Part shown: piece by piece, positions 1 to 64,000 of the stretch
Position numbering within the stretch: the first letter of the stretch is position 1
How the letters are laid out: each line of letters opens with the position of its first letter
Assembly: GCA_035772405.1 (NCBI GenBank)
Contig: JAYKKM010000145.1
Location: 1,145,001 to 1,209,000, forward strand
Direction of reading: 5' to 3'
DNA: 64,000 bases
Source: Chrysogorgia sp. JL179-B06
Taxonomy: Eukaryota > Cnidaria > Anthozoa > Scleralcyonacea > Chrysogorgiidae
The notes under the pieces: generated by a model
What the model was told of the DNA's origin: nothing
The model's input: the letters and a program-made list of their open reading frames with translations, nothing else
Database searches by the model: none
Position numbers and translations under genes: made by a program

Positions 1-660
1 GTTAAGTCAATAATCACTAAGCACAATGCACGCATAGCTAGGAACATCAAACCGCAGGATAGGGACGCTACTAATTGCAGTTGTAGAGAGAACACCATTT
101 GCCCGCTTCAAGAACAATGCATGGACTAGAGACATAGTATACAAAGCAACAGTGTCAGTAAACATCACAAACGAAATAAAACACTACATTGGTATGACTG
201 CAACCACATTCAAAGAGCGATTGGCCAACCACACTAAATCTTTTCAACATAAAAAGCATGAAAATGACACCGAACTTTCGAAATATATTTGGACATTGAA
301 AGAAAACAATAAAGATTTCAGTATTAATTGGCAAATTCTAAAACATTCTATTTCGTACACAGGTGGATCAAAACGATGCAATTTATGTTTAGAAGAAAAA
401 TTTTGTATTTTAAAAGAAAAAAATAAGAATAGTTTACTCAACAAAAGAGCGGAAAATAATTTCACAGTGTCGTCATCGTAATAAATTTCGCGTAAACAAC
501 GCAAACAAAGCCATGACCTCATGCTTTGTCCCCCACATACGCCCCCACTTTCCGGCAGAAAGCCTATAAATAAGCGGTCATCCCTTTCGATATTGTCACT
601 GCCTGAAGATTCTTTTACAGATGAAACAAGTTGTAGCAGACCAGTTTTGAGGTAAGCGAA
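1..660 (+). pseudogene. Penelope-like element, 3' half (copy A)
   Basis: This is the 3' part of a Penelope-like retroelement cut by the window edge. It repeats positions 2368-3030 almost base for base. It covers the Cys-rich linker after the reverse transcriptase (CSCRENTIC at about 78-104) and then a GIY-YIG type endonuclease domain (HYIGMTATTFKERLANH near 182-235, with downstream GGSKRCNLCLEEKFCIL). A stop in the linker (TAG at 127) and a frame change near 450 break the frame, so it is a relic. It lies head-to-tail directly upstream of a longer copy, an arrangement typical of Penelope-like elements, whose terminal repeats come from partial tandem copies. Confidence 0.8.
599..639 (+). ncRNA. 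Hammerhead ribozyme-like motif in PLE terminal repeat (copy A)
   Basis: In order: CTGC (599-602), core CTGAAGA (603-609), a weak stem II, GAAAC (623-627), a tiny helix III formed by ACA/TGT, then GTA (633-635) and GCAG (636-639), which pairs with CTGC to make stem I. This matches a type I hammerhead with minimal helix III, predicted to cleave after 635. Hammerheads are known in Penelope-like elements. The first stem II pair is a U-U mismatch with only TCT/AGA behind it, so activity is uncertain. Confidence 0.55.
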
Positions 661-784
661 AATCTATTATTTGCTCTAACTATATGTTGTTGAGCACTCT
701 TTGCATTTCGTAGACCAAAACCTACACGTATATTTGCACCCGTATATCGGTTGTGCACTCTTGTTTACGTTATTCATTCCTATC

Positions 785-2850
785 TAACCTTAAAATGCGG
801 CAATTTCGATTTGACTATTCGCTAAAGAATATCCCTATACCATCACAGGACGCTTATTTGAAGAATTTGATTGAAAAAGTGGAAAGTGTATTAAAACGTA
901 TGAGATGGAAAGCCAATTTCTTTCTTAAAAACAAAAATAGTGAGAACCAAAAGAACCTTTTCCCGCCTTGCGTCCAACAAAACACCTCCTTCGATTCCAG
1001 ATATGAAACCCTTCGAAGACGAACTTATAAAAACTAATCGAGAATGTACAATTCCGGCCATATAGGAACCAATTTCAGAAATCTTTGGCTAACGATTTAA
1101 AGAAAATTAATACGTCCCCCAACATTTTCATTTTTGCAGACAAAACTCGGAATATTTATGAAACCCCGCCCGACATATACAACAATCTCTTACATGACAA
1201 CATCACAAAAACATATAAGCATGGATCCGAGGACTCTATAGATGAAATCGACTCAGAACTAAAAGACATTTCGAACAATTTAGGAATCGGCGACAGAATT
1301 GAAAAAATGAAAAAAACGCGAAGCATTTATATCTTTAAAAGACCACAAAGAAAATTTCGAAAAACAACCCAAAATGTCGATTAATTAACCCGCCAAAAGC
1401 GAATCCGGAAAACTAAGCTAAGCTATTTTGGACAAAATTAATTCTAATTTGAGACAAAAACTGAATTTAAATCAATGGAGAAATACAAAACAAGTTATTG
1501 AGTGGTTTGGCAATATAAAAGATAAGGACAGACACAGTTTCATTTCATTTGACATTGTCGATTTCTATCCATCTATTTCTGAAAAACTATTGGACCAAGC
1601 TCTGTCCTGGGCTTCAAATTTGGCTACTATACCTCAAAACAACATTTCAATAATAAAACACGCTAGAAAATCTCTCCTTTTCAATAGCGGAATTTCATGG
1701 ATAAAAAAAGATAGCAAGAATTTGTTCGACGTTACCATGGGCAGTTTCGACGGCGCGGAAATTTGTGAGCTCGTAGGAAGCATCGGCCTATATAGAGATG
1801 ACGGTTTGGCTATCATAAAAAGTAAATCAGCACGTTTAGCAGACAAAACAAGAAAAGATCTCCACAAAATTTTCGAGCAATTTGACCTAAAAATCACCGC
1901 CGAATCAAATTTACGTATAGTAAACTTTTTAGATGTAACTTTCGACCTTAACAATGGAAACTATAGGCCCTATAGGAAGCCCAATGACGATCCGCTATAC
2001 ATAAATATGCACTCTAACCATCCACCAAGCATAACAAGGCAACTACCTGCATCAATTAACAAACGCATTAAACTCCTTTCGTCAGATGAGCAAACTTTTC
2101 AGGAATCTGCACCCTTATATCAGAACGCGCTTAGGCACAGCAACTTTAATCATGAACTTAGCTACACTCATGATACACCGCAACGACCACGTAGGAATAG
2201 GCAACGCAATATCATTTGGTTCAACCCACCATTTAGCAAGAGTGTCAGCACTAACATAGGACGTAATTTCCTTAGCCTAATTGACAAACATTTCCCTCCG
2301 CACCACAAGCTCCATAAGATTTTTAACAGAAATACAGTTAAAGTAAGTTACAGCTGCATGAACAATGTTAAGTCAATAATCACTAAGCACAATGCACGCA
2401 TAGCTAGGAACATCAAACCGCAGGATAGGGACGCTACTAATTGCAGTTGTAGAGAGAACACCATTTGCCGCTTCAAGAACAATGCATGACTAGAGACATA
2501 GTATACAAAGCAACAGTGACAGTAAACATCACAAACGAAATAAAACACTACATTGGTATGACTGCAACCACATTCAAAGAGCGATTGGCCAACCACACTA
2601 AATCTTTTCAACATAAAAAGCATGAAAATGGACACCGAACTTTCGAAATATATTTGGACATTGAAAGAAAACAATAAAGATTTCAGTATTAATTGGCAAA
2701 TTCTAAAACATTCTATTTCGTACACAGGAGGATCAAAACGATGCAATTTATGTTTAGAAGAAAAATTTTGTATTTTAAAAGAAAAAAATAAGAATAGTTT
2801 ACTCAACAAAAGAGCGGAAATAATTTCACAGTGTCGTCATCGTAATAAAT
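785..2850 (+). pseudogene. PLE reverse transcriptase / GIY-YIG endonuclease, broken
   Basis: The region encoded a PLE polyprotein that reverse-transcribes element RNA and cuts target DNA. The N-terminal part is at about 795-1035 (SLKNIPIPSQDAYLKNLI). The next part, 1085-1384, is in another frame (ADKTRNIYE). The RT spans 1428-2489 with motif A SFDIVDFYPSI, a GAEICELVG block and motif C YRDDGLA. About 20-30 residues normally found between GAEICELVG and YRDDG are missing, which removes part of the palm. The thumb follows (FLDVTFDL, NDDPLYINMHSNHPP), then the linker CSCRENTIC and a GIY-YIG domain at about 2500-2850 split by a further frameshift near 2630. The longest open frame has no ATG at its upstream end. 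It is a dead copy; the family call is firm. Confidence 0.8.
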
Positions 2851-2962
2851 TTCGCGTAAACAACGCAAACAAAGCCATGACCTCATGCTTTGTCCCCCAC
2901 ATACGCCCCCACTTTCCGGCAGAAAGCCTATAAATAAGCGGTCATCCCTTTCGATATTGTCA

Positions 2963-3003
2963 CTGCCTGAAGATTCTTTTACAGATGAAACAAGTTGTAG
3001 CAG
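2963..3003 (+). ncRNA. Hammerhead ribozyme-like motif in PLE terminal repeat (copy B)
   Basis: This is identical in layout to the motif at 599-639: CTGC (2963-2966), CTGAAGA (2967-2973), GAAAC, GTA ending at 2999, then GCAG (3000-3003). Two such motifs about 2.36 kb apart in the same orientation would release a unit-length RNA if both cleaved. Confidence 0.55.
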
Positions 3004-3026
3004 ACCAGTTTTGAGGTAAGCGAAAA

Positions 3027-3030
<4 letters not shown>

Positions 3031-3056
<26 letters not shown>
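3031..3056. repeat. (TA)n microsatellite at PLE 3' end
   Basis: An uninterrupted TA run abuts the PLE terminal repeat. The head-to-head PLE ends at 4818-5006 are also bordered by TA runs, which suggests insertion into, or seeding of, (TA)n DNA. Confidence 0.85.
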
Positions 3057-3062
<6 letters not shown>

Positions 3063-3170
3063 ATATAGCCATCCACTGTATATGAGCTGTTCTGCAATCT
3101 GATTGGTTCTGCTACTCACCGTATATCAGCTCATATACGGTGAGTAAATGAAAGCAATAAAAATACAAAA

Positions 3171-3880
3171 TGGCTGACCGTTTTGCTCAGCTTGATGAAC
3201 ATGAAATAAAAACCCTTCTTGAGAATGCAATACCACTGATAATACCAAAAAAACAACAAGATATGGAATGCAAATATTTTATGACAAGTAAAGCAAACTA
3301 AAAATTAGCCTTTTTCAAAATAAGGGGTGGTTTTGAAATTAAATTTGACATAAAACGACTGAAAAGGAGTGTAAAGTTTTAAAAGAGAAGAGAGAAAGGT
3401 AGAAATTAAATTAATTACATTAAATTTTGAATTTGTTTACCTCTTCCAATTTTTCTGGCGGTTTGTACATCACAGGGATGACAAACTTGCTTTAATCGTA
3501 TTACAATAAAAAAGTTGACAAATTCTTGAGAAATCCTCCCAACAACAAGCCATTTTCCATCATTGACGACCCTACTTTTACCGAAGAAAATTCAGTGTTA
3601 AATGCGTTCGTGAAAGACCTTAGTAAAACTGGGAAAATCGTCGGTTTGGTCCACAAAAAGCCAATAATCGTCCAGAGGCAAATTAAGTTGTTGTTTGACA
3701 GTGGCGAATATGTCCAGCCGACAGCACTGATCCATCACAATTGCTTCGTACCGTTTGGTTTTACCTTGGAAGAGAAAACTAGAGGAAGAGAAAACTAGAG
3801 GAAACTTAAGCCAAATATGATGGTTTTAAGATCAACAGAGCAGACGGCAAGTTATATTTTCGAGTTGAACCGGGTTCCCG
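3171..3880 (+). pseudogene. DUF3504 (Crypton/QRICH1-like) gene fragment
   Basis: The first exon-like block at 3171-3290 starts ATG (MADRFAQLDEHEIKTLL) and continues in a second frame with TDNTKKTTRYGMQIF. This resembles the N-terminus of the DUF3504 proteins related to Crypton tyrosine recombinases. A second block at about 3532-3780 (NKPFSIIDDPTF, AFVKDLSKTGK) and a third at 3808-3870 (KPNMMVLRSTEQTASYIF) follow in family order, with gaps and frame changes. A GTAAAG donor may end block one near 3288. It looks like a truncated element copy or retired gene. The assignment rests on motif memory only. Confidence 0.5.
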
Positions 3881-3968
3881 TCAACAAAAAACCACAACGG
3901 CGGTTTAGCCGACGTCGAAGACGAGTCCGACTGGAAAATCTTTGCCCAGCCAGGTTAAGTTTCACAAA

Positions 3969-4032
3969 AGCTTGTACTTTTTGTCCACAAAGCTTGTACT
4001 TTTTGTCCACAAAGCTTGTACTTTTTGTCCAC
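3969..4032. repeat. Short tandem repeat, about 21 bp x3
   Basis: Three consecutive units of AAAGCTTGTACTTTTTGTCC, the first slightly diverged. No coding meaning is seen. Confidence 0.8.
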
Positions 4033-4198
4033 ACGAATTCCATGTTCGTTTTTAATACGAATGTACATAAATATAATTTGCACTACGCATGACGGAAGTA
4101 GCAGGACGGAAGCGCCATGGCGGAAACGTTTTTGTTTATGTCATTAGTATTTAATTATTGTGGAATTGTTAATAAATTTTTGGCTTATTATACAGTGG

Positions 4199-4320
4199 AT
4201 GTCTATATTATAAAACAATTATACCATTCGCTCTCGTCGTATATGGCTGATAGCCGACTCGGCGCTGCGCGCCTCGTCGGCTATCAGCTCATATACGACT
4301 CGAGCTCATGGTATAATTGT
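4199..4320. mobile_element. Palindromic MITE, family with ends ATTATACCAT
   Basis: The ends are inverted (ACAATTATACCATTCGCTC versus the complement of GAGCTCATGGTATAATTGT). The centre is a second palindrome, GCCGACTCGGCGC...GCGCCTCGTCGGC. Related copies lie head-to-head at 32285-32515. It has no coding capacity. Confidence 0.7.
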
Positions 4321-4819
<499 letters not shown>

Positions 4820-4904
4820 GTGTAGGTTTTGGTCTACGAAATGCAAAGAGTGCTCAACAACATATAGTTAGAGCAAATAGATTTTCGCTTACCTCAAAAC
4901 TGGT

Positions 4905-4945
4905 CTGCTACAACTTGTTTCATCTGTAAAAGAATCTTCAGGCAG
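4905..4945 (-). ncRNA. Hammerhead ribozyme-like motif, inverted copy
   Basis: On the minus strand the order CTGC, CTGAAGA, GAAAC, GTA, GCAG is kept, as in the motifs at 599 and 2963. Confidence 0.5.
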
Positions 4946-4985
4946 TGCCTGAAGATTCTTTTACAGATGAAACAAGTTGTAGCAG
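4946..4985 (+). ncRNA. Hammerhead ribozyme-like motif, weakened stem I
   Basis: The core CTGAAGA (4949-4955), GAAAC and GTA-GCAG (4979-4985) are present. The upstream strand reads GTGC instead of CTGC because the copy is cut by the palindromic junction, so stem I has three pairs. Confidence 0.4.
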
Positions 4986-5004
4986 ACCAGTTTTGAGGTA
5001 AGCG

Positions 5005-5006
<2 letters not shown>

Positions 5007-5059
<53 letters not shown>

Positions 5060-5744
5060 AATCATAATGTATTTCAGGCTGTTGCGATGCAAATGACTCA
5101 ATAACTGAACCGATCGTGTCCTGTGTTAACCATGTTGAACATATGTAAATCTAATTATTATATTGGTAAACTTCGTCTTGTAAATAATAAAATTTGGTGA
5201 ATCCATTTATAATATACAATATATACATTCAATATATGAACGTACAAAGTCTGGCTTCACAAGTTTCGTGACTAGGGCGGCATAAACGTAATAGCGTTTT
5301 ATAATACAGTAGCTCTCCGTCGAGATGACGTGTCCGCTTTTACCCATAATTCTTGCGGCCATAACAAAAGAAAATAGCTCATTTGCAATAATTTGTGAGT
5401 CAAATTTGGTTTGTTTGTCCGCATTTTGAGTTAGTAATAGCAGCCAGATGCTACGCTATTGCAACTACAAGTATCAAGAACAGGTGTGGTTGTCACTTTG
5501 CTGAATGGAAATGAAACTTTGTTATCCGCGCGCTTCATGCTCAAACCTAACTGGAATTAATTGTTTTAAAGCTTAGCCAGCGCAAAATTACCTTATCTGC
5601 ACGATAAACCTGAATAGATGTTCTGGATGTTGTTAATAAATATGAAGCGGAAATCTATTTTTACATGCAGTCATGTGTCTCTCTATCCATCTATCAAAAT
5701 GCAAACTGCATCTGTCGACACTCAAAAAGCGCCTATAATACTAG
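5007..5744. other. Gene-free stretch with an old repeat
   Basis: After a TA run to 5054 no gene is visible. About 5300-5460 (TTGCAATAATTTGTGAGTCA and flanks) matches, inverted, the stretch at about 51790-51935, so it is a fragment of an interspersed repeat. Confidence 0.6.
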
Positions 5745-5900
5745 CTTGATCCTCCGCGTCCGTGTGCGAGCAATGTTTTGGCTGGGATTGCAGGGAAGTA
5801 TAGGGATTGTGAAGGGATTGATTGACGAAAAGGGGACCCCTGGCCCATTCCACAGAGTTGCCTGCGGAGCAGGGCAGCCTAGACACTAGGCCTTCTATTT
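5745..5900. mobile_element. Fragment of the 240-bp MITE family
   Basis: It shares GCGAGCAATGTTTTGGC, the GGGAAGTATAGGGATTGTG core and the GAGTTGCCTGCGG end with the complete element at 51330-51569. The left end is degraded. Confidence 0.65.
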
Positions 5901-5986
5901 TGATTTTCGTTTTTTCCGGAGAATTCGGAGCTTATTTATACTACAGGAGCCGCGGAAAAGCCATTCTAGGCTGGCTATAGATGGTA

Positions 5987-6052
5987 CACTCGCAGTTGAG
6001 GTGACCGTGAGGTACTAGGTCTGAGTCGTCTTCTGGACGATCCTTTTATCAG
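5987..6052. repeat. Inverted repeat partner of 9885-9946
   Basis: About 62 bp (CGCAGTTGAGGTGACCGTGA and onward) recur in the opposite orientation at 9885-9946 and, in the duplicated unit, near 12995-13055. Both copies keep an open frame in one orientation (DRPEDD, LVPHGHLNCEC), so this may be a coding scrap of another element. The pair brackets the gypsy relic. Confidence 0.6.
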
Positions 6053-6067
6053 TATTAAGGTTAGTAT

Positions 6068-6985
6068 TGTAACGTTTGGCCGATCTTTCTTGCGACGAAC
6101 CACTGTACCAAGGTCCCTGGGTTCAAGACTCCCTTAAGATTATGTTAGACGCACTCCAAGTTGTAGACACATACGGGGTGACCCAAAAAAAAGTATCGCT
6201 GTTTGATCTCTTATACCTTTAACACTTGACAAGCAGTTGCATTTAAATAGATTTCATTGCATTCAGAAAGGCCTAAATTAAATTTTGATATATGATGTGA
6301 AGATATTTGTGCAATATTGAATGAGATATTAAAGTTTCATTTCAAAGCAGCAGTTTTGAAAATGCTTAAAATTAGCACAAATCGGCCTATCAAATAAACA
6401 TTTTATTTAATTTTGTTCTTGTCGAACGTTCTTTTAATTGTTGCCCTAGTCGGAGCGCGATCATTTGGCCAACGTCCTAGCCATCGCCGTCTTACTTCTT
6501 CGCCATTATTTACATTTGACAAATACATTTGATAGGCCGTTTTAGTCGATTTTTTCGCTAATTTTTAAAACTAACTGCATCTTCAAACATTTATATCTCG
6601 CCCAATTTTGAATGAAAGATCAAGTGCCGTACACCCAAATTTAAGTTAACCTTTTTTTAGTACTATAAAACTTATTTGAATGCCATAGCTGGTGCAGTTT
6701 TTACGTTATATTAAATCAAACAGCGATACTTTTTTTTGGGTCACCCGGTATATAACTGCTTTATTTACGATTTAACACGGTTTATGTACAGTAGCATCGG
6801 CTATATCGGTTATAATGACGTAACTACATTTCTATATCTATCTGCTGAGTCATACAGTCTTAAGTTAACCCTCCAAATGTCCTTAATTCTATAATGCGCA
6901 CAGTCATGCTTGTTCATGCTGCATTGCGTCACTGATTAAATGCGGTTGCGCTACATTGCGCTGTGTTCCTAAGCTGCGCGCTACA
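6068..6985 (-). repeat. Probable 3' LTR of the gypsy relic, split by a MITE
   Basis: On the minus strand a purine tract (complement of 6986-6998, AAGGAGGGGGTGA) is followed by TGTAGCGCGC. The sequence continues to an ACA end at 6068. TG...CA ends after a polypurine tract are the expected 3' LTR signature. Removing the inserted MITE leaves about 340 bp. No matching 5' LTR was found, so the outer boundary is inferred. Confidence 0.45.
6174..6748. mobile_element. Mariner-type MITE, TA target duplication
   Basis: The ends are inverted over about 34 bp (CGGGGTGACCCAAAAAAAAG at the left; complement of CTTTTTTTTGGGTCACCCG at the right) and flanked by TA on both sides. The 575-bp interior has no transposase frame. 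TIR style and TA target fit the Tc1/mariner superfamily. Confidence 0.8.
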
Positions 6986-7158
6986 TCACCCCCTCCTTAT
7001 TGGAAGGCATGGCCTTATACCGTTAATTCCTAAAACTAAGTTTGGCTAATACGCTAGTTCGACAAGTTTAAGTTAAATCAATTTCAAAGTCCTGCATCCA
7101 TGCTGGTGGTCTAGCAATCCGTCTTTGCCGGGGAAGTTCTGGTTGTTGCTCTTCGTTG

Positions 7159-9710
7159 TCATCTATAGGTGGATCCCCGATCCTGGTCTGTAGCTGGTAG
7201 GTCGGGTAGGTAAGTCAGTGGATCACTGGCATAAAAGGAGGTCAGTTTCGTCAGGACTGATAGTCGTTGGGCGCTTGTCGTTGGGCGCTTCCACCTGATC
7301 CGTTTCACCGCGAGTTCCCCTATCGGGTTTTGGCTGTACTTGGCATAACTTGAGTCTGTTATAGTGGACAATCTGCTTACGTCCTGCACCACCTTCCTGC
7401 TGGATCTTGTACTTGACATCAGAAATCCGGTCGATAACCACAAAGGGGCCCTTCCACGGAGACTGTAACTTTCTGGTCTGCCCTTTCTTTGTAGCAGAAT
7501 TAAACAGCCAAACTCGATCACGGTCGTAGTACTTCTTCTGGCGATGCTGAGCTTTCTTTAGCTGCGCATGAGCAAGTTCGTGAGCTTCGAGACTTTGGCG
7601 GAGATCCTGCACATATTCCAAGGTATCGACCGGTTGGTCAGGAGTACACCCGAACATGATATCTGCTGGTAGACATATTTTGCGCCCAAACATCAGGTGG
7701 TATAAAGGTGAAAACCCAGTTGACTCGTGGACACTGGAACGATATGCCATTACTTTCTGTAGTGAGATATAATGATATATCATTACTTTCGGGAGGTGGA
7801 CATCCCAATCTCTCTGGTTTCTTTCGACATATTTCGAAAGCATCGCCTCTATAGTGTTCGGTTGAAACGCTCGACCATGTCATCTCCCTCCGGATGGTTA
7901 CGCAGATGTCCGAGTTTTCTGTATTCCCAGGAGACGACACATCTCTTGGAACAACGTAGACTCGAAGTTTCGACCCTGATCCATTGGATGACATTCGGTG
8001 CTCGGCAAAACGACAAACAAATTCGTCCACTAACTTCTGTGCCACGGTCTGTGCTTCCTGGTTTGGTAACGCATAACTTTCCGTCCACTTCGAGAGATAG
8101 TCTCCAATAACCATAATGTACTTGTCATGGTTCTGTTTCTGGCAGAGGTCCGAGAATGTCGATAGCTACTCTTTCCAATGGATACCCTGGTTGACAACTG
8201 ACCAGGGGAGCACGAGTTCCTGACTTGGCACTTATCACACTTCCTCAACCAATCTTCAACATCTTGTAGCAGATTTGGCCCGTAGAATCGTTGACGGACT
8301 TTAGCAAGAGTTTTGTCACACCGAGATGACCTGCTGTCGGAGCGTCGTGAAGATCTGTTAAGACTTCGTTGACCAAAGATTGGGGTACGACCAAGAAAGA
8401 CTTCGCCACTATTCCATCCTCATTCTCCCAATGACGATACAGCACGCCTTCTTGAACTTCTAAGGCGTCCCAGTGTGCACATGCAGGTTGTACACTCTTT
8501 GGATGAAACCCTTCAATTCTGACTTTAGTGGTGGTTCAGTTTGAGTTTCTCTCCAACCAAGGACATGGCTAATGACGGGATCAGCCATTTGTTGAGATCT
8601 CAGGTCCGCAGCTGTCCATTTCGAGCACCATGCCCTCTCTGGAACTTTGCTGACTGCGCTTACTACAGGATTTTGGTTAGGTCGGTTGACTCCTTCTGGC
8701 GGCCTTCTGGATAACCCATCTGCATTCCCGTTGCTACTTGGCCCCGGCTCCTTGAAGTTCGAAAGCCGACCGTAGCACACCAAGGCCAGCATCTCTCGTT
8801 TTGTCGTTGAGTAATTCTACTGGCGTATGCAATTACCTTCTCGTCGCCATCTTGAACCTGGGATAACACAGCGCCGATTCCCCTGTCGCTTGCATCTGTA
8901 TCTAGGATAAACTCCAAGTCAAAGCGCGGATACATGTAGCTGAGCACTGGTGCCCGTACGAGACAGGCTTTGAGTTCTCTAAAAGCACTGTCACAAGAAG
9001 GATTCCATACAAAGGTTTTCTCATTCCCGACCGTCAGCGAATGGTGTAGCAGAGTGGCAATAGTCCAAGCAAAACCTCGTTCCGTCTTTCTTCTTTACGA
9101 ACACTAATGGCGACGCCCGGGGACTCGAAGAGGCTGTGACCACGTCGTTGCCGAGCATCGTCTTCAAGTTCTTTTCCATCTCTTCGCGCTGATGGAATGG
9201 GACTCGCCTTGATGACTGCTTGATAGGTGAGGCATTACCGGTTGGTATGCGGTGATGAACTTGGCTAGTCCTCCACAAGTCAGTAGAATCTTTGGCCACG
9301 ACATCGGAAAACTCGCTCAGAAGTTCCTCCAACTGGATCTTTTCTTCTCGGCTGATGTCAGCACCTTCCCAGTTGAACAATTGCGTTAGCTTCGCTTTTG
9401 ATGGAACAGGGACGACTTTACATATACTGTAGGACCTCGGGAGATGTCGATTTTCCACAGGCCTCTTCGTCAAGCTGCGTGAAAGTACCTAGAATAGTGT
9501 TCTGGTACAATACTACAGGTTGTGGAGAAGGGTTTAGTAATCTTACTGGTACCAGGCCATTAGTTGGCTTGGCTACTATTCTGGCCAACATGACTGTATC
9601 CAATAACCGCCTATGAATGAGAGTTACCGCAGAAACCTGTGTCTAAAAGCATGCGTACGCTTGTACGCTGTACGCTCCTAATACCTTGGGTAACCGACAC
9701 ATCCGCTATC
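7159..9710 (-). pseudogene. Ty3/gypsy polyprotein relic, copy 1
   Basis: Reading down the minus strand: aspartic protease fragment (LLDTGSAVTLIHRRLLD near 9600-9680), an RT N-terminal block (SDVVAKDSTDLW, HHRIPTG, PLVFVKKKDGTRFCLDY near 9065-9390), then an abrupt jump to the RNase H/connection block (FILDTDASDRGIGAVLSQ near 8850-8910). The catalytic RT palm with its YVDD-type motif is deleted. An integrase H2C2 region (HLGVTKLL and KCDKCQ, 8210-8340), integrase core pieces in shifted frames (7850-8110) and the C-terminal part (LMFGRKICLPAD, SPWKGPFVVIDRISDVKYKI, 7330-7700) follow. Several frameshifts are present. Gag and the 5' LTR are not recognised. The copy is dead and can move only by segmental duplication. 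Confidence 0.82.
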
Positions 9711-9749
9711 TCGACAGGCGTTTGTTTGGAACTTGTTTCTAGGGTCTAC

Positions 9750-10953
9750 AGTATTATAAAACCATTAGACGGGGGGTTAGAAAACCCATTGGGCGGGGGG
9801 TTAGGGTTAGGATCTAATTATTTTGGGGTTAGCAGTTCCATGGCATGAAGTATTTCATCATACAGGCATGTCCGATCGGATACTAAAAAAGATCGTCCAG
9901 AAGACGACTATGACCTAGTACCTCACGGTCACCTCAACTGCGAGTGTAGCGTGAAAAGTAATGATTTCTCGCGTCGAGCTTAGAAGGACCATTCGCAGTG
10001 TATTATCACACACGCAGTTACAACAGTAACAAGTTAAGTAAAATGTATACAATAATTTGCTTACAATTTTATGTTGGAATCAAAAGTCGCTATATAGGGG
10101 AGCGGTCATTATTTATGGGGTGGTAGTAGCCTGCGTAGGGTGGTAGGGGGTGGGTGATTTTTCAGGCGCAAACTAAAAAGTTCCATAACCCCTCTCTTGA
10201 GCAATTGTTGACCTTGATAACCCCTCCTTCAGACATTGAAAAAAAATCGTAACCCTCCTCATGGAGACTTTAAGTTTAATAATGCTCTTTTTATATATTA
10301 AAAACATAAAATTAAAGTTTTAATATATACTGTACTGCACTTAAAAATAAAGGCAAACCTAAACAATATATACACATTAATATATGACCTCAGTTATTGC
10401 CGAAGGATGACAATGATTATATAACTTAAAAATGTGTTTATTATAAAATCTTTGTCCAATAAACTTTTAATGCTTCTGAGAAAGAAACTAATTCTTTTCC
10501 ATATAATTTAGTGCGTATAGAGCATCAGAACGGTCAATTAAAAATGCCAAATAACGCGTCCGCGTGCACTAATTTATCAAGACACTGCAGACAATTCGCA
10601 GCCCGGTTACAGTTAAAACCATAACTTCAATATGTCTGCAGTTGTCTACAGATCGACTTTTTGAGACTTGATAATACCCTTGTTGTCTGCACCGTCAAAC
10701 TGCAGCGATTACAGTCAATAATTAGATGCACTTTACCTGAGTTTAGTCTCAATTAACTGCACATTCACTGGTAGACAAGAAAAAGTTAAAACGCAGTTAA
10801 ATTGCAGCGCTGTCATTTTCCTGCGTTTCTCACCACGTATAGCGTAACATTGTGAGAAAAGTTTCGAACTCCTCCAATATAATTGTTAATTATTATCCCA
10901 TGCCGGTTAACATTTCAATTGTTACAAACCGTCTTTGTTCTATATGTATACAG
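9750..10953. other. Intergenic DNA of unit 1
   Basis: It holds G-rich runs with GGGTTAGGGTTAGG at about 9799, the inverted 62-bp repeat at 9885-9946, and a CCCCTC-rich block at 10185-10260. No gene was found, and the missing ASZ1 start exon was not found here. Confidence 0.6.
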
Positions 10954-11069
10954 GAGCAGTAAGCACAATGACTTGGAAGAAAAGAAAGATCATAACCAAA
11001 TTGGAGAGGATTTACGTGCAGCCATACTAAAAGGAGATGTCGCATTGGTTGTAAATATTCTAAATCAAG
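10954..11069 (+). CDS. Duplicated ASZ1 exon (upstream copy)
   Basis: This 116-bp exon matches 14462-14577 and carries the same acceptor (TATGTATACAG) and a still valid GT donor (AAG then GTGATC). It encodes the segment with EEKKDHNQIGEDLRAAILKG. The length is not a multiple of three, so splicing both copies into one mRNA would shift the frame. Only one of the two can be used in a productive transcript. The downstream copy has the native intron after it; this one is followed by gypsy DNA. Confidence 0.7.
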
Positions 11070-11074
11070 GTGAT

Positions 11075-12830
11075 CCATTGGATGACATTCGGTGCTCGGC
11101 AAAACGACAAACAAATTCGTCCACTAACTTCTGTGCCACGGTCTGTGCTTCCTGGTTTGGTAACGCATAACTTTCCGTCCACTTCGAGAAATAACCATAA
11201 TGTACTTGTCATGGTTCTGTTTCTGGCAGAGGTCCGAGAATGTCGATAGCTATACTCTTTCCAATGGATACCCTGGTGGACAACTGACCAGGGGAGCACG
11301 AGTTGCTGGCTTGGATCCTTTGCCGGCCTCGCACTTATCACACTTCCTCAACCAATCTTCAACATCTTTTCGCAGATTTGGCCAGTAGAATCGTTGACGG
11401 ACTTTGGCAAGAGTTTTGTGACACCGAGATGACCTGCTGTCGGAGCGTCGTGATGATCTGTTAAGACTTCGTTGACCAAAGATTGGGGTACGACCAACAA
11501 AGACTTCGCCACTATTCCATCCTCATTCTCCCAATGACGATACGCACGCCTTCTTGAACTTCTAAGGCGTCCCAGTGTGCACACAGGTTGTATAGCTCTT
11601 TGGCTGAAACCCTTCAATTCTGACTTTAGTGGTGGTTCAGTTTGAGTTTCTCTCCAACCAAGGACATGGCTAATGACGGGATCAGCCATTTGTTGAGATC
11701 TCAGGTCCGCAGCTGTCCATTTCGAGCACCATGCCCTCTCTGGAACTTTGCTGACTGCGCTTACTACAGGATTTTGGTTAGGTCGGTTGACTCCTTCTGG
11801 CGGCCTTCTGGATAACCCATCTGCATTCCCGTTGCTACTTGGCCCCGGCTCCTTGAAGTTCGAAAGCCGACCGTAGCACACCAAGGCCAGCATCTCTCGT
11901 TTTGTCGTTGAGTAATTCTACTGGCGTATGCAATTACCTTCTCGTCGCCATCTTGAACTTGGGATAACACAGCGCCGATTCCCCTGTCGCTTGCATCTGT
12001 ATCTAGGATAAACTCCAAGTCAAAGCGCGGATACATGTAGCTGAGCACTGGTGCCCGTACGAGACAGGCTTTGAGTTCTCTAAAAGCACTGTCACAAGAA
12101 GGATTCCATACAAAGGTTTTCTCATTCCCGACCGTCAGCGAATGGTGTAGCAGAGTGGCAATAGTCCAAGCAAAACCTCGTTCCGTCTTTCTTCTTTACG
12201 AACACTAATGGCGACGCCCGGGGACTCGAAGAGGCTGTGACCACGTCGTTGCCGAGCATCGTCTTCAAGTTCTTTTCCATCTCTTCGCGCTGATGGAATG
12301 GGACTCGCCTTGATGACTGCTTGATAGGTGAGGCATTACCGGTTGGTATGCGGTGATGAACTTGGCTAGTCCTCCACAAGTCAGTAGAATCTTTGGCCAC
12401 GACATCGGAAAACTCGCTCAGAAGTTCCTCCAACTGGATCTTTTCTTCTCGGCTGATGTCAGCACCTTCCCAGTTGAACAATTGCGTTAGCTTCGCTTTT
12501 GATGGAACAGGGGACGACTTTACATATACTGTAGGACCTCGGGAGATGTCGATTTTCCACAGGCCTCTTCGTCAAGCTGCGTGAAAGTACCTAGAATAGT
12601 GTTCTGGTACAATACTACAGGTTGTGGAGAAGGGTTTAGTAATCTTACTGGTACCAGGCCATTAGTTGGCTTGGCTACTATTCTGGCCAACATGACTGTA
12701 TCCAATAACCGCCTATGAATGAGAGTTACCGCAGAACCTGTGTCTAAAAGCATGCGTACGCTTGTACGCTGTACGCTCCTAATACCTTGGGTAACCGACA
12801 CATCCGCTATCTCGACAGGCGTTTGTTTGG
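11075..12830 (-). pseudogene. Ty3/gypsy polyprotein relic, copy 2 (partial)
   Basis: This is the duplicate of 7977-9710, so it lacks the integrase C-terminal part. It shows protease (LLDTGSAVTLIHRR, 12690-12760), the RT N-terminal block (12165-12480), the same deletion of the RT palm, the RNase H block (11930-12050) and the H2C2 region (11345-11450). The shared palm deletion shows that the element was already dead when the segment duplicated. Confidence 0.82.
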
Positions 12831-12839
12831 AACTTGTTT

Positions 12840-14461
12840 CTAGGGTCTACAGTATTATAAAACCATTAGACGGGGGGTTAGAAAACCCATTGGGCGGGGG
12901 GTTAGGGTTAGGATCTAATTATTTTGGGGTTAGCAGTTCCATGGCATGAAGTATTTCATCATACAGGCATGTCCGATCGGATACTAAAAAAGATCGTCCA
13001 GAAGACGACTATGACCTAGTACCTCACGGTCACCTCAACTGCGAGTGTAGCGTGAAAAGTAATGATTTCTCGCGTCGAGCTTAGAAGGACCATTCGCAGT
13101 GTATTATCACACACGCAGTACAACAGTAACAAGTTAAGTAAAATGTATACAATAATTTGCTTACAATTTTATGTTGGAATCAAAAGTCGCTATATAGGGG
13201 AGCGGTCATTATTTATGGGGTGGTAGTAGCCTGCGTAGGGTGGTAGGGGGTGGGTGATTTTTCAGGCGCAAACTAAAAAGTTCCATAACCCCTCTCTTGA
13301 GCAATTGTTGACCTTGATAACCCCTCCTTCAGACATTGAAAAAAAATCGTAACCCTCCTCATGGAGACTTTAAGTTTAATAATGCTCTTTTTATATATTA
13401 AAAACATAAAATTAAAGTTTTAATATATACTGTACTGCACTTAAAAATAAAGGCAAACCTAAACAATATATACACATTAATATATGACCTCAGTTATTGC
13501 CGAAGGATGACAATGATTATATAACTTAAAAATGTGTTTATTATAAAATGTCAATTATTCATCAATCATCATAACTGTTGAAAGAAATCTCCAACAAGCA
13601 AATTAGTGACTAGCTTGACGGAGAACTATTAAGAAAAGAAGTGCAACTTAGATCAGGCAGACTGCCTACAACCTGGCACACTAGATTTCTGTAAAATTTA
13701 ATATAAAGAGCTCAGATGAAAGTTGATAAATTTAGCATTGTTTATGAACGCAATAGATTATATTTTTCAGTGTACATGTATTTCTCTTATTAAATATCAA
13801 AACTGTTTTTTTAAGACTCGATTGTTTCCGTAACCCCTTGGCCTTCTTCTAGTCAGAAATTAATATAACCCCTCATTCAGCAACCTTTGTAACCCCTCCT
13901 CAAAAACATCCACCCCTAGGAGATTTAGATATACGAAAATTGTTCAATGTCCAAAATCTTTGTCCAATAAACTTTTAATGCTTCTGAGAAAGAAACTAAT
14001 TCTTTTCCATATAATTTAGTGCGTATAGAGCATCAGAACGGTCAATTAAAAATGCCAAATAACGCGTCCGCGTGCACTAATTTATCAAGACACTGCAGAC
14101 AATTCGCAGCCCGGTTACAGTTAAAACCATAACTTCAATATGTCTGCAGTTGTCTACAGATCGACTTTTTGAGACTTGATAATACCCTTGTTGTCTGCAC
14201 CGTCAAACTGCAGCGATTACAGTCAATAATTAGATGCACTTTACCTGAGTTTAGTCTCAATTAACTGCACATTCACTGGTAGACAAGAAAAAGTTAAAAC
14301 ACAGTTAAATTGCAGCGCTGTCATTTTCCTGCGTTTCTCACCACGTATAGCGTAACATTGTGAGAAAAGTTTCGAACTCCTCCAATATAATTGTTAATTA
14401 TTATCCCATGCCGGTTAACATTTCAATTGTTACAAACCGTCTTTGTTCTATATGTATACAG
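12840..14461. other. Intergenic DNA of unit 2
   Basis: It matches 9750-10953 plus a 410-bp stretch (about 13550-13957) missing from unit 1. That stretch ends in more CCCCTCCTC-type sequence like its neighbours, so a deletion from unit 1 is likelier than an insertion here. No gene was seen. Confidence 0.6.
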
Positions 14462-14577
14462 GAGCAGTAAGCACAATGACTTGGAAGAAAAGAAAGATCA
14501 TAACCAAATTGGAGAGGATTTACGTGCAGCCATACTAAAAGGAGATGTCGCATTGGTTGTAAATATTCTAAATCAAG
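14462..14577 (+). CDS. ASZ1: ASZ1 exon a (N-terminal helix, first recovered exon)
   Basis: Acceptor TATACAG, donor AAG|GTGAAC. It begins with the last base of a codon and ends after one base of the next. It encodes HNDLEEKKDHNQIGEDL and GDVALVVNILNQG, like the segment before ankyrin repeat 1 in GASZ. It is duplicated at 10954-11069. Confidence 0.82.
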
Positions 14578-17500
14578 GTGAACATTTTAATCTGACCTAG
14601 AGTAAACTCAAACCGCAACTGGTCAACTGGTCATGTGTCAAAATATAAATTCTAGCACTCACAATTTTCCTCAACAACTTCTGCTTGTTATTAGGGTCCT
14701 TAAGGCCCTGATTACATAAAGGTGAGCTTTATGATTAACTGGGCTGGCTCGGTAGACGAGACAAGTTTTCACTTCATATTATATGAGAAGGGCTGGCCTG
14801 CTTACCGGGCTGGTGTAAAACATGGATATGCGCATGCTCGTTGTTTAATAATGTCATCCCGCGTGACCATGGTTGAGCTGCCCTGCTTTACAGTAGTGGC
14901 GGATCCAGGGTTGTTCGAAAGGGGGGCGCATATGAAGAATCAGTACGTTGTGGCATGCCCCCAGAAAAATTTTAATTTCGCAAAGCCCAGAAGTGCTTTC
15001 CCGGCGATTTCTGATAAGAATATTTACGAAATTATGGTACCACGCCGTTGCTAAAAATGCACGATTGCAAAGGGCCATCAAGATTGTGAAACACTTTAAT
15101 ATAAATTCAGAAGTAGAAGTATCTTGGAACCCATATTAAAATATCTATGAGTGCACGCAAACTGGCTTTTGCAATGAAAATTGGATAAGCTACCAAAACA
15201 TTGTGCTTATATAATCGGTCATATAATATTGCGTTTATCACTTCGACTTCTTCGTCTTGACATGGTAAAAAATAGAAAACACTTTGTGTAGAAAACACTT
15301 TGTGGGATTTTAAAGGGGGCGCGCGCCGCCTTCATGAGGCAAGCGGACCATGTTGCCGTGCTTTAATCGTTACTACATGACGCGAGTTGGCCTGCTTTAA
15401 TCGTTATTACATAAGGTGAGCTGGCCTGGTTGCTGGGCTGGCCTGCTTTAATCGTTATTACATGAGGTGAGCTGACCAGGTTGCTGGGCTGGCCTGCTTT
15501 AATCGTTATTACATGAGGTGAGCTGACCAGGTTGCTGGGCTGGCCTGCTTTAATCGTTATTACATGAGGTGAGCTGGCCTGGTTGCCGTGCTGGCCTGCT
15601 TTAATCGTTATTACATAAGGTGAGCTGCATAAGAGACTGGATATAGCATATATTGTTCTGAAATTGAAGCAGGAAGTAGCCCAGGACCACCATATTGGAG
15701 AGATCACCTTTGGAACCTAGGTGACAGAGACTATCTGTCTTTGATTTTTAAGATACCAAAATGAATCAGTTGTCAAAGGTTTTAGCGTACTTTAGAGCAC
15801 AAACTAAACCTCTGTGATAGAAACTGCTCAGCGCAGGTTCTCTTCAAGATGGCCACGATATGTTTTGTCTTCATTTTTTCGCAGCGTCGAACAATGCTCG
15901 ATCCAGTCTTTATGCATATGACTCAGACTAGCCTGTTTAATGAGCCGCAGGCTGTCTCGTGTCATGTAATCAGGGCCTAATGTATTTATGATAATGATGT
16001 GACGTCAACCCAGGAATTTGGCTTTCGTTCCCGTTTCCATACGATAGACTGGTTGAGGATTTGAGTGAAAAAGTTGATAAGATCTCGATCTAGTATAGCA
16101 TTCAGTTATACCATACACGTTTGAATTAGGTTAAATTTCTCTAGCAGCATCAGAATATTGTAGCTATAATAGCTACTCTGTAAATTCGAGGGTAATAACG
16201 TTTATGTATGTACTGTATGTATGTACAGTATATATGTATGTCACACTCATTAGCATTTCAAAAAAACAAACCTTTATACTGTAGAACATTAACGCAAAGA
16301 TCAAATCCTAAATTATTTTTGTATTCAACTATTCACTTCATGTAGAATCTATATCCACGGTTAGTTGACTTCCAAAACACTTCAGTACTGCTAAAATGGT
16401 TATGATGTATGTGAGGTCGCCGTCTTTAAGGATGTCATCGTAGATCTTAAGGTCTTTATAGTAGCACAGTGGTTTGCTTCAATTTTTATTTTTGTCGTTG
16501 CCATCGTTCTTTAGGCATTGCTCCAGACTTTGTCCTAAAGTCGGGCTGGACTGGTCTCATGCATGCAGCAAACTGTGGTCTCCTGGCAACTGTAGCTGTC
16601 TTAACTGAAAGGGGAGCCAATGTTAATTTTCATAAAGGTATTTATTTGACAAGGGCTGTGCCAAAGAAAGTGGATTTGTTTTTGCAATTTCATTCGAAAA
16701 AGAGCATGTGCTTATGATCGTGAAAATGGTTTACTTGACACCCCTCCCTGTAACCTGTGCTTTTGCAAACATAACGCTAAAATAAGATTCCGGTAATTTA
16801 AAGTGGTACTACGATCAAATTTTCACCTATCGATATTTTTACGTATTTATAAAGCAGAGCTGCTAAATATTAGTCGGTCGAAACCGTTTTGCGATTCGAC
16901 GATGGCAAGTATTATTTTTCTGACTCCGAATCTGGAGTTATTATGTCCGCCATTAATCGATCATGCAGGAGCATGAGACCAGCGCAAGGAAGTGACGTCA
17001 GACTCTCAACGCGAAGACTCCACATGGCTAATTCTTCAAGTAAATCCATAGTGATCGAGGTCCTTTTTCAAATTCTTCGAGATACACCGTTACCAAACAG
17101 TTCTTTTTTATATTTGTTGACCTGCCTTGTATTATTTGTTTTAGGTACAATAGTAATGGTGACCTAAATAGTAGTGATCTCAGAGCTCAAAATACTTACT
17201 TCAAAGTACCATTCCGCATTATTTAGTTGTTTTTTTACATCGATGATCACTTTCGACCCTGAAAATTCTATGCTGAAGAAAATCTAAAAAACAGGGGTGA
17301 ATTTTCATCGTAGTGCCACTTTAATAAAAAAAGGTTATTCTGGCAAATTGAACTGGATACATCACGCAATAAAAGTGGGATCATAATGCCTCTGACGTTG
17401 CCTTAATAGAGAGCTTAAGCAAGTGGCGTTCTTGTTTTACGGATGGCAACCGGAAAAGTAGGTAACCCCCCCCCCATCCAGGGACCAAAGGATGCCGCCT

Positions 17501-20500
17501 CATTAGTATTTCAATAGAACAATAGGCAGAACAAAGAGCGTTGCGTACAAAAAGTAATTAGTATTGTTAGTGTGACGAACGCGTGGCGAACGCAGAGCAT
17601 GCCTATTTATTAAATATTCCGTGTGAGGGACGGAAGTAATTACCTCTAAGCCTCTTTCACCTTTACGATCCCTAACCCTAGTCTCGTGTACCTTTGGGAC
17701 CCCCATCCCTGACTTAATTACAAAAAGTTTGTTAGTGTGACGAACGCGTGGCGAACGGAATTACTTAATTAGTATTCAAGGGGCTCTGTGTGTTAAGAAC
17801 GAAAGTAACTAGTATGGTAATCATCGAGTATATAAGCGACAAACAGAGTGAGAGTCAGTACTTTGCCTACAGTGTTTCGCTTGTGGAGTTTGCTGCCTTG
17901 GATAATTGTTTGGTTTGGTTTGGAACGTTTGCTAGAAGCTTTAGAAGAGTATGACTTTTCGAAGAAATAATCCTCGTTTTTCAAAACAAGCAGAGTGGAA
18001 GGATCATGTCCATGTAGACGAAGTCTCCGTAGCTAATTATCAGAAGCTGTTCCCGTTGATTGAGACCATTTTTACCGATGCTTTGATGGGAGAAGTCCAG
18101 AAACTTTGCAAAGAGAAATGTGGCGGTTGTGAGATTGATCATCCCAGTCAAAGACAACATGATTGTTTAATGCTAACAGAAGAAGAACGGTGGAGTCTAT
18201 ACTGTGAAGAGGCCATGGAACGTGAATGAACGTGTTGGGCCGGAATTCAATGAAGCTCTAAGAGTATTGAAACTGCGCAACCATGGAGATACTTTAGATC
18301 ATTTAAGACATTTGAAAAGAACTTCAGAAACAATGTTATACGCATTATGGGATTATTGTCAAAAGATATTGACTCCTGAAACTAAGTGTATTCTAGGTTA
18401 TTTAAGATATTGGCGTGAAATGAATCAGTAAACTATTATTATATCATGTTGCTCAGTAAATTTTGATCATTTTGAATATTAAATACGTTTGCTGATATGT
18501 CACGTGTGTAATTAGTGTTGTCACGAGTCTATATCGAATGCTTTTTCGGTGCTTAAGGGGGGAAAAAAGTATTGCCAAGTGTGGAACTCGAACGCATGAA
18601 TTACAAAATAAGGTTTCTTGGCAGAAAAAGTATAATTGAACGGCTTTACTTCATAGAGAACGACCGAGTGAGGAGTTCGAACGATGATATAAAGCGGACT
18701 AACTAAACTTAACAGCTTGAATAAATTTGTCCACCTGCTCATAGATAAAAGCGTGGGAGCCATTAAGCGTAATTAAAGGTTACATGCAATTCCACAGACA
18801 AAAGAGGGCACACATATTTCGATAAACACATCAAATAAATAGTATACAATATTGAGTTTATGAGATTTTTATTTCAAGTTACAAATAGTGGTTATGATTT
18901 AAGCTCAATCATAATATTATCTCCAGTGCCATCTGTTACAATAGTATACGGACATGCAGTACAAAAAACAATATTGTGTGATATAGTCAAAGGTGATGCT
19001 AAGCCACATAATTTACATTGATGAATATTGTTGTAAAAGTCTTGCCATAAACATTTGGGGCATATAGCTAAATGTACACCAGTCATCTTGCTTTCACAGT
19101 AATTACAAATGTATCGACTCTCATCTTTATCAATGTCATATTGCGAGATTGTTTCTTCCTCTTCTTCTTCTTCTTCCTCGTCATCTTCGTCTTCTTCGTC
19201 GTCATCTTCGGAGTTCTCCGCGGCGCTTCTCTCTTCGCTGCTTTCATATTCCGAATCTGTATCTTCTGTTCCTTCGCGTGCCAGTAATGCAAGTACTTCA
19301 GGATTTTCAATGAGATTCTTATTGACTTTGACTTCTGCAAGCCCTCTCACGAAAACGTTTAGGCCAGGCGGTTTGGGAATGTCGGTATCGTATTCGGATA
19401 CACAATATTCGATCAGATTGACAATATTTGTGTTCGGTATAACTCTACCATTGTAAACGATTTCCCGTTGAGCATTCCATATCAAAATGTCATGTGATAT
19501 AAGCAAACTGTGGAGAAGATTTGAAGCCTTTTCAACATTGTTGTTAAAATGGGATAGTACATGTCGAATGCGTTGATCATTGTAAAAGGGAGATGTTTCT
19601 TCGCTGGTGTCCATGACTTCGACTGACTCTAGTACAATGAACTGATTTCTTTTATACTAATTCTGCAAGTCCTTCTAAAACTGGACCAAGTAACAGACCG
19701 AGAAATCCTCCTCCTCGTTGGACCAGTATTTGTTTCTTTCTCATGAAACTTCTTCCGGGGTCAACTAAAGTACTTATGTCATTTTCGTACGGTCTCACTT
19801 TTTCGATCGTTTCCCGAGGTAATTCGTATTTCATTTTGCAAACATTATGGATACAGTCATGTATACACTTAACTTGTTCGGGGGTAGCTCTCTCAAGAAG
19901 CGCCTGTTGTTCTCCAGAATTCGACAAACAGTAATGTCGAAGAAAAGCTCTCTGCTTCTTGTTAAACATCTCTGTACGATAGCCAACGTATAAATGACGA
20001 GGTCACCCCCTGAAGTACACCTTTTATATTACTCTTTACTCATGGCAAGATAACATAAGGACATAAGGATAAAGATAAAGATAAAGATAAAGATAAGGAT
20101 AAGGATAAGGATAAGGATAAGGATAAGGATAAGGATAAGGATAAGGATAAGGATAAGGATAAGGATAAGCTATATAGGATAAGCTATATAGGATAAGCTA
20201 TATAGGATAAGCTATATAGGATAAGCTATATAGGATAAGGATAAGGATAAGCTATATAGGATAAGGCCATAAGGATAAGGATAAGGCCATAAAGATAAAG
20301 ATAAGGCCATAAAGATAAAGATAAGGCCATACAGATAAAGATAAGGCCATACAGATAAAGATAAGGCCATAAAGATAAGCTATATAGGATAAGGCCATAA
20401 GGATAAGGATAAGGCCATAAAGATAAAGATAAGGATAAGGATAAGGATAAATTCATAGAACATTCCTGAGAAACATCATTTGGCTTCTAGTCTTCACCGA

Positions 20501-23500
20501 GTGAACATGTCATTTGCCTGTGATATATGCGGAAAGAACTTTTCAACCCGAGGTAATCTTCAGCGTCATATCAAGTACGTCCATGGAGGAGGTGACCATT
20601 TTATTTTTAATGCTCAGCCTTCAGTCGTCGGTGGATCTTCCGTTATGAAACATCCTTTTACGTGTATTGTGGCTGGATGTACTCAAAGTGGCAAGACCGT
20701 TTGGGTGAAAAAGCTTTTGGAAAACGCTCAAGCAACCATCAGTCCCCCTCCTGAACGTATCATTTGGTGTTATGGCCAGTGGCAACCTATGTACTTGGAT
20801 ATGATCACAACTATACCAGGCATTGAACTCAATGAAGGAATACATGACGACATTGCCGAAAAGAACTTCTTAGATGTCTCTGAACGCAGCCTCATCGTTC
20901 TCGACGATCTTATGGCTCAGTCAGGGGACGATAAACGTATTGCCGATTTATTCACAAAAGGAAGTCATCATCGGAATCTGTCTGTGATCTATATTGTTCA
21001 AAATATATTTCATCAAGGCAAAGAAACCAGAAATATCAGCCTCAACGCCCACTATATCGTACTGTTCAAATCTCCACGGGACAAGCAACAAATCTCAGTC
21101 TTAGCACGACAAGTTAACCCTGGTCATGTTCAAGAGTTTACGAAAAGTTACGAGGAAGCGACAAAGCGTCCACACGGATATCTCATGCTTGATCTAAAAC
21201 CGACTACCGATGATCAACATCGATTAAAAACGAATGTGCTACCAGATGAAAATACCACTGGTCAACTAGACATGGACCATTATATTCGAAAGCGGTCATA
21301 TGAACAACCACCTATCACCGGTGACCAATATCAACTGAAATCGAACGTGATGCCCTACGAAAATACCGCTGACCAACAAAACCTAAACCGTTATATTCGA
21401 AAGCTATCGTATCAACAATCGCCCATCCTCAACGCTATGTACAACTCGGGTGAACAGATGCATAATATTATACAGACGCCTCAGTTAACACCAGATGTGA
21501 AGAATATACTCTACTCTAATGAGCTTAAACGTTTTCTGTCCTTCCAAAATCAACTCCACGACCAGGTTCCAGTTCAAAATAATCTTCAAACTGAAAGCAA
21601 TATCCCAAAGACTCCAACGCAATATGATTCTACAGAATACCTCCCGTCCGATCCTCACCAGGTTCCTACTACACCTAAAGCCTATTTTTTGACACCACCA
21701 ACTACAGTTTCGACAGAACAACCAAAGCTTAAACGAAACTTCTTTAATAATTGGGAAAGTTCTTCCGATTGGAAAAAGAGCGATTTAGCAAGGATGACCC
21801 CTGAAGAAAGAGGTGAATATGAACACCATCTATCGATGACTAGATCAAAATATTTACCGATGACAGAACAAAATGTGGCAACATTAACGCCTGAAGACCA
21901 GGAAGAATATCGAAAAACTTTTAAAATTAAAACGCCTAGATATTCCCTTAGAAGTAGGCCTTATTAGTATTTATAACTTGAAATAAAAATCTCATAAACT
22001 CAATATTGTATACTATTTATTTGATGTGTTTATCGAAATATGTGTGCCCTCTTTTGTCTGTGGAATTGCATGTAACCTTTAATTACGCTTAATGGCTCCC
22101 ACGCTTTTATCTATGAGAGGTGGACAAATTTATTCAAGCTGTTAAGTTTAGTTAGTCCGCTTTATATCACTGCTTCCCGAAGTGTTTCTTCGACACATGA
22201 ATCGCTTAATCGATAAACGAAGGTTCGATAAGTGATAATTCCCCCGAAATGATTACTATGCTATCAAACATGTTTATCTAAGATCAGGTGGACAAGTTTA
22301 TTCAAGCTGCTAAGTTAGTTATATCCTCGTTCTAACTGAATCCCGTACACTAACGCGAGATAATTAGCGATAATTCGGTCAAATTCATGGATATAATTAG
22401 CGATAATTCGGCCAAATTCATGAACATGTATGCAAATCTTAACCTTAACAACGTGAATATACATCATGACAACGGCGTCATAAAATAGCCGAGTCATCCA
22501 GTTTAACCAAGACGTTTATATTTATATTTTTCAATATGTTTGAGATCTTGAACAGTTCTTCGCACTGTTTCCCCGAAGTGTTTCTTCATCATAGGAATTG
22601 TGTACACTAAAGCGAGATAAGCCATAATACGGCCAAAATTATTAGGGTTCATCTCTTAGCGGTGAAAACGCAGGTTCAATCGAACGCTGAATAGCGTGTA
22701 CGAACGGGCCAAAAGGCCTTATCGGGCCAAAGAAGGCCAGATAGGGCCTAAACGGGCCTAATACACACACAGAGAGCCACCTAAGTACACGATGGGGTCC
22801 CAAAGGTACACGAGACTAGGGTTAGGGATCGTAAAGGTGAAAGAGGCTTAGAGGTAATTACTTCCGTCCCTCACACGGAATATTTAATAAATAGGCATGC
22901 TCTGCGTTCGCCACGCGTTCGTCACACTAACAATACTAATTACTTTTTGTACGCAACGCTCTTTGTTCTGCCTATTGTTCTATTGAAATACTAATGAGGC
23001 GGCATCCTTTGGTCCCTGGATGGGGGGGGTTACCTACTCGGAAATCACGAATGGCATATTTTTAATAAAATTTATCACTAACAAAACAGAGAATGAAGGT
23101 TTGAAATCCTAATGGAGGACTAAAAAGCGTAAAATGCGTTTTTTTCATGAGTCAATATTTAACTTTACAACTGGCCTTTAAAGTGCCTATACAGCCCTTT
23201 CGTTTTTTAGTTATAGAGGATCAAAAAATAGCTGATAAGATATTTTACAGTTTTCGATTTGGACTTTTCGTTTAGAAGATATTTTGCATCCAAATTAAGA
23301 AATGTAAGCAAATTCCGATTAAAAACCGAAAACGTATTTCTGCCAATTCTGGAGTCTGGAAACTAGATTGTGACGTCATTTAAGAGATGAGTCCAGGATC
23401 TTCCCAGCTTCGTGGACAAACGAGCTCGATTCCCAGATTATACTATAAAATTTATCGTTTATGTTGAATCATTCAATCATGCCAGACAGATACGCAGTGT

Positions 23501-26500
23501 ATGGATGTTCTAATAAAGCGAATTTTAAAGAAAAATATCTGTCCATCGTATTCTTTACTTGAACGATACTATACTTGCACGATTCCTTACTTGAACGATA
23601 CGCGGACAGTAAATATGAATATCACATAGAGATCTTGCAGTGTGTTTAATACAGTGTTTACAAGTTCGCCAAGGCAAAACACACAGTCGTCTCTTAAATG
23701 ACGTCACAGTGTGGCTCGTTCCAGGCCTTTCTAATTTGCGGCTTTTTTATATAAATAGCAATGTATAAAGAGTGATATCTTCCAAACGAAAAGTCCAAAT
23801 CAAAAACTGTAAATTAACTTATCAGCTACTTTTTCATCCTCTATACAGATAACTAAAAAAACGAAAAGGCTGTATAGGTACTTTAACTGCTCACGACGTT
23901 CTAGCAGTTGACCAAAATGCACTCAGTGACGTCTGTGTAGAACAAACTATAGAACGTTTACTTTTTAAATTATTCACTTTCTTTGTTTTTCATAAAACAT
24001 TCTATTGAAATAATACGGCGTCCATGGTTCTAGAACGTGACTTGCTTAATGTGTCACTGCCACATTTTCGGGTCACATTTATTTGTTGAAAAATCGATGG
24101 GCTTCGTCCGATAAATTAAAGTGGTTGAATTTTTTGTCTGAAATTAGATGCTACATACGAAATTCAACGCCGCCATTAGTTTTCGTTTGTGACGTCATAA
24201 GTACGACACATGGCACAGTTGACACAGAAAATTCCGTAAATTGGCTGTTAGTACAACTAGTTTGCTTAGAATGGCCAGCAACAGAATACTTTCCTCCATG
24301 ACAACGAGATGAGCCAGTTGAAGATGTAGCCATTTTCTCTGTGTTTGCCACGTGTGTCATACTTATAATGTCATAGCGCCCAATAAAACGACCGGAAAAA
24401 TTCACATTTCGCTATTTCAACCGTTGATAAAATCACTTCTGTTCAACCAAATTTTGTTCTGATAGCAGATTTAAAAATCGGAACGTGCCAATTTTCATTT
24501 GGGGAAATAAAATGGAAACAAAAACTTGGTGGCAGAGGCACTTTAAAGGACATTGGCAACAAAAATTAAGTTTGTCTAATATAGTGTAGGGAAGTGAAAT
24601 AAATAAATAAAAACCCACAATTAAGTGAGAAGATTAATATTTGGTTATATCTCCTCATTTAGATATGTTTTCAGTACTGATGGCTGCATGTTCTTCTGAT
24701 TGTGATGCTGAAGATGACTTGGTACAATGTGTCAACCATTTAATTGAAAAGGGCGCAAAGATTAATGGCCATGATAGGTTCGCATTTCTAGACTATATTT
24801 CGTATATTTATATGGTGTACCACACCCAACTGGTAAATGCGTGTTAATTACAATTGAATGTTTAGATAATCTGTTTCATTATTGTCGACTGCGTACTGCG
24901 CGTCAAAATGACGCGTTCTGTGTCGGGATAAACCTTATTTCAATTTATAACATCAGGCTGGGGAATTCAGTGTAATGAATTTGCAAGTGTAAATAGAAAT
25001 ACAAATGTCTATTGTAGTTTTAGCCTGATTGTTATGAATTGAAATAAGTTTTATGCCAACGCTGCGCAGAACACTTTTTGATGCGCAGTCGACATTACGA
25101 ACTGGCTTATTAACAATGAGGTGGTCCGTGCTATTTCACGTTTGGGGATTTTACATATCCGTAATATTTGGGTCTTCGTGAGCAAAATCATAATATATTT
25201 TGTCAGGTGAAAATTTTATCTTCATGAAGTTTGTCGCTGTCAAAGTTACCGGATGTGATGTCACAAGAGGCATTCCAAACCAGTTTTCTTTTATTACCTG
25301 CCTTTTACTACAAAAATGTCTCTCAAAAAAGGACTAAAAAAGTCCATGAAGATGAAATTTTCACCTGACAAGATATATTATAATTTTGCTCAGGAAGACC
25401 CAAATATTACAAATATGTAAAATCCCCAAACGTGAGATAGGCACTTTAAAAAATAGAAAACATTTTCCGTTATTTCCCCGCAAATTTCCACTCGTGTTTC
25501 TATAAATTTGTATGGAAACACCGAGAAAACGTAGGAATAAGGTTCATTTAAATATTAAAATCCTGAAAATGTAAATTTTCCTCACTGAACGCAAAAAAAC
25601 ATACTTTCAGCTGTCAGATAATGCGACAAGAAATACATAAATGTTGCCTTAAAAAATCATGTGACATTTTTTAAACTTTTTTAAAAATATTTAAAATACC
25701 TTTCGTTTGACTTCACGAATGGCAGGAAAATTTCTATTTTTCTATACAGTTTTAGTATAATTTCAGAGAGAGTTTCTAGCACATTGATTGGTCTAGGCCG
25801 TGACTCTCGCATAATACTCACAGCATAGCGCAGTGACTATAAGCTCTGTACTATGTACTATTTACTATGAGTTCTGAACTATGACTATAAGCTAAACTTT
25901 CAAAATTTCTGACAAAGAAATTGAGAAATTAAAAGAAGATGCGCTCCTACAAAAAACTAAAGATTCAACAAAATATGGAATTACAGTAAGCTCTTTATAG
26001 ATACGCTCTTTACAGATACGCTCTTTATAGATACGCTCTTTACAGATACGCTCTTTATAGATACGCTCTTTACAGATACGCTCTTTATAGATACGCTCTT
26101 TACAGATACGCTCTTTACAGATACGCTCTTTACAGATACGCGCTTTACAGATACGCGCTTTACAGATTCGCTCTTTACAGATAAGCAGCCTTTTGTTCAG
26201 TGAAATATATTTGCCCCAGAAAGAAAGTAAAACCTCCGTTTCTCTTGTGCAAAAACGGAAGTTGTGTTTTTTTCTGATGTTCAACTCTGAACTTTTACCA
26301 AAACAATTAGTCACCTCTAACAATTAGTCTCGGTGGTCATGTAAGAGTTAATTACCTCGAGCGAAGGATGTGTGCTATATACAACCCCGAGGTTCGAGGT
26401 AATTAACTCTTACTTATTTAATAGTTGAGTCGGTTTTCTTTGTTGTCCATAGGGATGTATATATCCAATATATTTATAAGTAATACAATGGTTTTTAAGA

Positions 26501-29500
26501 ATATAGTGATTAAATCTCCCGCAAACCGAGGAATGTTTGTGAAAGTCCCGAGGGAAAGCATGAGGGCGAAGCCCGAAGGCGTCCCGAGGGACTTTCACAA
26601 ACATTCCGCGGTTTGCGGGAGATTTGATCACTATATTCTTAAAAACCATTGTATTAGTTTGTAATACCATGATGACCGAGGTGAAACTAGTGTTTTCATT
26701 GTACAAAACTAATTGATAGTAGGAGTATTGTGTAATACAATGCATGATCAGTGATGTATTCAACAATTTTCCATTGTAGGAAATTTGTTTGGGAATAAGC
26801 AATTCTGACGCGTGTGCATGCATATAAAATGAGTTACTTTTTAACTCAATTGAAGTCTTGTTTTTGGACGCTCACTAAGAATGATATGGCGGATAAACGT
26901 TTCTCGTTTGTTACGGAAGGCGATGTTCAGAAAGTTAGGGATAACAGAACGCCTGCGAATACTATTAAACACACTAGGTGGAGCACGAATGTTTATAAAG
27001 AATGGGCAAAGGCAAGAAACACCGAGTTTCGTGATTTTGAAGCCGAGAGTCAAGTATTCAAGCGTGTGTCAGATTTGCAGGAGATGAGCATTGAGGAAAT
27101 TAATCACTGGTTTAGCGACACTAGATTTCAGCGGACTACTACAAGGAGCTAGTTGTGGAACTGTGAACATCAACATTAATATCAGTAAATAAATTACTGT
27201 CTTTATAATATAATTGTGTGAAATGTTTAGTGAAAAGTGAATATTAATAAGTCGACTATGTTAATGACAGTAAGATAAAGTGTTAATTTGTAGTGTAATT
27301 ATTTTGTTTGTTGTGTAAAACGTATTAAGAAAACTCTTTGTCGTGTCTTTGAATTTTGGCTCATGAATTTTAATCAGGGAGAAATTAGAAATCTGCCCGG
27401 CTTTGCCGGGAGATTTAGAGATCTCCCCGCTAAAGCCGGGAATATCGTGATTAAACCACCCGGCGAGAACAAAAGAACCCGAGGTCATCATGGTATTACC
27501 CCAGAAAACCGAGAATTTGGCAATTATATTGCTCATTATAAATTCATAGGGATGTACAGGTATACAGATACATCGCTACAAACCAGGGATGTATCTGTAT
27601 ACATCCTATGAATTTATAATGAGCAATATAATTGCCAAATTCATCGGGTCCCTGCCACAACCATCTCGAGTGCGGGTACGCTGGTAGCGCCCCCAAACGA
27701 GAAGCAAGTTTTTGCTTATCTCAAGTAGCCTACGTTGGTTGCGGCAGCGCACCCATCACGAGAGGAAGACAAGATTTGCGCATGCCCACACACCATGGCC
27801 TCCCACATTCGATAACTGATATGTTTTAATATAAACACAAGCATACGTGTACTTATATTAGAATATATCATGAAATACTAAGTTTTGTTAGGAAACCTCC
27901 TCAACTATTAAATAAGTCAGTTAATTACCTCGAACCTCGGCATTAAGCCTATACTTCCTTCGGGCCTTGGTTCTCGGTAATTAACTCTTCACCGAAACAC
28001 GACATTCAGCCAATCAGCACATTTTTTCAGAATGTTATTTTATAAATATGATCCATTTTCCACATTGATTTCTCAATGTGACATGCATGGGTTTGTTCTT
28101 TTGTCGAAAATCCCTCCGCTCGATTGTTAACTTATGCATGGCTACAATCTTGGACAAAACTGTTGAACAGTTTCACAATAAAATCATGCCACTTTTTTAT
28201 GCCACATGTTTATGAGAAAAATCCCCACTCCCCCCTTTCAATGTTGATTTCCAGCTAGAAGGTTTGGGTGCTGTTTAGAACAACACTGATCTAGGGGGGT
28301 GGGGGAGGCAGTGAAAACACAAGGAAGTTTCTTACTAAACATAAAAAACATTAAATCGGCGATTGCGATAATGTTGATGGTGTTGTCTCAACCGGTTTTG
28401 TAAATATGTTATTTACCGGATGGGTGGAACGTATAGAAAAATATTTGCCCGAGGTTTCAGAAACTGCCCGAGGCCGTAGGCCGAGGGTCCATTTATGAGA
28501 GCGAGGAAATATACCAAATATTTTTCTATATGGACCGAACAAAACGGTAAATAACATATTAATTTTTTTATTATACAATGTGAAAGATTGAGTTAGTTGA
28601 GTAAATTGAGTTCAGTAAAACTGGGAAACAAAGTCAAAAACTTATTAATAAAGTTAAAATTACAGAATGCCTAGGATTCCGCCAGCTCACGATTAATAAA
28701 AAATATATAAGTAATCTCTTTATAATATATAGCCAATTTCCAGTTAATAACTTTCTGCAGTATCTCTTCATATTGTACTTGTTACTTACTCTATGATATT
28801 CACGTGCTAGAATTAATCTCATTATTATTATGTTTTCAGATATCACATGACGCCATTAATGTACGCTTCTCGCAATGGCCGGGTACAAATTGTCGAAATT
28901 CTTTTACGTCATAATCCTGATGTAAATAAACAAGACCAACGTGGCTGGACCGTAGGTTTTCTTCCTGAGATAACTGATTGATTTTGTTGTGTGATAAGGT
29001 GTCAGAGTTAGTTTGCATAATTTCGCATTCTGTAATTGCGTAAAAATCTTTGCAACTTAGAGCTTTTTTTTCATGACAGTAAAGATCCGTTAGATAACAA
29101 AGTTGAGGGATGTGTGCAGAGCATTATTCTTCCGCCGTTAGATAAGATGTTTACAGCTTTTCATAACATAAACCTCTATGACGGACACTTTCATTATACA
29201 ACGGACACTAAGTCCTAGTCCCGATTTCACCTTGAAATAAACTCTGTTACTTGAAAGAAATAGAGAACTTATCAAGCTTGGCGTTTACAACTCTTCCATA
29301 TCTCACTTCGATCTTGATATATTAAGTAGAGTGCTGCGTAGACAGTGTTTTGGATATACAACGAAGTGAAAAGGTGGTAAACTGCCAAGATTTTTAATGA
29401 CGAAATATTGACGTTTCGAGCGGAGCCCTTCATCAGAGTAAGACCACTCGAAACGTCAGTATTTCGTCATTAAAAATTTTGGCAGTACTACGTCATTACT

Positions 29501-32500
29501 ATGGCATACCATTTCCGCCAAAAATCGAACTTCCCATTTTATACACAAGATAGCTCATATCCTACTAGTAGCTCATATCCTACTAGTAGCTATACAATAA
29601 CTATATAAATATAATGTCGTATATATTGCGCTCTCAATCCATAAACTCTAGTCTTTTAATATTTCCATATTTTTATAGTAGTTCTTCTCGTTATTTTCTC
29701 ACACCTCGCTCTCAACCTCGTACCCAGGGTGTTACCCGTAGCGGAGGTAAGACCCTGGGTACGAGGTTGCCTCGCTCTCTTACTCCATGAGGTCCCAAAC
29801 TGTACTCCTAGTTATATTAACCTATTATTTCACAATACAACAATATATACATGTAACCATACTCATTAATATACTTTTTTTATTATTAAAAATTTTTTAC
29901 GAGGAAAACGTCCGTCACAAGTAGTGATTTTCAGGAAGGTCCTCGAAGTATAACTTGTAACTTTTGTTCACCATTGCAAAGGACATATTACGTGCAGATA
30001 GAATGCGGTTCTATTTTATATTACCTCTAGTGAACCTTCTCATAACGGACACCAATGAGACCAAAATAGCTAAGCCGTTGTGTTCGTTGTTTGGATGATG
30101 TTTCCGTTGTTTAGAGGTTTTTATTTTAAAGTGTTTATGCAGTGAAAAATTCAGTTCGAAATAAACTCTCTTACTTGAAAGAACTATATAGAAATTATAA
30201 AGATTGGCATTTACAACTCTTCCATATCTCACTTTGTTCTTGAGATATTAAGATTTGTTTGATATGTAAATGATCCTCACTGTGACGTCACACTGTATAA
30301 TAACTTACTGAAAAAGCATGTATATCTTTGGCATAGACAGTTTCATAATTTCGTTACATAATCCCAAAGATATACAGGCTTCTTCACTTTGACGTCACAC
30401 TATATAATGACTTATTGAGGACATTTACATATCAAACAAATCTTAATATATCAAAACAAAGTGAAAAGGTGGTAAACTATGGCGTATCATTTCCGCCAAA
30501 AATCGAACTTCCCATTTTATACACAACTTTTCATTTGACATACAATTTTTTGCATTTGACACACAACTTTTCAAATCTCACACTATACATTTCCTATTTG
30601 ACTTACAACTTTGTCAATTTTATATACAACTTCAACTTTTCATATTCGACATTCAAGTTCTTCTTCGACATCCAACCGCAATCCAGTAAAAAATGTATCG
30701 ATCGCAGGCTCGCTTGTGAGGTTACATGTTGGGAATTTTGGAAGGCAAAATGGACGATGACTACAATTATCTTTTGGATGTTGTTCATAGTATCCTTAAC
30801 TCTATTGACCAATTTATCGAATCAGGAGATGCATCAGTAGATTTTCAACCATTGATGTTCAAGATGGATTATACCTTCAGCGTTTAATGGTTAATTTAGA
30901 TCCCGAGTGAAATATGCAAATTATATGTTTTTTCGTGCCTAAAATACAACATGTAAACATAAACTGAATTACAGCTAAATATTTAGTAAGTTAATATATT
31001 CTCTGTACTTACTTGAAGAATTTGAAGATGACGAAGACCCGCTAGTAAATGACGACAAGCGTTCAGCGACTCTTAAAACCATAGTTCTAACCTCGTTTAA
31101 ATCTGCTTGATCCCCCATTTATAAATTTCTCATTCGCTGTCACTGTATAAACCTAGAAGCCAACCTCGCAAGCGAGCCTGCGATCGATACATTTTTTACT
31201 GGATTGCGGTTGGATGTCGAATATGAAAAGTTGTGTTGCAAACGGAGTTGTAAATAAAATTGACAAAGTTGTAAGTCAAATAGGAAATGTATAGTGTGAG
31301 ATTTGAAAAGTTGTGTGTCAAATGCAAAAAATTGTATGTCAAATGAAAAGTTGTGTATAAAATGGGAAGTTCGATTTTTGGCGGAAATGATACGCCATAG
31401 TTTACCACCTTTTCACTTTGTTTTGATATATTAAGATTTGTTTGATATGTAAATGTCCTCAATAAGTCATTATATAGTGTGACGTCAAAGTGAAGAAGCC
31501 TGTATATCTTTGGGATAATGTAACGAAATTATGAAACTGTCTATGCCAAAGATATACATGCTTTTTCAGTAAGTTATTATACAGTGTGACGTCACAGTGA
31601 GGATCATTTACATATCAAACAAATCTTAATATCTCAAGAACAAAGTGAGATATGGAAGAGTTGTAAATGCCAATCTTTATAATTTCTATATAGTTCTTTC
31701 AAGTAAGAGAGTTTATTTCGAACTGAATTTTTCACTGCATAAACACTTTAAAATAAAAACCTCTGAACAACGGAAACATCATCCAAACAACGAACACAAC
31801 GGCTTAGCTATTTTGGTCGTATTGGTGTCCGTTATGAGAAGGTTCACTAGAGGTAATATAAAATAGAACCGCATTCTATCTGCACGTAATATGTCCTTTG
31901 CAATGGTGAACAAAAGTTACAAGTTATACTTCGAGGACCTTCCTGAAAATCACTACTTGTGACGGACGTTTTCCTCGTAAAAGATTTTTAATAATAAAAA
32001 AAGTATATTAATGAGTATGGTTACATGTATATATTGTTGTATTGTGAAATAATAGGTTAATATAACTAGGAGTACAGTTTGGGACCTCATGGAGTAAGAG
32101 AGCGAGGCAACCTCGTACCCAGGGTCTTACCTCCGCTACGGGTAACACCCTGGTAACGAGAAGAACTACTATAAAAATATGGAAATATTAAAAGACTAGA
32201 GTTTATGGATTGAGAGCGCAATATATACGACATATTTATATAGTTATTGTATAGCTACTGGTAGGATATGAGCTATCTCGCAATTTGATTGTATACCATT
32301 CGCTCTCGTCGCATGCAGTGAACTAATAGCCCACTCGGCGCCTCATTGGCTATGACCTCATATACGACTCGAGCTCATGGTATAATTGTTAAATATTTAA
32401 CAGTTATACCATGAGCTCGAGTCGTATATGAGCTCATAGCCAACGATGCGCGAAGCGCCGAGTTGGCTATTAGTTCATATACGACGAGAGCGAATGGTAT

Positions 32501-35500
32501 AATTGTTTTATTATATAGCCAAACACTTAGTCAGTTCGGGGTTTTATAAAGAAACCTATTTCTAAATCTATTTCAGCTTTTTCCGGTCTAAAAAATATAC
32601 ACCTCCTAAAAATATGACACCTCCAATGAAGCGAGTTAAACTGCAGTAACGTGAAAAAGCTTCCATTACGTGCAATTAAGTATATAATTAGGGATGAAAT
32701 AATTATGTTTTCTTTTAGGCACTAGGCTGGGCGGCTAGTCGTGGCCATGGAAAAGCCGTACGTATGTTGCTTGATGCGAATGCTAATCCAAAGCTTTACA
32801 CCAATGATGGACAATCAGCCGAGGATTTGGCTTATGACGGGGGGTTTACAATTGTAAGCTTTGTATTTGTGAGGAATTACATCCTACTTTTGATTGTTTC
32901 TTTTTGCAAGTCGTTCAAGCGTTATTGCTAAAAATACTCACTGTCCTCTAAAACTTACTGTTTGTCCCCTAAAACTTATATTGTTTCTCCCCTAAAACGT
33001 ACTGTTTGTTCCCTAAAACGTACTGTTTGTCCCTAAAACTTACCGTTTGTCCCTAAAACTTACTGTTTTCCCCTAAACGTACTGTTTGTCCCCTTAAACT
33101 TACTGTTTGTCCCCTTAAACTTACTGTTTGTCTCCTAAAACTTACTGTTTGTCCCTTAAACTTACTGTTTGTCCCTAAAACGTACTGTTTTCCCTTAAAA
33201 GGTACTGTTTGTCCCTAAAACGTACTGTTTGTCCCAAAATCGTACTATTTTCCCCTAAAAACTTACTGTTTGTCCCCTAGATTGCAGATATCCTTTATGC
33301 TGCCGCAAATCCCACCAGACATATCGAACAGAATCCGTAAGTGACATTTTCCATAATGTGTTTACCTTCCTACCCGCCTGTCTTTCAATGTCCACAACCG
33401 GGTTTTCGAGGTTTAAGCGTTTGCGTTTTATTAGTGTCAAGCTCGCAAACACGTTTGCCCTGGTATCTGGTCCTGGGATCGAAATCCGAGTGACGTAATA
33501 AAAACATGAGAGAAGTGTAGGGAGCCGCCGAGGCGTCTGTTTTCCGAACTGCTCGAGTGTTTTATTACTTTACGACCCGGTCCTACGTAGTTAACTCCAA
33601 CTTAACCAAAAATAAAGACCAGACAATCCTTTTGAGTCATCACTTTTAGCCATTTCCATAACGCTTTTGATTTAATGCAAATTCTCATTAGTTACTGACG
33701 TCATTGCGGTCTCCGCGTAATCTGATGTAGAGTAGAATTATTTTCTAGTGTTTGTTTGCCATATTTTAGTTTCATTGTATTACTTAAGTATTGGTTTTGA
33801 TTACTCCAATTAGGTTTTTACGCTTTCAACATTATTTCTTACGGAGTAATCTTTGTTTCAGTTTCAAAGAAAAATTTAATTTGCGTAAAATTAATTTAAT
33901 TACAGAGCACAGCAATTTTAAGTCATTTTACAGTAACCCCAAATACGTTTGTTACTTCTCATTTTAAAAACAATTTATTTTTGTATTCATAGACAAAACG
34001 TGCCAAGTTCTGAATTAGTGAACGAACAAGGGTGAGTTGCCAGACATTTTGTGGTCATCAGTTTAATGACAATGTATTCTTCGATTTTCTTACCACGTTG
34101 CATTCTTTGCAGTCCTTTTGTGTACTAGATGCCAAATTATTTCTCGTAACCAAAAATATTTATTTTCGTGACGCTAACCCTAACCACAAATATGACGAAA
34201 ACGGCTTCATAAATAAACACCTTCATCGCGATTTTGAATCAAAATACTTTAGCCCAACAACCATGCGTATGTACTAACCGCTCGACAACCCGCCCTGGTA
34301 TACCCAGCTATATTCAAAAAACCATTTATATAATGACCTTATTGCCTCAGTTGTCATTGATAAATGTATAGACAAGACAAGTTACGGAAACAAGGTGGCT
34401 ACGTCATAGGTGGCTCGTCCCAGGCCTCTTTCGGCTTTTTTCGTCTTGGTCTTTTCTTGTAAATAGCAATGTTTAAAACTGTCCAGGGTTTATATACACT
34501 TTAACCTAACGTATCAATTATCGAATATCCTGTTCCCGGCACATAAAGAAATAGCTTGCATTTGGATATACTTGCAGGACTGTGGTATTGAAACTCAAAC
34601 CTTGTTATTGACGATACATGGACGATAGTCAAGCTCAAATCCTCAGAAAATGTTTCTGAGTCCTGGACAGAGATCAAACCTGTAACCTTCTGATTTCTGG
34701 TGAGACTGGCTCTGATTGTCGGTGAGGATTTGAACTTGACGATCGTCCATGTATCGCCTGTCTAATCGAAGCTTCCATTCTCAGTACAACCCGAGGCGAT
34801 AGCCGAGTGTTTTAGAGCCAATAAAGCCCGTACTGCAAGGTTTGTAAATGTCTTATAAACAGAATCATTTCATACGTTCATTGGCGAAGTAATTTTGAAA
34901 ATTAACGTTATCTCAGCCGTTAAAAAACAGGGAGAAATTTAGAGCGAGTCTATATCAGATAAAGTAAATGAACCTACAGTAGGAGCATCATTAGAAGTGT
35001 GAAGTTGATCGTCCGGGTTGTTGTAGTCTTGAGAAAGACTATTGTTGGTCACTGACGTTTCGACGGCCTCTGCGGCGGGAGAGGCCGTTTGATTGTTTGT
35101 CAGGTTTGCCTATATATTTTTATACGTATGATTCATTACGTCATCGTTTGTTTGTGTCATAATATAGTCATGTGAGTGGGTGTTGCGTCATGCGTTAAGC
35201 GTGGGCCTATATTAGTATATTCCTATATTGTTCGTTGTTGTGTCTATTGTTCTTTGGTGCGTATGAGGAAGTCTTTTGTAAGGTGTCGGTAATGTTGTGA
35301 TCTGTTAAGAAGTTTATGTTCCAAGTTGGTATACCAACTTTCTAACGTAGGTCGCTGTTTGTAGTTGGTACTGAAGGTAGTTTGTGTTAAGCTAATCTGA
35401 TTTTTAGGTTTCTGCCGGTCTCACCAATATAAGTGTCCTTGCAGTCGGCGCATTTGATATTGTGAATATGCCAGTTCGTAATGTCGACTGCGCATCAAAA

Positions 35501-38500
35501 TGACGCATTCATAACATCAGGCTGGGAAATTCAGTATAACAAATTTGCAAGTGTAAATAGAAATGCAAATGACTATTGTCGACATTACGAACTGGCTTAT
35601 TGCACCCTGTCTTTCGTGAGGCTGTTCTTTGTCTTTTACGTTAGTCAGTATATGTCGCAAAGTGGTCATAGGTTTATGGGCTACACGTATGTTGTAAGGT
35701 CGTAAAATACGTGCAGTTGTTTCTGATGTACCTTTAATGTATGGTATTATTCCTGTTGTTACGGTGGTATACTGCTGACGGTCTTGTTGGTCTCATTGTC
35801 TTTGTAGTTGTTCCGTTCAATAAAGTTCGTATTGTAGTTATTTTTGTGAAACACGTGCCGAAGAGATTCGTTGTCGTTGCGTAGAGTTTCGGGTAAATCG
35901 TAAGTAAGTTGTGCTCGTCTTGTCAATGACAAAGTCGAATTGATGTTGTTGCTTTGTGTACCGTTGGTTTGTAGGATGACTCATCCAGTATTCTATCAGT
36001 GTGTGTTGGTTTTCTGTAGACACTTGTCTTTAGTTTGTTCTTATCATGTGTTACTAAACAGTCTAGAAAAGGAAGAGCTCCATTCTCCTCAATTTCTTTA
36101 GTAAATTGTATGTCACAGTTCTGTTCGTTAAACATGTCTGTGGAGAGTCGACGTCGTTTTGATATATGTAGCGCAGTAATTGTATCGTCAATGTAGCGAA
36201 ACCAAAAAGGTAATGTGATGCCGTTGTATTGAAAAATAAATGGAAATCAAACAAAGCATAAGTAATTCAATAACGTCGTCAATGGGTAAAGGAAATGCGT
36301 CGGTACATCGTTCAATGGATGTTTTTGTGCATTGTACAGCCAGTTGAAGTGTAATACTGGTAAGCAGTAATTTCACATCAAAAGACACAAGTTTATGTTC
36401 TTTTGGTGTTTGTACCGTTTTGATGGCCGTTGATAAAGTTTTCGGTAGATCGAAGTTTGTGTTGATTTTCGGTAGATTTGTTTGTTATAGTGGTTGTAGT
36501 AAAGTTGTTAGTTATTTGGCGAGTTCGTAAGTAGGAGACCACAGAAAGAAACTATATGGGTCACATGGGTATTTGAGGTTTGTAAAGTTTAGTAAATCCA
36601 TCCATCTTAAGTTTTTAAGTCAATATAGAGTTTGTCTTTCTTAGTGAGTTTGTCTTTCTCAGACAGTTTGTTGTGCATGAGTTTGCGTTGGATCTCGTTT
36701 GAGTTTTTCGTACGTTTGTTTATCGTTAACAAGTTCGTTCATTTTGTCAAAGTAATCCGTTTTGTTCATAACAATGGTTACGCGCGTCCTTTGTCTGCGG
36801 GCAGTACCACGATGTTATCGTCGTTTTTTAGTCGTTTCAGTGCTTTTATTCGTCTTTGGTTAAGTTGTTGTCACGTGTTGAGGCAGATTGTGTGGCGGAA
36901 GCCACCCTATACTCCTTATGTCATCTTTTGTTGTCTCTTGGTATATGTCTCGTTTAGCTAAGGCAGCCTCAACGCTGGATACAATAGTCTCGGTCGGTAT
37001 TCGTTTGGGTGTTATCGAGTGTTTCAGTCCGTATGACAATACTTGTTTTTCAGTTTCGTCTATATATAGATCCGACACGGGTCGTGATTTTCCTTTGTTT
37101 TTTGTTTATGAATTATTAATTAGGTGTAGAATTATATATTTATTAATTATGTTTAGAAATATATACGTTATATTTGCCATGTATACTAATTTCTAACATG
37201 GCGCTTAATATTTCATCTTTGAAATGTTCTATTTTTAGCGACTGCCTTAGATATGGAGACTTAGAGCTGTTTTTATTTGGCCTCGAGTTAGGAAATCTAG
37301 TGCCTTTATTCCAGGTACCAATTATTTCCTTTTTAATTGAAGTCTCAAGCTTCGGTTAAACAAGCTTGCATCTACTTCGAAAGTACTCACAGCAAGCTGA
37401 CGAGCACTTGTAACGAACTCGCTTCATGATTCAAATTTCTTTGTTGACTTGCGAGTATACTCTTGAGCTCCCGCGGGTACTTTTTAATTCGATACAGGCA
37501 TTTGCACGGCCAAGCTGCTAGCCGGTGCCGGTTGCGATGACTGGAATAGAGCCTTTATCTTATGTGATCAATGTGTGTTTAAGATTTTCTTTTCTCCCTC
37601 TGCGATAGGAACAACAGGTCTCCTTTGACAGTTTCCTTAAATTGACCGACGCAGACCTACAACAGGTAACCGATTCTTGTTATTTTATTTTTTACTAAAG
37701 AAATTGAGGAGAATGGAGCTCTCCTTTTCTATGACAAGAACAAACTAAAGTTACAGAAAACCAACACACACTGATAGAATACTGGATGAATCATCCTACA
37801 ACCCAATGGTACACAAAGAAACAACCATGCATCAAGACTTTGACAAGACGAGCACAACTTATTTTCGATTCACCCGAAACTCTACGCAACGAAAACGAAT
37901 CTCTTCGGCACGTGTTTCACAAAAACAATTACAATACGAACTTTATTGAACGGAACAACTGCAAAAACAATGAGACCAACGAGCCCGACAGCAGTACAAC
38001 CGTGACAACAGGAGCAATATACCATACATTAGAAACATTAGGTACATCAGAAACAATTGCACGTGTTTTACGTCTTTACAAGGCTATAGCCATTGTGCTG
38101 TAGTTGTGTGGTAACTTTAGTTAGGGACCGGTCATTAAATATGGAGATCGGGGGCTGGAGGAGAAAATGGGGTCTCTCGAGAATTTTATGTATTGTGAAG
38201 GGAGGTTCCTAAAAACATCTTATGAAAAAGGGGGTCTTCATTTTTTCAACTGGATGCAGAAGGATGAACACTTCTTTAATACAAACATTTCTTTAATACA
38301 AACATTTCAAAATATTTAAAATAACTGAATAACTGATATATTTACCAACTATAAACATATAATCATGATTCTTAATTCTTTCCTGTCTTGCTGAAAAACA
38401 TCCAAAATTGAACTACTGATATCTCGGGAAATATCCATAACTGTTGCGAAACCTACACCTTTTCTGAAAGCCCAATAAACCGGCTGTTACCCATGCTTTT

Positions 38501-41500
38501 GAATTTTCCGAACAAGGCACATTATGTTAATATAAATAAATAATAAATCAGGTTGAAAAACTTCCATATTGTATAGAAAAGGCCATCTTGCACGCCCGCG
38601 TAGCATTATGAAAATTCAAAATGCCACCAATAGCAGAGTTGTTTATGAAATCAAATCAAATTTGGCGTGTGAGTGCGTTACCGTGTGCCGTGTTTTTCGA
38701 TTGATGCAGAAGCTACATGTAGCTTGCTTGCTGCCAGCTAACTTTCATTACAAGTGTAGGCTAAGCAGGACCTTTTAAAATTAAAACCTTTCAAGTTGTA
38801 AAATTCTATTTCTCTACTGGATCAACCTCGCAGCTGCGTTTCATTAATATTCTCCTTTATTGTTTTCTGCGCGATGTAACGACATGGTCACATAATTTTG
38901 CTTAGTTTTCGCATAAATCAATCAGCGCTCATAATTTCAAAATTTAAACCAATCAAGAGCAAAATTGACGTAGAGAAAACGAAGTCAATTGTATTTTGTA
39001 GATTGTGTATTGTATATGTATGGAAAATTCATATATTGCATCGTGCAAAGGAAGGAAATTCGAACGAGGCCAAGTCACTATACTGTTTAAAATATATATT
39101 TATTTGTCAGTTGAGCTATTGTCTACGACATCATCAGAAACTAACAAAAGCGGCCAAAATACTGCTTATTTATGGTATGTGACAAAATCCGTTGGGATAT
39201 TAAAATATATGACAGTAATATTACGAAATGCAGATAAAATAATAAATCAGCCAACTCGCTACATTCTTCACGTGAGTATATCTTGGTTTGTCTCGTTTGA
39301 TATGGATTTCTTATTTCAGGAGTCGTAAGTTAAAGGGATACTCCACCCCCAAAAACAAGTGTTCCTTAAATGAAAGTTCTTTGTCGCCTTACATGAGAAT
39401 GGGTATTTTCTTCTAATCGTTTTAGTTTTAGAGAAATGTGGCTTTGTTTATCGTATTTTTGGTAAATTGAAGTCCGCCATTTTTGTTTTGATTGCGGGCG
39501 AATGCGGTCGCACCTAATAGGGACCTTAAGATCTACGACGGCAACCTCGTCCCCAGGGCCTTCGCGGTGCGAGGCAAGATGGCGGGCGAGGCGAGCGAGC
39601 TGGACCAAAACTGCCGTTGATTGGTTGTAGGATTTAATTGAATTAAATGCTCACAACTGTCCCCATTGGTCAATAATTAAATTGTGCGGGAAAGCAAACT
39701 AAACATGGCATCTAATAGACTACTGCAGGAGATAATGAAATGAACATGTTAGTGATCAGTTTGATCGAAACTCCAAAGAAACGATATCCGAAGAAACCAC
39801 TGATCTATATAAGAGGACTGGATAGAGCATCCTTTGTTTGAGCGCCACCGAAATTGAAGCCGGATGTTTTGAGCTGCGGCCAGCTCCACTGCGGTTCAGT
39901 ATCGCTATATTTTACTGTTGTGGAATCGTAGTTTTTGCATATAACCACGAAATAGCTGAACAAAGCAAACCCATTTTGACAGGGTACATCATGAAACTAC
40001 AGAAAACTTAAAAATGTGGATAAAAATTGAATCGTAAGTAAATAAGTTCATATTTTGACGAACTTTCGAAGCCGGCCGCAGCACTATCTATACACTACAA
40101 ACGGCGAGATTGATAAGAATAAAAATCTGAGATAATACCACGATTATTGAATATTTACAGTCGAGTTGATTTATTTAAAGGGCAGGATGACGTGAAATGT
40201 GGATAGGCTGCACTTATATTTTTGGTTTATAGTGGACTCATGTCATGTATAAATTATGTCATTTTGATAAAAAAGTGTATCTATATGTAATATTTTGGTA
40301 CAATATTTGCTATTGAAATTTAACCACTATGAAGGAAGGAATTTGAAGGTGAAACAGTAGACAACTAATAGTGGCTTTCTATAGAATAATTGTACTTACT
40401 GTATCATAAACTTTGTCCATGATTTGATTAAAGAAACATTTTTAATATTACTCATGTGTATTTTGTCATGTGTATTTTGATTCTATATAATAAACCTTCT
40501 AAACCATTGCTGGTTAATATTAAAACTTTAATATATTTCTTAGCCATAGTGATCAACCAGGCCAAATCCATATTTTCCCCCCTCATATCTTAAACAGGTT
40601 TAGGCACAAAACAATTAATTTCATAATAAAAAATAGCATATATTTTTCTCCAGTAATTTAACTTGCTTTTCTTGTTTCTTAACTAATATTGATTTACATA
40701 ATGCGAATGTTTGGATTTTGTTTCATATTTTAATCCTTGAAATTGCAAGCTGCATGGTAATGGCTATTAAATAAGTTAAGGTGGTTTCCTATACTAAAGG
40801 AAACCACCAATGCACAGTGTACATGAAAATAATTACATGAATCAATTCATTCTACTATACTGTACAGCAGCTACATCTATAAGCTATTTGCATAACATTC
40901 ATCCTGCTCAAACTGTAATAATGCAAATAGAATACATTTTACCAGCAGCACTATATTCATTTATAATATTGGGCCATCAACCTGTCAACATTGTTTATAG
41001 AGCTTGATGATAACCATGTGCTTGACTGAAAACCATGTTTATGGCTTGATCAAGATCATCACCAAGTACTATAGTATGTATGGTCAGAATGTGCCATCGG
41101 CATCTTGGGAAGGAAACCATATAGGATCTGGGCGCTTTCTCGATATATGAACAACCGAAATACAAACCAATCCCTAACCCAAATCCTAACCCCTAAAACT
41201 GACTTGGGTTGATGCTATAATAATTTTATATTTTGGTTGCTCATATATCGAGAAAGGGTCAGGATCTGTCTGAATCAGAGAGAAGCACAGTAACCCTATC
41301 CTCTTCAACCATCAGAGAAGATGAAGATTGATAAATATTTAAACTGCATGGCTCCTCTAGAGACTACAATCAAACAAAGCTTTCTTGATTTTTAATTTAA
41401 AAATAATCACTATCAAAATATATACATGTATACCTACAGGTACTTATAGCCCTAAATACTGTAGCTACTATATTTGTCTTTATATTCCTGGTTGAACACT

Positions 41501-44500
41501 ATTCACTCACAGAAAATTAGGTTAATGATTTAAATAAATCATCCTGGTATTCAAAGGGTACCAGAATGGGCATGTTGTAACATGGACTGATAAAACATGG
41601 ACTGATAAAACATGGACTGATAAAACATGGACTGGTTAAACATGGACTGATAAAACAGGACTGGTAAAACATGTAACGTGTAGCTGTGAATGTATGATGT
41701 TTACATTAACAAATAATCGCTAACCCCAAAACAACAAAGATCCTAACCCTCCATGTTTTACCAGTCCATGTTTTATCAGTCCATGTTTTACCAGTCCATG
41801 TTTTATCAGTCCATGTTTTATCAGTCCAGTCCATGTTTTACAACATGCCACCAGAATGTGTTTATTATTTTCTGAGTTATGTTTTCTATTTGGGCATACA
41901 TATTGCATACATAACATTTGTTTACAGCTAAATAAACGCCATTAACATTCAAATATATTTCACAAAAATCGAAATATCTATTTAAAAGACTACCACAAAT
42001 GTTGAAATTAGTGTTGCCTCTTTTCCGGCAGTTTACAACCTCAAAAATCTTTTATAGTTTTCAGGTTGTGTGTTAGAACGACTTTTGCCTATCAAAATGT
42101 TGTCATCTTGTTGGTTTGCTACCATCGAAATTTGAGCTCGCAAATTCCGTTTTTGCCTACGTTTTTGGGCTAAACAACTAAAAATTGCTCTCCGAAGGCT
42201 TCCCGTGTCCTTTTCTTCTCATGATACAAAAATCGGTCTGATCCGAAAAGAGAAAAAAGCAAAATTTGAAACTATAATTACGCAACAGTAAAATATTCTA
42301 CTCTAGATGTTCTATCCAGTCCTCTAATATATTCTAATATAGATCAGTGGAACGCCGGAACACTTATTGGATATTTATCGTCTTTGTGGAAGTGAAAATA
42401 AGAGGATGAATCATGTATTCCATAAGCCAGGTCTTGGGTAGGTCTTTGGTAAAGTTAGTTAATACTACACGCTCGATGTTCATATTCGGAAAAAGTGAAA
42501 AACATCTCACTAGTACTGAGTCTCTCATGATTACACAGTAGACAAACTAGCGGGAAAATTTTCCACATATAGTGGAATATTTTGTCACGTGGTTCAGCCT
42601 TTGCCAGGGCCTTCGCTCGCCTCGCCCGCCATCTTGCCTCGCACCGCGAAAGCCCTGGGGACGAGGTTGCTACGACGGCAACCTAGGACGGCGACGTTGT
42701 TCAAACAAAAGAATCCTTTATGCGAAACAAAAAGAATGAATAAATTTAATTCCCAAGAGTATAATCTCAACGCCGTGCTCGTTCTGTTTACAACGCCACT
42801 GAGAACATTTTCACGTCTTTAGGACGACGGTAACTCACGGAGAGATGAGAGCTGTTCCTTAAGACTGACTTAAACCCCCTACACTACAATCGTTTTAGAA
42901 ATATTGAAGTGTTTTGGAGATCATAAAACAAACTTTGAGTATTTAATATTTAAGACAATCGATGGCGATTTCATTCAAATACTAAAATTTGTATTGCTTT
43001 AACTGCCGTCGCCGTCCTAGGTTGCCGTCGTAGATCTTAAAGTCCCGTGTCTTAGGACCCTGATAAAAACACCTTTTGGTGATTCAGGATAATTTATCAT
43101 CAAATCTGAATGCTACAACTATGCACAATAACAATAGATTGTGGAATATTAGTCCATCTGCGTACGTCATCAACTCCGTATACTCTATCCCAGTGTTTCA
43201 CTATTTTGTATTATTTATTTATTTAAACTACGCCAAGGGACAACATTAACATTCGATATCGCGAAAAGCACAGATCGCATTTATTTAATTTTTTTGAAAA
43301 TTGTTATTCGTGCGTATGGTGCTGTTAAATTAGAAATATAGAGCAACATATACGACGTTCTAAGGAGCAGCAGAGGTGTTCTTTCTGTGTGGGGCACTCT
43401 GGTTTGTTGCAGCCATCAATTCTCTCTGCGTGGGCCTGATGCCTGTCGTAGTGTAGTCGACTTAGTCATTTGACCTCATTCGAATTTTCTTCCTATTTTT
43501 CTAATATGCTAGTGAAGGCGATTTTAATTTTTTTAATGTATATTTTCTTTTTGTATATATTGTATTTATATATTAAATATCGTATATTTTCTTTGGTAAA
43601 CTGTATATTTTCAGATGGGTGTGAGTCAAATCGGCATTCGTAAAAAAATTCTTAGTGCAACACATGATGTGCATACAAAACAGTGGGATTTATCCAGTCT
43701 TCCGTCTCAACAATCATCTAATCAATTCACGTAGGTTAAAACACGTAGTTATAGTAAAGAAATACATGCACGTAATGGTTTTCGTGTTGTATACTGTTAT
43801 CCAAACACGCGTGAAGTTGCGAGACTGGAGAAACGTTTTTAGCTTTTCGAAAGTCGAGCAACTTCCCAAGTGTTTGGATCACAGTATCCAAACACGGAAA
43901 AACCATTAGGTATTTCTTTTATAAAATAATACAAGAGAACGAGCAGCAAAACTTAAAGTGCCCCTAACCCCAATTTATTTTTGATTTAGAATAAAAGCAC
44001 TCCTAAAATTAGGAAGGATGTTCTTTTAAATTTTATCGATAGCTGTTTTTGTTCTTAAGTTATTCCAGTTTTTGTAATATGCAAATAAATATGATGATGT
44101 AAGATAAGCAAAGCAGAATTGTCGAAGATCTATTTTCTAGTATATTGTCAAAACCATTCATTAAACTTTCTCCAAATTTTGCATGTATTTACAGACAAAT
44201 AAACTAAAAAAGATAGTTCAAGTTATGTAGTCGTCACGGTAATCGATTTGTTTCAGACCTCTAAATTTAGCAACAACTTAAGAACAAAAACAGCTATCGC
44301 CAAAATTTAAAAGAACATCCTTCCTAATTTTAGGAGTGCTTTTATTCTAAACCAAAAAAAATTGGGGTTAGGGGCACTTTAAGGAAATGTTTGGCGGGAA
44401 ATTTTCGTGTTTGGATTCTTGATCCAGACACGGATATTAACCAATCAGAGCCTGCGTAGCATACGTGTTATTTTATAATCCATATTACCAGTCTCGCGAG

Positions 44501-47500
44501 AAATGCTTAATATTGACTCAAACATAACTTGTATATTATAACTAATGTATCATATGTTATCTAAATAAATGAGCAGTAAACACTCGAAATGACATGTATT
44601 ATTTTAACAACTGGTGTCTCGCAATGTTACTTCTTTGGCATACATGCATACATCTAAAATTCTAAACGTGCAGACCTACTGTACAGTACCGAAAATTCAG
44701 GCTTTCTTGTGGATGATAAATTAGTGTGCAAAATTGTGGTATTCGTATTGTGTAATTTGTATACTGTAATTTACTTTTCAGGAGCGAAGACATGAACCTT
44801 GTCTTGGCCAATGTTGGAAAGCATCTTCTCTATATTCAGTGTAGTATGGAATACGCACGAAAATCGTTACATGATATGCAGGACCCGACAGTTGTTATCC
44901 AGGTAAAGAGTTATTTACTATAACTAATTCATTTTTCCACAACAAAATTTCTTCAAAATGACTAAACACAACTAAAAAAGGAAATTTATTTACGAAATAC
45001 TTACGTATACGTGTACTTAAGCCTGGTTTCCATTTGGTCGCTACGATTGCAACTGTAATAGAGTGTGTATCTATCTCTGCAATCAGTAAAGACTGCTTTG
45101 CATACAGCAGACAAAAGACAAGATAGATCGACACTCTATTACATCGACCACTATGACACCATTGCGATCGTGGCGACCAAATGGAAACCAGGCTTTACTG
45201 GGCGAATTACGAGTTATGCGCTTCCTATGCATCATTTGCATAACTTATGACGTGAAGAGCTTCACACATTTTTAGAAAATCAAGTATATCTTTGAGATTA
45301 TTCAACGAAATCACTTGTCACTTGAAACTTTGCACATTACGACACTTCGTGACACCTATAACATACATCATTACATCGAAATAGTGATGCCAAATTAATT
45401 TACTATTTCTATTAATTTCTTAAAAATGCGTAAAGCTCTTTACGTCTAGGTTATTAATTTGCAGGCTAAAACCGCAATAGACATTTGCATTTATATTTAC
45501 ACTTGCAAATTCGTTATGCTGAATTCCCCAGCCTGATGTTATGAATTAAAATAAGTTTCATCCCGACGCAGAACGCGTCATTTTGATGCACAGTCGACAT
45601 TACGAACTGGCTTATATCTCAAGAACGACGTGAGATATGAAAGAGCTCGAAATTACCATTCCTAATAATTTCGGAATTCATTTAATTAAGACAAACTTAA
45701 TTTTCGTTTCATAGGCACTTTAAGAAACCCAATAAAGCCAGTATTGCAATTTTTTTAAATAGCTTCAAAAACGAACCATTTTATACGTTGATTTATATTG
45801 GCGCTGTAAAACTACACAGTGAGAAAGTCATCGAAAACAGCAAGCGTGTCTTTATCATGCAATAAAGACACGATTTACGGTCAATTCATGAGAATTATTA
45901 ATGAGTTTTTGAAGTGCGTTTTGCAACGCAATTTTAGCTGAAAAATTATCACAGGTTGCTGTAGGATTTTCGACGGATTCAAGTTGTTGTACTAATGTAC
46001 GGCATACAATGCAATTGAATTGCAAACTAGGAGTGTTAAGGCGGATTTCCAGTCCTCGCACGAAGCAACTCGCAGCTCGCTGCGGGTACTCGCATGGTTT
46101 CCACTGTATTTTCACCAAATGTTGCTCGTTGCGATAACTCGCGGGGTTTCAAGACTGATGAAGCGATAGCCGAGTTTTTTTTTAACAAACTTCGAGGTGT
46201 TTGGATATCCTGATGAAGCACTCTTCTGAGTGTTTCAGATATAGCACTTCAAACAAATTGGTGTTTACCAGAAATTTAATTATGATGTAATTTCTTCCTT
46301 CAATATATATGCAAGATAACCATGCATCGATACGGTAATTATTTCCTTTGTGCAGTTTTCGCCATGAATTACTAATGATTTGAAATGTTGACATAATTTG
46401 TTTTGATTGGTTATATTTACTGCGAGTACTTGCCGCGAGTAAAAAATAGTTCAAAATTTGCAACTATCTGCCACAAGGACTAAAACACTCGCAGCGAGCT
46501 TGCGAGTTGCTTCGTGCGAGGACTGGAAATCCGCCTGTACGCGACGGAATCTTTCAATGTTCCTCCGGTCTCGTATCCCTTTCTCCTCTTGTACACATTA
46601 TTACTTCCGTTTTACCACATTCACCATCAGGCCTTTTCTCTCTATTGCCAAATGCCACTCCAACACTCTTCTCTGTAGTTCTTCTTTTGTGTCTGCCAAC
46701 CCCATATTGTTTGCAAACAACATCTCCCATCGCTGAATCTCAGGAAATAATTTATACCTTCAACAGCTGCATATTTACCCATTCTTGACAAACTATCGGC
46801 TGACACCAAGCCCAGTTTACCAAATTATTGATAAAAACACAAGTCTTTGGTGACAGAACATTTTATATCTAATGAAATAATATCTGTTTAACATTGTGTA
46901 GAATGAAGAGCATGCACGGGAAATGTTGGACAAAACGAAAAGTGTTTTAAAAACAACTAGTGGGATAACGGAGCAAGTGGTGGCTTTGGAATGTTCAATA
47001 CAAAAGGTAAGGTATAACGTAATGTAATCTTTCGTACTATATACGAAAGTACTTAGTACTTTATTACATTACATTTCAGATTTTTTTATACCGACCGGAA
47101 TTAATAAATGAAGTATTGGGTATTGATAACGTTATATATTTATCTCAAACTCAATAAAAACGTTTGTCGGAGCGAGAGGTCTTTATACGTCAAAATTATC
47201 CTGCCCGCAGGCTTTCAGTACTACCGAGCGACGAAGAAGCGAGGTTTGGTGCGAAAAGACCAAGAGCAGGATAATTATTACCGTCGTAAAGACTGACCAA
47301 ACGAGGTTAATAAGGTTTTTATTATATCGCTTTTTTAAATGTCTCACGTTTCCTTAATTTCTTTCTTTTTTAAAGCTTTTTAGTTGTTTTGTAATTAATG
47401 GTCTTTACCGGTTTATAAAAACCCATCAGGAACCTATCAGATTGCCTGCAGCAGAGCTGCGTTAAGATCGCACACGAGCCAAGCCATATCATAATAATTC

Positions 47501-50200
47501 ATAAACTGATAAAACAAAGGAAACCGACAGAGGTTTAGATATGTGAGGCAGAACTTACAGAAATTAACCTAACTTTCTTCTCAATTTTCTTCTCAATTTT
47601 CCCCTAAAATTGTTTTGACATGCTATATCAATCGCTCGTAAGAGACTAGTGTTTTATCACACACCCCGAACACCTCGAAGCATGTTAACTCACTTCTCAG
47701 TGTTTCTTTCCTCAGTGTTTCCCTTCATTGTGTTTGATATTTTACTTCAAAAACATGAATAATTTATGAGGAAAACACAAAGGGAAATTATGGTCGTATC
47801 GTTTCTTTATGTGTGATAAAGACAGCTTAATTGTTCTCGATAAATTTCTCGCTGGTTTTTACGGCTTAGACAACGTTGATTTTCAAAATTACTACGACAA
47901 TGAACGTATAAAATGGTTCGTCTGAAGCTATTTAAAAAACTCGCAGTATACGTATTTATCGGATCTAAAAAGTAGGCACCCTTATAAAAACTAGGTACGC
48001 AAGGCGTACATGTATCTATAATAATAATAATTATTTGTATGTGCGCCTTAACCATGGTCGTGCGCTATCGTCGCCACTTGATTGGCTCCGAAGCTATTCC
48101 ATTGTTACTTACATCACTCATCAGCGCGACTACAATTTCCACAGGAAATCATTCAAACATAGCTACATGAGATCAGTCATATGCATGCATGGTTATGGCA
48201 GCCTATAGCGATGACAATCATACTGTTTATCCGGGTAAGACCAGTTATTACAGTTGAACTGATATTCACAGTTTAAATAAAGTATTATTATTATTGTTCT
48301 CCAACCTCGTACCCAGGGCATTTTGCCTCCACGGCGGAAATGGCCCTGGGATCGGCTGGTCCATTCTATAATGCGATTGTCTTGTCATAAAACTCAATTA
48401 ATTCAGCCGAGTATAATTTATTCATCTAAATCTGAATGCTTTCTTCAAATTTTACAGCAAATTAGAAGTGATAGCTTTCGTCAAATTGTATATATGCTTC
48501 TTCATACCTTTTGTAAGAGATAACCATGGATGTATGGTGGATTATTAAGCTTGTTAGCTGCTTTTATGCCGACGAATGCTGACATGAACAACTCTGAAGA
48601 GCATTGAATATTTCTCAATTATTCAGGTCAACAAAGTAGACAAAGGCAATGGAACAAAGACCACGAAAATTATCATATCTAAACACCCAGAAATTCTGGG
48701 TGTCATGTGACCAGCCGATCCCAGGGCCATTTTCGCCGACTTTTCGCCGTGGAGGAAAAATGCCCTGGGTACGAGGTTGATTGTTCTCATTATCCCTTCT
48801 GTACGTTATTTACTATTGTTTTCTCGTGTGCAAAGGAATATGCCTTTCTCCAGCATAGTTATTTTATTTTATTTTATTTTATTTTATTTTATTTTAATAA
48901 CTTTGCCATACACATTACAAACATAAATACAGACATCAAGACAATAGGCTGGGTAACCGCAACAGCTAGTGCCAATTACTGAGGCCCCAAAGCAAGTACG
49001 ATGTAACAGTCACTTTAAAGATTAATATAGCGATATACAACACACATTAAATACATCAAATTTACTACGATATCTACTAAAAGCAACACGATGGTGGGTT
49101 CATAAGGCTTCACGCTGTGTTGCATTTTAAACATATGCGAGGTTTGTGTTATCCTCCTCAACATTCGGCAGATAACACAACCTCGATAATTATCTGTATC
49201 ATGGTCAATGAATAGAAAATTAAGTTTGTCTTATTTGAAAGAACTCTTAAAACAATGAGGAATAACAATTTACAGCTCTTCCATATTTAACTTACTTCTT
49301 GAGATAAAGGCGATATTCAAATGAGATAATCAGATGAGATAATCTATGACGTAGCAACATTGGAAAATCCTGTATATCTTAAAGATTATTGAACGAAATC
49401 ACTTGAAGCTTGTCTTTGATGTTTTGTTTCATGAGCTGTAGCAATTACAAAGTTTTGAGTGATTTCTTTTAATAATATTGGAAAGATATACATGATTTTC
49501 TAATGTTGTGTACAACTTGCTACGTCATAGATCAGCTCATTTAAATATCACATAAGTCTAAATATCTCAAGAATTGAGTGAAATATGGAAGAGCTGTAAG
49601 TTGTTATTTCTCATTGTTTTAAGAGTTTTTTCAAGTACGATAAACTTAATTTTCGATTCATTTGCACTTTAACGACTGTGACAATGGTAATATAGAAAAT
49701 AATACATCATTGGGGAAGCGAACAAGTGAGCTACCCTGTTCAACACAAGAAATAAATTTCATATTTCCATTCTGTTTATTGTGTAAAAATATTGATATTG
49801 AACCACGTCGGATGCATCTGCCAAGACGTTACATACAGATTGCTTGAATCATGGTAATCAGGCACATGCATGTGATTATCAGAAATAATTCGCATGTGTT
49901 TGATTATCGGATTTATTAGTGGCAGAAACTTCAATAAAATACTGCCTTATATAATGAGACGTTAGTAAAGTTGATAGTATACAAGTGTAATGATAATGAT
50001 GCTTGAGATGAATTTCACAATGTATTCTCTTGCATATCCAGATCTCGGGAACAGTTCCCAGTACTCCAGCTGATTTAATCCACAGCATGCCAGAGCATAA
50101 TGGCAAACAAAAACATACATACTTACCAGTCTTATTTCTTGGTGGATGTCTAGTTCTTGGTCTGACGGCGGTATGGATAAGCCGAGGTACTGATTCTTAA
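14462..50200 (+). CDS. ASZ1: ASZ1/GASZ: ankyrin, SAM and membrane-anchor germline protein (13 exons, 5' end missing)
   Basis: GASZ acts in germ cells on the outer mitochondrial membrane and in nuage, supporting piRNA biogenesis. Thirteen exons give 443 residues: five ankyrin repeats (about residues 48-215; GWTGLMHAANCGLLATVAVL, HMTPLMYASRNGRVQIVEIL, ALGWAASRGHGKAVRMLLD), a SAM domain across three exons (about 238-302; YGDLELFLFGLELGNLVPLF), a helical region (about 316-391), and a C-terminal hydrophobic anchor (about 419-437; LPVLFLGGCLVLGLTAVWI) ending RGTDS-stop. This order and the YGDLE/FLFGLEL block match vertebrate GASZ (about 475 residues). Exons: 14462-14577, 16515-16637, 24663-24777, 28840-28951, 32719-32853, 33281-33336, 33993-34031, 37239-37314, 37609-37665, 43615-43730, 44782-44902, 46902-47006, 50042-50200. 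All junction phases agree. The N-terminal exon or exons with the ATG were not located. A further phase-0 exon between the last two is possible. Confidence 0.88.
14700..15981. mobile_element. Probable TIR element with internal minisatellite
   Basis: Inverted ends TAAGGCCCTGATTACAT (14700-14717) and its complement (about 15964-15981). The interior includes a 51-bp minisatellite whose unit contains a variant of the terminal sequence (TTATTACATGAGGTGAGCT). No transposase was seen. Confidence 0.5.
15361..15626. repeat. 51-bp minisatellite, about 5 copies
   Basis: Units start at GCTTTAATCGTTATTACAT and recur every 51 bp (near 15392, 15443, 15494, 15545, 15596). 51 bp is a multiple of three, which gives a repetitive minus-strand frame that is not a gene. 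Confidence 0.9.
15982..16514. other. Intron 1 remainder
   Basis: No gene. A degraded piece of the 40-bp TIR family seen at 43003-43046 (GTCGCCGT...CGTAGATCTTAAGG) lies at about 16418-16455, just upstream of the exon acceptor. Confidence 0.5.
16515..16637 (+). CDS. ASZ1: ASZ1 exon b (ankyrin 1)
   Basis: Acceptor TTCTTTAG, donor AAAG|GTATTT, phase 1 in and out. Encodes SGWTGLMHAANCGLLATVAV and ERGANVNFHK, a canonical ankyrin repeat. Confidence 0.88.
16799..17324. mobile_element. TIR element in intron 2
   Basis: The ends TAAAGTGGTACTACGATC...TTTTCACC and its complement (ending 17324) form a roughly 28-bp inverted repeat around 526 bp with no convincing gene. Confidence 0.65.
17457..17707 (+). 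repeat. Left terminal inverted repeat of the Polinton-type element
   Basis: About 251 bp, complementary to 22791-23038. It ends internally at CTTTGGGACCCCCATC. A piece (TTAGTGTGACGAACGCGTGG) is repeated once more just inside, at about 17732. Confidence 0.9.
17828..17837 (+). promoter_or_regulatory. TATA box of the first element gene
   Basis: AGTATATAAG lies about 115 bp upstream of the ATG at 17951, a normal distance for a TATA-driven transcript with a short leader. Confidence 0.5.
17951..18431 (+). pseudogene. Element protein with CxxC-HPSQ-H-C motif, frameshifted
   Basis: It starts at an ATG (MTFRRNNPRFSKQAEW) downstream of a TATA box and runs to about 18215, where the frame is lost. The sequence continues in another frame to a stop at 18431 (ERVGPEFNEALRVLKLRNHG, LTPETKCILGYLRYWREMNQ). 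A compact motif CGGCEIDHPSQRQHDCLM (residues about 57-74) could bind zinc. I recall similar motifs in uncharacterised proteins of invertebrate Polinton-like elements, but no function can be assigned. The break is a one- or two-base indel between about 18204 and 18229; it may be real decay, a sequencing error or, less likely, programmed frameshifting. The predicted whole protein would be near 155 residues. Confidence 0.55.
18432..18684. other. Non-coding spacer after the first element gene
   Basis: No gene was seen. It contains a short inverted repeat (TGCCAAG/CTTGGCA, about 18573-18618). Confidence 0.5.
18685..18882. repeat. Internal inverted repeat, left arm (3' flank of the acidic-protein gene)
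   Basis: About 200 bp, complementary to 21976-22175. It directly follows the 3' end of the minus-strand gene. On the minus strand it starts AACTTGAAATAAAAATCTCA, which supplies an AATAAA signal. Confidence 0.85.
18892..19614 (-). CDS. Acidic protein with C-terminal zinc ribbons (element-encoded)
   Basis: 240 residues from an ATG at 19614. The N-terminal half (about 1-110) is globular with LLISHDILIWNAQREIVYNG and KPPGLNVFVRGLAE. Residues about 115-155 are an acidic run (DSEYESSEERSAAENSEDDD, then poly-E/D). The C-terminal part has four CxxC pairs (CNYC, CPKC, CKLC, CTAC; residues about 168-225), typical of paired zinc ribbons. I recall related proteins next to pX-like genes in cnidarian Polinton-like elements; the role is unknown. 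A TATA-like TATAAAAG lies about 40 bp upstream. The frame is intact. Confidence 0.75.
   Translation of the reverse strand: MDTSEETSPFYNDQRIRHVLSHFNNNVEKASNLLHSLLISHDILIWNAQREIVYNGRVIPNTNIVNLIEYCVSEYDTDIPKPPGLNVFVRGLAEVKVNKNLIENPEVLALLAREGTEDTDSEYESSEERSAAENSEDDDEEDEDDEEEEEEEEETISQYDIDKDESRYICNYCESKMTGVHLAICPKCLWQDFYNNIHQCKLCGLASPLTISHNIVFCTACPYTIVTDGTGDNIMIELKS
19649..19659 (-). promoter_or_regulatory. TATA box overlapping the stop codon of the upstream gene
   Basis: On the minus strand TTAGTATAAAAG lies about 40 bp before the ATG at 19614. The TAA stop of the pX-like gene (19652-19654) is inside this TATAAAA, so the two genes are packed with no spacer. Confidence 0.55.
19652..19969 (-). CDS. 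pX/mu-like small protein (element-encoded)
   Basis: 105 residues from an ATG at 19969. It has a basic and cysteine-containing middle (ATPEQVKCIHDCIHNVCKMK), then MRKKQILVQRGGGFLGLLLG and a hydrophobic tail PVLEGLAELV. The pattern of a basic KKR/QRGG stretch followed by a Gly/Leu hydrophobic tail is that of the adenovirus pX-like family in Polinton/adintovirus-type elements, probably a core or membrane-active virion component. The function is inferred from pattern only. It is followed without spacer by the acidic-protein gene on the same strand. Confidence 0.65.
   Translation of the reverse strand: MFNKKQRAFLRHYCLSNSGEQQALLERATPEQVKCIHDCIHNVCKMKYELPRETIEKVRPYENDISTLVDPGRSFMRKKQILVQRGGGFLGLLLGPVLEGLAELV
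20021..20030 (-). promoter_or_regulatory. TATA box of the pX-like gene
   Basis: AATATAAAAG on the minus strand, about 52 bp upstream of the ATG at 19969. It lies at the edge of the hexanucleotide repeat that separates the two divergent transcription units. Confidence 0.5.
20050..20452. repeat. AAGGAT/AAAGAT hexanucleotide array in a divergent promoter
   Basis: About 400 bp of GGATAA-type hexamers interspersed with AGCTATATAGGAT and AAGGCCATA units. It sits between the minus-strand pX-like gene and the plus-strand ATPase gene, so it is the only space for both promoters. The repeated TATATA and GATA motifs could be regulatory; this is inference. Confidence 0.85.
20507..21967 (+). CDS. A32-type packaging ATPase with N-terminal C2H2 finger (Polinton-type)
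   Basis: 486 residues from the ATG at 20507; the open frame extends nine codons further up but has no ATG there. Residues about 3-25 form a C2H2 zinc finger (CDICGKNFSTRGNLQRH...H). The ATPase core follows: Walker A GCTQSGKT (about 61-68), the segment ERIIWCYGQWQPMY, Walker B SLIVLDDLM (about 127-135), and a sensor-like VIYIVQNIFHQG. Packaging ATPases of this FtsK/HerA-like class pump genomes into capsids in Polintons and large DNA viruses. The C-terminal 230 residues are low-complexity and poorly conserved, with DQ(H/Y)(R/Q)LK(T/S)NV repeats. The frame is intact, unlike the first gene, and the stop is followed by the mirrored 3' flank. Confidence 0.82.
   Translation: MSFACDICGKNFSTRGNLQRHIKYVHGGGDHFIFNAQPSVVGGSSVMKHPFTCIVAGCTQSGKTVWVKKLLENAQATISPPPERIIWCYGQWQPMYLDMITTIPGIELNEGIHDDIAEKNFLDVSERSLIVLDDLMAQSGDDKRIADLFTKGSHHRNLSVIYIVQNIFHQGKETRNISLNAHYIVLFKSPRDKQQISVLARQVNPGHVQEFTKSYEEATKRPHGYLMLDLKPTTDDQHRLKTNVLPDENTTGQLDMDHYIRKRSYEQPPITGDQYQLKSNVMPYENTADQQNLNRYIRKLSYQQSPILNAMYNSGEQMHNIIQTPQLTPDVKNILYSNELKRFLSFQNQLHDQVPVQNNLQTESNIPKTPTQYDSTEYLPSDPHQVPTTPKAYFLTPPTTVSTEQPKLKRNFFNNWESSSDWKKSDLARMTPEERGEYEHHLSMTRSKYLPMTEQNVATLTPEDQEEYRKTFKIKTPRYSLRSRPY
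21976..22175. repeat. Internal inverted repeat, right arm (3' flank of the ATPase gene)
   Basis: Complementary to 18685-18882. It begins AACTTGAAATAAAAATCTCA, giving an AATAAA polyadenylation signal just after the ATPase stop. The two divergent genes therefore share mirrored 3' ends. Confidence 0.85.
22176..22790. other. Non-coding right part of the Polinton-type element
   Basis: No gene was seen. GAAGTGTTTCTTC occurs twice (about 22178 and 22576). GCGAGATAATTAGCGATAAT-type repeats and several GGGCC(T/A)AA units (22710-22765) precede the right TIR. Confidence 0.6.
22791..23038 (-). repeat. Right terminal inverted repeat of the Polinton-type element
   Basis: 248 bp, the near-identical complement of 17457-17707, ending CCTACT before the CGGAAA target duplication. 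Confidence 0.9.
23179..23887. mobile_element. TIR element, about 700 bp
   Basis: The ends TTAAAGTGCCTATACAGCC...CGAAAAGTCCAAATC are inverted over roughly 100 bp (23179-23285 and about 23785-23887). The interior has no recognisable transposase. Confidence 0.75.
24048..24545. mobile_element. TIR element of the CACTGCCACC family
   Basis: It ends CACTGCCAC near 24053 and GGTGGCAGAGGCACTTTAA near 24545. Its body matches, inverted and in pieces, the nested element at 50437-52122 (for example ACTAGTTTGCTTAGAA and TGAAGATGTAGCCATTTTCT). No transposase was seen. Confidence 0.75.
24663..24777 (+). CDS. ASZ1: ASZ1 exon c (ankyrin 2)
   Basis: Acceptor CCTCATTTAG, donor GATAG|GTTCGC, phase 1 in, 2 out. 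Encodes MFSVLMAACSSDCDAEDDLV and LIEKGAKINGHDR, the unusual second ankyrin repeat with an acidic insertion also found in vertebrate GASZ. Confidence 0.85.
24882..25110. mobile_element. MITE, GTCGACATTACGAACTGGC family (left end truncated)
   Basis: The right end is GTCGACATTACGAACTGGC at about 25089-25107. The interior shares AACATCAGGCTGGGGAATTC and TTGCAAGTGTAAATAGAAAT with copies at 35470-35596 and 45466-45611. Confidence 0.75.
25129..25444. mobile_element. TIR element, about 315 bp
   Basis: GTGCTATTTCACGTTTGGGG at the left and its complement at the right give inverted arms of roughly 110 bp that continue through ACAAAATATATTATGATTTT-like sequence. Non-coding. Confidence 0.75.
25445..25985. 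other. Gene-free part of intron 3
   Basis: No gene or clear repeat structure was recognised. Confidence 0.4.
25988..26186. repeat. 15-bp minisatellite, about 13 copies
   Basis: Units TCTTTA(T/C)AGATACGC are tandem. Two sub-variants (TATAG and CAGAT) alternate regularly in the first half and become homogeneous in the second. Confidence 0.92.
26337..26425. repeat. Hairpin, GTAAGAGTTAATTACCTCG
   Basis: A 20-bp inverted repeat (26341-26360 and about 26393-26413). Related sequence recurs inverted at 27900-27990, so the hairpin may be an end of a larger foldback element spanning 26337-27990. Confidence 0.65.
26482..26655. repeat. Foldback element, 174 bp palindrome
   Basis: AATACAATGGTTTTTAAGAA...AAACCG(A/C)GG...GAAAGTCCCGAGGG is followed by its near-perfect complement around a GC-rich loop (GCATGAGGGCGAAGCCCGAA). 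Arms are about 75 bp. Confidence 0.9.
26656..27512. other. Intron 3 stretch between foldbacks
   Basis: A short frame at 26814-27152 (MSYFLTQLKSCFW, then DVQKVRDNRTPANTIKHTRW) resembles the N-terminal region of KCTD1/ZMYM2-like or Crypton-related proteins (TRWSTNVYKEWAKARN, FSDTRFQ), so it may be a fragment of a DUF3504-type gene. The rest has GCCCGGCTTTGCCGGG hairpins near 27398. Confidence 0.45.
26886..27152 (+). pseudogene. DUF3504/Crypton-like first-exon fragment
   Basis: ATG-started frame MADKRFSFVTEGDVQKV..., followed by NTIKHTRWSTNVYKEWAKAR and EEINHWFSDTRFQR. The sequence is strongly reminiscent of the N-terminal segment of DUF3504 proteins (T..TRWA...W..W...R). It ends at a stop 267 bp on, with no recombinase domain following, so it is a fragment or a single exon of an element. 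This is a pattern-based call. Confidence 0.45.
27513..27642. repeat. Foldback element, 130 bp palindrome
   Basis: GAATTTGGCAATTATATTGC...CATAGG and its complement form arms of about 60 bp with a loop containing ATCGCTACAAACC. Confidence 0.9.
27643..28401. other. Gene-free part of intron 3
   Basis: It contains CGAACCTCGG...TTAATTACCTCG pieces near 27915-27990 that mirror 26341-26430. No gene was recognised. Confidence 0.45.
28402..28560. repeat. Foldback element, about 158 bp
   Basis: AATATGTTATTTACCG at the left and CGGTAAATAACATATT at the right; inner arms carry ATAGAAAAATATTTG. The GC-rich loop has GCCCGAGGCCGTAGGCCGAG, like the loop of the foldback at 26482-26655. Confidence 0.85.
28840..28951 (+). 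CDS. ASZ1: ASZ1 exon d (ankyrin 3)
   Basis: Acceptor ATGTTTTCAG, donor ACC|GTAGGT, phase 2 in, 0 out. Encodes YHMTPLMYASRNGRVQIVEI and NPDVNKQDQRGWT. Confidence 0.9.
29327..29480. repeat. Hairpin with PLE-tail-like sequence
   Basis: AATGACGAAATATTGACGTTTCGAG and its complement flank GCGGAGCCCTTCATCAGAGTAAGACCA. The strand reading CTGATGAAGGGCTC...CGAAACGTC resembles tails of GIY-YIG PLEs. The left flank (GTAGAGTGCTGCGTAGACAG) recurs at 62791. Confidence 0.6.
29550..32276. mobile_element. 2.7-kb inverted repeat element in intron 4
   Basis: The arms 29550-30724 and 31163-32276 are near-identical complements of about 1.1 kb. They enclose a 438-bp centre. Each arm carries a CCTCGTACCCAGGG hairpin near its outer end (29723-29768 and about 32110-32155). 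The high arm identity suggests a recent origin or gene conversion. It is either a foldback transposon or an inverted duplication. Confidence 0.85.
30725..31162. other. Unique centre of the 2.7-kb inverted repeat
   Basis: Two short divergent frames are visible. On the plus strand from about 30727: MLGILEGKMDDDYNYLL...SIDQFIESGDASVDFQPLMF. On the minus strand from about 31121: MGDQADLNEVRTMVLRVAER, then SSFTSGSSSSSNSSS ending at a GTAAGT donor. The second looks like a first coding exon. Neither is recognised. Confidence 0.4.
32285..32515. mobile_element. Two palindromic MITEs head-to-head
   Basis: Two copies of the ATTATACCAT family (compare 4199-4320) meet at TTAAATATTTAA near 32390. Each has CATTCGCTCTCGTCG and GACTCGAGCTCATGG ends and a GCC(A/G)A-rich centre. 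Confidence 0.7.
32719..32853 (+). CDS. ASZ1: ASZ1 exon e (ankyrin 4)
   Basis: Acceptor TTCTTTTAG, donor ATT|GTAAGC, phase 0 both sides, 45 codons. Encodes ALGWAASRGHGKAVRMLLDA, NANPKLYTNDGQSAEDLAYD. Confidence 0.9.
32935..33280. repeat. 20-bp minisatellite that ends in a splice acceptor
   Basis: About 16 degenerate units of CTAAAACTTACTGTTTGTCC fill nearly all of this 427-bp intron. The last unit, ACTTACTGTTTGTCCCCTAG, provides the polypyrimidine tract and AG of the next ASZ1 exon. Confidence 0.9.
33281..33336 (+). CDS. ASZ1: ASZ1 exon f (end of ankyrin region)
   Basis: Acceptor CCCCTAG from the minisatellite, donor CC|GTAAGT, phase 0 in, 2 out. Encodes IADILYAAANPTRHIEQNP. Confidence 0.82.
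33337..33992. other. ASZ1 intron 6
   Basis: It holds one copy of a dispersed sequence (AATAAAGACCAGACAAT, TTTTGAGTCATCACTTTTAG; about 33607-33660) that recurs at 60000-60056 and 61277-61338. Confidence 0.6.
33993..34031 (+). CDS. ASZ1: ASZ1 exon g (39-bp linker exon)
   Basis: Acceptor TATTCATAG, donor AAGG|GTGAGT, phase 2 in and out. Encodes QNVPSSELVNEQ between the ankyrin and SAM regions. It was placed because it keeps the phase between its neighbours; as a micro-exon it is the least certain of the set. Confidence 0.65.
34612..34762. mobile_element. Small TIR element
   Basis: CGATACATGGACGAT(A)GTCAAG...TCAAATCCTCA and its complement enclose about 70 bp. Non-coding. Confidence 0.7.
34955..37090 (-). 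pseudogene. Neptune-like PLE (RT and GIY-YIG), broken, in ASZ1 intron 7
   Basis: Reading down the minus strand: N-terminal block (LSYGLKHSITPKRIPTETIV, near 36930-37050), a segment at 36650-36780, a degenerate RT region including MSFDVKLLLTSITLQLAV (36330-36388), FNEQNCDIQFTKEIEENGAL and PFLDCLVTHDKNKLKTSVYR (35990-36135), then thumb and linker pieces (NIRVAHKP, LRHILTNVKDKEQPHERQGA; 35600-35700) and a GIY-YIG start (KCADCKDTYIGETGRNLKIR; about 35397-35465). Many frameshifts are present and the active-site YVDD block is not visible. The copy is split by a MITE at 35470-35596. The 3' tail near 35025-35100 has GAAACGTCAGTGACC after a GC-rich hairpin, as in related elements. Confidence 0.8.
35470..35596. 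mobile_element. MITE (GCCAGTTCGTAATGTCGAC ends) inserted in the PLE
   Basis: Perfect 19-bp inverted ends GCCAGTTCGTAATGTCGAC. At 127 bp it is the shortest complete family member. It separates the PLE linker from the GIY-YIG start. Confidence 0.85.
37239..37314 (+). CDS. ASZ1: ASZ1 exon h (SAM domain, part 1)
   Basis: Acceptor CTATTTTTAG, donor CAG|GTACCA, phase 2 in, 0 out. Encodes DCLRYGDLELFLFGLELGNL, VPLFQ, the most diagnostic block for GASZ. Confidence 0.9.
37609..37665 (+). CDS. ASZ1: ASZ1 exon i (SAM domain, part 2)
   Basis: Acceptor TGCGATAG, donor CAG|GTAACC, phase 0 both sides. Encodes EQQVSFDSFLKLTDADLQQ. Confidence 0.87.
37697..38103 (+). pseudogene. Neptune-like PLE fragment, plus strand
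   Basis: Starts 31 bp after the exon i donor with EIEENGAL and continues DRILDESSYNPMVHKETT, TLTRRAQLIFDSPETLRNEN and ESLRHVFHKNNYNTNFIERN. It is the thumb/linker region of the element type at 34955-37090, in opposite orientation. Frames shift and both ends are truncated. Confidence 0.78.
38104..39519. other. Gene-free part of intron 9
   Basis: No gene was seen. It includes AGGGACCGGTCATTAAATATGG (38125-38146), similar to the start of the CCCCTC-rich block at 10098. Otherwise AT-rich unique-looking DNA. Confidence 0.45.
39797..42360. repeat. Inverted motif pair inside the nested transposon
   Basis: GATCTATATAAGAGGACTGGATAGA (39800-39824) is matched by the complement of TCTATCCAGTCCTCTAATAT...ATAGATC (about 42311-42350). 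A related piece is at 15632. It is probably a further nested element. The interior is AT-rich and gene-free apart from the minisatellite pair at 41578-41843. Confidence 0.55.
41578..41843. repeat. Inverted minisatellite pair
   Basis: About six units of AAACATGGACTGATA (41580-41670) face about six complementary units (41750-41843). Between them lies a fragment of the MITE at 61617-61931 (GTAGCTGTGAATGTATGATG). Confidence 0.85.
43047..43614. other. Intron 9, 3' end
   Basis: No gene or clear repeat structure seen. Confidence 0.4.
43615..43730 (+). CDS. ASZ1: ASZ1 exon j (SAM domain, part 3)
   Basis: Acceptor TATTTTCAG, donor TTCAC|GTAGGT, phase 0 in, 2 out. Encodes MGVSQIGIRKKILSATHDVH (last SAM helices), then WDLSSLPSQQSSNQF. 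Confidence 0.87.
43756..43920. repeat. Foldback sequence beside exon j
   Basis: AAAGAAATAC, TAATGGTTTT, TATCCAAACACG and their complements in mirror order form arms of about 45 bp around a GAAGTTGCGAG...AGCAACTTC inner hairpin. Confidence 0.75.
43953..44382. mobile_element. 430-bp TIR element
   Basis: TIRs of about 110 bp starting TTAAAGTGCCCCTAACCCCA, with ATAAAAGCACTCCTAAAATT and GAAGGATGTTCTTTTAAATT inside. Non-coding. Confidence 0.88.
44782..44902 (+). CDS. ASZ1: ASZ1 exon k (helical region)
   Basis: Acceptor ACTTTTCAG, donor CAG|GTAAAG, phase 2 in, 0 out. Encodes SEDMNLVLANVGKHLLYIQC and MEYARKSLHDMQDPTVVIQ. Confidence 0.82.
45021..45193. mobile_element. 173-bp MITE
   Basis: Ends GCCTGGTTTCCATTTGGTCG...ATTGCAA and complement, with inner inverted GTAATAGAGTGT. 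Non-coding. Confidence 0.85.
45466..45611. mobile_element. MITE, GTCGACATTACGAACTGGC family (partial)
   Basis: The right end GTCGACATTACGAACTGGC is at about 45593-45611. The interior matches 24882-25110 (inverted relative to it). The left end is truncated. Confidence 0.75.
46040..46535. mobile_element. 496-bp TIR element
   Basis: GGCGGATTTCCAGTCCTCGC, ACGAAGCAACTCGC and their complement form TIRs of about 55 bp. Non-coding interior. Confidence 0.88.
46902..47006 (+). CDS. ASZ1: ASZ1 exon l (helical region)
   Basis: Acceptor ATTGTGTAG, donor AAG|GTAAGG, phase 0 both sides, 35 codons. Encodes NEEHAREMLDKTKSVLKTTS, GITEQVVALECSIQK, an amphipathic helix as in GASZ. Confidence 0.8.
47007..48292. 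other. Intron 12, 5' part
   Basis: A loose inverted repeat (GTCTTTATACGTCAAAATTATCCTG...CAGGATAATTATTACCGTCGTAAAGAC) lies at 47179-47292. No gene was seen. Confidence 0.5.
48302..48779. mobile_element. 478-bp MITE, CAACCTCGTACCCAGGG family, 9-bp target duplication
   Basis: Inverted ends of about 60 bp, CAACCTCGTACCCAGGGC...GGCCCTGGGATCGGCTGG. ATTGTTCTC flanks both sides (48293-48301 and 48780-48788). Confidence 0.88.
48862..48896. repeat. (ATTTT)n microsatellite
   Basis: About six ATTTT units. Confidence 0.9.
49206..49660. mobile_element. 455-bp TIR element
   Basis: TCAATGAATAGAAAATTAAG and complement; arms extend over about 150 bp (TCTTCCATATTTAACTTACT, TGACGTAGCAA). Non-coding. Confidence 0.82.
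50042..50200 (+). CDS. ASZ1: ASZ1 last exon (C-terminal membrane anchor)
   Basis: Acceptor GCATATCCAG, phase 0 in. Encodes ISGTVPSTPADLIHSMPEHN, GKQKHTY, then the hydrophobic LPVLFLGGCLVLGLTAVWI and SRGTDS before TAA at 50198. A C-terminal single hydrophobic helix with a short polar tail is how GASZ is held in the outer mitochondrial membrane. No canonical AATAAA lies close downstream; ATTAAA occurs near 50318. Confidence 0.85.
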   Translation: MSGTVPSTPADLIHSMPEHNGKQKHTYLPVLFLGGCLVLGLTAVWISRGTDS

Positions 50201-50724
50201 CCAAAACACAGTTTATTGACAATGTTATTTATCTTTCCTTAGAACAATGAAAGTTTTATTTTTTAGACAAAATTATTATAAAAATATAAAGGATTTATTT
50301 AGGTATTTCTGTGCCATTAAATTTTCTATTGTTGTGCGAACTAAACCTATAATTTTCGTCTGCCAACCCCACTTTGTGTGTGGCCCATTATGATGCGATC
50401 ATTTGTTTACCGATATCCAGGTGATATGAACTAGTGCCTGCAGTGCCACCACATTTTTGGTTTCCATTTTATTTCCCAAATGAAAATTTGCACGTTCCGA
50501 TTTTGAAATCTGCTATAAGAACATTTCGTTAAACAGAAGTGATTTTATCAACGGTTGAAACCCGCGTATAAGAACCTAGATTTGAAGAACCTGTTTTAGG
50601 CTAAAATTTGAAAGCATGTTCTTATTTTATCAAATAGAGTCAAAACTAAAAATTTATAAATCAAAGAAAATAAACTTTACAAAGTAATAAAAATGAGCCA
50701 GAACCAGACAAATAGTGTATATAG

Positions 50725-51012
50725 GATTTATGGTGAAGGAAAATTTCGAGTGTTGGAATACACATATTTTAAGACCAAACCGGGACCAGATTCGATCAAA
50801 CTACATGTTGAAAGGATTTATGGTGACTAGGCTCTCGGCAACGGCTTCCGTAGCTCAGTGGTCAGAGCACTGCACTAGCATCGCAGGGTCGCGGGTTCAA
50901 TTCCAGCCGGAAGGCCTTGAAGTTGCATTTTTCGCAACTGGTCCCGGTTTGGTCTTAAAATGTATATGTATTCCAACACTCGAAATTTTCCTTCACCATA
51001 AATCCTTTCAAT
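50725..51012. repeat. Foldback around a tRNA-like sequence
   Basis: Arms of about 65 bp (GGATTTATGGTGAAGGAAAA...TAAGACCAAACCGGGACCAG, 50725-50790) are mirrored at about 50939-51008. The loop holds the tRNA-like sequence 50848-50922. Confidence 0.88.
50848..50922 (+). ncRNA. tRNA-like pseudogene (SINE-type head), anticodon AGC
   Basis: The order is acceptor GGCTTCC, D-arm GCTCAGTGGTCAGAGC, anticodon arm CTGCA-CTAGCAT-CGCAG with AGC (Ala-type), T-arm GCGGG-TTCAATT-CCAGC and a 3' strand GGAAGGC. Each of the acceptor, anticodon and T stems has one mismatch, so it is probably a tRNA-derived SINE head rather than a working tRNA. The A box (TAGCTCAGTGG) and B box (GGTTCAATTCC) are intact enough for Pol III. 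Confidence 0.6.
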
Positions 51013-51329
51013 TTCAACAGTTGTATACGTTATTTTGTTCCATTGAATTTACACACAGTAAGCTGTAAATTACATACAGTATAGCTTTAAAGTGCATATA
51101 GGGTTTGTATTTGCTTAGATTGCCGTCATTTGGAGAAAATTTATGCATAATTTATATAAATAATAGATCACACTTACCAAAACGAAGTCGCTTTTTTCTT
51201 AAGAAAATAAGAACCTGTTTAAGAACCTAAATAGCCTAATTTTGCAGTAAACACCATTTATATAAGAACCTTTTTTGGCTAACTTGGAAAAATCTAGGTT
51301 CTTATACGCGGGTTTTTACTGTATGCCAC

Positions 51330-51569
51330 AAGCCTCCTCCGCAGGCAACTCTGTGGCTTCTTTTTTCCGAGTCAAATTAATCCAGTGGTCAAATCGCTTC
51401 CAAGGCTGTGCGAGCAATGTTTTGGCAGGGATTGCAGGGAAGTATAGGGATTGTGAAGGGATTGGTCGACAAAGAGGATTCTCTGGCTCGGCCAAAAATG
51501 GCCAAAACAGCCTTGGAAGCTATTTGACTCGGAAAAAAGAAGCCACAGAGTTGCCTGCGGACGAGGCTA
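51330..51569. mobile_element. 240-bp MITE, 9-bp target duplication
   Basis: TIRs of about 45 bp (AGCCTCCTCCGCAGGCAACT...TTTTTTCCGAGTCAAA). GTATGCCAC is duplicated at 51321-51329 and 51570-51578. A related fragment lies at 5745-5900. Confidence 0.88.
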
Positions 51570-52122
51570 GTATGCCACCTCGGATGCGAAATTTTCCAGT
51601 CGCTTTTTTGGGCGCTGTGACGTCATAATTATGACACATGGCAAACACAGAGAAAATGGCTACATCTTCAACTGGTTCGTCTCGTCGTCATAGAGGGAAA
51701 TATTTTGTTGCTGCCGTTCTAAGCAAACTAGTTGTACTAACAGCCAATTTACGGAATTTTCTGTGTCAATATAGCCCTTTAAGCGGTTGCTATTAATAGC
51801 TCAAAATGCAGATAAACAAATCAAATTTGACTCACAAATGATTGCAAATGAGCTATTTTCTTTTGTTATGACCGCAATAATTATGGGTAAATGCGGACAA
51901 ACATGGGTACTGACGTCATCTCGACAAAGTGCTATTGTGCCATGTCAGACTTATGACGTCACAAACGTTGAATTTCGCATGTGTCATCTAATTTCAGACA
52001 AAAATTCAACCATTTTAATTTATCGAACGAAGCCTATCGATACATCAAATTACTCGCAAAAGTTGGAATATTTCAACAAATAAATAAAATGGAAATTGGA
52101 AATTTGGTGGCAGTGGCACTTT

Positions 52123-55100
52123 ATATATATAGTTGTAATTGTTGTAATTCCGTCGGCGATTGTCGTCGATCAAGTCTTACAACAATCGTGTTCCCATATA
52201 GTTGTAATTGTTGTAATTTCGTCGGCGATTGTCCCCGATCAAGTCTTACAACAATCGTGTTCCCATATAGTTGTAATTGTTGTAATTCCGTCGGCGATTG
52301 TCGCCGAGTAAGTCTTACAACAATCGTGTTCCCATATAGTTGTAATTGTTGTAATTCAGTCGGCGATTGTCGTCGATCAAGTCTTACAACAATCGTGTTC
52401 CCATATAGTTGTAATTGTTGTAATTCCGGCGATTGTCGTCGATCAAGTCTTACAACAATCGTGTTCCCATATAGTTGTAATTGTTGTAATTCAGTCGGCG
52501 ATTGTCGGCGACCAAGTCTTACAACAATCGTGTTCCCATATAGTTGTAATTGTTGTAATTCCGTCGGCGATTGTCGTCGATCAAGTCTTACAACAATCGT
52601 GTTCCCATATAGTTGTAATTGTTGTAATTCAGTCGGCGATTGTCGGCGACCAAGTCTTACAACAATCGTGTTCCCATATAGTTGTAATTGTTGTAATTCC
52701 GTCGGCGATTGTCGCCGAGTAAGTCTTACAACAATCGTGTTCCCATATGGTTGTAATTGTTGTAATTCAGTCGGCGATTGTCGGCGACCAAGTCTTACAA
52801 CAATCGTGTTCCCATATAGTTGTAATTGTTGTAATTCCGTCGGCGATTGTCGCCGAGTAAGTCTTACAACAATCGTGTTCCCATATAGTTGTAATTGTTG
52901 TAATTCAGTCGGCGATTGTCGGCGACCAAGTCTTACAACAATCGTGTTCCCATATAGTTGTAATTGTTGTAATTCCGTCGGCGATTGTCGTCGATCAAGT
53001 CTTACAACAATCGTGTTCCCATATAGTTGTAATTGTTGTAATTCCGTCGGCGATTGTCCCCGATCAAGTCTTACAACAATCGTGTTCCCATATAGTTGTA
53101 ATTGTTGTAATTCCGTCGGCGATTGTCGCCGAGTAAGTCTTACAACAATCGTGTTCCCATATAGTTGTAATTGTTGTAATTCAGTCGGCGATTGTCGTCG
53201 ATCAAGTCTTACAACAATCGTGTTCCCATATAGTTGTAATTGTTGTAATTCCGGCGATTGTCGTCGATCAAGTCTTACAACAATCGTGTTCCCATATAGT
53301 TGTAATTGTTGTAATTCAGTCGGCGATTGTCGTCGACCAAGTCTTACAACAATCGTGTTCCCATATAGTTGTAATTGTTGTAATTCCGTCGGCGATTGTC
53401 GTCGATCAAGTCTTACAACAATCGTGTTCCCATATAGTTGTAATTGTTGTAATTCAGTCGGCGATTGTCGGCGACCAAGTCTTACAACAATCGTGTTCCC
53501 ATATAGTTGTAATTGTTGTAATTCCGTCGGCGATTGTCGCCGAGTAAGTCTTACAACAATCGTGTTCCCATATATGGTTGTAATTGTTGTAATTCAGTCG
53601 GCGATTGTCGGCGACCAAGTCTTACAACAATCGTGTTCCCATATAGTTGTAATTGTTGTAATTCCGTCGGCGATTGTCGGCGATCAAGTCTTACAACAAT
53701 CGTGTTCCCATATAGTTGTAATTGTTGTAATTCAGTCGGCGATTGTCGGCGACCAAGTCTTACAACAATCGTGTTCCCATATAGTTGTAATTGTTGTAAT
53801 TCCGTCGGCGATTGTCGCCGAGTAAGTCTTACAACAATCGTGTTCCCATATTGTTGTAATTGTTGTAATTCAGTCGGCGATTGTCGGCGACCAAGTCTTA
53901 CAACAATCGTGTTCCCATATAGTTGTAATTGTTGTAATTCCGTCGGCGATTGTCGCCGAGTAAGTCTTACAACAATCGTGTTCCCATATAGTTGTAATTG
54001 TTGTAATTCAGTCGGCGATTGTCGGCGACCAAGTCTTACAACAATCGTGTTCCCATATAGTTGTAATTGTTGTAATTCCGTCGGCGATTGTCCCCGATCA
54101 AGTCTTACAACAATCGTGTTCCCATATAGTTGTAATTGTTGTAATTCCGTCGGCGATTGTCGCCGAGTAAGTCTTACAACAATCGTGTTCCCATATAGTT
54201 GTAATTGTTGTAATTCAGTCGGCGATTGTCGTCGATCAAGTCTTACAACAATCGTGTTCCCATATAGTTGTAATTGTTGTAATTCCGGCGATTGTCGTCG
54301 ATCAAGTCTTACAACAATCGTGTTCCCATATAGTTGTAATTGTTGTAATTCAGTCGGCGATTGTCGTCGACCAAGTCTTACAACAATCGTGTTCCCATAT
54401 AGTTGTAATTGTTGTAATTCCGTCGGCGATTGTCGTCGATCAAGTCTTACAACAATCGTGTTCCCATATAGTTGTAATTGTTGTAATTCAGTCGGCGATT
54501 GTCGGCGACCAAGTCTTACAACAATCGTGTTCCCATATAGTTGTAATTGTTGTAATTCCGTCGGCGATTGTCGCCGAGTAAGTCTTACAACAATCGTGTT
54601 CCCATATGGTTGTAATTGTTGTAATTCAGTCGGCGATTGTCGGCGACCAAGTCTTACAACAATCGTGTTCCCATATAGTTGTAATTGTTGTAATTCCGTC
54701 GGCGATTGTCGCCGAGTAAGTCTTACAACAATCGTGTTCCCATATAGTTGTAATTGTTGTAATTCAGTCGGCGATTGTCGGCGATCAAGTCTTACAACAA
54801 TCGTGTTCCCATATAGTTGTAATTGTTGTAATTCAGTCGGCGATTGTCGGCGACCAAGTCTTACAACAATCGTGTTCCCATATAGTTGTAATTGTTGTAA
54901 TTCCGTCGGCGATTGTCGCCGAGTAAGTCTTACAACAATCGTGTTCCCATATTGTTGTAATTGTTGTAATTCAGTCGGCGATTGTCGGCGACCAAGTCTT
55001 ACAACAATCGTGTTCCCATATAGTTGTAATTGTTGTAATTCCGTCGGCGATTGTCGCCGAGTAAGTCTTACAACAATCGTGTTCCCATATAGTTGTAATT

Positions 55101-58100
55101 GTTGTAATTCCGTCGGCGATTGTCGGCGATCAAGTCTTACAACAATCGTGTTCCCATATAGTTGTAATTGTTGTAATTCAGTCGGCGATTGTCGGCGACC
55201 AAGTCTTACAACAATCGTGTTCCCATATAGTTGTAATTGTTGTAATTCCGTCGGCGATTGTCGCCGAGTAAGTCTTACAACAATCGTGTTCCCATATAGT
55301 TGTAATTGTTGTAATTCAGTCGGCGATTGTCGGCGACCAAGTCTTACAACAATCGTGTTCCCATATAGTTGTAATTGTTGTAATTCAGTCGGCGATTGTC
55401 GGCGATCAAGTCTTACAACAATCGTGTTCCCATATAGTTGTAATTGTTGTAATTCAGTCGGCGATTGTCGGCGACCAAGTCTTACAACAATCGTGTTCCC
55501 ATATAGTTGTAATTGTTGTAATTCCGTCGGCGATTGTCCCCGATCAAGTCTTACAACAATCGTGTTCCCATATAGTTGTAATTGTTGTAATTCAGTCGGC
55601 GATTGTCGGCGATCAAGTCTTACAACAATCGTGTTCCCATATAGTTGTAATTGTTGTAATTCAGTCGGCGATTGTCGGCGACCAAGTCTTACAACAATCG
55701 TGTTCCCATATAGTTGTAATTGTTGTAATTCCGTCGGCGATTGTCGCCGAGTAAGTCTTGCAACAATCGTGTTCCCATATGGTTGTAATTGTTGTAATTC
55801 AGTCGGCGATTGTCGGCGACCAAGTCTTACAACAATCGTGTTCCCATATAGTTGTAATTGTTGTAATTCCGTCGGCGATTGTCGCCGAGTAAGTCTTACA
55901 ACAATCGTGTTCCCATATAGTTGTAATTGTTGTAATTCAGTCGGCGATTGTCGGCGACCAAGTCTTACAACAATCGTGTTCCCATATTGTTGTAATTGTT
56001 GTAATTCAGTCGGCGATTGTCGGCGATCAAGTCTTACAACAATCGTGTTCCCATATAGTTGTAATTGTTGTAATTCAGTCGGCGATTGTCGGCGACCAAG
56101 TCTTACAACAATCGTGTTCCCATATAGTTGTAATTGTTGTAATTCAGTCGGCGATTGTCGGCGATCAAGTCTTACAACAATCGTGTTCCCATATAGTTGT
56201 AATTGTTGTAATTCAGTCGGCGATTGTCGGCGACCAAGTCTTACAACAATCGTGTTCCCATATAGTTGTAATTGTTGTAATTCCGTCGGCGATTGTCCCC
56301 GATCAAGTCTTACAACAATCGTGTTCCCATATAGTTGTAATTGTTGTAATTCAGTCGGCGATTGTCGGCGACCAAGTCTTACAACAATCGTGTTCCCATA
56401 TACTATATATAGTTGTAATTGTTGTAATTCAGTCGGCGATTGTCGGCGATCAAGTCTTACAACAATCGTGTTCCCATATAGTTGTAATTGTTGTAATTCA
56501 GTCGGCGATTGTCGGCGACCAAGTCTTACAACAATCGTGTTCCCATATAGTTGTAATTGTTGTAATTCCGTCGGCGATTGTCGCCGAGTAAGTCTTACAA
56601 CAATCGTGTTCCCATATAGTTGTAATTGTTGTAATTCAGTCGGCGATTGTCGTCGATCAAGTCTTACAACAATCGTGTTCCCATATAGTTGTAATTGTTG
56701 TAATTCCGGCGATTGTCGTCGATCAAGTCTTACAACAATCGTGTTCCCATATAGTTGTAATTGTTGTAATTCAGTCGGCGATTGTCGTCGACCAAGTCTT
56801 ACAACAATCGTGTTCCCATATAGTTGTAATTGTTGTAATTCCGTCGGCGATTGTCGTCGATCAAGTCTTACAACAATCGTGTTCCCATATAGTTGTAATT
56901 GTTGTAATTCAGTCGGCGATTGTCGGCGACCAAGTCTTACAACAATCGTGTTCCCATATAGTTGTAATTGTTGTAATTCCGTCGGCGATTGTCGCCGAGT
57001 AAGTCTTACAACAATCGTGTTCCCATATGGTTGTAATTGTTGTAATTCAGTCGGCGATTGTCGGCGACCAAGTCTTACAACAATCGTGTTCCCATATAGT
57101 TGTAATTGTTGTAATTCCGTCGGCGATTGTCGCCGAGTAAGTCTTACAACAATCGTGTTCCCATATAGTTGTAATTGTTGTAATTCAGTCGGCGATTGTC
57201 GGCGATCAAGTCTTACAACAATCGTGTTCCCATATAGTTGTAATTGTTGTAATTCAGTCGGCGATTGTCGGCGACCAAGTCTTACAACAATCGTGTTCCC
57301 ATATAGTTGTAATTGTTGTAATTCCGTCGGCGATTGTCGCCGAGTAAGTCTTACAACAATCGTGTTCCCATATTGTTGTAATTGTTGTAATTCAGTCGGC
57401 GATTGTCGGCGACCAAGTCTTACAACAATCGTGTTCCCATATAGTTGTAATTGTTGTAATTCCGTCGGCGATTGTCGCCGAGTAAGTCTTACAACAATCG
57501 TGTTCCCATATAGTTGTAATTGTTGTAATTCCGTCGGCGATTGTCGGCGATCAAGTCTTACAACAATCGTGTTCCCATATAGTTGTAATTGTTGTAATTC
57601 AGTCGGCGATTGTCGGCGACCAAGTCTTACAACAATCGTGTTCCCATATAGTTGTAATTGTTGTAATTCAGTCGGCGATTGTCGGCGATCAAGTCTTACA
57701 ACAATCGTGTTCCCATATAGTTGTAATTGTTGTAATTCAGTCGGCGATTGTCGGCGACCAAGTCTTACAACAATCGTGTTCCCATATAGTTGTAATTGTT
57801 GTAATTCCGTCGGCGATTGTCCCCGATCAAGTCTTACAACAATCGTGTTCCCATATAGTTGTAATTGTTGTAATTCAGTCGGCGATTGTCGGCGATCAAG
57901 TCTTACAACAATCGTGTTCCCATATAGTTGTAATTGTTGTAATTCAGTCGGCGATTGTCGGCGACCAAGTCTTACAACAATCGTGTTCCCATATAGTTGT
58001 AATTGTTGTAATTCCGTCGGCGATTGTCGCCGAGTAAGTCTTGCAACAATCGTGTTCCCATATGGTTGTAATTGTTGTAATTCAGTCGGCGATTGTCGGC

Positions 58101-58728
58101 GACCAAGTCTTACAACAATCGTGTTCCCATATAGTTGTAATTGTTGTAATTCCGTCGGCGATTGTCGCCGAGTAAGTCTTACAACAATCGTGTTCCCATA
58201 TAGTTGTAATTGTTGTAATTCAGTCGGCGATTGTCGGCGACCAAGTCTTACAACAATCGTGTTCCCATATTGTTGTAATTGTTGTAATTCAGTCGGCGAT
58301 TGTCGGCGATCAAGTCTTACAACAATCGTGTTCCCATATAGTTGTAATTGTTGTAATTCAGTCGGCGATTGTCGGCGACCAAGTCTTACAACAATCGTGT
58401 TCCCATATAGTTGTAATTGTTGTAATTCAGTCGGCGATTGTCGGCGATCAAGTCTTACAACAATCGTGTTCCCATATAGTTGTAATTGTTGTAATTCAGT
58501 CGGCGATTGTCGGCGACCAAGTCTTACAACAATCGTGTTCCCATATAGTTGTAATTGTTGTAATTCCGTCGGCGATTGTCCCCGATCAAGTCTTACAACA
58601 ATCGTGTTCCCATATAGTTGTAATTGTTGTAATTCAGTCGGCGATTGTCGGCGACCAAGTCTTACAACAATCGTGTTCCCATATACTATATATAGTTGTA
58701 ATTGTTGTAATTCAGTCGGCGATTTTGC
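52123..58728. repeat. Satellite array: about 95 copies of a 69-bp monomer
   Basis: The monomer reads TAGTTGTAATTGTTGTAATT, C(C/A)GTCGGCGATTGTC, then a variable G(C/G/T)CGA(G/T/C)(T/C)AAG, and TCTTACAACAATCGTGTTCC-CATA. A few monomers are 66 bp (GTC lost), one has a 2-bp insertion (53571), and two have a 9-bp insertion (56401, 58684). ATTGTTGTAA and TTACAACAAT form a 10-bp inverted repeat in every monomer. In the CGCCGAG variant an inner 7-bp hairpin TCGGCGA-TTG-TCGCCGA is also perfect. Large blocks recur in higher order. Because 69 is a multiple of three and monomers lack stops in several frames on both strands, long Cys-rich frames (up to 1770 codons) appear; they are judged artefacts of the array. 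Confidence 0.95.
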
Positions 58729-59165
58729 ACTAGTACTCAGGGCCTCGCGATTTAATCGCGAGGTGAGAAGTTTGCTGCTGCTACTCTCTTGTTTGCCTTT
58801 AGCTCGAGCTCGTTGTTCTAAATTTCTTGTATGTTATGTACGTTAACCGGATTGAACATCCATTTTTTTAACATCCATGTTCGTAGGCTCTGCTACACGG
58901 CTCCATGAATTTTTTGTCGCGAAAATCAACAGAAGACCTTTCGTAAATGGATGGGTACTTGCGAATTACATCCATAAACTTCTCGTCTGATAAACTTCTT
59001 ATTTGACTCATTATTATATAAAATATTTCCCCTTAAAATAGTGTTAGAGAAAGTGAATCCTAATACCTTGTTTAAACACGTGAAGCGCAATACCGGTAAG
59101 TTGCAATCGTGCTGCTTGGCAACGCAACTCTTGATGCTGATTGGTTATTAATATCACGTGTCACT
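58729..59165. other. Right flank of the satellite
   Basis: Starts with a hairpin GCCTCGCGATTTAATCGCGAGG (58742-58763). No gene seen. Confidence 0.5.
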
Positions 59166-59291
59166 TTTCTGTCGGCGACAGTGTTCTCATAAAAAGTTGA
59201 TGCATCGATGAGTGTTGCAATTGTTGTAGAAGTTGAATCTGATTCAACTTCAACAATCGCCGACGGAATTACAACAATTACAACTATATGT
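59166..59291 (-). repeat. Inverted satellite monomer remnant with hairpin
   Basis: 59255-59288 is the complement of CATATAGTTGTAATTGTTGT-AATTCCGTCGGCGATTG. It is preceded by GAAGTTGAATC-TGATTCAACTTC and, further left, CTGTCGGCGACAG. The monomer sequence therefore exists outside the array, next to a hairpin, as in an element terminus. Confidence 0.75.
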
Positions 59292-59504
59292 GAACCAGGA
59301 TTTAATTGTAAATGAATGTATTTGTTTTGAAAGTTTGTTATACTATTTCGTGACGTGAAGAATATACTTATCACGATATTTACGCTCGGGATACATCATC
59401 CCGAGGGGTAATATTTCGACGAATTCCCCTCGCTCCGGGTCTATATTATACCGAATCTTGAATACTATCTTGATTCCATTGTTGACACGTCGTTTTGGTT
59501 TTCG

Positions 59505-59793
59505 CGCGTGGTATTCGAGCTCGAATACCTCGCCACAGCGGGGTACTCGAGTAAATATACGCCGCCGCAGCGTGGTATTCGAGCTAGCGGGGTATTCGAG
59601 CCAGCGGGGTATTCGAGCCAGCGGGGTATTCGAGCCAGCGGGGTATTCGAGCCAGCGGGGTATTCGAGCCAGCGGGGTATTCGAGCTAGCGGGGTATTCG
59701 AGCTAGCGGGATATTCGAGCTAGCGGGGTATTCGAGCTAGCGGGGTATTCGAGCTAGCGGGGTATTCGAGCTAGCGGGGTATTCGAACTCGAA
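59505..59793. repeat. 17-bp minisatellite, about 13 copies
   Basis: Units GGTATTCGAGC(T/C)AGCGG. The first and last units carry TATTCGAGCTCGAATAC-type palindromes that cap the array. Confidence 0.9.
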
Positions 59794-60720
59794 TACGAAG
59801 ACTAGTGGGGGTAATTCTATGATAAAATAGCTGGTCACATGGTAAAAATCTAGCTCTGATTGGACAATTTGCAGTTAAGGTATAATATTGTATTAGTTTG
59901 TTAATTTAAAATTCAAAAATGAACTTCTATTCTGCTACTAGTTCCAGTTCTTTTTCCTCACGGTCAGACGACGTGGACTCAGAATCAGCATAGGAAATGG
60001 CTAAAAGGGATGACTCAAAAGGACCTTTCTGTTTTTGTCTGGTCTTTATTTTTGGTTAGGTTAGGGCTAGGGTAAGGGATTAGGATTAGACTAGTTCTTG
60101 AAAATGGGAGTAATTCCTAATCTTCATCTAAGTATTAACCACGAGTCCAACTCACGTGAAAACTTATCCCAGAGGTTCTACCACTTTTTATGCGCATGCG
60201 TGTGTTTCGCTATCCTTGCATGTAAGGGCAGTTGTTCAAACGTATTCGTATCTTTAGAAGGTGAAAACGTCCGGGAGGTGATATGCGCGTGGGCATAAAC
60301 ATCATAGGTGCCGACACCGAGTTGGACTTCTGATTAGTACTTGTTAGTTGTTATGTGACGTGTACATCTAGATGCAGTTCTGAACAGTGTCTTCCAGAAT
60401 AGAAAACTCTGTTTTTTATGGGTCTCGACCCAAACGGGGTTGTTGACGCGTTAAGTATAGCTGTAATATTTGCATGTATTGTTTCCTTTATCCAATTGTT
60501 GTTTTTATAATGTATGGCCTTGCTTCACTTCCGGTTCTTTCCAATGTACGTTTGCTATTCTGCTATAAATTAATAAGTTAACGAATTCATGCTAAGTCGT
60601 TATATAAAAATATATAAAAGCGTTATATATCGTAATTATCCATATACAATTATAAGTATAAGAAATTGTCTGTGGATTATTTTATAAAAATAATAGAATA
60701 CGTTTGCCTGGGTTTCTATA
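59794..60720. other. Gene-free stretch
   Basis: It contains the dispersed sequence AAAAGGACCTTTCTGTTTTTGT (about 60017) shared inverted with 61277-61338. No gene was recognised. Confidence 0.45.
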
Positions 60721-60826
60721 ACGTGATGGAAATCCTCGTGTGTTTTAAATAGAGACATGAATGACGTCATTTCAACTGAAAAAATACTGGTTGAAATGAT
60801 GTCATTCATGTTTCTATCACAGTACA
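60715..60826. repeat. Foldback with CRE-like sites
   Basis: TAGAGACATGAATGACGTCATTTCAAC and its complement (to ACATGAATGACATCATTTCAACC) face each other across AAAAAATACT; the arms are about 35 bp. One arm has a perfect TGACGTCA. Confidence 0.75.
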
Positions 60827-60829
60827 GAG

Positions 60830-61615
60830 ACACTCAAGTAATTTTAGCCAATCAGAGCATAGTACGCATATTACTCAGCATACATATTCAAAATGTTCAT
60901 CTTTACATACTGCACATTAAGCTTAACTATTTGACATATGCATGAGGAAATCGGCAAACTGCGGCAATTAACGGTAGCCATGTAAGTTATAGCTTTCAAA
61001 CCTACTCACCTCATCTAGAAATTTCTAGCGCATAATCTAATTGTTGGATAAGTCACCGGTAATGATTCCTGAAATGCCGGAATGTTTCATGGACTCGCTT
61101 GTAAAACAAGCTTCAGTCACTAGGTGGACATCATGCGTAGGATAAATAAACTAATTACGGGCGTCTATTTTAAATTCTAAGTTTTGGTCAAATTTAAGAA
61201 AAAAACCTAATGGTATATATCCGTTCCATTTTCAAGATCTAGTCAAATCACAATCCTAAGTCCTAACCTAACCTAACCAAAAATAAAGACCAGACAAAAA
61301 CAGAAAGGTCCTTTTGAGTCATCACTTTTAGCCATTTCCTATCTACTTATAGTGACTCCCGATTAGACTATGAGATTATCGAGAGAAGAAAATATGCTTC
61401 GTTTTTCTAGAATGAGCTAATTCTAATGTTGATAAATGGCTCGGAGGCTTATGTCTTCATGACCTTGTATTGATGTAATTATGCATATGTTTTTTTTTTA
61501 ATTTTGAGTGGCTAATATGCAAGTAAAAAATTTAGGTTTAATAAGCAAGTTCATAATGAGATTTGGGATAAAATCCAGCTCATTGAAATATATAGAGAAA
61601 TATAACATAGCAACC
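60830..61615. other. Gene-free stretch
   Basis: Only a copy of the dispersed AATAAAGACCAGACAAAAACAG sequence (61277-61338) was recognised. Confidence 0.45.
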
Positions 61616-61616
61616 C

Positions 61617-61931
61617 AGTCTTCACCTAGTTAATGTAGACAGTCTACATTGGTAACACGTAGCTGTGAATGTATGATGTCTACATTAACAAATAACCGCT
61701 AACCCCAAAACAACAAAGATCCTAACCCTAACCCCCACCACATCCATTCCCCTACTTGGGTTGCTAGATTAATAGACTAGTAGAGACTAAGCATGTGGGA
61801 TTAGAAATTGACTGTTAAACGCATGCGCTAACTATCGTTATTTTAGCGCGAGTTGAGTTAATGTAGACATCATACATTAATACAGCTACATGTTACCAAT
61901 GTAGACTGTCTACATTAACTAGGTGGAGACT
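61617..61931. mobile_element. 315-bp MITE
   Basis: TIRs AGTCTTCACCTAGTTAATG-TAGACAGTCTACATTGGTAAC and complement; sub-terminal GTAGCTGTGAATGTATGATG is also inverted. A fragment occurs at 41668-41745. Confidence 0.85.
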
Positions 61932-63228
61932 AGGTTGAACATAGACTGGGGCTATATTTTCTGGTTTCAGAAACTTGATTTTTGGACGTAAGCATTTAAA
62001 TTAATTGCATTAATTTGAATTGTTATCAAGAACATTCAATGAGCAAACGTTGTCCTAACTGAAGGCCTAAACATCAAAAAGTCTTTGAAATTACGAAAAG
62101 AATCTTCACCTGCACTGCGGTCTTAGCTTCATGTTATCATTGAACTAAGTTGTATCCCAACGCACATCTCATGCGCAGTCGAGATTACGAATTCTATATA
62201 TTTAATTTATACTCTATATAGTTATTGCAAAAATCTTGAATTTAAACTAGATCGATGCCTATAATAATACAGTTCCTTCCTGACCATAATGACACTAATT
62301 ATATACTTTACTAAATGCCTTGCGAACCACAATTAATGCCCTGAAATGTTTACTAGCGCATTAACATATTTCTTTGTCATCTTGAATGATCTGATAAACC
62401 AAAATTAATGACGTAGGTGATTATAACATTAACCTTTAGCTCCAAGATTTCAAGGTATTTTCAAAGAACATGTAAAATTTTCGTAAAATTGCTACATAAA
62501 CGTGTTGTACACTGTGTAGGTAGTGCAGAAATACAAATCGAATACTCTAAAAATGGGTGTACTGCCGAAATGGTGTGTAGAAGGTCGAACTTCCGAACAA
62601 AGGCCCTTCGTTAGAGTGAAACGTGAAATGACAAAGGGCCTTCACTGGAAACGTTAGACTCCTATACACACAATTTCGACACACCAACCTTTTGGAGTCT
62701 TCGCCGATTCAAATTGTCACAGATATATTCGAAAGGTTAATAGTAATTATTTATTTATGTGTTACCTTGGCCTTTATCATTTAAAAAAAGTAGAGTGCTG
62801 CGTAGGCAGTGTTTTGGATATATAGCAAAGTGAAAAGGTGGTAAACTACCGAGATTTTAGCAACGAAATACTGAACGGAAATCAGCGTAAGACGAGATTG
62901 TATTTTGGTGGTAGTGAATGGTCATGGTATAGCCTTGTGCATGGTTGTGCAAACAATTGTTTATCGTCAGCTCTTTATCTGTTGACTCATGGCTTCCTGC
63001 CTTCAACTCGGATTTCCGATCTATTTTATTATTCCGATTTCTTTATTTGTCAGTTATAAAAAAACAACAAAGATATATTTTGCCTTTTGTATAAAAGAAC
63101 AATTTAGTACTTTATTTAAATTGACTTATAATTATTGGTTGAGTGTTTGCACATTTCCATGTATTGAATAAGAATGAAAGAAGCTTGGTTAAAAACGATC
63201 AGATTATATCAATTATATTCTCACTGTG
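61932..63228. other. Gene-free stretch with repeat scraps
   Basis: 62155-62195 holds a degraded end of the GTCGACATTACGAACTGGC family. 62564-62680 has a loose inverted repeat (GGCCCTTCG / AAGGGCC). 62791-62870 matches 29327-29400. No gene was recognised. Confidence 0.45.
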
Positions 63229-63415
63229 CAGAGGTGCGCCACACAATCGGGTACACCTGCATATTCAACAACCTGTTTCAATTGATATCGAAGCCGTATC
63301 AGCGGAACTACAACAACCACCTACACAATCAGACCCACTTGTACCAGTTAACGGTTACGCACCTCTTCAACTAAACAACTTCCTCCGCCTCGCACTATTT
63401 GGGGTATTACCTTAA
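63229..63415 (+). CDS. Candidate terminal exon of an unknown gene (weak)
   Basis: After an acceptor-like TCACTGTGCAG the frame reads GAPHNRVHLHIQQPVSIDIE, AVSAELQQPPTQSDPLVPVN, GYAPLQLNNFLRLALFGVLP and stops. The composition looks protein-like, but no family was recognised and no partner exon was found, so this may be chance. Confidence 0.2.
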
Positions 63416-64000
63416 CCTTGTTGTTTCCCCTAAATGTCCTAAAGAATCTCGCATATTACATGTGTATTATGCCTTCTCAGCTTGTTCTCGTTCTGCACTC
63501 GCATATACGAGCCATGTTAGAAACGGCTCGTTCTTTACACTGAATACCCGAAAGACGGGTGATCTTGGGACTCGTTCATGTATTCCCGATGACTGAGTTC
63601 TCGTGTTCGGCTGCTTTTGTGCTCCTGTTTATACTATTGTTTTCGACCATTGATTCGCCAACTTACTTCTAGTGAGCTCGTGCAGATACGTTCAAGGCGC
63701 CATGTTGGGTGGCAACTCCAGTAAAAATTCTTGTTTATAAACATGTGCCACCTAACATGGGAATATGCGCTAGAGCTCTAACGTATTCTACTTTGTATCG
63801 TATTCTAGTTTCTCTTCGGGCTTCTGATCATCGAGAGGGGCACTCTTATAGTACGCCTGTACTGTCTATGATGGAGTTCTCGTGTTTAGATGCTTTTTGG
63901 CGACATACTTTACTCGGGATAGCTATCTATATTTGCCACTGTAGCCATTACTGTTTCGTAGGCACAAATATTGTCGTAATTTCACGATAAAATTCCAGGT
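63416..64000. other. End of window, no feature recognised
   Basis: Only short repeats are seen (GAGTTCTCGTGTT occurs near 63595 and 63873). Confidence 0.4.

Follow-up and report, generated by a model that had tools for sequence, protein, structure and literature searches.

A compact Polinton-type element with a packaging-type ATPase, probably dependent on larger relatives, in the genome of Chrysogorgia sp.

The window analyzed here, a stretch of 64,000 nucleotides of Chrysogorgia sp. JL179-B06 (contig JAYKKM010000145.1, positions 1,145,001–1,209,000), contains a 5,582-bp element at 17457–23038 which probably represents a compact, mobile, non-autonomous lineage of Polinton/Maverick type that depends on relatives for integration and replication. 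As its many copies are near-identical and its ends are shared with larger, enzyme-bearing relatives, the compact element resembles a parasite on the virus family to which it belongs. A compact class with an open packaging-motor gene in 28 copies, and in which replication and integration genes were not found, is a sign of a network of dependence among members of a single virus family housed by an animal genome.

Structure of the element

The element is flanked on both sides by an exact copy of CGGAAA, as reported in the preliminary description (Table 1). That description had located the element correctly, although its range of 17451–23044 took in the duplications, which sit outside the bounds. 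Its near-identical terminal repeats of about 250 bp were likewise confirmed, the two differing by no substitution and by a single 2-bp indel within a run of C. The 6-bp target-site duplication and long terminal inverted repeats, together with a packaging ATPase of the A32/FtsK-HerA type, agree with the earlier assignment to the Polintons, and recent movement of the element is also supported.

Table 1. Features of the element and its flanks in the window
Feature	Position	Strand	Remarks
Target-site duplication, left	17451..17456		6-bp CGGAAA
Terminal inverted repeat, left	17457..17703	+	247 bp; starts AGTAGGTAACCC
Left arm, compact class	17457..18887	+	1,431 bp; 99.2% and 98.5% matches in C490 and C196
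First gene, frame 1	17951..18229	+	92 aa; C-rich motif; frameshifted in window copy
First gene, continuing frame	18228..18431	+	67 aa; 72% to relatives
Inner inverted repeat, left copy	18685..18887	+	203 bp; innermost part of the long terminal repeat of the class
Acidic zinc-ribbon protein	18892..19614	-	240 aa; four CxxC; ORF uninterrupted
105-aa small protein	19652..19969	-	GGGFLG-type hydrophobic C-terminal end; ORF uninterrupted
GATAAG-type microsatellite	20063..20450		Between divergent genes
A32/FtsK-HerA-type packaging ATPase	20507..21967	+	486 aa; uninterrupted
ATPase tandem duplication	21190..21411	+	111 nt, in-frame, 37 residues; common to P0033 and P0060
Inner inverted repeat, right copy	21968..22169	-	202 bp; starts directly past ATPase stop codon
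Right arm	22168..23038	-	~870 bp; 94–99% to ends of integrase-bearing and some other-cargo elements
Terminal inverted repeat, right	22794..23038	-	245 bp
Target-site duplication, right	23039..23044		6-bp CGGAAA

Two more compact copies, C490 and C196, were read whole. Both carry the 1.43-kb stretch of the left arm at both ends as a long terminal repeat, the two arms within one element being 99.2% identical in C490 and 99.6% identical in C196. The right arm of the window copy is not of this compact-class type and the window copy is a recombinant, a point not visible to the earlier reading, with the left 1.43 kb from its own class and the right 0.87 kb of the kind seen in other classes. It is suggested that a compact element received an arm of another class in place of its right arm and was then recently inserted. 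The inner inverted repeat is a leftover of the long terminal repeat, and in its left copy the minus strand has an AATAAA that follows the zinc-ribbon gene. A nested element behind the inner repeat was rejected, as no duplication was seen at the repeat ends and as C490 and C196 place the repeat inside the 1.43-kb terminal repeat.

Gene content

The ATPase was found to be intact, as had been described, with an N-terminal C2H2 finger, a Walker A motif of GCTQSGKT and a Walker B motif of LIVLDDL. The Pox_A32 profile matched it at 4.8e-6, better than the cut-off, which was the outcome expected in the preliminary description. A structural model of the ATPase gave predicted matches to the A32, IVa2 and Sputnik V3 proteins and to STIV2 B204. 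The acidic zinc-ribbon gene is intact as well, and the one gene that had been called frameshifted is the first gene at the left, which lies in two frames in the window and is unbroken in relatives, where it encodes 159–160 aa. Its structure, as predicted from two intact relatives, had a mean pLDDT of 45, too low for use.

The 105-aa ORF had been described as an intact pX-like gene. The ORF is indeed intact but the pX label is without significant library support: only one chance match was obtained in Pfam (E 0.32) and none in PHROGs, while NCBIfam gave one chance match (0.16) and the PDB four (0.47 or worse), and the protein was not placed in the adenovirus pX (mu) family by sequence match. The ORF seems to be a genuine gene, since its copy in C490 is 100% identical, its codon use resembles that of coding sequence, and in a sister class of elements a 30% identical relative lies next to the ATPase.

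No ORF for polymerase B or for an RVE integrase was present in the element, and no Pfam remnant of either was detected in the stop-to-stop non-coding pieces tested (10 of 27). There were also no more large ORFs which could encode an adenovirus-type protease or capsid protein, nor were remnants of these found by Pfam in the same pieces. The earlier claim that replication and integration genes are lacking thus agrees with what was found in the element, and no protease gene was found in it either. The same applies to C490 and C196, where no match was given by two polymerases of this genome used as tblastn queries, by the integrase of the larger class B (see below), or by the class-B protease and 448/251-aa proteins (putative capsid). 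The short core of the compact class is too small to house the missing genes.

Copies of the compact class

Copies were searched for in the window's own genome (781 Mb). The terminus search scored 40 of 1,222 candidates (43 rows including three short ones); these termini were 94–100% identical to the left terminal repeat and were grouped into 25 elements. In the ATPase search 88 of 3,448 candidates were scored and gave 93 rows, of which 28, the window included, were full length and stop-free and the other 65 were partial or contained stops. A pN/pS of 0.11 was obtained over copies top-ranked by protein score, a ranking which itself lowers pN. Inner repeats around a stretch of 3.3–4.1 kb were found at nine other loci (C297, C289, two in C244, C224, C196, C159, C490, and C292). 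These loci and the 28 full-length ATPase rows rule out a unique internal deletion, the case which had been set as refuting the preliminary description. No relatives of the element were found in the viral contigs, genome contigs and phages searched.

C490 and C196 encode the same four genes (95–100%) as the window copy. The ATPase frame is broken in both, which, with the 65 partial or stop-containing rows, indicates that decay is under way in many compact copies. Two further compact elements were read in part, one of ~6.3 kb in C205 with the terminus AGTAGTGATACC and one of ~5 kb in C64 (right end not located) with the terminus AGTAGGTAACCCC. The 6-bp duplications were exact in nine of the 11 elements checked, with C289 off by one base; the flank of C196 is consistent with a matching duplication. 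The proposed genome search therefore did recover several copies that share the short gene set (read whole in C490 and C196) and differ in their duplications.

Other elements with the same termini and possible helpers

The same termini (94–100%) are carried with distinct 6-bp duplications by other element types. Class B consists of 9–11-kb elements which have, besides a protease-like gene and an integrase, their own ATPase, small protein and zinc-ribbon protein as a diverged set. The integrase (rve 5.9e-15, chromodomain 1.2e-11) was found in all seven class-B elements read, its frame being broken in C309 and containing one stop in C264, and no polymerase was detected in these seven when two polymerases of the genome were used as tblastn queries. 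The genes of the window element are 27–36% identical to those of this class, and gene loss from one parent, as in the earlier suggestion, is not supported by this comparison. Further elements with the same termini hold other cargo. The locus C121:679676 was rejected as an integrase-class element, the nearest integrase copy being 9.2 kb away and in the wrong orientation.

Larger relatives with matching ends, expected in the preliminary description, thus exist as integrase carriers; a polymerase B behind a matching terminus was seen as well, in the broken element of C159, of which only the left 7.4 kb was read. There, pieces of polymerase B (PF03175, 2.6e-12) lie 1.2–3.1 kb behind a left terminus of 99.0% identity, and it is likely from this arrangement that the compact-class termini are shared with a polymerase-B element. 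No intact full-length polymerase-B element with these termini was among those read (C159, broken, left part; C121:404597, to 7.5 kb). The polymerase of C361 was rejected as a helper as its flanks of 7.4 and 7.3 kb show no similarity to the element. An element with a 1,196-aa polymerase-like protein is abundant, all 39 scored copies (of 5,962 candidates) being stop-free. In C452 it appeared to share the termini but was rejected on this point, having its own 1.15-kb repeats (beginning AGTAGTATAG) and an ATTATC duplication and being nested in another element; the 2.5 kb read past its end in C428 and C450 was free of the window-element termini. This element could act in trans.

Possible explanations

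The compact lineage keeps its packaging-type ATPase, small protein, zinc-ribbon protein and terminal-repeat gene within the 247-bp family termini. It is proposed that insertion is carried out in trans by the integrase of the class with shared termini, as the common ends suggest, and copying by a polymerase of the family or of another Polinton. The ATPase, small protein and zinc-ribbon protein would act on the element's own DNA, perhaps with packaging into capsids made by others; the ATPase may bias packaging toward the element, as suggested earlier. A less likely explanation is that the lineage goes back to an autonomous Polinton which had this ATPase and was stripped of its other genes, and that the short form spread passively by its kept termini, the remaining genes being unused passengers. 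Shortened copies are effective at spreading in other transposon families, all four genes resemble family genes, and there are frameshifts in several copies besides the 65 partial or stop-containing ATPase rows. Against this stand the 28 full-length, stop-free ATPase copies, the open frame of the 78% identical ATPase in C64 (one locus read), and a pN/pS of 0.12 for the 105-aa gene, calculated from few changes over loci chosen independently of it; furthermore, the sample read contained no long element with this ATPase.

It is also conceivable, but rather unlikely, that the types with the same termini are segments of one divided virus-like genome, with the integrase and protease, the polymerase B and the ATPase on separate ones. 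The common 247-bp ends would fit this, as would the polymerase-B gene behind the same terminus in C159 when no polymerase was found in the seven integrase-bearing elements. However, the window type would be partly redundant, as an ATPase, a small protein and a zinc-ribbon protein are already present in the integrase class, and the polymerase element may hold a full gene set and be an ordinary autonomous helper. The chances are small that a divided Polinton exists in this animal genome in which the ATPase, small protein and zinc ribbon, the integrase, protease and putative capsid, and the polymerase B are shared out among the types; if true, it would go with high copy number, arm exchange by recombination and no self-sufficient type. 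Very improbable is an assembly artefact in which the mixed arms are a chimeric join of two repeats. Near-identical repeats are difficult to assemble, and errors like those described in PMC10120064, by which assembly yields false stop codons in endogenous viruses, could likewise explain the frameshift, but both differing arms are flanked by the exact CGGAAA, a match not to be had from a chance chimera.

Relation to known systems

Polintons are regarded as elements from which groups of eukaryotic DNA viruses may have descended. The element resembles Polintons/Mavericks (Polintoviruses, adintoviruses) in its AGT-type termini, long terminal repeats, 6-bp duplications and A32-type ATPase. According to PMC8097293, (AGT)2//(ACT)2 is the commonest end motif of vertebrate Polintons, and intact ones are 12.7–24.6 kb with polymerase, integrase, protease and capsid genes; in contrast, the window element is 5.6 kb, and polymerase, integrase and protease were not found in it. 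Nine capsid-less Polintons described in PMC4028283 were also without ATPase and protease, whereas the window element retains its ATPase.

Small elements with a packaging-related gene of their own which use the particles of another element would, if the proposed mechanism holds, be analogous to the bacterial phage satellites PICI and P4, which redirect terminase or capsid size. The element is also comparable with transpovirons, described in PMC8877843 as linear, ~7 kb, bounded by terminal inverted repeats and thought to depend on giant viruses; it is small, of linear type with such repeats and presumably dependent. It differs in that a transpoviron described there has a helicase, a putative transposase and a zinc finger, and transpovirons are associated with mimiviruses, not animal Polintons. 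A packaging ATPase of the same predicted fold (Sputnik V3) is found in virophages, which parasitise giant viruses but encode capsid and protease genes of their own (PMC8877843). Among the papers listed by the literature search, no title or abstract dealt with a Polinton satellite. Polinton particle formation becomes testable with this class, since a motor without capsid genes pays only if capsids come in trans.

Minor sequence features

A scan for TATA plus Inr gave four sites against 0.7 expected, a weak excess as 200 simulated sequences gave up to five. The earlier reading had overlooked the 203/202-bp inner inverted repeat, the GATAAG microsatellite and the 37-residue ATPase duplication. 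Between the two tandem units of the latter, dN/dS was 0.35–0.47, a weak indication based on few sites.

Structure of the element

The compact element is bounded by terminal repeats of 247 and 245 bp with zero substitutions, hence either insertion or homogenisation of the repeats is recent. This bears out the preliminary description, which had recorded near-identical terminal repeats, a CGGAAA duplication and one frameshifted gene. The inner inverted repeat begins beside the stop codons of both the ATPase and the zinc-ribbon genes.

Features of the compact element and other repeats and genes in the window
Feature	Position	Strand	Remarks
Element	17457-23038		CGGAAA duplication on either side
First gene	17951-18431		frameshifted
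Inner inverted repeat, left	18685-18887		203 bp
Zinc-ribbon protein gene	18892-19614	minus
105-aa protein gene	19652-19969	minus
GATAAG microsatellite	20063-20450
ATPase gene	20507-21967	plus
Inner inverted repeat, right	21968-22169		202 bp; one indel and one substitution from left copy
Right arm	22168-23038		870 bp
634-bp stretch	23212-23845		71-bp inverted ends (92%); ~170 bp right of element
Direct duplications	7977-14252; 1-3062		near-identical; spacing ~3.1-3.5 kb and 2.36 kb
Large inverted repeat	29717-32160		915-bp arms at 99%
tRNA-Ala (AGC) gene	50844-50916
Tandem array	52127-58685		69-bp unit, ~95 copies

Comparison of its two arms shows that the window copy is a recombinant. The left 1,431 bp match the terminal repeat of the compact class, and this stretch is found at either end of two further compact copies, C490 and C196. 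The right arm is 94-99% identical to an arm of other classes. All six integrase-class elements with ends read, and the other-cargo elements C148 and C142, bear this arm at either end, and C112 matches it only in part. Therefore the terminal repeats pair only over the outer 247 bp, which these classes share, and the inner inverted repeat is a remnant of the original pairing. The duplication is exact on both sides, which argues that the arm exchange preceded insertion.

Predicted proteins

The ATPase matched Pox_A32 above the curated cut-off and also carries a C2H2 finger. In an alignment of 32 sequences Walker A and Walker B were kept, as had been expected of this 486-residue protein, and so were the family's invariant residues. 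The structure model built from this alignment (mean pLDDT 68, core mostly >80) matched A32-like packaging ATPases of giant viruses, adenovirus IVa2 and, lower down, Sputnik V3 in a viral library, and the genome-packaging NTPase B204 of STIV2 headed the PDB list (TM by target 0.64). Among the best 60 matches listed in a PDB-sequence profile search, only zinc-finger-type matches at the N-terminal end were found. A database search returned 397 homologues at E <= 0.001 among 4,272 candidates; among the 120 listed, the named ones were from the coral Oculina patagonica (42-56% identity), which makes a cnidarian host probable. The window ATPase clustered in an 88-row tree with predicted proteins P0033 and P0060 (support 100/91, bootstrap not settled), with which it shares a tandem duplication; its end branch was 0.1 and was absent from the unusually long branches listed. 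A pN/pS of 0.11 was obtained among four copies, a biased value since the three comparison copies were the top protein-score matches.

The 105-aa ORF had been labelled pX-like, a label left without a significant match in any library searched. When codon use was scored with the element's other genes, the ORF exceeded 99.9% of 5,000 random strings and every one of the 56 host stretches tested; the genome also contains identical or near-identical copies. Its pN/pS was 0.12 (ATPase-comparison loci plus C490), on few changes and with C205 counted twice (L034, L037). The zinc-ribbon protein had one close relative and was 29% identical over 92 residues to the C-terminal end of predicted protein P0048. 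This match sits behind an ATPase, so the two genes may travel together elsewhere. The first gene had two 159-aa relatives; identity was 72-73% over its first half and 72% over its second.

Distribution of the family in the genome

The assembly (781 Mb, 522 contigs; the window is C145:1145001-1209000) was searched with the 250-bp terminus, and counts of all large families are lower bounds. From 1,222 candidates, 40 termini were scored, grouping into 25 elements (15 facing pairs and 10 single ends). By gene content six are compact: the window copy, C490 and C196 were read, and C309:1290719-1296156, C312 and C416 were assigned by coordinates only. Eight belong to the integrase class: C313, C498, C442, C264, C289, C309:1494531 and C34 were read, the last except for its outer 0.9 kb, and C360 was read in part. 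Six carry other cargo (C112, C148 and C142 read; C301, C267 and C8 in part); C112 and C8 each have a GRF zinc-ribbon protein. The polymerase type comprises three, all read in part: C159, C121:404597 and C452, the last placed here solely because its outer 2 kb are 98.6% identical to those of C121. The remaining two are C397, a facing pair with ends 30.5 kb apart, which was read in part and holds a nested polymerase-like element, and C121:679676, a terminus match.

For the ATPase, 88 of 3,448 candidates were scored; they gave 93 rows, of which 28, counting the window, were full-length and stop-free at 98-100% identity. With the inner repeat (40 rows of 666 candidates), copies flanked 3.3-4.1 kb at nine loci besides the window and 4.8 and 8.2 kb at two loci, both on C34; the other rows were single copies or more widely spaced. 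The first-gene query (40 rows of 95 candidates) found the gene in inverted pairs at ten loci; terminal repeats holding it are thus common. Two further loci are also compact, C205 (~6.3 kb, with a different outer repeat, AGTAGTGATACC) and C64 (~5 kb, ATPase 78%, right end not located). The compact form is therefore a lineage that has diversified and has recently multiplied. Some of its copies are no longer alive, given the broken ATPase frame of C490 and C196.

The several compact copies with distinct duplications are what had been proposed for a mobile lineage. A single deletion keeping the ATPase yet removing the polymerase and the other module hardly fits, because in vertebrate Mavericks polymerase and ATPase form one module and integrase, capsid and protease another, according to PMC8097293; this order is that of vertebrates and may not be the host's. 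The same paper gives sizes of 12.7-24.6 kb and ends commonly (AGT)2//(ACT)2. In the study of Krupovic and colleagues (PMC4028283), nine Polintons lost ATPase and protease together with the capsid genes, whereas the compact element keeps its ATPase. Bellas and colleagues (PMC10120064) place capsid genes of cnidarians outside the main Polinton group and caution that assembly can cause false stops. Among the literature titles and abstracts listed, none dealt with an ATPase-bearing Polinton satellite.

Candidate helpers

Polymerase, integrase and protease genes were sought in the compact element and none was found. Members share termini with the other classes, have distinct duplications, have multiplied and include open ATPase frames. 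The integrase of the sister class would insert the compact element, a polymerase of the family or another would copy it, and its own ATPase would be used for packaging itself.

The preliminary description had looked to full-length relatives with matching terminal repeats for a helper; the integrase class shares the termini, and no intact polymerase element was found among those read. For the integrase of this class (rve 5.9e-15, chromodomain 1.2e-11), 113 of 6,644 candidates were scored and yielded 116 rows, many full length and stop-free. The class also shows a weak, below-cut-off match to adenovirus protease (0.0084), and has an A32 ATPase just above cut-off (4.9e-5) and relatives of the small (~30%) and zinc-ribbon (~27%) proteins; three of its ATPases gave a pN/pS of 1.1, on few changes. 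Its 448- and 251-aa proteins had no significant Pfam match, and a guess from size and place would make them putative capsid proteins. A tblastn search of the seven elements read returned no polymerase. Six of these seven carry at either end a 124-aa gene, with a sub-threshold match to adenovirus E1B 19K (0.015), and the beginning of the integrase gene is repeated opposite the full copy as part of a long terminal repeat; in C313 both occur at one end only.

A polymerase is likely located behind the shared terminus, in elements read in part only, because of C159 and C121:404597. The C159 terminus is 99.0% identical over element positions 10-304, with polymerase-B pieces 1.2-3.1 kb inside (PF03175 2.6e-12, a second piece 0.0029, a third without match). 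Beyond these pieces lies a further polymerase stretch, related at 55-68% to the nested kind. In C121:404597 the terminus is 97% identical, and an ORF resembling the start of that polymerase lies at 6.7 kb, as a putative part of the element.

Other Polinton types and repeats

A different Polinton of ~18.5 kb (e.g. C452:2769606-2773193; L043, L045, L046) encodes a 1,196-aa polymerase-like protein with a DTDS motif, a sub-threshold Endonuclease_7 match and no PF03175 match, along with thymidine kinase, a BRO-N/VRR-NUC protein, a chromodomain integrase and an A32 ATPase. Of 5,962 candidates for this polymerase 39 were scored, and every one was stop-free at 97-100%. In a third Polinton-like type (C361:1191500-1210500; L039, L030, L040) a P-loop ATPase-like ORF comes immediately after a PF03175 polymerase. 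Across the genome, 76 of 5,440 PF03175 candidates were scored and yielded 219 matches.

In the window, the 614-bp spacer of the large inverted repeat continues the pairing, and no target-site duplication was found within 12 bases. The ORFs of the direct duplications appear retroelement-gene-like by eye, and these duplications may represent recent tandem duplication or an assembly effect. Because the unit of the tandem array equals 23 codons, each of its strands has open frames of >1,700 aa.
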